A stretch of 48,789 bases of DNA, from assembly GCA_902760965.1 (NCBI GenBank), contig CACWIN010000023.1, forward strand, positions 1-48,789. The letters run 5' to 3'. The notes beneath the pieces were generated by a model that was not told the origin of the DNA, did not search any database, and saw only the letters and a list, made by a program, of their open reading frames with translations. Both the position numbers and the translations under genes were made by a program. Origin of the DNA: an uncultured Bacteroidales bacterium (GTDB lineage Bacteria > Bacteroidota > Bacteroidia > Bacteroidales > Bacteroidaceae). Shown here in pieces: positions 1-48,789 of this stretch. Each line of letters opens with the position of its first letter. Positions within the stretch are counted from its first letter, which is position 1.

Positions 1-1
1 G

Positions 2-1117
2 GTGAACTTTGAGATGAGCCGAAACGGACAACTCTTCATCGTCAGCAACCGCATCTCGTCACTTCCAGACCTTGCAGCTGTGGTCCAGCGTGAGGTGCCC
101 GATGCCCGCGTGGCCATCGGCCATGGACAAATGGATCCTGATGAACTTGAAAAGATCCTTACAGGATTCATAAACTATGACTATGATGTACTGGTGGCTA
201 CATCAATCATTGAGAACGGAATAGATATTCCCAATGCCAACACCATAATTGTAAACTCCGCGCAGAACTTTGGTCTGAGTGACCTGCACCAGATGCGAGG
301 CAGAGTGGGGCGCAGCAACCGCAAGGCGTTCTGCTATCTGCTGGCACCACCGCTTTCCGCACTCTCTGACGAGTCACGCCGCCGTTTGCAGGCCATTGAG
401 AGTTTCAGCGACCTGGGCAGCGGAATACAGCTTGCTCTTCAGGACCTTGATATTCGTGGTGCAGGTAACCTGTTGGGTGCCGAGCAGAGCGGATTCATTG
501 CAGACTTGGGCTACGAGACCTATCAGAAGATACTTAAGGAGGCCGTGCGCGAACTTAAGAATGACGAGTTTCAGGATCTGTTTCGCGAGCAGGCTGCAGG
601 GCGGGGCGGTGCTGATACAGGTACAGAATCCGGTGCTGTTGACGCTTCGCGGTTTGTTGATGAGTGCACTGTTGAGACTGACCTTGACCTCTGTTTCCCG
701 GATTCTTTTGTGCCCGATGGCAGCGAGCGCATCCTCTTGTACCGCGAACTTGACAGCATGGAGCGAGAGACCGATATCCAGCGTTTCCGCGACCGCCTGC
801 AGGACCGTTTCGGCCAGATTCCCAAGCAGGCCGACGAGCTTATCCGCCTGGTCACCCTGCGTCGCATGGGCCGCGAGCTGGGCATAGAGAAAATCTACCT
901 CAAGGCCGGCCGCATGAGCCTGTTCTTTGTGGCCAACCCCGACAGTCCCTATTACGAAAGTGAGGCGTTCGGAGCCATACTGGCCTACGCCGCACAGAAC
1001 CCCATGCTGTGCCGCCTGCGTGAGGAAGGCACCAAACGCAGCCTCCAGGTATCGGACGTAAAGGACATAGACAGCGCCATCGGCATCCTGCGTGCCATCC
1101 TCACTCCTGCACTCTAA
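2..1117 (+). CDS. mfd: Transcription-repair coupling factor Mfd, C-terminal part (5' truncated by window)
   Basis: Mfd is a DNA translocase that removes RNA polymerase stalled at DNA lesions and recruits UvrA. The open frame runs in from the window edge, so only about the last 370 residues of a protein usually over 1,100 residues are present. Visible features are the second half of the helicase core, with the motif V-like stretch VLVATSIIENGIDIPNAN and the motif VI-like QMRGRVGRSNRKA. Next comes the relay region (LDIRGAGNLLGAEQSG), and then the C-terminal D7 regulatory domain (LLYRELDSMERETDIQRFRD and on to the TAA stop). The true start is outside the window. Identification is firm because the RecG/Mfd helicase motifs and the D7 domain occur in the expected order. 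Confidence 0.96.
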   Translation: MNFEMSRNGQLFIVSNRISSLPDLAAVVQREVPDARVAIGHGQMDPDELEKILTGFINYDYDVLVATSIIENGIDIPNANTIIVNSAQNFGLSDLHQMRGRVGRSNRKAFCYLLAPPLSALSDESRRRLQAIESFSDLGSGIQLALQDLDIRGAGNLLGAEQSGFIADLGYETYQKILKEAVRELKNDEFQDLFREQAAGRGGADTGTESGAVDASRFVDECTVETDLDLCFPDSFVPDGSERILLYRELDSMERETDIQRFRDRLQDRFGQIPKQADELIRLVTLRRMGRELGIEKIYLKAGRMSLFFVANPDSPYYESEAFGAILAYAAQNPMLCRLREEGTKRSLQVSDVKDIDSAIGILRAILTPAL

Positions 1118-1127
1118 AAAATACTAT

Positions 1128-1192
1128 TAATAGTTTGTATTTAAACTATTATTGGTATATTTGCGCTGTAATAGTGTGAAATCAAACTATTA
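1128..1192 (+). promoter_or_regulatory. hipBA promoter with two matching palindromic operators
   Basis: Two inverted repeats of identical geometry lie upstream of the hipB-like gene. The first is TAATAGTTT-N6-AAACTATTA (1128-1151, perfect 9-bp arms). The second is TAATAGTGT-N6-AAACTATTA (1169-1192, one mismatch). Their starts are 41 bp apart, about four helical turns. Between them lies a perfect Bacteroidota -7 box TATATTTG (1156-1163), and a TTTG at 1134-1137 inside the first palindrome is placed 18 nt upstream as a -33 box. The second palindrome ends 4 nt before the ATG at 1197. This fits autorepression by a HipB-type dimer; binding itself is inferred. Confidence 0.8.
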
Positions 1193-1196
1193 ATTA

Positions 1197-1517
1197 ATGG
1201 ATGATATTTATTTCCTGACGGACTTGGATGTAGCCAAGAGGATAGGGGCTAATCTTAAGAGCATGCGGTTAAGGCAGAACATTACTCAGAGTAATCTTGC
1301 TGAATCTGCTGGAGTGTCGCTCTCTACATTAAAAAAGATAGAAAGCGGCGACATCTGCTCTTTTGATTCTTTCTTGAGAATGTTGCGCACACTGCGTAAA
1401 CTCGATGTGCTTCAGCCGTTGGTTGATGAAGAACAACTAACACCTAATGAGTATTGGGAGTTTATAAATAACGCAAAACGGAAAATACGTAAACGCGCTG
1501 GGAGAGCCGGCAAATAA
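1197..1517 (+). CDS. hipB: HipB-like antitoxin, XRE-family helix-turn-helix regulator
   Basis: A 106-residue protein with an XRE-type helix-turn-helix at about residues 12-60 (AKRIGANLKSMRLRQNITQS, then LAESAGVSLSTLKKIESGD). The C-terminal tail is basic (NAKRKIRKRAGRAGK). It sits 14 nt upstream of a full-length hipA-like gene on the same strand, the normal antitoxin-first order. In HipBA modules HipB dimers neutralise HipA and repress the operon. The two palindromes just upstream are candidate binding sites. The name rests on domain type plus context rather than close similarity to E. coli HipB. Confidence 0.85.
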   Translation: MDDIYFLTDLDVAKRIGANLKSMRLRQNITQSNLAESAGVSLSTLKKIESGDICSFDSFLRMLRTLRKLDVLQPLVDEEQLTPNEYWEFINNAKRKIRKRAGRAGK

Positions 1518-1531
1518 AAAAACTAAAGACT

Positions 1532-2809
1532 ATGATTGATGCAGCGAGAGTAAAATTGTTTGGTATGCCTATCGGCACTTTGAGATTGGATCACCGATAT
1601 GATGTGGTCAGTTTCCAATATGACGATCAGTTTGCAAATACAGGCATTGAACCGGCCCCGCTTATGATGCCGGTAAGAAAAGGAGTTGTTTATTCTTTCG
1701 GTAATCTGGAGAGAATCACCTATCAGGGACTTCCCGGTATGATGGCCGATTCTCTACCGGATACGTACGGACGGGCATTGTTTGAAAAGTGGTTGTCTTT
1801 AAATGGCAGGACCAGCGGTAATGTTATAGAGTCTTTGTGTTATCTTGGAAACCGATGCATGGGTGCATTGGAGTTTGAACCTGCACTGCTTGATGACAGC
1901 AAATCAGATATGTCATTTGAGATAGATTCTCTTGTGGATGTTGCCAGAGAGGCGTTGGCTGAGAAAGAGAGTTTCAGCACCAATCTGAGTAATGACAGGA
2001 AATCAGCAATTGCAGAGATTCTCAGGTTGGGAACATCGGCTGGAGGTCAGAGAGCCAAAGCGGTCATTGCATACAATAAAGAGACGGGTGAGGTCAGATC
2101 CGGTCAGATTATGGCCCCAGATGGCTTTGACTATTACCTTATTAAACTTGACGGGGTATCGGCAACTGCCGGATTCAAGGAGACTGGAAATTATGGGCGT
2201 CTGGAATGTTCATTCTATAAATTGACTCAGAAGTGTGGAATAGATATGACAGAATGCTCAATTCTGGAGGAAAACGGCCGCGCTCATTTCATGACAAAAC
2301 GTTTTGACCGATTGGACGGAAATAAACTCCATATGCAGACGCTATGCGGAATTGCTCACTTTGATTACCGCATTCACAGGGCGTATTCATATGAGCAGGC
2401 ATTCGGTGTCATGAGGATGCTCAAACTCTCATATCAGGAAATGAGTCAGTTGTTCAGACGTATGGTCTTCAATGTAGTGTTCAGAAATCAGGATGACCAT
2501 ACTAAGAACATCTCCTTCCTGATGGATGACAATGGTAATTGGAGATTGTCTCCGGCATACGATATGGGTTATTCATATAATCCTGCAGGTGGCTGGACAT
2601 CAACACATCAGATGTCAATCAACAACAAATTTGATGACATAACACGTAAAGATTTGTTGGCTTGTGCATCGGCCAATGGCATCAAGGATGCATCGGAAAT
2701 AATCGATGAGGTTTGCGATGCAATATCCCTATGGCCTGATATCGCCCGTGATTGTGGAGTACCGCAGCAGATGATTGATGGTATTACACCAAACTTTGTT
2801 CATTTATAG
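1532..2809 (+). CDS. hipA: HipA-like serine/threonine kinase toxin
   Basis: A 425-residue HipA-family kinase. In E. coli, HipA phosphorylates glutamyl-tRNA synthetase and causes growth arrest and persistence. Visible motifs in order are an N-terminal HipA subdomain with GLPGMMADSLPDTYG, an ATP-loop segment GTSAGGQRAK (residues 167-176), FMTKRFDR, the catalytic loop NQDDHTKN (319-326), and the metal-binding SPAYDM with Asp344. All residues expected for an active kinase appear present, and the length is typical of a full-length HipA rather than a split HipN/HipA form. The substrate cannot be read from sequence. It is probably co-transcribed with hipB, and a strong hairpin terminator follows. 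Confidence 0.92.
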   Translation: MIDAARVKLFGMPIGTLRLDHRYDVVSFQYDDQFANTGIEPAPLMMPVRKGVVYSFGNLERITYQGLPGMMADSLPDTYGRALFEKWLSLNGRTSGNVIESLCYLGNRCMGALEFEPALLDDSKSDMSFEIDSLVDVAREALAEKESFSTNLSNDRKSAIAEILRLGTSAGGQRAKAVIAYNKETGEVRSGQIMAPDGFDYYLIKLDGVSATAGFKETGNYGRLECSFYKLTQKCGIDMTECSILEENGRAHFMTKRFDRLDGNKLHMQTLCGIAHFDYRIHRAYSYEQAFGVMRMLKLSYQEMSQLFRRMVFNVVFRNQDDHTKNISFLMDDNGNWRLSPAYDMGYSYNPAGGWTSTHQMSINNKFDDITRKDLLACASANGIKDASEIIDEVCDAISLWPDIARDCGVPQQMIDGITPNFVHL

Positions 2810-2832
2810 AAAAAGACAATCCAATTAGAGTA

Positions 2833-2865
2833 GAACGGTCCAAGATCAATGGACCGTTTTATTCT
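2833..2865 (+). terminator. Terminator after hipA
   Basis: The stem AACGGTCC (2834-2841) pairs with GGACCGTT (2851-2858) across a 9-nt loop and is followed by a T-rich run. It lies between convergent hipA and the first of the paralogous genes, so it may act in both directions. Confidence 0.75.
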
Positions 2866-2884
2866 AGTTTTACAAAACTATGAT

Positions 2885-4141
2885 TCAGTAGCCTCCATTG
2901 ATAGCAACCCCCAGATTCAGGGACCATACATCTCCAAGGTTCTTCTTGTAATTATGGTACATACCGTATACCGAGATCCTCAATCCTCTAAATGATATCC
3001 CATTGTTATCCTGATCTCTCCAGATAATCCAGTCGGTATCCAGACCAAAGAGAAACCCTTGGTTCCCGGGAAGTTTACTTTCTATATTGTTGCCGTATTT
3101 CTGTTTCTTATCTGTATATTGAGTGAGGGAACCTAATGAAGTTCCTATAACGGGTGTAAATCTGACGTATTCATTTGAAAATAGAGTATATCCTGTTTTA
3201 AACCTTATTCCGGCTTCATTGACGGTCTCACCTTTAGTCCAATCATAGTTGTAGTCATAATCATGATAGAAATCTGACTGCTTTAGTTCGCCATACCCCA
3301 ATATATATAACTCTCCTTCAAATTTGAAACCATGGTATCCCACCTCAAATCCGAATGTCATTCCGTTAGCTGGTTTCAGAAATTCTGAGCCGTTCCCTAT
3401 AATGCTGTTGTTGAGATATCCCATGTGTGCTCCCATTTCCAGTTTAGTCTTTTTGATGGGAGTATATCCGAATTCCTGCGGGGTATATTCTCTGGGATTT
3501 TCTATGAGTTCCCTTTTAATTTTGGACTCATAGTCCGATATTACCGTCGTGTCTTTACCTTGATTGCTTTCACGGTTAAATGACTGTTTTCTCTCTTCAA
3601 ATATACGTTGATAGTATTCCTTAATATCGCCTTTAGTCGTATCCTGACTGCTGTTATAGGCTCTTACGGCTTCTCTGGCCGATAACTCCGCAATGTCAAA
3701 CAGGACTTTATTGTATCTCAGATCCCAATCATCGGCCTTGGCAGGATCATAATAACTCCTGCCGGGAATCATGGATACAGTCAGATCCTTATACGAATAA
3801 TTTGTATTCCGATATTTGAACAACCCTAATTTTTCACTTTCTTGTATTTTTATCGTGCTGTTAGAACCTGTTTCATCGGCACTAACCGGAATGAAATTGT
3901 CCCATGACAGGTTTGGGGCTTCGCTCCATTCTATAATTCCTTGAAATACCAACCTATACAATGGGGAGAGGGTTATGGAGTCCGTTGTATGTAGAGGTAT
4001 TTTCATGGAGAATTGGTAGTGAGGCCATACGGAATCAATCTCTGCAAGGGTATATACCTGAACCTCCGTCTGTGAATAGGCAGTGCTGAATGTTAGCAAT
4101 AGACCTACCATTAAGGAGAATAAGAGATTTGACGTTTTCAT
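2885..4141 (-). CDS. Secreted paralog 1: degenerate peptidase-like domain plus outer-membrane-barrel-like domain
   Basis: A 418-residue protein, first of four tandem relatives. A signal peptide covers about residues 1-23 (MKTSNLLFSLMVGLLLTFST, then AYSQ). The N-terminal part has a WSEAPNLSWDNF motif (72-83) and WDLRYNKVLFDIAELSAR (139-156). This resembles the DUF922 family, in which the matching stretch is an HE..H metal site followed by FDI.EL. Here both His and the Glu are replaced, so catalysis is unlikely. The C-terminal half is a run of alternating strands (YHGFKFEGELYILGYGE through VWSLNLGVAINGGY) typical of a small outer-membrane barrel. The DUF922 link is from memory and is an inference; the biological role is unknown. 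Confidence 0.8.
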   Translation of the reverse strand: MKTSNLLFSLMVGLLLTFSTAYSQTEVQVYTLAEIDSVWPHYQFSMKIPLHTTDSITLSPLYRLVFQGIIEWSEAPNLSWDNFIPVSADETGSNSTIKIQESEKLGLFKYRNTNYSYKDLTVSMIPGRSYYDPAKADDWDLRYNKVLFDIAELSAREAVRAYNSSQDTTKGDIKEYYQRIFEERKQSFNRESNQGKDTTVISDYESKIKRELIENPREYTPQEFGYTPIKKTKLEMGAHMGYLNNSIIGNGSEFLKPANGMTFGFEVGYHGFKFEGELYILGYGELKQSDFYHDYDYNYDWTKGETVNEAGIRFKTGYTLFSNEYVRFTPVIGTSLGSLTQYTDKKQKYGNNIESKLPGNQGFLFGLDTDWIIWRDQDNNGISFRGLRISVYGMYHNYKKNLGDVWSLNLGVAINGGY

Positions 4142-4242
4142 ATATATATAGGAAACGATAGACGTATATATATCCGATATACAAATCTGTTTCAGGTTAA
4201 ATCCGAATTATTTCAAGAACAATCTCATATGCATTAAATAGG

Positions 4243-5385
4243 TCAGAACATACGCCACGGACTCATTCCTTCCGGGAATAACACATTGAAACCTAATGAA
4301 ATACTTATGTTGGCAGACCAGATAGTTTCACCTCCAATGTTTGTATATGACACATTAGGTCTTAATCTGAGATAATACTCGTATGATGGAGAACTGGCGT
4401 GCAAGTCACGGAATAGAATATAGTCTGCATTTACTCCTGCGTCCAGAGAAAAACCATTTGCTTTATTTTTGTCTTGGCCGTCATCGTTTATTTGATGTAT
4501 GGAACTTAAACCTATGCCTGCATACGGAACAATCTTAATGTATTGTCCGTGGTATGCATGGTATCCGATATTGATACCGCAATTAAGTAGTCTGGCCGTC
4601 TGATCGTTCCAATCATATCGGTTATCTTTATTAAAACAGGATTCAAAGACATTGAATGTGCCTGTTCTGGTGCAAAACTCAATATCAACTTTTCTGAATC
4701 CGAAAAGCATCCCCAGGTCTATTCCATTCACAGAATTAATTTTGCTTCTGGATCCTCCAATTGGATTCGAACTTAAATATCCCACATGTAAGCCGAATGA
4801 TGTCGGATAATCTGTTAACGGAATGGTGGGCTTGCTTGGAGGAAGCATCCGGAGTTCCCTTATAAGGTCCTGAGCAAAACGGGAGATGGCGGCAGTGTCT
4901 TCTTGATAGTTTGTTTCCAAGGCAAACTCCTTGAATCGCTGTGTTGCCTCATCCATGGCGTGCTCTATTGTATTATCCCTGAACTCACTGTCATAGTTCT
5001 TGTTATACTCCCTCTGTCTCAACCTGACATTCAGTTCGCATATGTCAAACTGGATGTTGTTTGTAATCAGATCCCATTTGCTGACTTTATCAGGGTCATA
5101 CCACGATGAAGTGGGGTTCATGTATGCCTCAAACTGGGTATACTCAAACCTGGTATTTCCGATAATTGCGGTCTTTGTTTCGGTCTCAATACCCAGTTTG
5201 ATATATGTGGGTCTCAAAGTGTCGGTCTTTATATGCAGGACCTGGAAATCATCCCATGTCACGCGTTGTTCGCTCCATTTCCTGGGGCTGATGAGTTTGG
5301 GCAGACCTGCGTATGCGTGTGTCGTAGTGAATGTAATGACAACCAAAAGCAGCAACCTTGCTATATGGGAAATGCTCGTTTTCAT
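4243..5385 (-). CDS. Secreted paralog 2: degenerate peptidase-like domain plus barrel-like domain
   Basis: A 380-residue protein with a signal peptide ending near THAYA (about residue 26). It shares the family layout: KWSEQRVTWDDF near the N-terminus, SSWYDPDKVSKWDL, then NNIQFDICELNVR in place of a metallopeptidase helix. A charged linker (EDTAAISRFAQDLIREL) leads to a C-terminal strand-rich region with DNRYDW and a terminal strand IWSANISISLGF. Like its relatives it lacks an HExxH pair. It lies 5 nt downstream of paralog 3 on the same strand, so the two are very likely co-transcribed. It is the most divergent of the four in the barrel region. Function unknown. Confidence 0.8.
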   Translation of the reverse strand: MKTSISHIARLLLLVVITFTTTHAYAGLPKLISPRKWSEQRVTWDDFQVLHIKTDTLRPTYIKLGIETETKTAIIGNTRFEYTQFEAYMNPTSSWYDPDKVSKWDLITNNIQFDICELNVRLRQREYNKNYDSEFRDNTIEHAMDEATQRFKEFALETNYQEDTAAISRFAQDLIRELRMLPPSKPTIPLTDYPTSFGLHVGYLSSNPIGGSRSKINSVNGIDLGMLFGFRKVDIEFCTRTGTFNVFESCFNKDNRYDWNDQTARLLNCGINIGYHAYHGQYIKIVPYAGIGLSSIHQINDDGQDKNKANGFSLDAGVNADYILFRDLHASSPSYEYYLRLRPNVSYTNIGGETIWSANISISLGFNVLFPEGMSPWRMF

Positions 5386-5390
5386 GATGT

Positions 5391-6560
5391 TTATTTGTGA
5401 AAATTGCTCTTAAGATTGATACCTAACACCAATGATACACCTATGTTTAGGGACCATACATCTCCAATGACATCATTCTTTTCATGTACACCATGAATCT
5501 TGAATCTCAGGATGTTTGAATTGATGGCGTCTATATGTGTCGTCCAGTCTGTTTCCAGACCGAATATCCAGCAGGGTGATGAGGTGATAGAACTGCTCTT
5601 TTTTACGTCATCCTCATCTTTCCAGTCTTGTGAATAATAAGAAGAACTTATTCCGATGACGGGATGAACGGTTATGTAATTATTGGAGTAGAGCGCGTAT
5701 CCTATCGTCAAGAAAGGATTTATCTTCATCGTTTTCCTTTTTTCCACCCAGTCATAATCCTGCTTTATATCATGGTACAGCCCTGATTTGAGTGTCCGAC
5801 TCCATAGAAAACCGACACCTGCGTCTATTTTGAAATTCCGGTAACTCCAACCTAATCCAATTGAGAGACCGTTGAACGGTTCAAAAATATCGGCTCCGGT
5901 CCCTATTATCCTGTCGTTGTTGTAACCTATGAAAGTGGTAAGGTCGCTGCGGTCGCAACGATAAGATGAAAGGTCCGGGAATGATTCCTGGCGCTGATTC
6001 CTGGCAAGTTCTTTTTCAACCTCTTTCTCATAAGCCGTGATCACTGTCGTATCCTTACCATATTCACTCTCAAGTTCAAAGGCATTGATCCTTGCATCTA
6101 AAAGCTCCTGGAAAGGACCTTCATCCTCTTTTCCTCCAAGTTGAGGGTGCCCTAATACCTCTCTTGCTGACAACTCTGCAATATCAAACAACAAATTATA
6201 GTATCTGAGTTCCCAGGCTGTCGCGAATTCAGGGTCGTAGAAGCTCTTATTTGGATTGACGGCTACTTGATATTCATACCAATAATAATATGAGTTCCTG
6301 ATCTTCTGGTCATGGTATTCCGGACACAGATATATTGAAATGTTGCTACTTGTCTTGCCTTCCAGCCCGTGTTGAGGTGTGAAATCATCCCATGTCAGAT
6401 CCTTGGATTCATTCCACATTACTAAGGGCCTTTGAGATACAAGTTTATATGATGATAAATTCGTCTTGGAGCTTTCATCGGAAGTATTCTGGCAGAATGC
6501 GGAATTTGTAAATAGAAAGAGCCCAGACGCCACTAGAGATAGGAGAGAACCGGTTTTCAT
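5391..6560 (-). CDS. Secreted paralog 3: degenerate peptidase-like domain plus barrel-like domain
   Basis: A 389-residue protein. I chose the ATG at 6560 because it starts a clear signal peptide (MKTGSLLSLVASGLFLFTNS), although the frame stays open upstream to 6728. Family motifs are MWNESKDLTWDDF, KSFYDPEFATAWELRY, NLLFDIAELSAREV (no metal-binding His/Glu), GKDTTVITAYEKEVEKELAR, and a strand-rich C-terminus with KQDYDWVEKR and DVWSLNIGVSLVLG. It heads a probable three-gene transcript (paralogs 3, 2, 1). A minus-strand -7 box lies at 6587-6594. Closest to paralog 1 by motif wording. Function unknown. Confidence 0.8.
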   Translation of the reverse strand: MKTGSLLSLVASGLFLFTNSAFCQNTSDESSKTNLSSYKLVSQRPLVMWNESKDLTWDDFTPQHGLEGKTSSNISIYLCPEYHDQKIRNSYYYWYEYQVAVNPNKSFYDPEFATAWELRYYNLLFDIAELSAREVLGHPQLGGKEDEGPFQELLDARINAFELESEYGKDTTVITAYEKEVEKELARNQRQESFPDLSSYRCDRSDLTTFIGYNNDRIIGTGADIFEPFNGLSIGLGWSYRNFKIDAGVGFLWSRTLKSGLYHDIKQDYDWVEKRKTMKINPFLTIGYALYSNNYITVHPVIGISSSYYSQDWKDEDDVKKSSSITSSPCWIFGLETDWTTHIDAINSNILRFKIHGVHEKNDVIGDVWSLNIGVSLVLGINLKSNFHK

Positions 6561-6586
6561 TATTAGGGTTAGTTCAATTATTTGCA

Positions 6587-6594
6587 CAAACTTA
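6587..6594 (-). promoter_or_regulatory. -7 box for paralog 3
   Basis: Read on the minus strand this is TAAGTTTG, a match to TAnnTTTG, 27 nt upstream of the paralog 3 ATG. I see no good -33 box at the normal distance. Confidence 0.5.
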
Positions 6595-6603
6595 CGCAAA
6601 ACA

Positions 6604-6635
6604 ATTGAATTAGTCTTTTGTTTTTTATATGTTTG
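6604..6635 (+). promoter_or_regulatory. Rightward promoter pointing into the inverted-repeat-bounded segment
   Basis: ATTG (6604-6607), a 20-nt spacer and TATGTTTG (6628-6635) form a good Bacteroidota promoter on the plus strand. It points away from paralog 3 and into the left 45-bp repeat, and no plus-strand gene follows it in the present orientation. If the segment 6706-8039 were flipped, this promoter would face the start of paralog 4. Confidence 0.5.
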
Positions 6636-6660
6636 TAGAAAAGTAGTATTATTAACCTTA

Positions 6661-6705
6661 AGCATCCGCAGGCCTACTTTGAAGTCCACAAGGAGAACTA
6701 CTGAT
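6661..6705 (+). pseudogene. Duplicated 3' end of the rubrerythrin gene (left inverted repeat)
   Basis: These 45 nt match the last codons and TGA stop of the rubrerythrin gene with one mismatch (44/45), but lie on the opposite strand. The intact copy is 8040-8084 on the minus strand. The encoded tail is [13 protein letters not shown] then stop in both. Nothing else of rubrerythrin is present here. The pair forms an inverted repeat around paralog 4 and one REPIN. Confidence 0.9.
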
Positions 6706-6718
6706 CCTAAGCGAGCTG

Positions 6719-6816
6719 AGGGGCACAAAGGGGACGGTTCTTTTTGTGCCCCTCTCTACAACACCTCCTAGGGCAATAATTAGGGGCACAAAAAGAACCG
6801 TCCCCTTTGTGCCCCT
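6719..6816 (-). repeat. REPIN A (98-bp palindromic element)
   Basis: Two 35-nt arms in inverted orientation (6719-6753 and 6782-6816) flank a 28-nt centre with CTAG. Each arm is itself a hairpin: stem AGGGGCACAAA / TTTGTGCCCCT around a 13-nt loop beginning GGGGACGGTTC. CTAC at 6756-6759 (GTAG on the minus strand) lies 2 nt from the left arm. It sits just 3' of paralog 4. Confidence 0.93.
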
Positions 6817-6835
6817 GTGCGCCCGGATAATCACG

Positions 6836-8023
6836 TCAGAAAATAATGATAGGTATATAATAAAAGCCCGTGTTATAGGTCTTGCAATCAAAATGAAATG
6901 CCACACCAAAATTGATAGACCAAATGTTTTTTCTAGCGCCGCTATAACGATCCAAAGCACCATACAGTCTGAATCTCAGACTAGTGTTAAGTACTTCATC
7001 CGGACGAATTGTTCGCTTAAACATCCAGTCTGCATTAATGCCGGCCTGAAGAGCTATACCATCAATGTTGCTTAAATAATATGTGTCTTTTTTGGAGTTG
7101 AGGGAGTTAGTCTTTTGCCTATGGCTAGAGTAACCTACGCCAGCATAAGGAATAAATCTGAAATACTGATTGGTATTTAAGGTATGACCAACATTCACAT
7201 AGAAACGCATAATATCGGTATGCTTTCCAAGCTCCCAGTCGTAATTGTATTTGGAATCCCAATAGTATTTATCGACTTTCAAATTGGTAAACTGCATAGA
7301 AAAACCAAAATCAAAATACCAGTTATTCCGACCAAAAAAGTCAAAACCGACACTCATGCCATCGGACGGTTTTAGATTGTCCGAAGCCTCTCCCATAAAC
7401 ATTCCCCGGTCGTATGAGACATAAAAGCCAAACGTATCGTCAACGTGTTCGGCCATGCTCAAATCCGGTTCTTTCCTGGGGTTTCTGTCAAGTTCTCCAG
7501 TGATTGATTCCTCATATTTCCTGACAACCAATGAATCTCTGCCCCCGTCACTTTCTTTTATGAATTGATCAACCTGAGTCTTAGCTTTTTCCTCGTATTT
7601 TTCCTTTATCTTTTGGAAATTCTGGGTAGTTTCACCTAAGCTCAAGTTCTGGATATATCGGGAGTGCAGTTCCATAATATCAAAAACAACCTGATCCGCT
7701 CTAAGGTTCCACTCCGTTGCCTTTTGGGGATCGTACCACGTTTTATCCTTATTAAGGTAACAATCAAACGAATAGTATACAAACTTGTAGTTGCCAATCT
7801 TGTTTTTCCGGGTTGTAGATTTGTATATAAAATCAGTTATGGAACTATAGTTTGCTCTTTCACCAAACTCAGCAACCTGATAATCAGCCCAAGTTAGAGG
7901 TCCAGTAATCCAGGATTTAAGGTTGCTATCCCTATTTTTGCCCGATAAAGATAGATTACCTACAACTAAAAATGACAGGTATAATACAAAGAATATCCTA
8001 CGTATGTCAGTTTTAGAATTCAT
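6836..8023 (-). CDS. Secreted paralog 4: degenerate peptidase-like domain plus barrel-like domain
   Basis: A 395-residue protein with an N-terminal hydrophobic signal (IFFVLYLSFLVVGNLSLSG). Family motifs are WITGPLTWADY, KTWYDPQKATEWNLRAD, QVVFDIMELHSRY (metal ligands absent), GRDSLVVRKYEESITGEL, and the strand-rich region with KYNYDWELG and IWSINFGVAFHFD. It starts only 17 nt after the rubrerythrin stop codon on the same strand, so it may now be transcribed from the rubrerythrin promoter. The whole gene lies inside the 45-bp inverted repeat (6661-6705 / 8040-8084). Function unknown. Confidence 0.8.
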   Translation of the reverse strand: MNSKTDIRRIFFVLYLSFLVVGNLSLSGKNRDSNLKSWITGPLTWADYQVAEFGERANYSSITDFIYKSTTRKNKIGNYKFVYYSFDCYLNKDKTWYDPQKATEWNLRADQVVFDIMELHSRYIQNLSLGETTQNFQKIKEKYEEKAKTQVDQFIKESDGGRDSLVVRKYEESITGELDRNPRKEPDLSMAEHVDDTFGFYVSYDRGMFMGEASDNLKPSDGMSVGFDFFGRNNWYFDFGFSMQFTNLKVDKYYWDSKYNYDWELGKHTDIMRFYVNVGHTLNTNQYFRFIPYAGVGYSSHRQKTNSLNSKKDTYYLSNIDGIALQAGINADWMFKRTIRPDEVLNTSLRFRLYGALDRYSGARKNIWSINFGVAFHFDCKTYNTGFYYIPIIIF

Positions 8024-8040
8024 TCGCGTTCTATAATTTA

Positions 8041-8580
8041 TCAGTAGTTTTCCTTGTGGACTTCAAAGTAGGCCTGCGGATGCTGGCAGACGGGGCATAT
8101 CTGCGGAGCCTTGGTGCCCACTACTATGTGACCGCAGTTACGGCATTCCCAAACCTTTACTTCCGATTTCTCAAATACCTTTGCGGTCTCAACGTTCTTG
8201 AGCAGGGCGCGGTAACGCTCCTCGTGAGTCTTCTCAATGGCGGCAACCATGCGGAAACGTGCAGCCAGAACTGGGAATCCTTCCTGCTCGGCAGTCTTGG
8301 CAAAGCCCTCGTACATATCGGTCCACTCATAGTTCTCACCATCGGCGGCAGCACCAAGATTCTGAGCGGTATCGCCTATGCCCTCCAGCTCCTTGAACCA
8401 AAGTTTGGCGTGCTCCTTTTCATTGTTTGCTGTCTCCTCAAATATTGCAGCTATCTGCTCAAAACCCTCTTTCTTGGCTTTTGATGCAAAATAGGTGTAC
8501 TTGTTACGTGCCATTGACTCTCCGGCAAATGCTGCCTCCAGATTCTTCTCGGTCTGGGTTCCTGCGTACTTGTTACTCAT
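8041..8580 (-). CDS. rbr: Rubrerythrin
   Basis: A 179-residue non-haem di-iron peroxidase that reduces hydrogen peroxide in anaerobes. The start at 8580 gives the normal N-terminus ([18 protein letters not shown]); an upstream in-frame extension to 8643 is not family-like. The ferritin-like four-helix part carries the iron ligands in [23 protein letters not shown] and [12 protein letters not shown]. The C-terminal rubredoxin-like domain has the pairs CRNCGH and CPVCQHP that bind one iron. A -7 box lies upstream, and the 3' end is duplicated in inverted orientation at 6661-6705. Confidence 0.96.
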
Positions 8581-8618
8581 AATCGTATTGTTTATAAGGT
8601 TAATAATTCTCTTCCCGA

Positions 8619-8626
8619 CAAATATA
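8619..8626 (-). promoter_or_regulatory. -7 box for rubrerythrin
   Basis: On the minus strand this reads TATATTTG, a full match to TAnnTTTG, 38 nt upstream of the rubrerythrin ATG. No clear -33 box is seen. Confidence 0.55.
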
Positions 8627-8654
8627 CTAAAAAAGTAGTGCAATAGGAGCGCTC

Positions 8655-8752
8655 AGGGGCACAAAGGGGACGGTTCTTTTTGTGCCCCTCTCTACAATAC
8701 CTTCTAGCGCCATAAATAGGGGCACAAAAAGAACCGTCCCCTTTGTGCCCCT
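8655..8752 (-). repeat. REPIN B (98-bp palindromic element)
   Basis: The arms 8655-8689 and 8718-8752 are identical to those of the other complete copies. The 28-nt centre has CTAG. CTAC at 8692-8695 is GTAG on the minus strand, 2 nt from the left arm. Extra partial repeats of the arm end (TTGTGCCCCT) continue to the apbE stop codon at 8762-8764, and the TAG stop merges with the repeat sequence. Confidence 0.93.
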
Positions 8753-8761
8753 GTTGTGCCC

Positions 8762-9742
8762 CTATTGTGCGATGATTGTGCCGTCGGGGGATTGGTAAAT
8801 GAAGTAGGCGCGGATTTCGGGATGGCGGGCCAGGAGGGCCTGGGCACTGTCAAGCCCCATTACCATCATTGAGGTGGCCAGGGCGTCGGCGGTAGCGCAG
8901 TCCGATGCAAACACCGTGGCGGACAGCAGGCTGTGGCTCACAGGCGTGCAGGTGTGCGGGTCAATGGTGTGGGCATATTTGCGCCCATCCTTCACGTAAA
9001 AATTGCGGTAGTTGCCCGATGTGGCCATTGCAATGTCTGTAACCGGAATTACAGTCTGCAGCTCATTGTTTACGGAGAGTGAGTCATCAACCGGTTTGCT
9101 GATGCCTATATTCCAGAGCTTACCTTTAGGATTCTGGCCGCTCACCACAATTTCGCCGCCAACCTCGACCATAAAGTCACAGATTCCCTTGGAGCGCAAC
9201 ATGTCCGCAACCATATCGGTCCCGAATCCCTTGGCAATGGCGCTGCAGTCCAGCATTATACGCGGATCGTCCTTGGTTATCAGGCCGTCATGCTCATGAA
9301 TCTTCCAGTATCCCGTAATCTCCAACAGGCTGTCAATGGTGCTCTGACTTATATTCTCGGAATGCTTGAAACCGAACCCCCATGCGTTCACTGCGGGAGC
9401 CACGGTTATATCAAAAGCGCCATTGGTCATACGTGAAATCTCCATTGCGCGGCGAAAAACCTTTAGGAACATGGTATCGGTCACCTGAATGCTCTCCGAA
9501 CTGTTCACGGCCGATATGGTTGACTCCGGATTGAACATGGAAAGAGCGCTGTCAACCAGAGCCAGAGTGTAATCAATATCAGGCTGCAGGTCAGCGTTGT
9601 ATAGATATGTAATGTTGTAGCGTGTACCAAATACCAGTCCCTGGGCGGTGCGGTATTCCGGCTTGCCCTGTTTGCTTTCGGACAGGATGATGACTGTTCC
9701 TATGGCAAGGAAAGCCAAAAACAAATAGTGCCACTTTTTCAT
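8762..9742 (-). CDS. apbE: FAD:protein FMN transferase, ApbE family
   Basis: ApbE enzymes attach FMN covalently to a Thr or Ser of membrane redox proteins such as Nqr and Rnf subunits. The protein has an N-terminal membrane segment (KKWHYLFLAFLAIGTVIIL) and the family blocks in order: FGTRYNITY, VEVGGEIVVSG, ATSGNYRNF, YAHTIDPHTCTPV and the metal/FAD region DCATADALATSMMVMG. I place the start at 9742, one nucleotide after the mntP stop; an upstream ATG at 9763, overlapping mntP, would add seven residues. It is last in a tight operon with DUF4199, a glycosyltransferase and mntP. Its TAG stop joins a repeat related to REPIN B. Confidence 0.92.
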   Translation of the reverse strand: MKKWHYLFLAFLAIGTVIILSESKQGKPEYRTAQGLVFGTRYNITYLYNADLQPDIDYTLALVDSALSMFNPESTISAVNSSESIQVTDTMFLKVFRRAMEISRMTNGAFDITVAPAVNAWGFGFKHSENISQSTIDSLLEITGYWKIHEHDGLITKDDPRIMLDCSAIAKGFGTDMVADMLRSKGICDFMVEVGGEIVVSGQNPKGKLWNIGISKPVDDSLSVNNELQTVIPVTDIAMATSGNYRNFYVKDGRKYAHTIDPHTCTPVSHSLLSATVFASDCATADALATSMMVMGLDSAQALLARHPEIRAYFIYQSPDGTIIAQ

Positions 9743-9743
9743 A

Positions 9744-10316
9744 TCACGCTGTGAGATGTTCAATCAGAATCTTTATGCCTATGCCAATCAGTATTATACC
9801 GCCAATAATCTCCACCGGAAAGTTTATGCGCTTGCCTGCGTATGCGCCAATCACGAATCCAGCCACAGAGAACAGGAACGAGCCGATGGCAATGATGGTT
9901 ACCGGCAGCAGTATGCTTGCAAAAGTGTTGTAACCCGAGCATCCGAATGACAATCCAACGGCCAGAGCGTCAATGCTGGTGGCAATAGCCATTGTTATAG
10001 TGGTTGAGAACTTTGAAGGATCAAAAGATTTTTCCTCCTCATCACTCTTTAGTCCGCTCAGAATCATCCTGCCTCCAAGGAATGCCAACAACCCGAAAGC
10101 AATCCAGTGATCCCAACGTTCCAGCGCATTGCTGAAAGAGCTTATGCCTAACCAGCCAATCATGGGCATAAGGCCCTGGAACAGTCCGAACATAAAGGCT
10201 GTAACAAGCATGGTGCGCATAACAAGCCTGCGTTGGATGAGTCCGCTGGTAATGGACACCGTAAAGCAGTCCATTGCAAGCGCCACGGACAGGAGTATAA
10301 GATCAAGAACAGTCAT
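9744..10316 (-). CDS. mntP: Manganese efflux pump MntP
   Basis: A 190-residue inner-membrane protein with six predicted membrane segments, the usual size for MntP (formerly DUF204/YebN), which exports Mn2+. Both conserved acidic helices are visible: SVALAMDCFTVSI near the N-terminus and IATSIDALAVGLSFG in the middle, each with the Asp needed for transport in the family. It is 3 nt after the glycosyltransferase stop and 1 nt before apbE. No yybP-ykoY riboswitch can fit, because there is no leader between it and the preceding gene. Confidence 0.93.
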   Translation of the reverse strand: MTVLDLILLSVALAMDCFTVSITSGLIQRRLVMRTMLVTAFMFGLFQGLMPMIGWLGISSFSNALERWDHWIAFGLLAFLGGRMILSGLKSDEEEKSFDPSKFSTTITMAIATSIDALAVGLSFGCSGYNTFASILLPVTIIAIGSFLFSVAGFVIGAYAGKRINFPVEIIGGIILIGIGIKILIEHLTA

Positions 10317-10319
10317 GGA

Positions 10320-11276
10320 TTACTTAATCTCTTTTTCAATCTTGTAGTCGTTGCGGTTCTGGGAACTGCGGCTCACCAGTTCGGCCAGGAATCCAACCAG
10401 GAACATGAGCGTACCCATTATCATACCGGTCAATGCAATGTAAAAATAGGGGTTGTCAGTAATCAGGTTGCCATGAATGCCATGAGCCAGGCAGACCAGT
10501 TTGTTTATGCCGATTATAATAATGGCAATAAAGCAGATTACAAACATAACCGAGCCCCAAAGACCAAAAAAGTGCATGGGCTGCTTGCCAAAGCGGTTCA
10601 GGAACCAGAGTGACATAAGGTCCAGATAGCCGTTTACAAAACGGTCCAGGCCAAATTTGGTGGTGCCGTACTTGCGTGCCTGATGATGAACCACCTTCTC
10701 GCCAATCTTGCCGAATCCGGCGTTCTTGGCCAGAAAGGGAATGTAACGGTGCATCTCGCCGTAAACCTCTATGTTCTTTACAACCTCACGGCGATATGCC
10801 TTAAGGCCGCAGTTCATGTCGTGCAGCTTAAGACCTGTAACCTTGCGTGCGGTCCAGTTGTATATCTTTGATGGGATATTCTTGCTAAGAGTACCGTCAT
10901 AGCGTTTCTTTTTCCAGCCCGATACCAGGTCAAATCCGTCCTCGCGGATCATGCGAACCATCTCAGGCACCTCCTCGGGGCTGTCCTGAAGGTCGGCATC
11001 CATGGTCACCACAATATCGCCCTGGGCCATATCGAAACCGCAGAACAGGGCAGGGGATTTGCCGTAATTGCGGCGGAACTTTATGCCCTTTACTATGTCG
11101 GGGTTATCGGCCTTAAGCCCTTCAATTATCTTCCAGGAGTCATCGGTGCTGCCGTCATCAACAAATATAACCTCGTAGCTGAATTTGTTCTGTGACATTA
11201 CACGGTCTATCCATGCAAAGAGTTCCGGAATGGACTCTGCCTCATTCAAGAGCGGTACAATAATTGAAATATCCAT
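10320..11276 (-). CDS. Family 2 glycosyltransferase with two C-terminal membrane segments (DPM1/GtrB-like)
   Basis: A 318-residue membrane glycosyltransferase that probably moves a sugar onto undecaprenyl or another polyprenyl phosphate. The GT-A fold is clear: IIVPLLNEAESIP at the start, VIFVDDGSTDDSW, GKSPALFCGFDMAQGD, the DXD-like MDADLQDSPEEV, and HDMNCGLKAYRREV. Two hydrophobic helices follow (SVMFVICFIAIIIIGINKLV and FYIALTGMIMGTLMFLVGFL), the usual topology of the GtrB/ArnC group. The sugar donor cannot be told. It begins 2 nt after the DUF4199 stop, so it is cotranscribed with it. Confidence 0.88.
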   Translation of the reverse strand: MDISIIVPLLNEAESIPELFAWIDRVMSQNKFSYEVIFVDDGSTDDSWKIIEGLKADNPDIVKGIKFRRNYGKSPALFCGFDMAQGDIVVTMDADLQDSPEEVPEMVRMIREDGFDLVSGWKKKRYDGTLSKNIPSKIYNWTARKVTGLKLHDMNCGLKAYRREVVKNIEVYGEMHRYIPFLAKNAGFGKIGEKVVHHQARKYGTTKFGLDRFVNGYLDLMSLWFLNRFGKQPMHFFGLWGSVMFVICFIAIIIIGINKLVCLAHGIHGNLITDNPYFYIALTGMIMGTLMFLVGFLAELVSRSSQNRNDYKIEKEIK

Positions 11277-11278
11277 AA

Positions 11279-11872
11279 TTATTTGCTTCTAAGCCTTTTA
11301 GCTGTAAACAATGCTATGATTAGTGACAGTATGTTACCCCAAAACAGGGATGACTGTATCAATTGTTTTGTTACGCCCGATGCCGGTAGCGAGCAGAACC
11401 ATGTAATTGACTGGCGCATAAGGTCCATGACACTCTTCATCTGCTCAATCTGGGCGGGGTCGGTAAGTTTTGCTATTTCCTGGTCCGATGATTGCATAAG
11501 CAGCTCCATACGTGCCATTATGCCGGCAGCAAGTGCTCCGTGGTCAATGAACCTTAGGTAAAGGTATACCATCATGCAAGACAGAACCGTTGCAAACAGG
11601 AACATCAGGATTGATATCATCCATGAAATGGGGAAGGGAAAGAAAGGTTTGCAGTTCTGGTCGCGGTAACGTTTTACCAGTATGAACGCTACAACCGGGA
11701 TGCATAGAAAAAGCGGCATGGCAATAAATGAAAAGGCAGAGTATTTGACGCTCAAAGCAGTTGCTATGTAGGCCAGTAATATGTATCCGCCAAGATATGT
11801 TCCAAGCGTCATTGCCACTTGGAAAAGAGGTATCCTTATTGCTTTAGGCAGCCCTTGTTCATCCATCTTCAT
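11279..11872 (-). CDS. DUF4199 family membrane protein
   Basis: A 197-residue protein with four predicted membrane segments (for example TYLGGYILLAYIATAL, FSFIAMPLFLCIPVVAFILV and WMISILMFLFATVLSCMMVY) and an extracytoplasmic stretch rich in charged residues between the third and fourth. This matches DUF4199, a Bacteroidota family often placed next to a family 2 glycosyltransferase, as here. I start it at the ATG at 11872; the longer frame to 12004 overlaps the SRP RNA and is not credible. A minus-strand -7 box TAAATTTG lies at 11885-11892, giving a very short leader. Molecular role unknown. Confidence 0.82.
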   Translation of the reverse strand: MKMDEQGLPKAIRIPLFQVAMTLGTYLGGYILLAYIATALSVKYSAFSFIAMPLFLCIPVVAFILVKRYRDQNCKPFFPFPISWMISILMFLFATVLSCMMVYLYLRFIDHGALAAGIMARMELLMQSSDQEIAKLTDPAQIEQMKSVMDLMRQSITWFCSLPASGVTKQLIQSSLFWGNILSLIIALFTAKRLRSK

Positions 11873-11884
11873 AAGAATAATGTG

Positions 11885-11892
11885 CAAATTTA
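11885..11892 (-). promoter_or_regulatory. -7 box for the DUF4199-GT2-mntP-apbE operon
   Basis: Reads TAAATTTG on the minus strand, 12 nt upstream of the ATG at 11872. The leader would be only about 8 nt. No -33 box is evident at the usual spacing. Confidence 0.5.
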
Positions 11893-11913
11893 ATGATTTC
11901 TTTTTGATTAAGG

Positions 11914-11944
11914 GTTGCTGTTTGGAATAAAAGCAGTACCTTTG
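11914..11944 (+). promoter_or_regulatory. Promoter of the SRP RNA
   Basis: GTTG (11914-11917), a 19-nt spacer and a perfect -7 box TACCTTTG (11937-11944) lie immediately upstream of the 5' end of the SRP RNA at about 11947. Confidence 0.75.
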
Positions 11945-11946
11945 CA

Positions 11947-12047
11947 ATGGGTAAGTCCTACACGGCCAGCTCCCTTCTAACCCTCCAGGGCTTGACGGCA
12001 GCAAAGGTACGTCGGTTGTAGCGGCGCGATGCAGTCAGCTTACCCAT
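11947..12047 (+). ncRNA. ffs: Signal recognition particle RNA, small bacterial type
   Basis: A roughly 101-nt RNA with the SRP RNA pattern. The ends pair perfectly (ATGGGTAAG at 11947-11955 with CTTACCCAT at 12039-12047). The apical domain has CCAGGGC-TTGA-CGGCAGCA, matching the conserved CAGG...GG.AGCA of helix 8 to which Ffh binds, followed by TGTAGCGGCGCGATGCAG on the 3' side. The apical loop reads TTGA rather than the common GGAA. A promoter precedes it and a strong terminator follows. It is divergent from the DUF4199 operon and convergent with the patatin gene. It guides membrane-protein targeting with Ffh and FtsY. Confidence 0.85.
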
Positions 12048-12056
12048 CCTATACAA

Positions 12057-12084
12057 AAAGGTCGCCATGTGGCGGCCTTTTTTG
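12057..12084 (+). terminator. Terminator of the SRP RNA
   Basis: The stem GGTCGCC (12060-12066) pairs with GGCGGCC (12071-12077), including one G-T pair, over an ATGT loop, followed by seven T residues. It sits directly before the stop codon of the convergent patatin gene. Confidence 0.88.
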
Positions 12085-12086
12085 TT

Positions 12087-14537
12087 TTAGAAATTAAAGC
12101 CGACTGAGGCATAGACGCTGAAGCCCGGATAAAAATTGCTCCATTGGGCGGCAATCTTGAGCGGGCCTACTATAGTCTGGCGTGAATACTCAGCGCCATA
12201 AGCGTAAATGGGGTCAAAAGCAAACAAATCATGTACACTGTTTCCGTCTTTGAACACACCGGCACGCACAGTCAGATAATTCTTCCCGTAAAAACGATAA
12301 CGCATATCTATTTGGGCTGTAGTACTCAATGGCCAGCAATAGCGGAATCCAGAGGGGAATCCAAAGAACGGCATCTGGTTCTCAACATACCTTTCAGCTA
12401 AAAAGCCACCCGATGAAGGGATATGCTTGGGATTAATATAAACCGTATTATCGTCAGAATACCACCCCATATAGATGCTTGGCAGAAAGGTGAGACGTTT
12501 TCCATATGACAATGCCGCTTCAAGGCTGGCATATGCTACTCCGTATGGCGTAACAGAACCAAAGTCATCGGCATATTTACCAAGCAGGTGATATATCTCC
12601 TGGTCAAGTTCTGACAGTCCTGAGTTGTAATATCCTTTAAAGACATATCGGCCTTTTATGGAACCACGGATGCCACGCTGCGGGAAATAACAGTCATCAA
12701 AGGTGCTGAACCTGAAAGCGGCAAAGGTTGAGAGCCAGTAACTCTTCCAATCCCATCTGTCGCGGAATTCAAATTCATTCAGATAACGTTCATACGGATT
12801 CATCTCAGCTGTGAGTCCTATCCTGAAAGATCCGTATGTCATTCTGGAATCCTCAAGATATACGTCATATTTTGTGGAAAAGAGTTTTTCATTGGTATCA
12901 AACATGTATCCCATTGATGTGTTGATAAGCTTGGCATGAGCCGATATCCCTATGGAGGGGAGTCCTATCTTGGGCTTGAGCGATCCTTCCAATGTCAGCG
13001 ACGGGTCAATGCCCAGTACAAGGTTGACAGCCAGGCGCGGACCTGACAGCTGGCGTGTCCCAAGCCCTAAGTATAATGCCGCTTCAACAGCCTCATCGGT
13101 ATCGGCTCTTAAACCAAGGGCAAAATCGTTTATCTGACCTTTCTGGCAGTCAAATACCAAGGTATATGGTTCGGCTTTACCTTCCAGATGGTATGTGACC
13201 GATTCAAATGCGTTGGTGCCGTAAATGCTGTGCAGCATCTTCTCCACAATGGTTTTGTCATACAGGCTGTCTTCAGGGTAGGCGCTTTTGTGCAGGATAT
13301 TCTCCTTTTCGTCCTGGCGGATTCCGGTAAAAAGCACCTGGCTCACCCGTACTTTCTGTTGCGCCAGGTTCACTGAAGGTGCCGGATGTGATACCTTAGG
13401 CTCTCCCTTGCCTGATACCTTAGAGGCAATGCTTTCAAAGAACTCCCTGTGCTGCAATGCATTATGATAGCCTTGGTCAATTATGTCATCAACGCTTTTG
13501 TCATCAAATGAAAGCATGGTATAACCAGGCAGTTCATGATGTACGTTAAGGTCAACCATTTCCATTGCAGGACCCATTGCGGTCGATGCCAGCAGGACTA
13601 TTGTCTGCATCAGGAAAGATGCCGGTGAGTTCAGTTCGTTCAGCTTACGGTGTATGGTCATGTCCGAGCCGATGATTATGTCGGCGCCCATCTCACGGGC
13701 CAGATCAACCGGGAAGTTGTTGCGCATGCCGCCGTCAAGCAGAACAGCCCCTTCGTCACGCACGGCCCTGAAATAGAAAGGAATGGCCATCGTGGAGCGC
13801 AATGCTGTCGTTATATTGCCGCTTGTCCAGTATTTAGGCGTCAGGGTATAAAGGTCGGTAGCTACGCATGCAAACGGTATAGGCAGGTCGGCAAAACTTA
13901 TGCTGTCCTGGTAACCTACGCTCACAGAACTGAGCAGGTTACGGACGTTAAGACCGTACAGAACACCGTCGGGCAATCCCAGTCCCATTCTTGAAATTGA
14001 CTCATGAAGCATATCGGTTGAACTCAGACCGGCTTCCTCGGCCATTATCTCTGCCACACGTTCCAGTTCCTGGCGCTGTGCCAGGTCTTTGTTTTTGTAA
14101 TGGAAGGGAATGCGGATCAGGTAGTGTTCCTGAAATGTCTTCATCTTGTATGATACATATTCATCGGGCACATTGTCCGACATCATCACGGGCCAGTTTA
14201 TGTCACGTACCAGTGAATCCAGCTGGTCATGCCTGTATCCCAATGCATACAGGCCGCCCAACAGGCCACCCATGCTGGTGCCGGTTACCACATCAACAGG
14301 GATACCCAACTCTTCAATGTACTTGATCACTCCCAGATGTGCCATTCCACGAGCACCGCCGCCGGCCAGGACCAGACCTACTGTAGGGCGGTATTGACGT
14401 ATTGAATCCATCCTTGCACGGACCTTGGCAAATGCCACAGAGTCAGCTTTAGGGTTGGCGCTGGGAATAATCTGTGCCTGAACAACACCCGATAAACACA
14501 ATGCTATTGATAATACGACGCAACGTAAAGTCTTCAT
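12087..14537 (-). CDS. Patatin-like phospholipase with C-terminal surface-antigen beta-barrel (PlpD/type Vd-like)
   Basis: An 816-residue exported protein. A signal peptide covers about residues 1-22 (LSIALCLSGVVQAQ). The patatin domain holds the oxyanion loop GGGARG (59-64), the nucleophile in GTSMGG (Ser88) and the catalytic Asp in DGG (Asp268), so the lipase dyad is intact. A POTRA-like stretch follows (VSQVLFTGIRQDEKENILHK), then a BamA/D15-type barrel ending in VYASVGFNF with a terminal aromatic. This order matches type Vd secreted patatins such as PlpD, in which the barrel anchors the lipase at the outer membrane. The substrate is unknown. A -7 box lies upstream at 14557-14564. Confidence 0.92.
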   Translation of the reverse strand: MKTLRCVVLSIALCLSGVVQAQIIPSANPKADSVAFAKVRARMDSIRQYRPTVGLVLAGGGARGMAHLGVIKYIEELGIPVDVVTGTSMGGLLGGLYALGYRHDQLDSLVRDINWPVMMSDNVPDEYVSYKMKTFQEHYLIRIPFHYKNKDLAQRQELERVAEIMAEEAGLSSTDMLHESISRMGLGLPDGVLYGLNVRNLLSSVSVGYQDSISFADLPIPFACVATDLYTLTPKYWTSGNITTALRSTMAIPFYFRAVRDEGAVLLDGGMRNNFPVDLAREMGADIIIGSDMTIHRKLNELNSPASFLMQTIVLLASTAMGPAMEMVDLNVHHELPGYTMLSFDDKSVDDIIDQGYHNALQHREFFESIASKVSGKGEPKVSHPAPSVNLAQQKVRVSQVLFTGIRQDEKENILHKSAYPEDSLYDKTIVEKMLHSIYGTNAFESVTYHLEGKAEPYTLVFDCQKGQINDFALGLRADTDEAVEAALYLGLGTRQLSGPRLAVNLVLGIDPSLTLEGSLKPKIGLPSIGISAHAKLINTSMGYMFDTNEKLFSTKYDVYLEDSRMTYGSFRIGLTAEMNPYERYLNEFEFRDRWDWKSYWLSTFAAFRFSTFDDCYFPQRGIRGSIKGRYVFKGYYNSGLSELDQEIYHLLGKYADDFGSVTPYGVAYASLEAALSYGKRLTFLPSIYMGWYSDDNTVYINPKHIPSSGGFLAERYVENQMPFFGFPSGFRYCWPLSTTAQIDMRYRFYGKNYLTVRAGVFKDGNSVHDLFAFDPIYAYGAEYSRQTIVGPLKIAAQWSNFYPGFSVYASVGFNF

Positions 14538-14556
14538 TTGTTATCCTATTTCGTAG

Positions 14557-14587
14557 CAAAGATAGTGTTTGTGAGTTTATCAGGCAA
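14557..14587 (-). promoter_or_regulatory. Promoter of the patatin gene
   Basis: On the minus strand, TATCTTTG (14557-14564) is a perfect -7 box, with a weak ATTG 19 nt further upstream (14584-14587). The box is 19 nt before the ATG at 14537. Confidence 0.55.
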
Positions 14588-14590
14588 TTC

Positions 14591-15562
14591 TTATTTTCGG
14601 CGGAGCAGGTTGCGCAGGCGGGTCAGGAGCTTGGGCTTTACGGTCTTGACGTGACGGTTTATCTTGTCTTCGGCCATATCCTTGAACGGTATCAGAATGC
14701 CGGAGTCATAAATGTCGCCAAACTCATCGTTGATGCCGGTTCCAAAGTATTGCATGTAAGGTGACATGTTCATGTATGAGTTTACCAGCGGCGGTATGCT
14801 TACTCCATATTCCGATACGAACGCCTTAAGGATGCGGTAATCCTCCTTGAAAGTACTTCCTTTAAGCAGCTTGGCATATTTTAAAGGTCTTCTTATTCTG
14901 GCTGGCTTTACCAGTTTGACCCGGCGGAACCGTGCCGCGCCGAACCATTTGTTCAAAAAAACTTGAATCATTTCACGGGCAGGGGTGGGGTACTGGCGAT
15001 AAATGGTCATCTTGCCAAAGAAATATTTCATGCGTCCCTTGTACATGACCATGAGCGCTCCCAAACCGTCAAACAGGTTGTCAAGTGCAAATATGCTCTT
15101 GGCTCCGCCTTTGGAGCTTTGATAATCTATGGTTACGAATGAACGCCCCAGCTCTATAGTGTGTTCCAGATAGTTCTTGATGAAACTCTTGGAGAACCTG
15201 AACATGTGTGACGAGGTAAGAATGGGCTGACCATGCTTGTCATAGACAATATCATCACAAAGCACATATCTGTATCCGCCAATGATACGCTCTGCATCAG
15301 GGTCCCACAGAACCAGTTGCTTGTATCCGTATGCGGCATCGGTATCAAACTTGTCAATATCCAGTTCGCGGCCGGTTCCTCCGCCTCCGGCGCGGAAAGC
15401 CTCCTCACGCAGACGCCCTATTTCACGGATTACATCAGGAGCATTGTTGTTGTCTACCACATAAATCTCATTGCCTCCATGGTTGGTGGTACGCAGGAAC
15501 TTGTCCTTGGTTAGCTGTGACTTAAGTATCTCTTTGTCAATGGGTTCTATTATCTTTTTCAT
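14591..15562 (-). CDS. glsB: Glycine N-acyltransferase-like protein (GlsB/OlsB family)
   Basis: A 323-residue GNAT-type acyltransferase of the hemolysin/OlsB group. It has the characteristic blocks IREIGRLREEAFRAGGGGTG, YKQLVLWDPDAERIIGGYRY and FIKNYLEHTIELGRSFV, then KSIFALDNLFDGLGALM. In Bacteroides thetaiotaomicron the related GlsB makes N-acylglycine from an acyl-ACP and glycine, the first step to glycine lipids. Its ATG overlaps the stop of the preceding PlsC-type gene by 4 nt, so the two are translationally coupled and likely act in sequence. An ornithine acceptor is possible, but glycine fits the order better. Confidence 0.78.
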   Translation of the reverse strand: MKKIIEPIDKEILKSQLTKDKFLRTTNHGGNEIYVVDNNNAPDVIREIGRLREEAFRAGGGGTGRELDIDKFDTDAAYGYKQLVLWDPDAERIIGGYRYVLCDDIVYDKHGQPILTSSHMFRFSKSFIKNYLEHTIELGRSFVTIDYQSSKGGAKSIFALDNLFDGLGALMVMYKGRMKYFFGKMTIYRQYPTPAREMIQVFLNKWFGAARFRRVKLVKPARIRRPLKYAKLLKGSTFKEDYRILKAFVSEYGVSIPPLVNSYMNMSPYMQYFGTGINDEFGDIYDSGILIPFKDMAEDKINRHVKTVKPKLLTRLRNLLRRK

Positions 15563-16335
15563 AAGGCGTATGTTGCTTTCTTAATCTGTTCAACTAGCTG
15601 GTTTATATCATGGCCGCGGTCAAAAGAGTTCCATGGAATAGGCTTGCCTATCACTATCCTGTATGTCTTGCCCTGTGATCGGTACAGTTCATCGGGCAGG
15701 AATACCATGCCCAGCGGAAACTTGAGCTTAAGTATCTGCTGGATGCGTCCCATGCGGTAAAAACGGCGGGAGTTGGTGCCGTAAAAATGTATGGGCACAA
15801 TGTCACGATGGGTCTCAATACTTTTAATAAGGAACGTCTTGCTCCATTTGCGGTCACTTATCACACCATGGTAGCGGCGTGACACTTGACCTGCCGGGAA
15901 ATCCAATATGTGGGTGGAGCTGCTGTATGCATTGTCAATTCCCTGTTTAAGCTGGCGGCTCTGCATTCCTATCTTGTTTACCGGAACAATCATTGGCTTT
16001 AGGCCATCTATATTTGTCAGGAAATCATTGCCAAGCAGCATTACATCTTTTTTTTGCCCGATGACCGATAGCAGAGCCAGGCCATCGGCCCCTCCAAGCG
16101 GGTGATTGGAAACAAAGGTATATGGACCTCCGTCGGGGATGCTGCCCTCAATCTCTAGGGTAATGCCAAGATATTCCAATCCCTTGCTGCAGAATTCCAC
16201 ACCTGTATATCCCTGTTCAAGGAACCGGTTCAGGAAATCTTCATGGAAAAGGCGTCTTAAATAACACAGCAGCAATCGTGGTACCTTGCCGTTGCGGGAG
16301 CGTTTCTCCAACATCTGTTTTACATCCAGTTTCAT
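15559..16335 (-). CDS. glsA: Lysophospholipid acyltransferase family protein (GlsA/OlsA-like)
   Basis: A 258-residue PlsC-fold acyltransferase. The acyl-transfer motif is SNHPLGGADG, with His and Asp separated by five residues, a spacing seen in OlsA/OlsF-type enzymes; a second block is DFPAGQVSRR. In the glycine-lipid pathway GlsA adds a second acyl chain to the hydroxyl of the N-acylglycine made by GlsB. The gene lies first in a two-gene operon and overlaps glsB by 4 nt. General phosphatidic acid synthesis is less likely, given the neighbour and the atypical motif. Confidence 0.78.
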   Translation of the reverse strand: MKLDVKQMLEKRSRNGKVPRLLLCYLRRLFHEDFLNRFLEQGYTGVEFCSKGLEYLGITLEIEGSIPDGGPYTFVSNHPLGGADGLALLSVIGQKKDVMLLGNDFLTNIDGLKPMIVPVNKIGMQSRQLKQGIDNAYSSSTHILDFPAGQVSRRYHGVISDRKWSKTFLIKSIETHRDIVPIHFYGTNSRRFYRMGRIQQILKLKFPLGMVFLPDELYRSQGKTYRIVIGKPIPWNSFDRGHDINQLVEQIKKATYAL

Positions 16336-16551
16336 TGTTGTCCGGTGTTTACCGTCGCTAAGTTAAGAAATGTACGGAGCAGTTCCAAGTTAGAATATTT
16401 TTAAGGTGAATTTATCTGTTGAAAGCCTAATGCTTGGAATATCTTTCTGTCAGGATGGATAGAATATGGTCTTTTTAGAATTATTTTAAAATGGTGCTTT
16501 TTTACAAATTCATTTGGTACTTTTACAGCCCGATACTAACAACTACATGAT
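16336..16551. other. Divergent intergenic region glsA / yeiH
   Basis: A 216-nt AT-rich region between divergent genes. A near-consensus -7 box TACTTTTA lies about 30 nt upstream of yeiH. I see no RNA gene, repeat or strong hairpin. Confidence 0.5.
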
Positions 16552-17847
16552 ATGGATAAATCAAGAAAAGCTTTGGTGAACGACGAATGGATCGTGGTCG
16601 TTCTGGGTTTCATTGTGCTGGCTCTGTCAGTGCTGTTCCCAAATGTGATGAACAGTTTCAAGATTCCGGGTATCCTGGCTGCACAGTCAGCTAATGCGTT
16701 AGGATCGCTTCAGGGTTGGCTGGGCGCAGTTTACATCTTTGTATTTGTGCTGGCTCTGCTATATCTTGCGCAGGCATTGACCGGCAAACCGTTCAAGGGC
16801 ATATTCCTGTCGTTCCTGGTGATATGCCTGCTGACAGTGGTTTCACTGGCGCTTGCCACAATCCCGTTCTGCAAGAAATACGGTCTTGAGGCTGTGCTGT
16901 TTGCCGTGATACTGGGCCTTATAATAAGCAACTGCTTCAAGGTGCCCGATTGGCTCAAACCCGCAATCCAGAGTGAGTTCTATATAAAGATAGGTATAGT
17001 ATGCCTGGGTGCCACTGTTCTCTATCAGGAGGTGCTCAAGAGTGGTGCATACGGTCTGGCTCAGGCCCTGATCGTGGTGCTCTGTGTATGGTATTTTGGA
17101 TTCTGGGTTTCACGTAAGGTGTTCAAGGTGGATGATGAGATGGCTACCATGCTGGCCAGCTCAGTAAGTATCTGCGGTGTAAGCGCCGCAATCGCAACCT
17201 GCGGAACCATCAAGGGTGACCAGAAGAAACTCTCATACGTGATATCACTCGTAATGGTGGTTGCAATCCCCATGCTTTACATCATGCCGCTGCTCTGCAA
17301 CTGGCTGCTGCCGCTCTTCTTCCCCGCCAATGAGCTGGCACAGGCTCAGGTGGCAGGTGCCTGGATAGGCGGTACCATCGATACCACCGCCGCCGTTGCC
17401 GCATCGGGCGGAATCCTGGGTGATGAGGCCGGTAACACTGCCGTCATCGTAAAGGCCTCCCAGAACGTGCTTATTGGCGTTGCAGCATTCCTGATTTCAC
17501 TCTACTGGTCACTGCGCGGTACCAAGGGCGTTGAGAAGACATCGGGTAAGGTAATCTGGGAACGTTTCCCCAAGTTCGTTGTAGGTATGGTTGTGGCTTC
17601 AATCGTGTTCAGCCTGTTCTTTGCCGGCAAGAGCGCCGACGGCGTTGCCTATAAGAGCCTGGCCAAGAACTTCCAGAACATATTCTTCTCCATAGCATTT
17701 GTCTGCATAGGCCTGGAGACCAATTTCAAGCAGATATTCGCAAAGGAGAACAACCAGTCACTCAAGGCATTCCTTACAGCCCAGGGATTCAATATTCTGT
17801 TCACACTGCTTGTGGCAGGCATCCTTTTCGGTGTAATCAAGAACTGA
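16552..17847 (+). CDS. YeiH family putative sulfate exporter (UPF0324)
   Basis: A 431-residue membrane protein with about eleven hydrophobic segments. The family signatures are clear: ASSVSICGVSAAIATCG in the middle and GAWIGGTIDTTAAVAASG further on, followed by VIVKASQNVLIG. YeiH-type proteins are annotated as putative sulfate exporters, but the substrate is weakly supported experimentally. Its position next to two sulfur amino acid PLP enzymes would fit a sulfur-linked substrate; that is inference. Transcription probably ends at the hairpin 17870-17900. Confidence 0.88.
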   Translation: MDKSRKALVNDEWIVVVLGFIVLALSVLFPNVMNSFKIPGILAAQSANALGSLQGWLGAVYIFVFVLALLYLAQALTGKPFKGIFLSFLVICLLTVVSLALATIPFCKKYGLEAVLFAVILGLIISNCFKVPDWLKPAIQSEFYIKIGIVCLGATVLYQEVLKSGAYGLAQALIVVLCVWYFGFWVSRKVFKVDDEMATMLASSVSICGVSAAIATCGTIKGDQKKLSYVISLVMVVAIPMLYIMPLLCNWLLPLFFPANELAQAQVAGAWIGGTIDTTAAVAASGGILGDEAGNTAVIVKASQNVLIGVAAFLISLYWSLRGTKGVEKTSGKVIWERFPKFVVGMVVASIVFSLFFAGKSADGVAYKSLAKNFQNIFFSIAFVCIGLETNFKQIFAKENNQSLKAFLTAQGFNILFTLLVAGILFGVIKN

Positions 17848-17868
17848 TAAGATATTACATAATATGGG

Positions 17869-17901
17869 GCAAGGCATCCTTTTGGGGTGCCTTGTTTTTT
17901 T
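17869..17901 (+). terminator. Terminator after yeiH
   Basis: CAAGGCATCC (17870-17879) pairs with GGGGTGCCTTG (17884-17894), allowing G-T pairing, and is followed by a run of seven T residues. Confidence 0.88.
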
Positions 17902-18018
17902 GTGCCTGCCAGAGGAGTAAAATGATTCTGTTTTTGACGGATACATGAGGGCATAAACAACAATACATTCTATGCGAATCCTTATTACCTTGGTGTTTTT
18001 TCTCTAATTCTGTTCTGC

Positions 18019-18051
18019 GTTGGAATGAGACTCTGTTTTGCCGACCTTTGC
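18019..18051 (+). promoter_or_regulatory. Promoter of the transsulfuration-family gene
   Basis: GTTGGAAT (18019-18026) and CGACCTTTGC (18042-18051). The -33-like GTTG and the -7-like GACCTTTG are 20 nt apart. The -7 box has G instead of the usual T at its first position. The same two blocks recur with exactly the same spacing before the next gene (19349-19381). Confidence 0.7.
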
Positions 18052-18073
18052 GGCGAATAACAAAGAAAACGAT

Positions 18074-19426
18074 ATGAAGAAACAGACTATTGCCATTGAC
18101 ACCAAATCTGTCCGTTCCGATGTTTACGGATCACTGTCAGTACCGTTGTATACCAATGTGTCATTTGAGTTTGATGATGCAAGCCTCATGGCCGATGTCT
18201 TTACCGGCCGTGTAAAGGCTCCTGATTATGCACGTGTGGAGAATCCTACCGTAACCAATCTGGAGTATAGGGTGCAGAAATTATCGGGAGCCGCTCATGT
18301 GACGGCTTTCAATTCAGGTATGGCTGCCATAAGCAATATCCTGTTTGCAGTTACGGCCCAGGGTAGGAAAATCATCACTTCACGTCATCTGTTTGGCAAT
18401 ACTCTCTCGCTGATAACCGGAACACTTAAGCGTTTTGGCGTAGAATCGGCATTGTGTGACCTTACCAATATTGAAGAGGTAGAGGCCGCGGCCGATGATG
18501 ACTCCTGTTGTATATACCTAGAGATAATGACAAACCCACAACTGGAGGTGGCAGACCTGAAAGCTCTCTCACAGATAGCTCACAAGAGGGGAATACCTCT
18601 TATTGCAGACTCAACCGTGATACCGTTTACCGAGACATCGCTCAAGGATCTTGGAGTGGATGTGGAGGTGCTGTCAAGTACCAAATATCTGTCAGGTGGC
18701 GGTACCTCACTGGGTGGTCTTGTGCTGGATTACGGCACGTTCCCCCAGATTAATGAACGTATTAAGGGTGACCTGCTGTTCAATGTCGGTGCCTATATGA
18801 ACCCTTATTCGGCCTACCAGCAGACCCTGGGACTGGAGACTCTCGATGTCCGATACAAACGTCAGGCGGCCAATGCTCTTTATATAGCACGGGAGTTGCG
18901 TAATATTAAAGGTATAGAACGAGTAACATATACGGGTCTTGAGGATAATCCTTTCTATGAACTGGCCCGCAAGCAGTTCGGTCCAACATCGGGAGCCATG
19001 ATTGCAATTGACCTGGCTTCCAAGGAGGCCTGTTTCAAATTCATCAACAATCTGAAACTGGTGCACAGGGCCACAAACCTGTTTGATAACCGCACACTGG
19101 CCATTCATCCGGCATCAACCATATTCGGACTGTTCCCGGAGCGTCAGCTTGAGCAGATGGATGTACGCCAGACAACGATACGCCTTTCAATCGGTCTTGA
19201 GGATCCCGATGATATACTGGACGATATACGTCAGGCAGAGGCTAAAAGAAGATTATTCTACCAGAACTGCACAATTGGGGATATATTAGCAGAAACATTC
19301 TACGGAAGTAGTAAAAGTAATAGGTTGTTTTCTCTTCTTTTGATTTTTGTTGGAATATGTCACTATAAGAGCGACCTTTGCAGTGCAAATAAGAACAAGA
19401 ACCACATTAAGGTATTACAGAGATGA
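18074..19426 (+). CDS. Cys/Met metabolism PLP-dependent enzyme (cystathionine gamma-synthase family)
   Basis: A fold-type I PLP enzyme of the transsulfuration family, about 450 residues from the ATG at 18074 (a TTG 36 nt earlier lies inside the promoter and is unlikely). Family features are YARVENPTVTNLEYRVQKLS, AFNSGMAAISNILFA, DSTVIPFTE and the PLP lysine in SSTKYLSGG (Lys204). The core ends near LSIGLEDPDDILDDIRQA, where relatives normally stop within about ten residues. Here a further tail of about 60 residues runs through the promoter of the next gene and ends in an ATGA overlap with it. The substrate (O-acylhomoserine, cystathionine or methionine) cannot be decided from sequence. Confidence 0.88.
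   Translation: MKKQTIAIDTKSVRSDVYGSLSVPLYTNVSFEFDDASLMADVFTGRVKAPDYARVENPTVTNLEYRVQKLSGAAHVTAFNSGMAAISNILFAVTAQGRKIITSRHLFGNTLSLITGTLKRFGVESALCDLTNIEEVEAAADDDSCCIYLEIMTNPQLEVADLKALSQIAHKRGIPLIADSTVIPFTETSLKDLGVDVEVLSSTKYLSGGGTSLGGLVLDYGTFPQINERIKGDLLFNVGAYMNPYSAYQQTLGLETLDVRYKRQAANALYIARELRNIKGIERVTYTGLEDNPFYELARKQFGPTSGAMIAIDLASKEACFKFINNLKLVHRATNLFDNRTLAIHPASTIFGLFPERQLEQMDVRQTTIRLSIGLEDPDDILDDIRQAEAKRRLFYQNCTIGDILAETFYGSSKSNRLFSLLLIFVGICHYKSDLCSANKNKNHIKVLQR
19349..19381 (+). promoter_or_regulatory. Promoter of the patB/malY-like gene
   Basis: GTTGGAAT (19349-19356) and CGACCTTTGC (19372-19381), identical in sequence and spacing to the blocks at 18019-18051. It lies inside the 3' end of the preceding reading frame, 42 nt before the ATG at 19423. 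Confidence 0.7.
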
Positions 19427-20598
19427 AATACGATTTTGATAAAATCATAGACCGCAAGGGGACAGGCGCTCTTAAGTACGATGCACTTAAGGAGCGTTAT
19501 GGTCGCGATGACCTCCTGCCGCTTTGGGTGGCCGATCTGGATTTTGAGACTCCGGATTTCATCACTGATGCCATCCGCAAGCGCCTGGATCACTCACTAT
19601 TCGGTTACACCATTACTCCCGCAGAACTTTGGGATACCATTGCCAAATGGATCTATGAACACCATGAATGGAAGGTTCGCACTGAGTGGCTTACCTTCAT
19701 ACCCGGAGTAATGAAAGGAGTGGGTGCCGTGATAAACACATTCGTAAAGGAGGATGAGAAAGTTATCATTCTGCCGCCCGTATACCATCCCTTCCGCCTT
19801 ACCCCGCTGGGTAATGAGCGTGAGGTTGTGTACAGTCCTTTAAAGAGGGTGGGTGACAGCTATGAGATTGACTTTGACAATCTGGCCCGTGTGGCCGATG
19901 ACAAGTGCCGCCTGCTCATACTGAGCAACCCCCACAACCCAGCAGGCATCACCTGGAGCAGGGAAACATTGACGCGTCTTGCAGATTTCTGCCATGAAAG
20001 GAACATCATCGTAATAAGCGATGAGATACACTCTGACCTTGCACTCTTTGGGAACCGCCACATCCCGTTTGCATCAGTAAGTGACAAGGCTGCAGAGATA
20101 AGCATAACATTCGGAGCACCTTCCAAGACATTCAACACTGCCGGTATCGTGAATTCATACGCGATAGTACAAAATGACACACTGCGCCGCAGATTCTTTA
20201 AATGGCTGGATGCAAATGAGTTGAGTGAACCCCATCTGTTCGCTCCCATTGCAATCATTGCAGCATTCACCAAGGGTGAGGAGTGGCGCCGCCAGCTTAT
20301 CAGTTACATAGAGGGTAACATCCTATTTCTGGAGGATTACCTGAGCCGTAACATTCCGCAGATAAAGCCTATCAGGCCGCAGGCCACGTTCCTGGTATGG
20401 CTGGATTGCAGCGGGCTGGGACTTGACCATGAAAGACTTGTAGACCTTTTCGTAAACAAAGCCCATCTGGCTCTCAATGACGGCGAGATGTTTGGACTGG
20501 GAGGCGAGGGATTCATGCGACTCAACACAGGTACCCCCAGAGCCATTCTTGCCAAGGCTCTCGAGCAGCTTAAGGAAGCTGTCTGTACATTGCACTAA
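19423..20598 (+). CDS. MalY/PatB family PLP-dependent C-S lyase / aminotransferase
   Basis: A 391-residue class I/II aminotransferase-fold protein of the MalY/PatB subgroup, whose members cleave cystathionine or cysteine (beta-lyase). Typical features are LPLWVADLDFETPDFI at the N-terminus, LILSNPHNPAGITWSRETL, ISDEIHSDLALFG, the PLP lysine in APSKTFNTAG (Lys235), and FMRLNTGTPRAIL near the end. Its start codon overlaps the stop of the preceding transsulfuration-family gene, yet it also has its own matching promoter. Together the two could interconvert cysteine, homocysteine and methionine. The exact substrate is unknown. Confidence 0.9.
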   Translation: MKYDFDKIIDRKGTGALKYDALKERYGRDDLLPLWVADLDFETPDFITDAIRKRLDHSLFGYTITPAELWDTIAKWIYEHHEWKVRTEWLTFIPGVMKGVGAVINTFVKEDEKVIILPPVYHPFRLTPLGNEREVVYSPLKRVGDSYEIDFDNLARVADDKCRLLILSNPHNPAGITWSRETLTRLADFCHERNIIVISDEIHSDLALFGNRHIPFASVSDKAAEISITFGAPSKTFNTAGIVNSYAIVQNDTLRRRFFKWLDANELSEPHLFAPIAIIAAFTKGEEWRRQLISYIEGNILFLEDYLSRNIPQIKPIRPQATFLVWLDCSGLGLDHERLVDLFVNKAHLALNDGEMFGLGGEGFMRLNTGTPRAILAKALEQLKEAVCTLH

Positions 20599-20630
20599 TT
20601 CAACATTTTACCATCTGTTTTTTAATTTTT

Positions 20631-20654
20631 GAACGGGCAAAACAAAGCCTGTTC
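20631..20654 (+). promoter_or_regulatory. Hairpin in the susC leader
   Basis: GAACGGGC (20631-20638) pairs with GCCTGTTC (20647-20654), including one G-T pair, over an A-rich 8-nt loop. It is 18 nt before the susC ATG. There is no T-run after it, so a leader element is more likely than a terminator. I do not recognise a known riboswitch. Confidence 0.4.
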
Positions 20655-20672
20655 CAGGGAGTAACTATACTT

Positions 20673-23600
20673 ATGAACAAGAAACTGCTTACATATTTAC
20701 TGTTTCTGGCAACAACAAACGTAGCCTTTTCCAATTCCACCGTTAACGGCCGTGTAATTGATGCTGTCACTGGAGAGCCGCTCATAGGCGCACATGTGGT
20801 ACTCAAGGATGCCCATGACGTAGGCGCCGCCACAGACCTGGAGGGTAATTTCAGCCTTACCATATCGGCCAAACTGCCTCAGACCCTTGTAGTGGAGTAT
20901 CTGGGATACAGCCAGCAGGAGGTTTCGGTTAAGGATGATTCCAAACCTATTGATATAAAGCTGTCGGAGGATACGGAGCTACTTTCGGAGGTGGTTGTGG
21001 TAGGATATGGCACGCAGAGTCGTACCAAACTGACCGGAAGCGTCACTACCGTCAAGGCCGATATCATTGAAAACAGCAAGCAACCTACTCTTGATGTGGC
21101 ACTCAGTGGTCAGGTTGCAGGTCTGTCAGTAACAGCCAGCAGCGGTCAGCCAGGTGCCGAAAGTCAAATACGTATACGCGGAGGAAACTCGGTGAACGCA
21201 TCAAACGAACCTTTGTATGTTGTGGACGGATTCATTTATTTTAAGGACGCTGCAAATAACAGCACAGGATTAGGAGCCATAGAGAGCAGCCTGAACCCTC
21301 TGGCCACCATCAACCCCAGTGATATTGAGAGCATCGAGGTGCTTAAGGACGTATCGGCCACTGCAATTTACGGTTCACGCGGAGCCAACGGCGTAATTCT
21401 GATTACCACAAAGAAAGGCAAGCAGGGACAGGAAAAAGCCACCATCAACTATGGTTACAGCTTAGGAGTGAGCCGTATCAGCAAGAAACTGGATCTGCTT
21501 AGTGCATCACAGTGGGCTCAGTTGCAGAAAGACTATTTTGCCAACAAGGGCGGATATTCCGATTCCCAGATTGCAGCACTTGGACGCGGAACAGATTGGC
21601 AGGATGCGGTTCTGCGTGATGCACAGCAGCAGTCACACGAACTTAGCATAAACGGCGGTACTCAAAAAAGCCGTTACGCTTTCTCGGCCAACGTAACAAA
21701 TCAGGACGGTATACTGCTGAACACCGGTTTTGAGCGTTACAACTTTCACACAAATACAGAGTGGGAACTCAAGAAAGAGCTAAAGTTCGGTGTAAACGTA
21801 ACCTACGGCCGTTCCAAGCAGAGAGGCCTTACCACAACCGAGGAGAAGGCGTTCAATTCATCACCTTTCTCGGACGGAATAACCAGCAGCTTTGTCTATG
21901 CCCTGCTCATGCCCCCGGTTATCCCGGTATATGATGAGAACGGTGATTATAATTTCATAAATCCGTATGAGTATGCATATTTTGCCATTGGTGACCATTC
22001 ATCAAATCCCGTTTATGACCTTGAGGAGAGTGTGGCCGACAACATAAACAACTACCTGTTGAGCAATGTCTGGACAAGTTACAAACTGGGCGAATTTACT
22101 TTTAAGGCATCGGTTGGACTTAACAGCGAGAAACTCACACAGAACTATTTTTCGGGAGCATACACATCGCTTGGACTTGCCACGCAGGGCATTGGCGGAA
22201 CAGGTAACCGTGAGACCGATGTATGGCAGCAGGAGTACACAGTCAGCTACAGCAATTACATAACGGCAAACCAGTTTGTAGATGCATTGGCAGGCTTTAC
22301 CCGCCAGACACAGACTTCGACCTACTCATCGATACGTACCAACCATTTTACCAACGAGGCGCTCAAACAGTATAATCTGGGTGACGGTTCTGAGATATAC
22401 ACTCCTCAGACAGGTATCAGCGAGTCTGAACTGAATTCATTGCTGGCTCGTGTAAACTATTCACTGTATGATAGATATAACGTTACCGCCACCTTCCGTG
22501 CCGATAACAGCAGCCGTTTCTCAAAAGGTCACCGTTGGGGATATTTCCCGTCACTGGGACTGTCATGGAACGTTGATCAGGAGAGAATCCTAAGCAGAGT
22601 GGATGCCATCAATTCCCTAAAGGTTCGTCTTAGTGCCGGTCTGGTAGGAAACCAGGAGATAAGTGACTACGCATTCAATACATCATATTCTACCGGTTCA
22701 TACGGTGGCAGCAGCAGTTATTCCAAGAGCAATACAGCCAACAGTAACCTTAAATGGGAGACAACCGCCAGCTACAACCTGGGTTTTGACCTTAGCCTTT
22801 GGGATGACCGTCTGAGTGTTGTGGCCGATGTATACTACAAGAAAACAAGTGACCTTTTGCTCATCGTTCCAGTGGGATTCTCATCGGGAGTATCCACTCA
22901 GTTGCAGAATGTGGGTAACATAGAGAATAAAGGATTTGAGATTTCGGTGAGCGGAACTCTTTATAAAAGCAGGCACAGCACCTGGAACGTATCGGCCAAT
23001 ATAGCTTATAACAGGAACTTTATAACCGATATGGGTAAGACCGATAACGTGATCCAGGGTAGCGACAAGCAGCAGATACTGCGCCGAGGTGAGTCTCTGG
23101 GCTCGTTCTACGGACTCAAGTTTGTTGGAATAGTACAGCAGGGCGAGGATGTAAGCCAGCTGCCTACCGTAAACGGACAGGTACCGCAACCGGGTGATAT
23201 CAAGTATGAGGATACCGACCATAACGGACGCATAGACGGTAATGACCGCCAGATACTTGGCAGCATCCAGCCTAAGTTCATATACGGTTTCTCCACACAG
23301 TTTACATGGAGGGGATTTGATGTGTCGGCATCATTTGCCGGAAGCTATGGCAACAAGGTCTATAATGCGCTGGGCCGTCGTCTGGAACTGACAGGTGACT
23401 CTTACAATACGCTCACAACGGTGCTGGATTCATGGACACCCCAGAATGGAGGCAACACCCTGCCTCTGGCAACCAATGCGCGTCCTGTCTCATTGATTGA
23501 TGACCGCTACGTTCAGGATGCGTCGTATCTCAAGTTGCGCAACATTACAGTGGGTTACAAGTTGCCCCTGCCCAAAGAGTATAATTTAGGCATCCGCATA

Positions 23601-23732
23601 TATGCAACCGGCCAGAATCTGCTTACCATAACTAATTACAAGGGCTATGACCCGGAGGTGAGCAGCGGTACGGATTCCGGGGCATATCCATCGGCACGCA
23701 CAATATTGTTAGGAACAAATATTTCATTTTAA
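20673..23732 (+). CDS. SusC/RagA-family TonB-linked outer-membrane transporter
   Basis: A 1,019-residue outer-membrane importer. After the signal peptide (LLTYLLFLATTNVAFS) there is a carboxypeptidase-regulatory-like domain (STVNGRVIDAVTGEPLIGAH), the plug domain beginning LSEVVVVGYGTQSRTKLTGS with the family block IRIRGGNSVNASNEPLYVVD, then VLKDVSATAIYGSRGANGVI and a 22-strand barrel ending in ILLGTNISF. SusC proteins work with a SusD lid; the susD gene follows 26 nt later. The ligand is not evident: no glycoside hydrolase is nearby, and the operon instead continues into a copper-type receptor. Confidence 0.96.
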   Translation: MNKKLLTYLLFLATTNVAFSNSTVNGRVIDAVTGEPLIGAHVVLKDAHDVGAATDLEGNFSLTISAKLPQTLVVEYLGYSQQEVSVKDDSKPIDIKLSEDTELLSEVVVVGYGTQSRTKLTGSVTTVKADIIENSKQPTLDVALSGQVAGLSVTASSGQPGAESQIRIRGGNSVNASNEPLYVVDGFIYFKDAANNSTGLGAIESSLNPLATINPSDIESIEVLKDVSATAIYGSRGANGVILITTKKGKQGQEKATINYGYSLGVSRISKKLDLLSASQWAQLQKDYFANKGGYSDSQIAALGRGTDWQDAVLRDAQQQSHELSINGGTQKSRYAFSANVTNQDGILLNTGFERYNFHTNTEWELKKELKFGVNVTYGRSKQRGLTTTEEKAFNSSPFSDGITSSFVYALLMPPVIPVYDENGDYNFINPYEYAYFAIGDHSSNPVYDLEESVADNINNYLLSNVWTSYKLGEFTFKASVGLNSEKLTQNYFSGAYTSLGLATQGIGGTGNRETDVWQQEYTVSYSNYITANQFVDALAGFTRQTQTSTYSSIRTNHFTNEALKQYNLGDGSEIYTPQTGISESELNSLLARVNYSLYDRYNVTATFRADNSSRFSKGHRWGYFPSLGLSWNVDQERILSRVDAINSLKVRLSAGLVGNQEISDYAFNTSYSTGSYGGSSSYSKSNTANSNLKWETTASYNLGFDLSLWDDRLSVVADVYYKKTSDLLLIVPVGFSSGVSTQLQNVGNIENKGFEISVSGTLYKSRHSTWNVSANIAYNRNFITDMGKTDNVIQGSDKQQILRRGESLGSFYGLKFVGIVQQGEDVSQLPTVNGQVPQPGDIKYEDTDHNGRIDGNDRQILGSIQPKFIYGFSTQFTWRGFDVSASFAGSYGNKVYNALGRRLELTGDSYNTLTTVLDSWTPQNGGNTLPLATNARPVSLIDDRYVQDASYLKLRNITVGYKLPLPKEYNLGIRIYATGQNLLTITNYKGYDPEVSSGTDSGAYPSARTILLGTNISF

Positions 23733-23758
23733 TAAACCTGTAAATAAAGAGAAAAGCT

Positions 23759-25441
23759 ATGAAAAAGAAGAACATTGCTAATCATTCCAATTATGGAAAA
23801 GTGAACGTTATTTTGAGTGCTGCTTTGTCAGCAATACTATCAATCGGTCTGGTATCATGCACAAAAGATGACGATGACAGTATAAACAATCTTGTTACCG
23901 ATGAGAATGTAGTGGTCGATGACGCCAGCGCCCTGTCGCTCGTAAACGGTGTATACAGCCATTGGCAGCCCCTTTCATCATCATTCTCATTCATAATTGA
24001 GCTCAACTCAAACAAACTTATCTCATTTGAGGGTGCCGAGGAAAAGGAGGGTCCGCTTAACAGCCGTTTTGAGCAGCAGCCCAACACATGGTATCAGGTT
24101 AAGGTATTTAACCATCTGTTCCTTGGCGTAGTACAGGCCAACGAGGCTATTACAGCCATTAACAAAGCCTATAACGAGGGAAAGGTTTCCCAGGAGGGAT
24201 ACAACGCAGCTGTAGGAAAGGCCAAGTTCCTGCGTGCGCTGGCATACCTCAAGCTAGCTCAGCTGTGGGGTGAGGTACCGGTAGTTACCGAGACCGGTGG
24301 CAGCACTACCGAGCGTCAGGACCTGAACACCGTATTCACTCAGGTAGTAAATGATTTCCTTGCAGCCGAATCCCTGCTTAAGGATTACAACGGCGATCCA
24401 CGTGTCCCTTCAAAGCAGGCCGCCCAGGGACTGTTGGCACGTACCTATCTGGTTTGGGGTGACAATCCTCTTACTGCCGAACAGGTTGAGGCTATTGCCA
24501 ACACCCAGACCGACCCTGAGTTCACCTTCAACACAAGCCGTCTGGAAAAAGCAGTTGAATATGCTGACCGTGTAATCAATAGCGGCAAACTGGCCCTTGA
24601 CCCGGAATTCAAACTCTGGGGACGTGAATATGAGAGCAACAAACGCGGCACCAACGAGCATCTGTTTACCATAGCTCATGACGGCGACAAGATTGATGCA
24701 CAGGGCAACCACCAGACCCACTGCTCATGGACATTCCCCTTCCAGAACGGCGAGAACGGCAAGCAGTACAAGCAGAATCACACCGAGGTTGCCGATGATG
24801 ACCTTTATGATGACTGGTTTGCAGAGCAGCCTAATGACAAGCGTCTGGCAGCAACCTATTTCACAGAGATTGTAAACCCCGAGGATAACCAGGTATATCA
24901 CTACTATTCACCTGTTTATACTCCTATCAATGGAAAGGGCGTTGACCAGAGCTATGATGATGCCGAGAACCTGGAAATCAAGAAGAACTCAGTTGACCGT
25001 ATTGAGATCCGTTACGCCGAGGTCCTGCTTATCAAAGCTGAGGCTCTGGTACAGTTGGGACGCAGCGCAGATGCTGTTGAGCCATTCAACCAGCTCCGTA
25101 CTCGTGCAGGTATTGAGGGTGTAAGCGCCGACGAACTTACCCTTGATGTAATAAAACGCGAATGGGACTATGAGTTTACATACGAGCAGTTCTCAGTGCT
25201 CAACTCATACCGTTGGAAGAACCTGATATCATCTGTACAGGAGGTCTCTCATTATAAGCACTTTGCCGATGACTGGAAGGATAAGCAGACCTATACCAGC
25301 GATCAGGAGGCATACTTTACAAAGGTTCACAACCACCTTAAGGCAAAGTACAACAACGTTCGCGGCAAGCACTATCGCCAGCCCATCCCGACCGGTCTTA
25401 GCGGCGAGGACCTTGGCATTGCTCAGAACCCGGGATATTAA
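23759..25441 (+). CDS. SusD/RagB-family outer-membrane lipoprotein
   Basis: A 560-residue surface lipoprotein that forms the lid of the SusC channel. The lipobox is LVSC (signal ILSAALSAILSIGLVSC, preceded by an unusually long N-terminus). TPR-like helical repeats include VGKAKFLRALAYLKLAQLWG and RIEIRYAEVLLIKAEALVQL, the classic SusD signature of the second half. The end RQPIPTGLSGEDLGIAQNPG matches the family C-terminus. It lies directly between susC and a Met/His-motif lipoprotein gene. Confidence 0.95.
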   Translation: MKKKNIANHSNYGKVNVILSAALSAILSIGLVSCTKDDDDSINNLVTDENVVVDDASALSLVNGVYSHWQPLSSSFSFIIELNSNKLISFEGAEEKEGPLNSRFEQQPNTWYQVKVFNHLFLGVVQANEAITAINKAYNEGKVSQEGYNAAVGKAKFLRALAYLKLAQLWGEVPVVTETGGSTTERQDLNTVFTQVVNDFLAAESLLKDYNGDPRVPSKQAAQGLLARTYLVWGDNPLTAEQVEAIANTQTDPEFTFNTSRLEKAVEYADRVINSGKLALDPEFKLWGREYESNKRGTNEHLFTIAHDGDKIDAQGNHQTHCSWTFPFQNGENGKQYKQNHTEVADDDLYDDWFAEQPNDKRLAATYFTEIVNPEDNQVYHYYSPVYTPINGKGVDQSYDDAENLEIKKNSVDRIEIRYAEVLLIKAEALVQLGRSADAVEPFNQLRTRAGIEGVSADELTLDVIKREWDYEFTYEQFSVLNSYRWKNLISSVQEVSHYKHFADDWKDKQTYTSDQEAYFTKVHNHLKAKYNNVRGKHYRQPIPTGLSGEDLGIAQNPGY

Positions 25442-25450
25442 TTTACGATT

Positions 25451-26407
25451 ATGAAGAAAGTATTAAGCTATATATTGTTGGGAGCTTCACTGATAGTGTC
25501 AGTGAGCTCCTGCAACTCAAATGATGATTTGGGTACTCAGGAGATAGTGATTCCAGGTGTAACCATTGACGGTGATATAGACTGCTGCTCGGCAGAGGAG
25601 GCACTGCAGGTGTATAATTTCCTGCAGACTGTAAAGATCATCCCTGAACTCTCAACAGTGGTTGACGGCAAATACAATGTGTTTGCATATTCCAAGACCG
25701 GAAAGTTCCATGTAGGTTATAATGACATATACTTTGTGGCAACCAAAAAGAAGAATGGAAACTACATCAAGAACTATGAGATTTCGGGCTTCACGCCTCA
25801 CATGCTGATGGTCAAGATGAACATGAAACACAGCACTCCGGTTGGTGCGGGTGCCGAGAGTTTTGACAACAACTATCTGGCTGTAAAACGCGGATGGATA
25901 TCATTCGTGATGAGCAGTAGCGAGAACGGTTCATGGACCTTAGCTTACAACTATTCCGTATTGGGCTCAAAAGGTACAACTGATGAGAAAGACATTACCG
26001 TTGACGCTCTGCCTGATGGTCAGCAGTGGCTCAAGTCATTCAAGGTAGGTAATGATACATACTATCTGACATTGGTCAATCCTACAGACTATAAGACCGG
26101 CAAGAACAGCATACAGGCATATGTTTCCAAGAAGAGTACACCGGCTACCACACCGTATGCCCTTGCATCTGAACAGTTTGTTATTGAGATAGATCCGCGT
26201 ATGCCCGATATGGGTAACCATACATCACCTGGCAACCAGTCGCTCCTGCTTCAGGATGACGGCAGTTATCTGGGCAATGTAAACCTGACCATGACCGGCC
26301 GATGGCGCATACACCTTACCGTCAAGGATATAAATGGCAACGTTGTTGCCGGCGGTGATGATCTGAGCGACGGATACAGCTCGCTCTACTGGGATGTGAC
26401 AATTTGA
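25451..26407 (+). CDS. Lipoprotein with two FixH/YtkA-like domains carrying Met/His motifs
   Basis: A 318-residue lipoprotein (signal ILLGASLIVSVSSC, Cys at the lipobox). Two related beta-sandwich-like segments can be seen. The first contains HMLMVKMNMKHSTP (His117 to about residue 130). The second contains DPRMPDMGNHTSP (248-260) followed by DDGSYLGNVNLTMTGRWRIH, which strongly resembles the FixH/YtkA pattern. Clustered Met and His in both are typical of periplasmic or surface Cu(I) sites. It is 9 nt after susD and 29 nt before an OprC-like copper receptor, which supports a role in copper handling. Metal binding is inference. Confidence 0.75.
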   Translation: MKKVLSYILLGASLIVSVSSCNSNDDLGTQEIVIPGVTIDGDIDCCSAEEALQVYNFLQTVKIIPELSTVVDGKYNVFAYSKTGKFHVGYNDIYFVATKKKNGNYIKNYEISGFTPHMLMVKMNMKHSTPVGAGAESFDNNYLAVKRGWISFVMSSSENGSWTLAYNYSVLGSKGTTDEKDITVDALPDGQQWLKSFKVGNDTYYLTLVNPTDYKTGKNSIQAYVSKKSTPATTPYALASEQFVIEIDPRMPDMGNHTSPGNQSLLLQDDGSYLGNVNLTMTGRWRIHLTVKDINGNVVAGGDDLSDGYSSLYWDVTI

Positions 26408-26436
26408 TGTTTAGTATTTAGTTTTGTTTTTTTTAG

Positions 26437-28413
26437 ATGCTGATAACTGCTTTATTGACAACAGTATTGGTGACCGATACGGTGACCCTCGACAAGGTGA
26501 ACAACCTTGACGAGGTTCTCATCGTGTCAAATGAGGGAGGAAAGAGGACACGTTCCGTCAAGGGGCAGGTAGCCAGCATTGATGAACATCTGGGTGAACT
26601 GCGTAGGGTAAACCTCGTCCGACGGGGTTCCTACGCATGGGAACCCGTTGTCAACAATATGCAGACTGAGAGGCTCTCCACTACCATTGACGGAATGAAG
26701 ATATTTTATGCATGTACTGACAAGATGGATCCTGTAACATCGTATGTTGAGAGCGGTAACCTGCAGAGTATCAGCCTGAACTCAGGACTTGACGGAAATC
26801 CTCAGGCAACCGGAAACATTGGCGGCAGTCTGGACCTTAAACTTCGCAAGGTGGGTTTTGACTCAGACCCAAGTCATTTCAATGTCTCGGCCGGACATGA
26901 GTGGAACGGACACCTGCAGGTATATGGTGCCGATGCCGCATTCAGTGGTAGCCGCGCTTACCTTAATACAGGCCTGTTTTGGCGTGATGCCGATAACTAC
27001 CGCACGGGTGGAGGAGAGGTTCTCAACTACTCGCAGTTCAGTAAGGTGAACGCGTTTGCCAATGCGGGACTGCGTCTTTCCGGCAGTGATATTCTTGAAT
27101 CAACACTGATATTTGACCGCGCTACAAATGTGGGTTACCCGGCCCTGAACATGGATGTGTCAAAGGCACAGGGGTTCATATCATCGGTCTCGTATAAACA
27201 CCGGTTCAGAGGTGCCGGATGGGAGACCAAGGTTTACTACAACCATATAATCCATATCATGGATGATACTACTCGTCCCGATGTGGCCATCCATATGGAT
27301 ATGCCCGGCGACAGCCGGACTACCGGTCTGTACAGCCTGTTTACCACATCTTTGGGTGGAGAATCACGGGCACAGCATGATCTGGCAGTGAATTATGACC
27401 TCTATTACAACCGTCTGTTTGCCGATATGACCATGTATCCCGGTGGTGCAGCCCCCATGTATATGGTTACCTGGCCCGATGTGGGTACATTCAATACCGG
27501 TCTGGCAGTAACTGATAACGTGAGTATTGATGACAGGCAGTCCCTGCGTCTGTCCGGTAAACTGGCATGGCAGCAGCAACGGCTTAACAACGAGGAGGGT
27601 TATCATGGCCAGAAAGTGTTCTTTCCGCTCATGACAGACTACTACCACCAGACCACCGGCCGCATAGCCGCGAACTATCAATTTTCATTTTTCAATTCTC
27701 AATTCTCAATTGGAACAGGTTGGGGCAGCCGCGCCCCCACAGTAACCGAGGCCTACGGCTATTACCTTAACAATACCTTTGACCAGTATGACTACATAGG
27801 CAACCCACACCTTAAGAACGAGTCCGCCTTTGAACTGAACGCTAATTCTCAATTTTCAATTCTCAATTTTCAATTTGGATTTGATGCCAACGTGTTCCTG
27901 TTCAAAGACTACATCATAGGCCGCCTGGACGACCGTCTGTCGGCCATGACCGTAGGTGCAGAGGGTGTCAAGGTTTACCGTAACCTGGATCATGCCACCA
28001 TATCTAATCTGTCACTTACGGCAGATTGGCAGCTCACGGAGAGGCTTGCCTGGAGCGGTAAGGTTAGCTACAGCCTGGGACGTGATGATGAGGACAATCC
28101 GCTGCCTTTGATATCACCTGTGTCATGGCGCACGGAACTGGAGTACAGTTACCGTCATCTCCAGACCAGAGTGGAGGTCAAGGGCAATGCTGACCAGACT
28201 GATTATGCCGCCCGTTATGGCGAGACTAAGACTCCCGCCTGGAATATTGTTAATCTCTCTGCAGCCTATCAATTTTCAATTTCCAATTTTCAATTCATAA
28301 TTCGTGCCGGTGTAGAGAACCTGTTTGACAAGAACTATTCATCTTATTCAGATTGGAACAACATTCCCCAAAAGGGACGCAATATATACTTGAATTTGAC
28401 ATTTGAACTGTAA
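26437..28413 (+). CDS. TonB-dependent receptor, OprC/NosA-like copper importer
   Basis: A 658-residue TonB-dependent receptor. It carries CxxxM as CTDKM (Cys93, Met97) and HxM as HIM (His273, Met275). In Pseudomonas OprC the copper ligands, as I recall them, are Cys143, Met147, His323 and Met325, so all four are present here with identical spacing (a constant offset of 50). Surrounding wording such as KMDPVTSYVE and HIMDDTTRP also fits that subfamily. The N-terminal signal is short (MLITALLTTVLVTD). Three in-frame heptanucleotide arrays encode QFSI/NFQF-type strands near 27678-27711, 27844-27876 and 28269-28296. The barrel ends in NIYLNLTFEL. Confidence 0.88.
   Translation: MLITALLTTVLVTDTVTLDKVNNLDEVLIVSNEGGKRTRSVKGQVASIDEHLGELRRVNLVRRGSYAWEPVVNNMQTERLSTTIDGMKIFYACTDKMDPVTSYVESGNLQSISLNSGLDGNPQATGNIGGSLDLKLRKVGFDSDPSHFNVSAGHEWNGHLQVYGADAAFSGSRAYLNTGLFWRDADNYRTGGGEVLNYSQFSKVNAFANAGLRLSGSDILESTLIFDRATNVGYPALNMDVSKAQGFISSVSYKHRFRGAGWETKVYYNHIIHIMDDTTRPDVAIHMDMPGDSRTTGLYSLFTTSLGGESRAQHDLAVNYDLYYNRLFADMTMYPGGAAPMYMVTWPDVGTFNTGLAVTDNVSIDDRQSLRLSGKLAWQQQRLNNEEGYHGQKVFFPLMTDYYHQTTGRIAANYQFSFFNSQFSIGTGWGSRAPTVTEAYGYYLNNTFDQYDYIGNPHLKNESAFELNANSQFSILNFQFGFDANVFLFKDYIIGRLDDRLSAMTVGAEGVKVYRNLDHATISNLSLTADWQLTERLAWSGKVSYSLGRDDEDNPLPLISPVSWRTELEYSYRHLQTRVEVKGNADQTDYAARYGETKTPAWNIVNLSAAYQFSISNFQFIIRAGVENLFDKNYSSYSDWNNIPQKGRNIYLNLTFEL
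27678..27711 (+). repeat. In-frame heptanucleotide array 1
   Basis: About five units of the 7-mer TCAATTT/TCAATTC within the copper-receptor gene, encoding QFSFFNSQFSI in frame. Confidence 0.85.
27844..27876 (+). repeat. In-frame heptanucleotide array 2
   Basis: Units of TCAATTT and TCAATTC in the copper-receptor gene, encoding NSQFSILNFQF in frame. Confidence 0.85.
28269..28296 (+). repeat. In-frame heptanucleotide array 3
   Basis: Four 7-mer units (one CCAATTT) near the 3' end of the copper-receptor gene, encoding QFSISNFQF in frame. Confidence 0.85.
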
Positions 28414-28423
28414 TAACACAGAT

Positions 28424-29623
28424 ATGAAAAGAACATTGATTTGGATAGGTGCACTTGTGATTGGTGCCGTATTGGGACTGCTTGGTATTGAATGGCTGGA
28501 TAGGTCCATGGAGTATGTGGCTCAGGTATATACACGTCTGTTCCAACTGTTGGCTGTGCCCACTATTGTCCTTGCCGTAATAACCACCTTTGCCACATTC
28601 GGATCCAATGGATCCGGAAAGGTTTTCGGACGCACCATAACCTATACACTGCTTACTACTGTTGCAGCCGCAGCAGTAGGAGCAGTACTCTATATTCTGA
28701 TCTCACCGGGAAACCTTCCTGATTCTGTTGTCAGTGACAATTCTCAATTTTCAATTCTCAATTATCAATTATCGTACTCTGATCATGTTGTCAGTATAAT
28801 TCCCAACAACATAGTCAGGCCGTTCCTTGAGGGTAACGTATTGTCACTTTTGCTGCTCTCTTTTGCAGTAGGTATAGGGCTGTCCAAACTTCCTGATTCT
28901 GAGAACAAAGCCGTAGTCGTGAAAGGACTGCTGGGATTGCAGGACCTGCTGTTCCTGCTTATCCGCGGATTGATCTGGACTCTGCCTCTGGGTATTGTTG
29001 CATTTTCGGCTCAACTTTCAGCGCAGATATCGGCTGGTGTTATTGCTGATTCTATAGGTAAGTATGTTCTGGTGGTATTGGGCGGCAATGTGATACAGTT
29101 CTTTGTTATACTGCCCCTGTTCCTTCTGGCTCGCGGCCTTAATCCTATTCATGTGCTGGGACGCATGACTCCCGCCGTGCTGATGGCTCTGTTTACCAAA
29201 AGCAGTGCCGCTACACTGCCCGTTACAATGGAATCGGCCGAGAACCGTTTGGGAGTACGCAAGGAGATTTCACGTTTTGTGCTGCCTATTTGCACTACCA
29301 TCAACATGAACGGTTGCGCTGCATTCATTCTGGTTACATCGCTGTTCGTGATGCAGAACGGCGGGACTCAGCTTACGCTTGGTACTATTCTGTTGTGGAT
29401 ACTGATATCGGTGGTATCGGCCATAGGTAATGCAGGCGTGCCAATGGGATGCTTCTTCCTTACGCTTTCGCTTATGTCAGGGGTGGGCGCTCCAGTGGCT
29501 GTACTAGGCATAATCCTGCCTATCTATACTATAATCGATATGGTTGAGACGGCCGAGAATGTGTGGTCAGATTCCTGCGTCTGCGCTATGACGGACCATG
29601 ACTTAAAGGCGTATGCCGAGTGA
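28424..29623 (+). CDS. Dicarboxylate/amino acid:cation symporter (DAACS family)
   Basis: A 399-residue inner-membrane secondary transporter of the GltP/DctA/SstT group. I use the ATG at 28424, 10 nt after the receptor stop; an earlier TTG overlaps that gene. The serine-rich hairpin motif TKSSAATLPVTMESAENRLG and the substrate/cation motif TTINMNGCA (the family's NMDGT region) are clear. The external loop after the third helix contains a heptanucleotide-derived insert (NSQFSILNYQLS). It closes the putative susC-to-symporter operon and ends overlapping the convergent DUF4421 gene by 21 nt. The substrate is probably an acidic or small neutral amino acid or a C4-dicarboxylate. Confidence 0.9.
   Translation: MKRTLIWIGALVIGAVLGLLGIEWLDRSMEYVAQVYTRLFQLLAVPTIVLAVITTFATFGSNGSGKVFGRTITYTLLTTVAAAAVGAVLYILISPGNLPDSVVSDNSQFSILNYQLSYSDHVVSIIPNNIVRPFLEGNVLSLLLLSFAVGIGLSKLPDSENKAVVVKGLLGLQDLLFLLIRGLIWTLPLGIVAFSAQLSAQISAGVIADSIGKYVLVVLGGNVIQFFVILPLFLLARGLNPIHVLGRMTPAVLMALFTKSSAATLPVTMESAENRLGVRKEISRFVLPICTTINMNGCAAFILVTSLFVMQNGGTQLTLGTILLWILISVVSAIGNAGVPMGCFFLTLSLMSGVGAPVAVLGIILPIYTIIDMVETAENVWSDSCVCAMTDHDLKAYAE
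28744..28771 (+). repeat. In-frame heptanucleotide array 4
   Basis: Four 7-mer units (TCAATTT, TCAATTC, TCAATTA twice) inside the symporter gene, encoding QFSILNYQLS in a predicted external loop. Confidence 0.85.
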
Positions 29624-30817
29624 CGCGATGGTGTACCAGTCCAGGACGTTAACCTTGTTGTTCTCGTGACCGTAATTAAAGTGTGTAAATATGCCGTTAA
29701 CGCTTACAAAGTAACGCTTCCAACAGTATGCTACACCAACACGGAAATCCAGGTTGAAAGCCCAACGGGTGCGGCTGCTCTCTTCTTTGACCTGCCACAT
29801 GTCTATGTCATTGTCCCAGTTTACAGACTCGTTGTTAAAACGCATGGGCTTGTGCGTCTTTCCGTTTTGCCACCTGCGGTTCTCCTTGTCCCATGTTCCG
29901 TAGTCCTCAACGCTCTGTTCCGTCTCATTGCCCAGGAAATCATAATTGCTGTCATACAGAGAGCGGATAATATTGTCCGATATGCTTAAGTTTGCCATAC
30001 CCATGGCGTTTACGGTCCAGCCGCGGGCAGGAACCCAGTTGTAGCCATAACCAAGTCCAACGCTAATCTTGCCAAGGGATATTGAACCCACCGAATCCGT
30101 CATGGCAAGAATGACACCCGCGTTGCGGCTGCTTGTATTGAGCTCCACTTGGGATGCGTATGCTGTGACACCCAACAGGAACGATCCGGCCGATCTGCGT
30201 TGTATTACTACTTGATTGTATGCAGCGCCCTGTGAGTAACGCTTGCCGTTAAATACATAGTAACCGTTTAGGAATAAGGATCTTATGTTGATGGGATTAC
30301 GGAATGTGTAATCATCTTCTTCAACTTGGGTTGAATCACCATAGCTCATTTCCGTCTTAAGGTGGAGTTTATCAATCTGCATGTCCCTGAACCTGAAGTT
30401 TATGCCGAACTTGGCTGCGGTGGCACTCAGAGCAATATTGATTCCCGGTTTTTTTCCTGGTTTAAAGAAATAGGCGGCTCCTATTCCCCGGTAGCCTACC
30501 CAGACACCGATTGATTTGTTTATCTCAGAATCAAAATTCATGGTCATATCCATGTTGCATTTATAACCTTCAAGCAGCCATGTGTTTGTTGAATTGAGAT
30601 CTATCTTGTTCTCATCCATCTTGCCGCGAAGAATGACGCGCCAGGGGCTTTCGGGTACATCAATATAGAGGGGGTCATATTTGGTAAAGGCCTTTGTGTC
30701 AAGTTTGTTCCCAAGCGCCTTGATTATGTTGGGCTTAATGCTGTCAGTCTGTGCCATGCTTCCCGATGCGGAAAGCATACATAGTACTATGGCTGTCAGT
30801 ATCTTAAAACCATTCAT
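29603..30817 (-). CDS. DUF4421 family outer-membrane-type protein
   Basis: A 404-residue exported protein (signal ILTAIVLCMLSASGSMAQ). Strand-rich throughout, with the DUF4421 hallmarks GYYVFNGKRYSQGAAYNQ, VIQRRSAGSFLLG and GKISVGLGYGYNWVP, and a terminal strand ending in ASLGIRL. The family is predicted to form an outer-membrane barrel of unknown function in Bacteroidota. The gene is convergent with the symporter (21-nt overlap) and divergent from pepT. Confidence 0.82.
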   Translation of the reverse strand: MNGFKILTAIVLCMLSASGSMAQTDSIKPNIIKALGNKLDTKAFTKYDPLYIDVPESPWRVILRGKMDENKIDLNSTNTWLLEGYKCNMDMTMNFDSEINKSIGVWVGYRGIGAAYFFKPGKKPGINIALSATAAKFGINFRFRDMQIDKLHLKTEMSYGDSTQVEEDDYTFRNPINIRSLFLNGYYVFNGKRYSQGAAYNQVVIQRRSAGSFLLGVTAYASQVELNTSSRNAGVILAMTDSVGSISLGKISVGLGYGYNWVPARGWTVNAMGMANLSISDNIIRSLYDSNYDFLGNETEQSVEDYGTWDKENRRWQNGKTHKPMRFNNESVNWDNDIDMWQVKEESSRTRWAFNLDFRVGVAYCWKRYFVSVNGIFTHFNYGHENNKVNVLDWYTIASLGIRL

Positions 30818-30884
30818 TGTTTTACGGATAATCTGTTCAAGTTGTAAAGTTACAATGAAAAGGTGATAGTTTATGTTTTTTTTA

Positions 30885-30892
30885 TAAGTTTG
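30885..30892 (+). promoter_or_regulatory. -7 box for pepT
   Basis: TAAGTTTG, a full match to TAnnTTTG, close upstream of the pepT start region. The expected RNA start is near 30898, giving a short leader. No -33 box is clear. Confidence 0.5.
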
Positions 30893-30904
30893 TAAGTAAT
30901 ATGA

Positions 30905-32137
30905 ATGACAGATAATATGGATTTGATTAAAAGATTTTTGAGTTATACCGCTGTCGATACGCAGTCCGATGAAAACTCCCAGACCGTCCCCAGCACCTCT
31001 AAACAGTTGAATCTGGCACGCCAGCTTAAGGCTGAGCTGGAGAGCATGGGGCTAGAAGAGGTTTATATGGATGATATGGGATACGTCTATGCATCGCTTC
31101 CCGCCAACACAGACAAGAAGATTCCTACCATAGGTTTTATTTCACACATGGACACCAGTCCCTCCATGAGCGGCAAGGATGTAAAACCGCGCATTGTTGA
31201 GAAATATGACGGTGGGGACATTGTGCTCAACAAAGAGCAGAACATTGTTTTGTCGCCAAGCCTTTTCCCCGAACTGCTTGCACACAAGGGCGAGGACCTG
31301 ATTGTGACCGATGGCACCACGCTTCTTGGGGCCGATGACAAAGCAGGTATTGCCGAGATAATCACTGCCATAGAGTATCTGCAGCAGCATCCTGAGATAA
31401 AGCACGGCAAGGTGCGTGTGGGCTTTAATCCCGATGAAGAGATTGGCATGGGTGCCGCTCATTTTGACGTGGAGCGTTTTGGCTGCGAGTATGGCTATAC
31501 CGTCGATGGCGGTGAGGTAGGAGAGATGGAGTATGAGAACTTCAATGCCGCCAAGGCCGTGTTCAGGATTCAGGGTCTTGAGGTACATCCGGGCTATGCA
31601 AAGGGCAAGATGGTCAATGCATCACTGCTGGCATCGGAACTTATTCAAATGTTTCCTGCCGATGAGACTCCTGGTACTACCCAGGGGTATGAGGGCTTTT
31701 ATCATATAGTTGGACTGTCCGGTGAGGTTGACCATGCATCGGTCACATTTATCATACGTGACCATGACCGCGCCAAATTTGAGGCCCGTAAGGAGTTTGC
31801 CCGGAGTGTGGCTGCAAAGATGAATGCCAAATACGGCCAGGGAACCGTTGTGGCCGAGGTCAGTGACCAGTACTACAATATGAAGGAGCAGATTGACAAG
31901 GTTCCGCACGTGATTGATATAGCCTGTGAGGCAATGAAAATGGCTGGCGTCACTCCTGTCAAGGTACCAATCCGTGGCGGCACGGACGGTGCCCAACTCT
32001 CATTCAAGGGTCTGCCTTGTCCCAACCTGTTTGCCGGTGGCATGAACTTTCACGGGCGCTACGAGTGGGTTCCCATTCAGAGCATGGAAAAAGCAATGAT
32101 GACGATTGTTCACATCATCGGGTTGGTTGCCCGATAG
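30905..32137 (+). CDS. pepT: Peptidase T (tripeptidase)
   Basis: A cytosolic zinc aminotripeptidase of the M20 family, about 410 residues as in other bacteria. The metal-binding blocks are in order: [14 protein letters not shown] (His, with the adjacent Asp), [11 protein letters not shown] (bridging Asp), [10 protein letters not shown] (general base and ligand Glu), [12 protein letters not shown] and [13 protein letters not shown] near the C-terminus. The family normally starts at MDxxxRFL, which points to the ATG at 30917; the upstream in-frame ATG at 30905 would add four residues. The gene ends two nucleotides before the stop of the convergent hslR-like gene. Confidence 0.96.
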
Positions 32138-32139
32138 AG

Positions 32140-32553
32140 TCACTCGTCAAAATCAAATTCTTCGTCAGGGAGTTCAAAGGGAGCGTCGGACAGGAAGTCC
32201 TCCATGTCGCGGCGGTCCTTTTTTGTTGGGCGGCCCAGGCCGGCGGCGCGCTTTACGAATCCGCCAATGCGGTTCATTTCAAGTATTTCATACTGCTCCT
32301 TGGGGGTGATGTTCTCCATCATCTCAGGGACCAGTTTGGCTCCAACGCGGTTCTCAATGGCCTGAAGCACTTTGAAGCTATAGGTTACGGGGGCTTTGCG
32401 GACCGATACGGTATCGCCCTCCTTTACGGTCTTGGAGGGCTTGCACTGTACGCCGTTTATCTGGATGCGGCCCTTCTTGCAGGCATCGGCAGCAATGGTG
32501 CGTGTCTTAAAGATACGCACTGACCACAACCACTTGTCAATCCGAGCTTCCAT
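32140..32553 (-). CDS. S4-domain RNA-binding protein, Hsp15/HslR-like
   Basis: A 137-residue protein with an S4 RNA-binding domain at the N-terminus (RIDKWLWSVRIFKTRTIAAD, then GRIQINGVQCKPSKTVKEGD). E. coli Hsp15 binds 50S subunits carrying stalled nascent chains. The C-terminal tail is very acidic (PDEEFDFDE). The start at 32553 gives MEARIDKWLW, the normal family start; the reading frame upstream only translates a heptanucleotide array. It lies 44 nt downstream of pth on the same strand. Confidence 0.86.
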   Translation of the reverse strand: MEARIDKWLWSVRIFKTRTIAADACKKGRIQINGVQCKPSKTVKEGDTVSVRKAPVTYSFKVLQAIENRVGAKLVPEMMENITPKEQYEILEMNRIGGFVKRAAGLGRPTKKDRRDMEDFLSDAPFELPDEEFDFDE

Positions 32554-32554
32554 A

Positions 32555-32596
32555 AGCCAACAGCCAATAGCTAATAGCCAATAGCTAATAGCCAAA
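32555..32596 (-). repeat. Heptanucleotide array between pth and the hslR-like gene
   Basis: Six tandem 7-mers alternating AGCCAAT and AGCTAAT on the plus strand, filling the gap between the pth stop and the next ATG. It forms the immediate leader of the hslR-like gene and belongs to a different 7-mer family from the TCAATTT arrays. Confidence 0.88.
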
Positions 32597-32597
32597 G

Positions 32598-33161
32598 TTA
32601 TTTGTTATTAAACTTGCACATCGTATCGTCAATGCCGGCCAGACAAAAGTTCCTGACCGCCTCAACAGCCACAGGAATGCGCTCGTCAAGTATCTTGCGC
32701 TCATCCTCATTGAAAGGATCCAGCACGAACTTTATCTGAGCGCCCATGGGGAAATCATTGCCGATGCCAAACCTCAGGCGGCTGAACTGCTCGGAGCAGA
32801 GTACCTGGATTATGTTGCCTATGCCGTTGTGACCTCCGCCACTGCCTTGCTTACGGAGACGAATCTTGCCAAGGGGCAGCGCCAGGTCATCGGCCACAAC
32901 CAGAAGGTTCTCCGGCTGGATGTTCTCCTTGTTCATCCAGTAGCGCACGGCATTGCCGCTCAGGTTCATAAAGGTTGTGGGTTTTAGGAGCACAAGCTCG
33001 CGGTTCTTTATGCGCATGTTGGCCACAAAACCGTATCGCTTGTCCTCAAAAACAGCATTGGATGCCTTTGCTAGGGCATCCAATACCATAAATCCTATGT
33101 TGTGGCGGGTATCTTGGTATTCGTCGCCCGGGTTACCCAAACCCACAATCAGATACTTCAT
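32598..33161 (-). CDS. pth: Peptidyl-tRNA hydrolase
   Basis: A 187-residue enzyme that recycles peptidyl-tRNA released prematurely from ribosomes. The signature residues are visible: GLGNPG with Asn10, DTRHNIGF with catalytic His20, [10 protein letters not shown] with the substrate-binding Asn, and the GSGGGHNG block. Length and start are standard. It follows the L25 gene by 8 nt, a common pairing of ribosome-associated functions in bacteria, and precedes an hslR-like gene. Confidence 0.97.
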
Positions 33162-33169
33162 TCCTTATA

Positions 33170-33790
33170 TTATTCTGCGGCGGGAGCCTCAGCAGGTGCC
33201 TCTTCTGTAGCCTCAGCAGCGGCAGCTGAACGTGTTGACAATACTGTGCAGATCACAGCGTCCTTGGGGCTTACAAACTCAATGCCGTCAACCTTAAGGT
33301 CGCCAACCTTGAATGACTTACCTATGGTAAGAGGTGTAACATCAATCTCAATCTTCTCAGGTATTGCAGTGTAAAGAGCCTTAGCCTTAACGCGGCGCAG
33401 GATCTGCTCCAGCTTACCACCAGCCTTGACACCGGCTGCCAGACCGTTCAGCTTAACGGGAACAGCCATAACGATGGGCTTCTCAGGAGTAACCTGATAA
33501 AAATCTATGTGAAGAATGTTGTCCTTTACGGGGTGGAACTGGATCTCACGCATAACTGCCAGAACGGTGTTGCCGTCAATGGTCAGGTTAACTGAGAAAA
33601 TATCGGGTGAATAAACCAGGTTGCGAACCTCTTCGAATGTTACGCTGAAAGCCTTGGCTACAGGAAGACCTTTCTCGTTACGCTCTACACCGTACAGGTT
33701 GCAGGGGATAAGGTTCTGCTTACGGAGTGCCTTGGCACCTTTTTTACCGAACTCGTTGCGGGCTGTGCCCTTTACGTCAATTGATTTCAT
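33170..33790 (-). CDS. rplY: 50S ribosomal protein L25 / general stress protein Ctc
   Basis: A 206-residue L25 of the long (TL5/Ctc) type that binds 5S rRNA. The N-terminal L25 domain covers about residues 1-95 (MKSIDVKGTARNEFGKKGAK, then IPCNLYGV and EIQFHPVKDNILHIDFYQV). The C-terminal TL5 domain follows (PVKLNGLAAGVKAGGKLEQI) and an Ala/Glu-rich tail ends in EEAPAEAPAAE. It heads the rplY-pth-hslR-like operon. A -7 box TACCTTTG lies 89 nt upstream on the minus strand. Confidence 0.96.
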   Translation of the reverse strand: MKSIDVKGTARNEFGKKGAKALRKQNLIPCNLYGVERNEKGLPVAKAFSVTFEEVRNLVYSPDIFSVNLTIDGNTVLAVMREIQFHPVKDNILHIDFYQVTPEKPIVMAVPVKLNGLAAGVKAGGKLEQILRRVKAKALYTAIPEKIEIDVTPLTIGKSFKVGDLKVDGIEFVSPKDAVICTVLSTRSAAAAEATEEAPAEAPAAE

Positions 33791-33837
33791 TTTAAAACGT
33801 GTTACTCTAAATTGTTTATACTCAATTCACCATCACA

Positions 33838-33866
33838 CAAAACACCACCTTTTGGGGTGGGCTTTA
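33838..33866 (-). terminator. Possible terminator upstream of rplY
   Basis: On the minus strand, CCCACCCC pairs with GGTGGTG around a short A-rich loop, followed by TTTTGTG. It would end transcripts from the DUF3276 gene. It lies downstream of the rplY -7 box, so it could also act as a leader hairpin. Confidence 0.45.
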
Positions 33867-33879
33867 CGTAAAAGCGCGG

Positions 33880-33887
33880 CAAAGGTA
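33880..33887 (-). promoter_or_regulatory. -7 box for rplY
   Basis: Reads TACCTTTG on the minus strand, a full match to TAnnTTTG. Confidence 0.55.
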
Positions 33888-33895
33888 CAAAAAAT

Positions 33896-33926
33896 TTGAG
33901 AATTGAGAATTGAAAATTGAAAATTA
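33896..33926 (-). repeat. Intergenic heptanucleotide array
   Basis: Tandem copies of the TCAATTT/TCAATTC 7-mer (minus-strand reading) between the DUF3276 stop and the rplY promoter. Same family as the four in-frame arrays at 27.7-28.8 kb. Confidence 0.85.
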
Positions 33927-33927
33927 A

Positions 33928-34290
33928 TCAAAACTCTATCTTGAATTCGTCCGATGTAGAATCCTCTGGGGCGGGGGCTTCGGGCGCGGTGGAGGCATCG
34001 GCATTGGCTTTTTCGGCCTCGTGAATGAACTTGATGGTCTTGGTCAGGCCGTCAATAAAGTTACCAAAATCCTCCCTGTAAAGGAATATCTTATGCTTTT
34101 CAAAACTCACTTTGGCGTCTTCGCCTTCACCAGTCGTGATCTTTTTGCTTTCAGTGATGGAGAGATACATCTCATCCTTGCGTGTCTTGCGCACATCCAT
34201 GTAATAAATTCGCTTTCCGGCCTTGATGGCATGCGAGAATATTACATCCTTTTCTATCTCGTCGGCAGTCTTCCTTCTTAAATCCTCCAT
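33928..34290 (-). CDS. DUF3276 (PUR-alpha-like) family protein
   Basis: A 120-residue protein of the Bacteroidota DUF3276 family, which has a PUR-repeat fold predicted to bind nucleic acid. Visible blocks are FSHAIKAGKRIYYMDVRKTR, EMYLSITESKK and KHKIFLYREDFGNFIDGLTK; a variable Ala/Pro/Glu tail follows. It is divergent from nusB. No operon partner is evident on its own strand, since an intergenic repeat array and a hairpin separate it from rplY. Role unknown. Confidence 0.85.
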   Translation of the reverse strand: MEDLRRKTADEIEKDVIFSHAIKAGKRIYYMDVRKTRKDEMYLSITESKKITTGEGEDAKVSFEKHKIFLYREDFGNFIDGLTKTIKFIHEAEKANADASTAPEAPAPEDSTSDEFKIEF

Positions 34291-34392
34291 AACCTCTTAA
34301 TATTTTGTACAAATATGATAAATAGATTCAAAGTATGCAAGAAATAGTGAACAAATCAGTGCGATTTCTATCTTTTATGAGGAAAAAAGTAG

Positions 34393-34400
34393 TACTTTTG
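34393..34400 (+). promoter_or_regulatory. -7 box for the nusB operon
   Basis: TACTTTTG, a full match to TAnnTTTG, 26 nt before the nusB ATG. Confidence 0.6.
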
Positions 34401-34426
34401 CAGACCGGATTAACGGTTTTGACACA

Positions 34427-35350
34427 ATGATCAACAGAGTTCTCATCAGACTGAAAGTAGTTCAGGTAATATACGCATATTACCAGAATGGCGGGCAGAG
34501 CATAAGCTCGGCAGAGCGTGAACTGGCCCAGAGCCTTGACAGTGCCTATTCCCTTTACAAAACCCTTCTTTACATTCCAATCGCGCTGGTTAACCATGCA
34601 CGTAAATCGGTTGCAAAACAGAAACGCATGGGTGCATCCCATATTCCTGCAAAAGAGGAGCGCCTGGCTGCAAATCTTTTTGTGGCGCAGTTGGAAACAA
34701 ATTCGGAACTGTTGCAGTTCGTTGAAAGCAATGACCTTGCGTGGCTTGTTGAATCGGACTGGATCAAGGATACATATGCACAGATACTGGAGTCCGATGT
34801 AATGGAGGAGTACTGGCAGGAGGAACGTTTTGATTTTGAGTCCGATAGGGAACTGTGCCGAAAGCTCTACAAGGCTTATGCCCAGGAGAACGATGAGCTT
34901 GATTCATTGCTTGAGGAGCAGAATCTGTATTGGAACGGCGATAAGGAACTGATTGATTCATTTGTCCTTAAGACTCTTCGCGCCTTTGCCGACGGTAGCG
35001 TGGCCGACCAGCCGCTCAAGAGCGAATTCAAGGATGAGGATGACCGTCAGTTCGCGTTGGACCTGCTTCACTTTGGTCTGGAGACTGCTCCCGCCCGTGA
35101 GGCTGCCGTGGCCGCCAACTGTCGTCGTTGGGATCCCAGCCGCCTGGCTTTCCTGGATGTGATAATCATTCAGGTTGCAATGGCCGAGATGATCAATTTC
35201 CCGCAGATTCCGCTTAGGGTCACAATCAATGAATATGTGGAACTTGCAAAATCGCTCAGTACACCTGCCAGCGGCAGCTTTGTGAACGGCATGTTGGAGA
35301 CAATTGTCAAGGATATGACCGCCCAGGGTACTCTGAACAAGGAATTTTAA
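34427..35350 (+). CDS. nusB: Transcription antitermination factor NusB
   Basis: A 307-residue NusB, about twice the E. coli length, as is usual in Bacteroidota. The N-terminal part (MINRVLIRLKVVQVIYAYYQ) repeats the RNA-binding helix pattern, and the C-terminal half holds the canonical NusB fold ending in FPQIPLRVTINEYVELAKSL and GSFVNGMLETIVKDM. NusB with NusE binds boxA RNA in ribosomal operons. It starts a five-gene run nusB-yajC-ybbR-coaE-DUF5606 with gaps of 1-22 nt. Confidence 0.94.
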   Translation: MINRVLIRLKVVQVIYAYYQNGGQSISSAERELAQSLDSAYSLYKTLLYIPIALVNHARKSVAKQKRMGASHIPAKEERLAANLFVAQLETNSELLQFVESNDLAWLVESDWIKDTYAQILESDVMEEYWQEERFDFESDRELCRKLYKAYAQENDELDSLLEEQNLYWNGDKELIDSFVLKTLRAFADGSVADQPLKSEFKDEDDRQFALDLLHFGLETAPAREAAVAANCRRWDPSRLAFLDVIIIQVAMAEMINFPQIPLRVTINEYVELAKSLSTPASGSFVNGMLETIVKDMTAQGTLNKEF

Positions 35351-35372
35351 TTTAAACAAACAATAATCAATT

Positions 35373-35822
35373 ATGGCACAAATGCTTTTACTCAATCCCT
35401 TCCAGATGTCATATCAGGAGGTAAACGTACACACTGTGAACTTTGTACAGGATGTTAATCTTGACGCTCCCGCTTCATCGGGCAGCACCAGCGCCCAGGG
35501 CGGTGCAATGGGGGGTAATTTCTTCTGGATTATCCTGCTGCTTGGTTTCATGATGATCCTGTTTATGCGTCCCCGTCAGGACAAGGAGGGAGAAAAGTTC
35601 CGTAACGCCCTTCAGAAAGAGCAGGACGTTGTTACCAGCTCTGGCATATTCGGCAAGATCAAGGATATTGACGAGGTTTCGGTTACTCTTGAGATAGCTC
35701 AGGGTATGAAAATCAAGGTTGACAAGCGTTATGTCAACCCTGTTCCCACACCTCAGCCGGTTAAGCCCGAAAAGCCTTCACGCCGCCGCAAGAAGGATCC
35801 CAGCAAGGACGAGAAAGCTTAA
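35373..35822 (+). CDS. yajC: Preprotein translocase subunit YajC
   Basis: A 149-residue inner-membrane protein associated with SecDF. The single membrane helix is FFWIILLLGFMMILFM, followed at once by RPRQDKEGEKFRNALQK and the YajC core VTSSGIFGKIKDIDEVSVTL. The N-terminal segment before the helix is longer than in E. coli, and the C-terminus is a basic Pro/Lys tail (PSRRRKKDPSKDEKA). It lies 22 nt after nusB. Confidence 0.93.
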   Translation: MAQMLLLNPFQMSYQEVNVHTVNFVQDVNLDAPASSGSTSAQGGAMGGNFFWIILLLGFMMILFMRPRQDKEGEKFRNALQKEQDVVTSSGIFGKIKDIDEVSVTLEIAQGMKIKVDKRYVNPVPTPQPVKPEKPSRRRKKDPSKDEKA

Positions 35823-35836
35823 ACAATTAATTTACT

Positions 35837-36838
35837 GTGCGGGACTCAGGACAACCCAAATCCCGATTTGCAGAACGGTTGAATAAAATCGGGAATTCCC
35901 TTCTAAAGCTGTTTGGAGGGGATTTCCTGGTTTTTTTGTTGTTCCTGGTAATTACATTCTTCTTTTGGTGGTCCCAGACCATGAATCAGGATTACGAGGC
36001 CACAATGAGGATACCATTGCAGATAAAGAATGTCCCTGACGATGTAAGGATAACCTTCCAGTCTGTTGACCAGCTTACGGTTTCATTGAACGGCAAGGGC
36101 AGATTGTTGCGCAAATCCGGTCGTCGAGGCGGCCGCCATACTCTTATGGTCAGCAGCTCGGCGTTCAATGTTTCGCAGGGGCATGCGTCGCTCTCAACCC
36201 AGAGGTTGCGTGATTCCGTATCGGCCTTTCTGCATCCTGGGGTTTCCATAAGGTCTTTTGAGCCTGATTCGCTGGTCTATCAGTATGTCAGGCAACGCAG
36301 CGTGATGCTGCCTGTGGTCTTTGACGGGACAACCGGAAGCCAGGACCAGTTCTTTATGGAAAATATAGTTTTTGAGCCCGACAGTGTAAGGGTAAACCTT
36401 GTATTGTCCGATACGGTCACTAATTGTGTCTATGCCGATGCCGGAATGGTTATGCTTTCATCGGACACCACTGTCAGAAAGGTGGCTCTAAGGCCAATCC
36501 CTGATGCGGTTCTGAGTAGGGATGATGTGCAGATGACGGTCGTTGCCCAGCAATACACCGAAAAGAGCCTGGAGGTTCCAATCAAGGGTGTAAACTTTCC
36601 TAACTATCTTACACTCAAGTCGTTCCCGTCAAAAGCTGTAGTAACGGCATGGGTCAAGATGTCGGAGTATGACAAGGTGGTGGCATCGGACTTTCAGGTG
36701 GTGGTTGACTTTAATGACATTTCCGGCCGGGAGAGTTCCAAGGCTCCGTTGCGTGTTTTTTCGCAGCCAGCCAATGTGCGTAATGTCAGGCTTCAGACCC
36801 GCACCGTTGATTATCTGATGGAAAACAAGCTGTTCTGA
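35837..36838 (+). CDS. YbbR-domain protein (CdaR-like)
   Basis: A 333-residue membrane-anchored protein starting at a GTG codon. One helix near the N-terminus (FLVFLLFLVITFFFWWS) anchors extracytoplasmic YbbR-type repeats (for example RIPLQIKNVPDDVRITFQS and SLEVPIKGVNFPNYLTLKSF). In Firmicutes such proteins regulate the diadenylate cyclase CdaA; in Bacteroidota the position before coaE is typical but the function is untested. The next gene begins one nucleotide after its stop. Confidence 0.83.
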   Translation: MRDSGQPKSRFAERLNKIGNSLLKLFGGDFLVFLLFLVITFFFWWSQTMNQDYEATMRIPLQIKNVPDDVRITFQSVDQLTVSLNGKGRLLRKSGRRGGRHTLMVSSSAFNVSQGHASLSTQRLRDSVSAFLHPGVSIRSFEPDSLVYQYVRQRSVMLPVVFDGTTGSQDQFFMENIVFEPDSVRVNLVLSDTVTNCVYADAGMVMLSSDTTVRKVALRPIPDAVLSRDDVQMTVVAQQYTEKSLEVPIKGVNFPNYLTLKSFPSKAVVTAWVKMSEYDKVVASDFQVVVDFNDISGRESSKAPLRVFSQPANVRNVRLQTRTVDYLMENKLF

Positions 36839-36839
36839 T

Positions 36840-37439
36840 ATGGTTGTGATAGGTGTGACAGGCGGAATAGGCTGCGGCAAGAGCTATGTATCGGCTAAGA
36901 TGCAGCTGCGTGGCATACCTGTGTATGATTCCGATTCCAGGGCCAAACTGCTCACCGCGACCGATCCGGTAATCAGCGCGTCGCTTTCGCGCCTGGTGGG
37001 ACCTATGCTCTACTGTCCCTGCTGCGGTCAGTTCAACAAGCAGGTTTTGTCAGATTTTATCTTTGGCAACGAGCAGAATCTCTCAAAGGTGAACTCCATA
37101 ATTCATCCGCGCGTAAAGGATGATTTCAGGCAGTGGGTCAATGCCCGTAAGGACAAGAAGTTCTGCATACTTGAATCGGCCATTCTGTTTGAGTCCGGAT
37201 TTGATAGTGAGGTGGACTTTACCGTGGTTGTGGATGCTCCTCTGGAGCTTAGGATACAGCGTTGCATTAAGCGTGACAACACCACCCGCGATGCTCTCCT
37301 TAAGCGGATCCAAAGCCAGATGGACCAGGCCGAAAAGTGCCGTCTTGCTGATTTTGTGATTGTGAACGACGATGTGCGCGATTTGGGTTCCCAGATAGAT
37401 GCACTGCTTGATAAATGTAAAGAAACTTTTAATAAATAA
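36840..37439 (+). CDS. coaE: Dephospho-CoA kinase
   Basis: A 199-residue P-loop kinase that completes coenzyme A synthesis by phosphorylating the 3'-hydroxyl of dephospho-CoA. The Walker A motif is GGIGCGKS (residues 8-15), followed by the substrate block VYDSDSRAKLL, the lid region with RCIKRDNTTRDALLKRIQSQ and the end motif ADFVIVND. Its ATG lies one nucleotide after the ybbR stop, so translation is probably coupled. Confidence 0.95.
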   Translation: MVVIGVTGGIGCGKSYVSAKMQLRGIPVYDSDSRAKLLTATDPVISASLSRLVGPMLYCPCCGQFNKQVLSDFIFGNEQNLSKVNSIIHPRVKDDFRQWVNARKDKKFCILESAILFESGFDSEVDFTVVVDAPLELRIQRCIKRDNTTRDALLKRIQSQMDQAEKCRLADFVIVNDDVRDLGSQIDALLDKCKETFNK

Positions 37440-37449
37440 CAATATAGAT

Positions 37450-37875
37450 ATGTTGAATGAGATTTTGACTATTTCGGGCAAACCAAGCCTGTACAAGCTC
37501 TTGACACGCGGCCGTGGCGCGCTCATTGTTGAGAACATTGACGAGACAAAGAAACGTTTCCCCATCCAGGGAACCGACAAGGTTGTATCACTGGGTGATA
37601 TCTCAATCTTTACCGATGACAAGGAGATGCCTCTGCGCGAGGTGTTCCTGGCAATCGAGGAAAAACTGGGCAAGAAAGAGATTGAGTTTGACTGGCGCAA
37701 GGCCTCAAATGCCGAGCTGCTCAAATTCTTTGGTGAGATTGTTCCCGATTTTGACCGTGACCGCGTATATCCCAGCCACATTAAGAAAATTGCCGGCTGG
37801 TACGACCTCCTGGTCAAGTACGGCCAGAACGACTTTTCCGAACCCAAACAGGAGGAAGAACCCGCAGCCGAATAA
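37450..37875 (+). CDS. DUF5606 family protein
   Basis: A 141-residue soluble protein beginning MLNEILTISGKPSLYKLL, the standard N-terminus of this Bacteroidota family; the frame continues upstream only into coaE. Further conserved text is RGALIVENIDETKKRFPI, SLGDISIFTDDKEMPLREVF and KIAGWYDLLVKYGQNDF. The tail is acidic (PKQEEEPAAE). It closes the nusB-to-DUF5606 cluster, where it is commonly found; the role is unknown. REPIN C follows 28 nt downstream. Confidence 0.85.
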   Translation: MLNEILTISGKPSLYKLLTRGRGALIVENIDETKKRFPIQGTDKVVSLGDISIFTDDKEMPLREVFLAIEEKLGKKEIEFDWRKASNAELLKFFGEIVPDFDRDRVYPSHIKKIAGWYDLLVKYGQNDFSEPKQEEEPAAE

Positions 37876-37903
37876 AACAAGCGCACAAGATTGAGGGGCA
37901 CAC

Positions 37904-38001
37904 AGGGGCACAAAGGGGACGGTTCTTTTTGTGCCCCTAATTATTGCTCTAGAAGGTATTGTAGCGAGGGGCACAAAAAGAACCGTCCCCTTTGTGCCCC
38001 T
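37904..38001 (+). repeat. REPIN C (98-bp palindromic element)
   Basis: Arms 37904-37938 and 37967-38001 around a 28-nt centre with CTAG. GTAG at 37961-37964 lies 2 nt from the right arm. One extra 10-mer (AGGGGCACAC) precedes the left arm. It lies between DUF5606 and the DUF4954 promoter. Confidence 0.93.
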
Positions 38002-38055
38002 GTGAGTTCCGCGAAATTGAGCCCCATATAAAATAATATTTTATATGCGGTTTTT

Positions 38056-38087
38056 CTTGGTGGTTACGTTAAATTGTTTTAACTTTG
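38056..38087 (+). promoter_or_regulatory. Promoter of the DUF4954 gene
   Basis: CTTG (38056-38059), a 20-nt spacer and a perfect -7 box TAACTTTG (38080-38087), 31 nt before the ATG at 38119. Confidence 0.65.
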
Positions 38088-38118
38088 CGGGCGCAACTCC
38101 TATTCAAGGACAATAATT

Positions 38119-40326
38119 ATGGAAAAAGTAACAGTGCTTTCAGCGGATCAGCTTTTCAACAGCTTTCTTGATCCAAAGTATATTCCCGCAGGTCAAAACA
38201 AGTATTATCTCCGCAATACGCAGGTAACCGCTCCCAAAGGCGGCTGGCGTCATCTTACAAGTTTTGAGATAGAGACCCTTGTCAAGAATGACAATACCGC
38301 CATGAGCTGGGATAACATCATGGTGACCGATGAGTTTGACCCGTTAATGATAAAGAACAACAAGTTCTACGGCTTTGTCCGCATCGGACGAGTATCATCA
38401 AACGGACTCCAGTATCATGATTTAAGGCTCCCGTGCGGTATAACCAACAGTTCAATACATTCCTGCGATATAGGCGACGACTGCGCCATCCACAACGTGC
38501 ACTATCTGTCACATTATATTATAGGTGACCGATGCATGCTGTTCAATATCCAGGAAATGTCATGCACGGACCACGCCAAGTTCGGCAACGGCATAGTAAA
38601 GGACGGCGAGGACGAGGACGTTCGCGTCTGGCTGGAGCTCATGAACGAGACCGGCTGCCGCAAGGTGCTTCCGTTTGAAGGCATGATTGCGGCCGATGCA
38701 TACCTGTGGGCCAAGTTCATCGATGACAAGCGTCTTCAGGACAGGCTTAAGGATATTACGCAGAACACTTTTGACAGCCGCCGCGGTTTTTACGGAACCA
38801 TAGGATACGGCAACGTAATAAAGAACTGCTGGATAATCAAGGACGTAAAGATTGGCAACTGCTGCTACATTAAGGGTGCAAGCAAGCTTAAGAACCTGAC
38901 TATCAATTCATCAGAAAAGGATTCAACCCAGATAGGCGAGAACGTGGTTCTGGTAAACGGTATAATTGGATACGGTTGCCGCCTGTTCTACTCCGTAATT
39001 GCAGTCCGCTTTGTGCTGGGCAGCCACTCCAACCTTAAATACGGTGCACGCCTCATGAACTCATTTATGGGCGACAACTCCACAATATCGTGCTGTGAGG
39101 TGCTTCACAACCTTATTTTCCCGGCTCACGAGCAGCATCACAACAACTCGTTCCTTATTGCCAGCGTGGTCAAGGGGCAGTCAAACCTGGCCGCCGGCGC
39201 AACCATCGGCTCCAACCACAATTCACGTACAAATGACAACGAGATTGAGGCAGGACGCGGATTCTGGCCCGGTCTTTGCGTTAGCGTAAAGCATTCCTGC
39301 AAGTTTGCCAGTTTCACTATGCTGGCCAAGGGCGCTTATCCGGCCGAGATGATCAACCCGTTCCCGTTTGCGCTTATCAGCAATGATGAGATGCATGGTG
39401 AACTGCACGTTATGCCTGCATTCTCATGGAGGTACAATATGTTCGCTATGGCACGTAACAACTGGAAATTCGCAAACCGCGATACCCGTGTGTTCAAGGT
39501 CCAGAACATTGAATTTGATGCATATGCCCCGGATTCAATGGAAGAGGCCATCGAGGCCCGCAAGCTGTTGGATAAGTGGACCGCAAAGGCATGGCTCCTC
39601 AAGGAGGGCAAGAGCCTTGACGGTATGACCGATGAAAAACTCCTGGAAATGGGCCGAAACCTTCTTAACGGCGATCCTGCCAAGGTCAAGGGCCTTGAGG
39701 TTCTGGGCGAGAATATGGAAAAATCAAAACGTAAGGTCGTAATTATCCATCCTTACGAGGCATATCATGCTTATGGCGAAATGCTCATTTACTATGCAGT
39801 AAGGAACATCGTTTCGTATCTGGAGGATAATGAGGACGTCAAGTTCCAGGATATCAGCAAGATGTTTGACGGTGACCGCGCCCGCGTATGGTTCAATCTG
39901 GGCGGTCAGCTTATGTCAATGGAGGATGTTGACCAGTTGCGTTCCGATATCAAGGACGGTACGCTCAACTCATGGAAAGAGATCCATCACCGTTACACCG
40001 AAATCTGGAAAAAGTATCCTGTTGACAAACTGCGTCACGCCTACATGTCACTTAAGCATGTATTTGGCGTAGACACCTTTACGGCCGATGATTGGAACAA
40101 TATCCTTAACAAGGGCATCGATATTCAGAACTATATATTCAATCAGGTTTACGAAACCCGCAAAAAGGATTACGAGAACAAGTTCCGCAGGGCTACATTC
40201 CTGAGTGAGGACGAGATGCTTGCTGCATGGGGCAAGCTGGACGAGAACAGCTTTATCCTTCAGCAGCGCAAGGAACTCAAGGAGTTTACCGAGCGGGTTC
40301 AGAATATTAAGAAGAGACTGATCTGA
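38119..40326 (+). CDS. DUF4954 family protein with left-handed beta-helix (hexapeptide-repeat) domain
   Basis: A 735-residue protein. Residues about 90-400 are a series of hexapeptide-like turns (for example ITNSSIHSCDIGDDCAIHNV, CWIIKDVKIGNCCYIKGASK and NVVLVNGIIGYGCRLFYSVI) forming a left-handed beta-helix like that of sugar nucleotidyl- and acyltransferases. The C-terminal third is helical and charged. This layout matches DUF4954, known in Bacteroidota and spirochaetes. The enzymatic role is unproven; the next gene encodes a sugar-phosphate SIS protein, which hints at sugar-nucleotide chemistry. It has its own promoter and is followed by a long hairpin. Confidence 0.85.
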   Translation: MEKVTVLSADQLFNSFLDPKYIPAGQNKYYLRNTQVTAPKGGWRHLTSFEIETLVKNDNTAMSWDNIMVTDEFDPLMIKNNKFYGFVRIGRVSSNGLQYHDLRLPCGITNSSIHSCDIGDDCAIHNVHYLSHYIIGDRCMLFNIQEMSCTDHAKFGNGIVKDGEDEDVRVWLELMNETGCRKVLPFEGMIAADAYLWAKFIDDKRLQDRLKDITQNTFDSRRGFYGTIGYGNVIKNCWIIKDVKIGNCCYIKGASKLKNLTINSSEKDSTQIGENVVLVNGIIGYGCRLFYSVIAVRFVLGSHSNLKYGARLMNSFMGDNSTISCCEVLHNLIFPAHEQHHNNSFLIASVVKGQSNLAAGATIGSNHNSRTNDNEIEAGRGFWPGLCVSVKHSCKFASFTMLAKGAYPAEMINPFPFALISNDEMHGELHVMPAFSWRYNMFAMARNNWKFANRDTRVFKVQNIEFDAYAPDSMEEAIEARKLLDKWTAKAWLLKEGKSLDGMTDEKLLEMGRNLLNGDPAKVKGLEVLGENMEKSKRKVVIIHPYEAYHAYGEMLIYYAVRNIVSYLEDNEDVKFQDISKMFDGDRARVWFNLGGQLMSMEDVDQLRSDIKDGTLNSWKEIHHRYTEIWKKYPVDKLRHAYMSLKHVFGVDTFTADDWNNILNKGIDIQNYIFNQVYETRKKDYENKFRRATFLSEDEMLAAWGKLDENSFILQQRKELKEFTERVQNIKKRLI

Positions 40327-40337
40327 TAACATTGGCC

Positions 40338-40421
40338 TTGGCGTTGGCTTTGGCTCTTTTGCTGAGTCTCGTGCCAACGTTATCTGCCGGATGGTAGCAA
40401 AAGCCAAAGCCAACGCCAAAG
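40338..40421. repeat. Long hairpin built from 6-mer repeats after the DUF4954 gene
   Basis: A left arm of TTGGCG/TTGGCT-type units (40338-40363) is nearly the reverse complement of 40396-40421, with a 2-nt bulge, giving a stem of about 24-26 bp. No T-run follows on the plus strand. It could limit read-through into the SIS gene. Confidence 0.8.
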
Positions 40422-40458
40422 TATTATAACCAATAATAAACCACTTAAATACAAGAAT

Positions 40459-41475
40459 ATGAATCTTAAAGAGAACAAGTACTCCCAGTACGCACTTGTA
40501 CAGGAGATGATGGACACTGTCGAGACAGTCAAGAAATTCAATCCCGATTGCACAAAGGAGATTGCAGCTCAGGTTAAGAAAGCCGGCAAGGCTTATTTTA
40601 CCGGCGAGGGCTCAAGCCGTATCTTCCCCGCCAAGAACACTCTGCGCAAGACCAAGCGTTGGGGCATCGACCTTAATGCCCAGACCGATGGCTCATGGCA
40701 GTCACGTGAGTATGACCTGAGCAAGTTTGCCGTATTCTTGGCATCCAACTCCGGCCGTACCAAGGAGGTTACTCTTCTGGCCAAGAAACTCATGGAGGAG
40801 GGCAATCCTCTCCGTTTCGGACTTACAGCTAACGAAGGCACCATCCTTTCTACTTTCTGCGCAAACACTCATGTGCTCAATTGCGGTTGGGAGCAGGCTG
40901 TTGCCGCTACCAAGAGCGTAGTTGAGCAGGCTCTTTACTATGAGTCAGTTCTTTGGAATATGTCTGGCAAGGATGTTAAGGCCGGTCTGGCTGCACTTCC
41001 CGCTCAGATTGAGCAGGCCCTTACACTTCAGGTTCCCGCCGAGATTGTAGAGTGGGTCAAGAAGGCCGAGACAATCTACTTTGCAGGTTACAACGATGGC
41101 GTTGCCGAGGAGCTTACCCTTAAGACCAACGAGATTACCCGCCGTAAGTCCGATTTCCTGGAGGGCACATACGCTCTGCACGGAATTGAGGAGGTAATGA
41201 AGGAGGGCGACATCATCTTCTGGGTTGATCCTATTGCCGATGAGTACCAGAAGATTCAGGACTGCCTTATCAAGGGTGCCGGCGTTAAGGTCGTTGCAAT
41301 TGCTGACCACGACACTCCGTTCCCGACCATCAAGACTCCAGCTGCAGGTGACTTTAACCCGTACGTATATCTGTGCGCCGGTTGGAACGTTCTTGTTGAG
41401 ATCGGTATCGCTACCGGTATGGATCTGGATCATCCAAACCGTGCCCGCAAGGTTGGTAACGAAATTCAACTGTGA
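40459..41475 (+). CDS. SIS-domain sugar-phosphate isomerase-like protein
   Basis: A 338-residue protein with two SIS domains like the isomerase half of GlmS. The first has YFTGEGSSRIFPAKN and the Ser-rich phosphate loop SNSGRTKEV; the second has YFAGYNDGVAEELTLKTNE and the GlmS-like FLEGTYALHGIEEVM. Relatives act as sugar isomerases or deaminases on aminosugar phosphates. There is no glutaminase domain, so it would not use glutamine. The substrate is unknown. It is followed by a strong terminator. Confidence 0.87.
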   Translation: MNLKENKYSQYALVQEMMDTVETVKKFNPDCTKEIAAQVKKAGKAYFTGEGSSRIFPAKNTLRKTKRWGIDLNAQTDGSWQSREYDLSKFAVFLASNSGRTKEVTLLAKKLMEEGNPLRFGLTANEGTILSTFCANTHVLNCGWEQAVAATKSVVEQALYYESVLWNMSGKDVKAGLAALPAQIEQALTLQVPAEIVEWVKKAETIYFAGYNDGVAEELTLKTNEITRRKSDFLEGTYALHGIEEVMKEGDIIFWVDPIADEYQKIQDCLIKGAGVKVVAIADHDTPFPTIKTPAAGDFNPYVYLCAGWNVLVEIGIATGMDLDHPNRARKVGNEIQL

Positions 41476-41506
41476 TATAATATTTAATGCTTTTGATTCA
41501 TTCGGG

Positions 41507-41540
41507 AAGGTCGGCTTGTGTTAGCCGGCCTTTCTTTTTT
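41507..41540 (+). terminator. Terminator after the SIS gene
   Basis: GGTCGGCT (41509-41516) pairs with AGCCGGCC (41523-41530), with one G-T pair, followed by a T-rich tail. REPIN D repeats begin immediately after it. Confidence 0.9.
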
Positions 41541-41550
41541 AGGGGCACAA

Positions 41551-41648
41551 AGGGGCACAAAGGGGACGGTTCTTTTTGTGCCCCTAAATATGCCTCTAGG
41601 AGGTGTTGTAGCGAGGGGCACAAAAAGAACCGTCCCCTTTGTGCCCCT
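41551..41648 (+). repeat. REPIN D (98-bp palindromic element, left flank of the RAYT gene)
   Basis: Arms 41551-41585 and 41614-41648 with a 28-nt centre holding CTAG. GTAG at 41608-41611 is 2 nt from the right arm. One extra 10-mer (AGGGGCACAA) precedes it. It ends 54 nt upstream of the transposase ATG. Confidence 0.95.
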
Positions 41649-41702
41649 TTGTTCGATTTAATTTTGTAACTTGCGAGTCTAATCCAAAAAACTAAAAAAT
41701 CT

Positions 41703-42494
41703 ATGCCAAGACAATCTAGAATTACCAGTCAGTCAGGTTTATACCATGTTATGCTCAGAGGTATAAACAAGCAGGACATTTTTGAGTGTAAAGACGATTA
41801 TTGGAAGTTCATCAAACTGATGCACCATATGTGTCATCCGCTTGATGAGACCGATCATCCAGTTCCACCCCATTGTTGCTTATACGCATACTGTCTTATG
41901 CCGAATCATGTACACTTGTTGATAAAGGATTATGATGGAAGCTTGGCCGAACTAATTAAAAGTCTGGCAATTCCGTATGCTCATTATTACAACAAGAAGT
42001 ATGAAAGGATAGGTCACTTTTTCCAGGACAGGTTTAAAAGTGAACCGGTTAATGATTGGGAGTACTTTGTAACATTGCTCCGATACATCCACCAGAACCC
42101 TGTGGCGGGTAATCTGGTATCGGACGTAAACGATTACACGTGGAGCAGTTGGCGTGAATATGTAAATCCGATGCGATGCTCCATGCCGATATGTGCCACT
42201 CAATCGGTTCTGACCAGGCTGCCGATTGATGAGCTGAAGGCTCTTGTTGCCGAACCTTTACCTAAAGCTCAGAAAATCCTTGAAATAAACAATACCAGTT
42301 CCCGTATCGATGACGATATGGTGCAGAATTATATTGTTACCCTGTGTGGACCTGATTATCTGGAAGTTATAAACCATTATAACTTGGATGAAAAGAGGGT
42401 TTTGATTCGAAAGCTATTGGAATTTGGTGCCAGCATGAGACAGATATCACGACTTACGGGTCTAAGTCTCAAAACCATTCGCCTTGCTCAATAG
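41703..42494 (+). CDS. REP-associated tyrosine transposase (RAYT, TnpA-REP)
   Basis: A 263-residue single-strand DNA nuclease of the Y1/IS200-like superfamily. The HUH motif is His69-Val70-His71 within YCLMPNHVHLLI. The catalytic tyrosine is expected on the helix PYAHYYNKKY (Tyr92, 95, 96 or 100), followed by the family block GHFFQDRFKSEPV and LLRYIHQNPVAGNLV. A C-terminal helix-turn-helix (SMRQISRLTGLSLKTIRLAQ) is typical of one RAYT subgroup. It is flanked 54 nt upstream and 11 nt downstream by complete REPINs in the same orientation, with no terminal repeats of its own. This is the arrangement expected of a RAYT and its substrate. The TAG stop is followed directly by repeat-like GGCACAA. 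Confidence 0.95.
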   Translation: MPRQSRITSQSGLYHVMLRGINKQDIFECKDDYWKFIKLMHHMCHPLDETDHPVPPHCCLYAYCLMPNHVHLLIKDYDGSLAELIKSLAIPYAHYYNKKYERIGHFFQDRFKSEPVNDWEYFVTLLRYIHQNPVAGNLVSDVNDYTWSSWREYVNPMRCSMPICATQSVLTRLPIDELKALVAEPLPKAQKILEINNTSSRIDDDMVQNYIVTLCGPDYLEVINHYNLDEKRVLIRKLLEFGASMRQISRLTGLSLKTIRLAQ

Positions 42495-42505
42495 TGGCAC
42501 AAATG

Positions 42506-42603
42506 AGGGGCACAAAGGGGACGGTTCTTTTTGTGCCCCTAAATATGCCTCTAGGAGGTATTGTAGCGAGGGGCACAAAAAGAACCGTCCCCTTTGTGCC
42601 CCT
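42506..42603 (+). repeat. REPIN E (98-bp palindromic element, right flank of the RAYT gene)
   Basis: Arms 42506-42540 and 42569-42603 around a 28-nt centre differing from that of REPIN D by a single base. GTAG at 42563-42566 is 2 nt from the right arm. It lies between the RAYT stop and the pgeF promoter. Confidence 0.95.
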
Positions 42604-42621
42604 CACTCGCTGAGTTTTGAT

Positions 42622-42629
42622 TACTTTTG
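42622..42629 (+). promoter_or_regulatory. -7 box for pgeF
   Basis: TACTTTTG, a full match to TAnnTTTG, ending only 4 nt before the ATG at 42634. Transcription would start at or next to the ATG, so the mRNA may be leaderless. The region where a -33 box should be lies within or next to REPIN E. Confidence 0.55.
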
Positions 42630-42633
42630 CGGT

Positions 42634-43323
42634 ATGAGCGTAAGGGTTCTCAAATATGATTTGGGGGCTGGTGTGGAGGCGTTCAGCACAGAACGGGACT
42701 CTCAACTGCCTTATTATGTGGTGCAGCCGCATCAGGTGCACGGGACTGTGATTCGCGAAGTCACGGATCCTATGACTACGCGTGCCGAACTGGAGGGTGT
42801 TGATGCGCTCGTAACAAATGTGCCGGGTGTTGCGATATCGGTCCGTACGGCCGATTGCATTCCGGTGCTAATGTATGATCCTGTCAATAAGGCTGTTGCG
42901 GCCGTACATGCAGGATGGCGCGGCACAGTACAGCGTATCTCTCAAAAGACGATAGGGATGATGCGGCAATTGTATGGGACCGATGCACACGAACTGTGCG
43001 CCGTTATCGGACCTGGCATCGGCCCTGAGAGTTTTCAGGTTGGGCAGGAAGTGGCCGATGCTTTTGCGGCGGCAGGTTTTCCAATGGAACTGATACTTCA
43101 GGATTGCGGTCCAAAGTGTCCAACAGAACAAAATCCTATGAACGGCGGACTTCATATTGATTTGTGGAAGGCAAACCGATGGCTTCTGGAACAGGCTGGA
43201 GTGAAGCCTCATAATATTCAGGTTGCAGGAATTTGCACATACCGCAATAACAATCGTTTCTATTCCGCCCGTCGCGAGGGACTTAAGTGCGGACGGATAA
43301 TCAATGTAATCAAGATTGAGTAG
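42634..43323 (+). CDS. pgeF: Laccase-domain protein PgeF (YfiH/YlmD family)
   Basis: A 229-residue protein of the YfiH family, linked in E. coli to correction of misincorporated amino acids in peptidoglycan precursors and to purine nucleoside phosphorolysis. The zinc ligands are visible: His in QPHQVHG (His33/His36), Cys75 in TADCIPV and His92 in AVHAGWRG, plus IGPGIGPESFQV and CTYRNNNRFYSARRE. I start it at MSVRVLKYDL; upstream frame sequence only translates REPIN E. Its TAG stop leads into a type-2 REP pair and a strong hairpin shared with convergent aqpZ. Confidence 0.92.
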   Translation: MSVRVLKYDLGAGVEAFSTERDSQLPYYVVQPHQVHGTVIREVTDPMTTRAELEGVDALVTNVPGVAISVRTADCIPVLMYDPVNKAVAAVHAGWRGTVQRISQKTIGMMRQLYGTDAHELCAVIGPGIGPESFQVGQEVADAFAAAGFPMELILQDCGPKCPTEQNPMNGGLHIDLWKANRWLLEQAGVKPHNIQVAGICTYRNNNRFYSARREGLKCGRIINVIKIE

Positions 43324-43331
43324 TCGGGCCG

Positions 43332-43414
43332 TTGGGGACGGTTCTGTTTGGCATAAAAAGTTTGGCCTGCTTGTTAATTTTTTTAACAAACAGGCCAAAC
43401 AGAACCGTCCCCAA
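43332..43414. repeat. Type-2 REP pair (REPIN G) combined with a bidirectional terminator hairpin
   Basis: Perfect 21-nt inverted arms (43332-43352 and 43394-43414) contain GGGGACGGTTCTG and TTTGGC. They share the loop core GGGGACGGTTC with the 98-bp elements but have a different stem. Inside lies a second hairpin: 43361-43377 pairs with 43383-43399 with one mismatch over a T5 loop. It sits between convergent pgeF and aqpZ, both with TAG stops, so it probably ends both transcripts. Confidence 0.85.
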
Positions 43415-43419
43415 TGGCA

Positions 43420-44073
43420 CTATTTGCCGATCATCTTCCAGAGGCCGGCAGCAAGTGCACCACCGCAAAGAGGAGCAAGAATGAATATCCAAAGCTGGCT
43501 CAAGGCTGCGCCGCCTGCAAAAATGGCGGGACCTATTGAACGGGCCGGGTTGACCGATGTACCTGTGTATCGGATGCAAACCAGGTGAACCAGAACCAGT
43601 GACAGACCAATTGCAAGACCTGCAAAATTGCCTGCGCCCTTATTGGCATCGGTCGTACCCAGAACTACAAGTACAAATACGCATGTAAATACCAATTCGG
43701 CAACAAAGCCTACGCCTGTGCTGATACCAGCCTGACATGCATTTTCGCCAAGGCCGCCGGGGGTGATGGCAAACAGGATTGCTGCACCGATTATGGCGCC
43801 AATCACTTGGAAAATCATGTACATGATGGCATCCTTGCCGCTCATACGGCCGGAGAGCCATACGCCCAATGTGATTGCGGGATTAATGTGGCAACCCGAT
43901 ATTCCGCCAATTGCATAAGCCATTGCCACAACAGCAAGACCGAATGCGAGTGCCGTTCCAACTACGCCGGGAACGCCAATACCGGCAGGTGTACAACCCA
44001 GGCTGACGGCTGCGCCGCAACCCATAAGGACCAGAACCATTGTTCCGATCATCTCAGCTAAGTACTTTTTCAT
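43420..44073 (-). CDS. aqpZ: Aquaporin Z-type MIP channel
   Basis: A 217-residue water/solute channel of the inner membrane with six membrane helices and two half-helices. The two NPA boxes are HINPAITLG (Asn64) and SVNPARSIGPA (Asn175), the latter with the selectivity-filter Arg178. Overall wording (YLAEMIGTMVLVLMGCGAAV) is that of the AqpZ group, so water rather than glycerol is the likely substrate. Nested REPIN F lies upstream of its start and REPIN G downstream. Confidence 0.95.
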   Translation of the reverse strand: MKKYLAEMIGTMVLVLMGCGAAVSLGCTPAGIGVPGVVGTALAFGLAVVAMAYAIGGISGCHINPAITLGVWLSGRMSGKDAIMYMIFQVIGAIIGAAILFAITPGGLGENACQAGISTGVGFVAELVFTCVFVLVVLGTTDANKGAGNFAGLAIGLSLVLVHLVCIRYTGTSVNPARSIGPAIFAGGAALSQLWIFILAPLCGGALAAGLWKMIGK

Positions 44074-44133
44074 AAATATCTATTTTTTTAGTAAATAGGT
44101 TAATCTTGCGCTAAGATACACTTTTTTTTACAA

Positions 44134-44311
44134 AGGGGCACAAAGGGGACGGTTCTTTTTTTGGGCCAAAGGGGACGGTTCCGTTTGGCATTAAGATTAG
44201 GATCCTATTATTACTAATACTTTTTGTGAAATAAGGATTCTCAGTGGCAGTGCCAAACGGACACAAAAAGAACCGTCCCCTTTGTGCCCCTTTGTTCCCC
44301 TTTGTGCCCCT
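44134..44311. repeat. REPIN F, nested mosaic of two REP types
   Basis: The outer parts are truncated type-1 arms (44134 onward with AGGGGCACAAA and GGGGACGGTTC, and the matching right arm ending at 44291). The inner parts are type-2: GGGCCAAA, GGGGACGGTT and CCGTTTGGCA (44181-44190), pairing with TGCCAAACGG (44251-44260). Partial type-1 ends repeat up to 44311 and merge with the tex stop codon. Confidence 0.85.
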
Positions 44312-46448
44312 AATCGAGGGAGAGGGTGAGGCTGATGCGTTGGCGCTCTAAATCCACTGAAAGGACGCGAACCATTACCTGCTGTTGGAGGGAGACCACC
44401 TGGGTGGGGTCATTGATGAACTTGCCGGGAGCCAGTTGCGACACGTGAATCAGGCCTTTAACGTGAACGCCTATGTCAACAAACGCTCCAAAATTGGTAA
44501 TGTTGTTCACAATTCCGGGCAGAACCATGCCGGGCTTAACGTCCTCAATAGTGTGAACCTCGTTGGAAAACTCAAACTTGCGCAACGGCCCGCGCGGGTC
44601 ACGTCCGGGCTTTTCAAGCTCCTGCATTATGTCGGTCAGGGTGGGGATGCCCACCTTGTCGGTTACGTATTTGTTAATGTCAATCCGGGCCCTTAGTTCC
44701 TGATTTTTAATCAGTTCCTGAACTGTGCACCCCAAATCGGCCGCCATTCTTTCGACTATCGCGTAGCTCTCGGGGTGAACCGCCGAATTGTCAAGCGGCT
44801 GGTCGCTCCCGGGCACGCGCAGGAATCCGGCTGCCTGCTCAAACGCCTTGGCACCAAGGCGGGGCACTTTCATCAATTCCTTGCGCGAACGGAACGGGCC
44901 GTTCTGGGTCCGATAATCCACAATGTTCTGCGCAAGAACCGGCCCAAGTCCGCTAATATACGTGAGCAGATGCGTGCTGGCAGTGTTCAGATTCACCCCC
45001 ACGCGGTTCACGCAGCTAATCACGGTCTGGTCAAGCGAATGTTTCAGCTCGGTTTGGTTCACGTCCTTCTGATACTGCCCCACACCAATCGACGACGGGT
45101 CAATCTTGACCAGTTCAGCTAGCGGATCCATCAGACGTCGGCCAATGGATACGGCTCCACGCACCGTCACATCATAATCAGGGAACTCGTCACGGGCGGT
45201 TTTTGAGGCCGAATAGATCGATGCACCGTCCTCGTTCACGCTGAAAATCTGAACGCCTGCGGGCAGGCGCAGCCGCTCCACAAACTCCTTAGTCTCGCGC
45301 CCCGCGGTCCCGTTGCCAATTGCAATTGCCTGAATTTTGTACTGCTCCACCATAGTCTGGATTTTGGCCGATGCCTGACGCGCCTCGTTGTGAGGCGGGT
45401 GGGGGTAAATGGTCTCGTTGTGCAGCAGCGTGCCCTGCGCATCCAGACACACCACCTTGCAACCGGTCCGGAAACCCGGATCAATGCCCATCACGGCCTT
45501 CTGCCCCAGAGGCGACGCCATGAGCAGCTGCTCAAGATTTCGTGCAAAAATGCGTATCGCCTCAGCATCGGCCGTCTCTTTTGACCATGCTGCAAATTCA
45601 TTTTCGACCGATGGCTGGAGCAGCCTGTAATATGAGTCCTGAACGGCCTCGTCAACCAGTTCCGATGCCTGAGAACTGCCGTGAACGTACCTGCGTGACA
45701 ATGCTTCGGACGTCTTGTCATCATCAATCTCAATGGATACGCGCAAGAAACCCTCGGCCTCGCCGCGGCGCATTGCAAGCAGACGGTGTGACGCGCAATG
45801 CCTGAGCGGTTCGTTAAAATCAAACCAGTCGCGGTACTTCTGGGCATCGGCCTCCTTGCTCTTTACCACCTTACTATATATGCGGGCCTCGCGGCGGTAC
45901 CCGTTGCGGACCATGTTGCGTGCGCCCTCGTCGAGCGAAACCTGCTCGGCAATTATGTCCATTGCCCCTTGAAGGGCGTCGTCAACGCTCTCTACACCTT
46001 TATCTTTATTTACGTACTTGCCTGCCTCGCGGTCCAGCGGCACGTACTGGTTCTGTTTCATTACAAATTGGGCCAGCGGCTCCAGGCCCTTCTCGCGGGC
46101 GGCATCGGCACGGGTCTTGCGGTGAGGCTTGAAAGGCGCGTAAATGTCCTCAAGCTCGGTGGCGTCCCAGCAGTGCTCAATGCGTTGCTTGAGCTCCGGA
46201 GTAAGCTTTTCCTGGCTCTCAATGGTGCTCAGCACGGTCTCCTTGCGCTTGACCATGGCGTCCAGACGCTCCAGGGCGTCGCTCACCTGAGTCACCTGAA
46301 CCTCGTCCATTCCGCCTGTGGACTCCTTGCGGTATCGGCTTATAAAAGGTATCGTGGCGCCGTTCTCAAGCAGCTTGAGCGTGTTCTCAACCTGATGCTC
46401 CTTGAGGCCGGTCTCACGTACTATTATGCTTACGTATTCCTTATTCAT
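44310..46448 (-). CDS. tex: Tex family S1 RNA-binding transcription accessory protein
   Basis: A 712-residue nucleic-acid-binding protein. In order it has the helical N-terminal Tex domain (QVENTLKLLENGATIPFISR, RYRKESTGGMDEVQ), a YqgF/RNase H-like domain (VMGIDPGFRTGCKVVCLDAQ), paired helix-hairpin-helix motifs (VGVNLNTASTHLLTYISGLG, KVPRLGAKAFEQAAGFLRV), and a C-terminal S1 domain (GIVNNITNFGAFVDIGVHVK). The start is MNKEYVSIIV at 46448; ten extra codons upstream are not family-like. A minus-strand -7 box lies at 46467-46474. The TAG stop is part of the REPIN F tail. Confidence 0.95.
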   Translation of the reverse strand: MNKEYVSIIVRETGLKEHQVENTLKLLENGATIPFISRYRKESTGGMDEVQVTQVSDALERLDAMVKRKETVLSTIESQEKLTPELKQRIEHCWDATELEDIYAPFKPHRKTRADAAREKGLEPLAQFVMKQNQYVPLDREAGKYVNKDKGVESVDDALQGAMDIIAEQVSLDEGARNMVRNGYRREARIYSKVVKSKEADAQKYRDWFDFNEPLRHCASHRLLAMRRGEAEGFLRVSIEIDDDKTSEALSRRYVHGSSQASELVDEAVQDSYYRLLQPSVENEFAAWSKETADAEAIRIFARNLEQLLMASPLGQKAVMGIDPGFRTGCKVVCLDAQGTLLHNETIYPHPPHNEARQASAKIQTMVEQYKIQAIAIGNGTAGRETKEFVERLRLPAGVQIFSVNEDGASIYSASKTARDEFPDYDVTVRGAVSIGRRLMDPLAELVKIDPSSIGVGQYQKDVNQTELKHSLDQTVISCVNRVGVNLNTASTHLLTYISGLGPVLAQNIVDYRTQNGPFRSRKELMKVPRLGAKAFEQAAGFLRVPGSDQPLDNSAVHPESYAIVERMAADLGCTVQELIKNQELRARIDINKYVTDKVGIPTLTDIMQELEKPGRDPRGPLRKFEFSNEVHTIEDVKPGMVLPGIVNNITNFGAFVDIGVHVKGLIHVSQLAPGKFINDPTQVVSLQQQVMVRVLSVDLERQRISLTLSLD

Positions 46449-46466
46449 ATCAGTGTATTCTTTCAG

Positions 46467-46474
46467 CAAATATA
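46467..46474 (-). promoter_or_regulatory. -7 box for tex
   Basis: Reads TATATTTG on the minus strand, a full match, 18 nt upstream of the tex ATG. Confidence 0.55.
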
Positions 46475-46509
46475 GCACGTTTTCTGCAAATTCCGCGTGT
46501 TACCCCCTG

Positions 46510-46556
46510 ACCTTAGGGAGTCAGAACGCAGGTGCAAACGATTTCTTCCCTAAGGT
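46510..46556. promoter_or_regulatory. Inverted repeat in the tex/recA divergent region
   Basis: ACCTTAGGGA (46510-46519) and TCCCTAAGGT (46547-46556) are perfect 10-bp inverted repeats 27 nt apart. They lie between the tex -7 box and the recA -7 box, so they could be an operator or a structured leader. No T-run follows either arm. Confidence 0.55.
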
Positions 46557-46615
46557 GGGTGTGCGGTTGTTGATAATTTTTTTGCGTGTGAATTATAATA
46601 TGTGGCGTGATTTTA

Positions 46616-46623
46616 TATCTTTG
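46616..46623 (+). promoter_or_regulatory. -7 box for recA
   Basis: TATCTTTG, a full match to TAnnTTTG, 89 nt before the recA ATG. The resulting leader is about 80 nt. Confidence 0.6.
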
Positions 46624-46712
46624 CCTACGGAGCGTCAAAGAGGCGCTTTGCTGAAGTTGTGATACCTTGGAGAACACGCTTCGGGATTTGAAAATTTAAA
46701 TTCATTCATATT

Positions 46713-47792
46713 ATGGCAAAGAAAGAGATTGAGGGCGCGTCAGGCCTTCAGAATGCGGGTTTGAGCGAAAAACTCAAGGCCCTGCAGGCTGCAACTGACA
46801 AGATTGAAAAGAGCTTTGGCAAGGGCTCAATCATGAAACTGGGTGATGAGAACATTGAGCATGTCGATGTCATCTCAACCGGCTCCATCGGCCTTAATGC
46901 AGCGCTTGGCGTTGGCGGTTATCCGCGGGGCCGAATAATTGAGATTTACGGTCCGGAATCATCGGGTAAGACCACGCTGGCCATTCATGCCATTGCGCAG
47001 GCCCAGAAAGCCGGCGGCATTGCTGCGTTCATCGATGCCGAGCATGCTTTTGACCGATTCTACGCCTCCAAATTAGGGGTCGATATTGACAATCTGTGGA
47101 TTTCGCAGCCCGATAACGGCGAGCAGGCACTTGAGATTGCCGAGCAGCTGATCCGTTCAAGTGCCATCGATATCATCGTGATTGACAGCGTGGCAGCGCT
47201 TACTCCCAAGGCCGAAATTGAGGGCGATATGGGTGACAACAAGGTTGGTCTGCAGGCACGTCTTATGAGCCAGGCTCTGCGCAAACTGACATCGACCATT
47301 AACAAGACCAACACTACTTGCATCTTTATCAACCAGTTACGTGAAAAGATCGGCGTGATGTTCGGCAATCCCGAGACCACAACCGGCGGTAACGCGCTCA
47401 AGTTCTACGCATCGGTCCGCCTGGATATACGCCGCGTCACATCACTCAAGGACGGCGACGAGGTGGTTGGTAATCAGGTTCGTGTCAAGGTTGTCAAGAA
47501 CAAGGTTGCACCTCCTTTCCGCAAGGCCGAGTTTGACATCATGTTCGGCGAGGGCATCAGCAAGAGCGGCGAGATTGTGGATCTGGGCGTTGAGTACGGC
47601 ATCCTCAAGAAGAGCGGCTCATGGTTCAGCTACGGCGACACCCGCCTGGCGCAGGGCCGCGATGCAACCAAGCAGCTCATGCAGGACAATCCCGAGTTGG
47701 CCGAGGAACTGGAGCAGAAAATCATGGCCGCCATCCTGGGCAATCCCCAGGCTCCGGAACCGGACGCCGATTCCGAAATGATGAACGATTAA
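46713..47792 (+). CDS. recA: Recombinase RecA
   Basis: A 359-residue strand-exchange ATPase. Walker A is GPESSGKT (residues 80-87), Walker B is [15 protein letters not shown], loop L1 includes [20 protein letters not shown], and loop L2 has [22 protein letters not shown]. The N-terminal polymerisation helix and the acidic C-terminal tail ([10 protein letters not shown]) are normal. It is divergent from tex; REPIN H follows its TAA stop at a distance of about 40 nt. Confidence 0.98.
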
Positions 47793-47833
47793 AGTCGCGC
47801 AACAGCTTAACACTGGGGCACACAGGGGCACAC

Positions 47834-47931
47834 AGGGGCACAAAGGGGACGGTTCTTTTTGTGCCCCTCTTTTTAGCACCTCCTAGAGCCATATTTAGGG
47901 GCACAAAAAGAACCGTCCCCTTTGTGCCCCT
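47834..47931 (-). repeat. REPIN H (98-bp palindromic element)
   Basis: Arms 47834-47868 and 47897-47931 with a 28-nt centre holding CTAG. This is the only complete copy lacking GTAG/CTAC next to an arm (TTTTTAG replaces it). Two extra 10-mers (GGGGCACACA) precede the left arm. Confidence 0.93.
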
Positions 47932-47942
47932 CGGGGCGAGGC

Positions 47943-47972
47943 TGTGACAAAACGTCACATTTGTCAGTGACA
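47943..47972. promoter_or_regulatory. Palindrome cluster upstream of dnaK
   Basis: TGTGAC-N5-GTCACA (47943-47959) and TGTCA-G-TGACA (47962-47972) are two adjacent palindromes with related half-sites. They lie about 85 nt before the dnaK ATG, and no TAnnTTTG box is seen between them and the gene. A stress-response operator is plausible but unproven; it is not a CIRCE element. Confidence 0.55.
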
Positions 47973-48054
47973 GAGGGGTAAAAGTGTTCTGGCATCGGAT
48001 TTGTACATAGTTGGGTGTCAAATTTTGAGTTCAAACAAATAAAAACATACAACT

Positions 48055-48789
48055 ATGGGAAAGATTATTGGAATTGACCTTGGAACCACTAACTCGTGCG
48101 TTTCAGTTTTTGAGGGTAACGAGCCTGTCGTAATTGCTAACAGCGAGGGCAAGCGTACAACCCCTTCAATCGTGGCTTTCGTTGACGGCGGCGAGCGTAA
48201 GATAGGTGACCCGGCTAAGCGTCAGGCTATCACAAACCCGCAGCGTACCGTGTTCTCTATCAAGCGTTTCATGGGTGAGAACTGGGATCAGGTGCAGAAA
48301 GAGGTTGCCCGCGTACCTTATAAGGTAGTGAAGGGCGACAACAACATGCCGCGTGTGGACATTGACGGACGTCTGTACACCGCTCAGGAAATCAGCGCCA
48401 TGATTCTTCAAAAAATGAAGAAGACTGCCGAGGATTATCTGGGCCAGGAGGTTACAGAGGCTGTCATCACAGTGCCTGCTTACTTTAGCGACTCACAGCG
48501 TCAGGCCACAAAGGAGGCCGGCCAGATAGCCGGTCTGGATGTAAAGCGTATCGTGAATGAGCCTACCGCTGCCGCTTTGGCATACGGTGTTGACAAGGCT
48601 AACAAGGATATGAAAATTGCCGTATTCGACCTGGGTGGTGGTACATTCGATATCTCCATCCTGGAGTTCGGCGGCGGCGTATTCGAGGTGCTTGCCACCA
48701 ACGGTGATACCCACCTGGGCGGTGATGACTTTGACCAGGTAATCATCAACTGGCTGGTTGAGGAGTTCAAGAAGGACGAGGGTGCCGAT
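48055..48789 (+). CDS. dnaK: Chaperone DnaK (Hsp70), N-terminal part (3' truncated by window)
   Basis: The first 245 codons of an Hsp70 protein, open to the window edge. The ATPase domain signatures are present: [14 protein letters not shown] at the N-terminus, the linker-contacting block [31 protein letters not shown] and the phosphate loop [14 protein letters not shown]. DnaK refolds and protects proteins with DnaJ and GrpE. The start [10 protein letters not shown] is the family norm. The substrate-binding domain lies beyond the window. Confidence 0.97.

Follow-up and report, generated by a model that had tools for sequence, protein, structure and literature searches.

In enterobacteria there are duplications and inversions bounded by REP/BIME sequences, in which genes lying between dispersed palindromic repeats are rearranged by ectopic recombination. 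REPIN/RAYT systems are usually accounted for by the element's own transposition and persistence. In invertons, flanking repeats of 10–40 nt are bound by an invertase and the intervening segment is flipped reversibly (available text of PMC11892184).

The locus described here lies in the window, that is, the whole 48,789-nt stretch of DNA that was analysed, which belongs to an uncultured Bacteroidales bacterium known from a fragmented assembly (93 contigs, 81% complete). A sequence-only reading had described an inverted repeat of 45 bp, made from the 3′ end of the rubrerythrin gene (rbr) and enclosing a gene termed paralog 4, as a possible invertible switch or an inversion scar. The locus has the flanking inverted repeats of an inverton (44/45 over 45 nt). 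Comparison with relatives, referred to below by genome number (G008 and so on), points to a different origin: very probably, a second copy of rbr, with paralog 4 behind it, came to lie inverted between REPINs, and the original rbr was deleted to a relic.

The inverted repeat and its surroundings

The inverted repeat was recovered by repeat search and by direct comparison of its arms, which are 98% complementary (44 of 45 positions) and lie 1334 nt apart. The sole mismatch, at arm position 35 and near the end of rbr, is synonymous: the left arm reads GAG and the gene GAA, and each codon specifies Glu. The enclosure of paralog 4 and one REPIN by the arms, and the distance of 17 nt from the rbr stop codon to the start of paralog 4, were likewise confirmed. 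The features of the locus are listed below.

6614–6660 (+), relic promoter and 5′ leader from the original rbr; 47/47 to G008, with TATGTTTG at 6628–6635
6661–6705 (+), left arm of the inverted repeat, made of the last 44 nt of the original rbr including the stop codon (6661–6704) and one further base
6706–6718 (+), downstream flank of the original rbr, leading into a REPIN; resembles TTCCGAGCGAGC found 3′ of rbr in G019 and G021
6719–6818, left REPIN: two opposed REP arms with a 28-nt loop
6782–6822 (+), REPIN arm, left member of a 41-nt inverted repeat (40/41) around paralog 4, rbr and the rbr promoter
6836–8023 (−), paralog 4, a predicted outer-membrane barrel, 17 nt behind rbr
8040–8084 (−), right arm of the 45-nt repeat, the 3′ end of the present rbr (repeat search)
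8041–8580 (−), present rbr (Pfam Rubrerythrin, 1.1e-26, and RUBY_RBDX)
8581–8653 (−), promoter region of the present rbr, of G021 type, adjoining a REPIN as in G021
8649–8689 (−), REPIN arm that pairs with 6782–6822 to form the 41-nt inverted repeat (40/41)
8654–8753, right REPIN, a direct copy of the left (92%)
8754–9763 (−), ApbE-side flank, common to G019 and G021, and ApbE gene (Pfam ApbE, 2e-82); orientation reference
41703–42494 (+), RAYT-like Y1 transposase gene (PF01797, 2.2e-10, over the cut-off)

Chance is not a sensible explanation for a repeat of this length, as a rough estimate puts the expectation in 48.8 kb at the order of 1e-16. All 12 candidate copies of the 45-mer in the genome were scored and only these two places carry it. 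A second rbr end was seen in none of the 21 genomes, out of 36 others of the genus, that matched the query 6600–6720, the remaining 15 giving no match.

Relic of an older rubrerythrin gene

The query 6600–6720 was searched against 37 genomes of the genus, and its matches split exactly at 6660/6661. On the left, 6614–6660 is identical to G008:C8:176300–176346, a match that ends 14 nt before the start of the G008 rbr. The right part of the query finds its counterpart in G019 and G021, where it covers the 3′ end of rbr and the flank behind it (56 nt, 95%); the left arm has the letters of the rbr 3′ ends of these two genomes, and together with the flank and REP arm the agreement is 94.6% over 93 nt. 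One weak match on contig C2 of G021 (query 23–65, 79%, E 5e-4) spans the junction and looks like chance. The promoter side and the tail of rbr are therefore fused, and both match intact orthologues in order and orientation. On these matches, 6614–6718 is a fossil of the original rbr which has kept the ancestral orientation. About 510 bp are missing from it, comprising 14 nt of leader (by the length in G008) and 496 nt of coding sequence from the 540-nt gene. When the G008 leader and the present rbr are set against the junction its two sides have one base in common, an overlap as in ordinary illegitimate deletion.

A promoter at 6604–6635 pointing into the segment had also been proposed. The element itself is present, with TATGTTTG on the plus strand at 6628–6635, and fits the Bacteroidota −7 element; a TAnnTTTG-like element is retained by the relic promoter and the present rbr promoter alike. 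Its identity is another matter, since the relic matches both the G008 rbr promoter and an rbr tail, and the promoter is therefore the old one of rbr, belonging to a gene that is dead.

An inverted rbr–paralog 4 block

Gene orientation was taken from maps of the relatives, counting only loci with both rbr and ApbE, or both rbr and Mfd. rbr is convergent with ApbE in all 18 relatives that have both on one stretch, and lies on the Mfd strand in all 14 that have both. The rbr of the window is on the ApbE strand and departs from both rules. The interval 6872–8634, which holds paralog 4, rbr and the rbr promoter, aligns as a single inverted piece to the rbr–paralog 4 block of G008, and rbr and paralog 4 therefore turned together or arrived together. 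The inverted unit is bounded by the REPINs and so takes in both rbr and paralog 4. What flanks the right REPIN, the rbr promoter on one side and the ApbE end on the other, adjoins two different REP elements in G021, as would be expected from an exchange between REPINs; the rbr of G021 is also REP-flanked on both sides. On this comparison the locus reads as a rearrangement scar, and no sign of an on/off switch was found. The scar or duplication that had been offered as the plain alternative thus holds in spirit, the left arm being the remnant of an older rbr and the neighbouring rbr being the inverted one.

A simple inversion of a single copy was also considered and was rejected, as it would not leave an rbr promoter fused to an rbr tail.

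In the rbr–ApbE interval of G021 (L069) and G019 (L071), an insert of ∼0.3 kb interrupts the loop of the orthologous REPIN; its ends are complementary, as seen by eye, and it is apparently another small mobile element.

REPINs and a RAYT-like gene

The REPIN element, or one arm of it, occurs at at least 42 places in the genome, 40 of the 97 candidates having been scored. The RAYT-like gene sits between two REPINs of the same kind (41543–41648 and 42506–42614) and accounts for one of the three Y1_Tnp matches that the genome yielded. Opposed REP pairs in many copies and a REP-flanked RAYT gene, two features of a REPIN/RAYT system, were accordingly found. Inspection by eye placed a GTAG just outside one hairpin in four of the five REPINs of the window (6719–6818, 8654–8753, 41543–41648 and 42506–42614), the exception without such a GTAG being 47826–47932. 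GTAG-tagged REPs have been reported from Proteobacteria, Cyanobacteria, Chloroflexi and PVC, and Bacteroidetes are not named in the available text of PMC3733652.

Other inversions and their association with REPs

The whole window was mapped on four relatives with a near-complete region, and 36.7–48.6 kb of it on ten. Blocks in the opposite orientation were found at ∼41.5–44.2 kb (G005, G009 and G021), 44296–47875 (G005), 38025–43317 (G008) and 30912–32127 (G005 and G009). Within the window, six of the seven narrow breakpoints hold a REP, whereas REPs occur in only 7 of 25 intergenic gaps (hypergeometric P 2.6e-4), and 4/5 breakpoints hold one after removal of the rbr pair (P 2.7e-3); both the breakpoints and the gene gaps were chosen by hand, and broad intervals, e.g. 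Mfd to rbr, 12–31 kb, 43317–44329 and 41499–42634, are omitted from the comparison. At the exceptional breakpoint, 32118–32144, REP cores are adjacent in G008 and G009 and absent in G000 and G005.

The block at 42.6–44.2 kb is inverted in G009 without a detectable core motif at the breakpoints, and genomes devoid of core motifs there include some with either orientation, so the REPs may have come later or been lost. Likewise, no core motif was present in G008 for its inversion of 38025–43317, nor in G000 or G005 for the inversion of 30912–32127.

To gauge generality, another four stretches from the same genome (L231–L234) were compared with four relatives. No REPIN-bounded inversion was found in three of these four REP-bearing stretches on other contigs: L231 is colinear except for one piece distant from its REPs, of ∼240 bp against G008 and ∼140 bp against G009, and L233 and L234 have no within-contig inversion relative to the four genomes. 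L232 has one G008 inversion, with a REP at one end only.

In L232 (G000:C13:1–20000) the blocks 3372–7217 and 7308–11272 are swapped in order, on the same strand, relative to G005, G008 and G021. REP cores lie at or near the ends of the swapped blocks, the second of which carries another Y1_Tnp gene.

The tests are few, and the association of REPINs with inversions in the window is correlational and only suggestive. REPIN-mediated inversion is the favoured mechanism for the rbr cassette; as a general process it is only a lead.

Paralog 4 and its relatives

Searches of Pfam and NCBIfam gave no family over the cut-off for paralog 4. Its AlphaFold model is mediocre (mean pLDDT 68.2, pTM 0.49, with the four window paralogs as the only input), and in the PDB it comes closest to small outer-membrane barrels, at low TM-scores; on this model the C-terminal part is predicted, with low-to-medium confidence, to be an outer-membrane barrel. 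Relatives of paralog 4 were absent from plasmid collections, phage collections and viral contigs, and hence no mobile-element carrier was found for it.

The gap between rbr and paralog 4 in G008 has a strong hairpin followed by a T-run (−17.4 kcal/mol, z −4.3). The 17-nt gap of the window has no predicted structure and no foldable terminator, which makes read-through from rbr, an oxidative-stress gene, plausible, and paralog 4 may be co-transcribed with it.

Paralogs beside rbr (2885–8023 in the window; L069–L087) point away from rbr in all 11 relatives that carry them. Their number ranges from 0 to 5 per genome, while the rbr DNA is 87–94% identical to that of the window. Both flanks of rbr look like a hotspot of gene gain. 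The N-terminal halves of paralogs 1–4 (2885–8023, −) have the motifs W..LTW.DF and FDI.EL..R in common, and presumably recall a DUF922-like protease fold that is without its histidines and is joined to an outer-membrane barrel; this resemblance gave no match in Pfam.

A mosaic region and a proposed history

The surviving rbr is nearest to that of G021 (94.3%), slightly ahead of G017 (93.5%). Mfd, ApbE, MntP and g10320 are 71–86% identical to G021 and G017 and 79–85% to G008, and identities to G008 reach 97.6% for g1197 with HipA and 98.4% for P1. On these values the region is a mosaic. The surviving rbr has a promoter of the G021 kind, with a REPIN directly upstream, and the relic has one of the G008 kind. 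A mosaic region with promoters of two kinds makes it very likely that two copies of rbr were once present together.

At 1197–4141, HipA, its small partner and P1 are near-identical to G008, unlike Mfd, ApbE, MntP and g10320. This HipA toxin–antitoxin-like module and surface-protein paralog were probably transferred recently.

The following history would account for the locus. In the ancestor rbr would have lain on the Mfd strand, convergent with ApbE and divergent from paralog 3, with a REPIN and then ApbE behind it. A second copy of rbr, preceded by a REPIN and promoter of G021 type and trailed by paralog 4, would have settled between two REPINs at this spot, where it is now inverted; the likely route is recombination between near-palindromic REPINs, each of which has ∼40-nt homologous arms in both orientations. 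The original rbr, by then redundant, would have lost ∼510 bp, the deletion running from 14 nt upstream of the start codon to a point 44 nt short of the gene's end, with only the promoter and tail left behind. The 45-bp inverted repeat is, with a high degree of probability, a by-product of these events and not a site of recombination.

Several points stand against this history. No genome was seen with a two-rbr intermediate, nor with the uninverted state together with the relic; no relative found for paralog 4 exceeds 52% identity; the link to REPs is correlational; and, as the region is a mosaic, import could have delivered the cassette already inverted. An import in one step, in which homologous recombination brought in a fragment with the inverted rbr–paralog 4 and trimmed the resident rbr simultaneously, is a variant of the same explanation. 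It is consistent with the strong mosaicism around the locus and with a present rbr promoter that is G021-like beside a relic promoter that is G008-like, but a donor with such an arrangement was absent from the mapped relatives and we regard this route as rather unlikely.

The sequence-only reading had raised the possibility of flipping at the 45-bp repeats, whereby a programmed switch would bring paralog 4 under the promoter at 6604–6635. A long, near-perfect inverted repeat around a single gene, an rbr that would stay intact after the flip, and a TAnnTTTG-like element in both promoters agree with such a switch. Against it, the promoter and left arm together constitute the relic of an rbr deletion, and the flipped state, with paralog 4 convergent with rbr, occurs in no mapped relative; on these grounds the switch was not borne out, and flipping by the 45-mer was rejected. 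Moreover, a second rbr end is absent from G006, G008 and G012, in which rbr is immediately followed by a gene resembling paralog 4. The assembly has a single full-identity match to paralog 4 and thus no contig in a second orientation, and a Pfam scan of 17 window proteins revealed no dedicated recombinase. A programmed switch at this repeat is thus extremely improbable. If anything flips, the REPIN arms are better placed than the 45-mer, as a flip would restore the ancestral order. Reversible turning of the whole rbr–paralog 4 cassette by way of the arms 6782–6822 and 8649–8689, which are inverted and 40/41 identical, is compatible with the relic; it would return rbr to its ancestral orientation with both REPINs intact, and other REPIN-bounded blocks of the window do vary in orientation between species. 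All of that evidence is, however, between species, and REPIN-bearing stretches on other contigs are colinear across their REPINs; such flipping is unlikely. An error of joining at the REPINs during assembly is suggested by the fragmented assembly with at least 42 element places, and by the 99% identity of the left REPIN over 99 nt to a REPIN on contig C26. However, the 6660/6661 junction lies outside any repeat, the outer flank on each side agrees with the neighbour expected there, and the loops of the two REPINs differ, leaving only the ∼41-nt arms to be confused, which makes an artefact very unlikely. The duplicate inverted between REPINs, with deletion of the original rbr, is preferred to each of these.

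Comparison with known systems

What appeared to be a phase-variation switch becomes a rearrangement scar, and any long inverted repeat whose end coincides with a stop codon calls for comparison with relatives before the name inverton is applied. As in invertons of gut Bacteroidota, inverted repeats surround a segment beside likely surface-protein genes. The locus differs from them in that one arm derives from a gene relic, only a single orientation is known and the proteins scanned include no partner invertase.

REPINs coincide with several inversion breakpoints of the window, and if this is general they would have a role in the evolution of gene order. Any two REPINs form inverted repeats because each is near-palindromic. 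Tentatively, the REPIN/RAYT elements of the genus might be dispersed inversion sites that repeatedly turn gene-sized cassettes, with RAYT possibly nicking the hairpins, and thereby reshuffle orientation and transcriptional coupling between species. The cassettes would be rbr with a surface-protein paralog, a RAYT/laccase/aquaporin block and a Tex/RecA block. The word ‘inversion’ is absent from the available text of PMC3116915 and PMC8049555 (REPIN) and of PMC3733652 (REP family), and REPIN-bounded inversions are not described in the available text of these three or of PMC11892184, PMC3390384 and PMC3045373. A literature search, with most subscription journals outside its reach, found no description of REPIN-mediated inversion.

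The elements of this genome agree with the REPIN/RAYT system in having opposed REP arms around a short loop and in numbering tens of copies, and the genome also carries Y1 transposase genes, one of which is REPIN-flanked. The elements depart from the usual account of that system in that here they bound an inverted gene segment. Compared with the REP/BIME rearrangements of enterobacteria, those seen here belong to another phylum and involve short, gene-sized blocks (∼2–5 kb).
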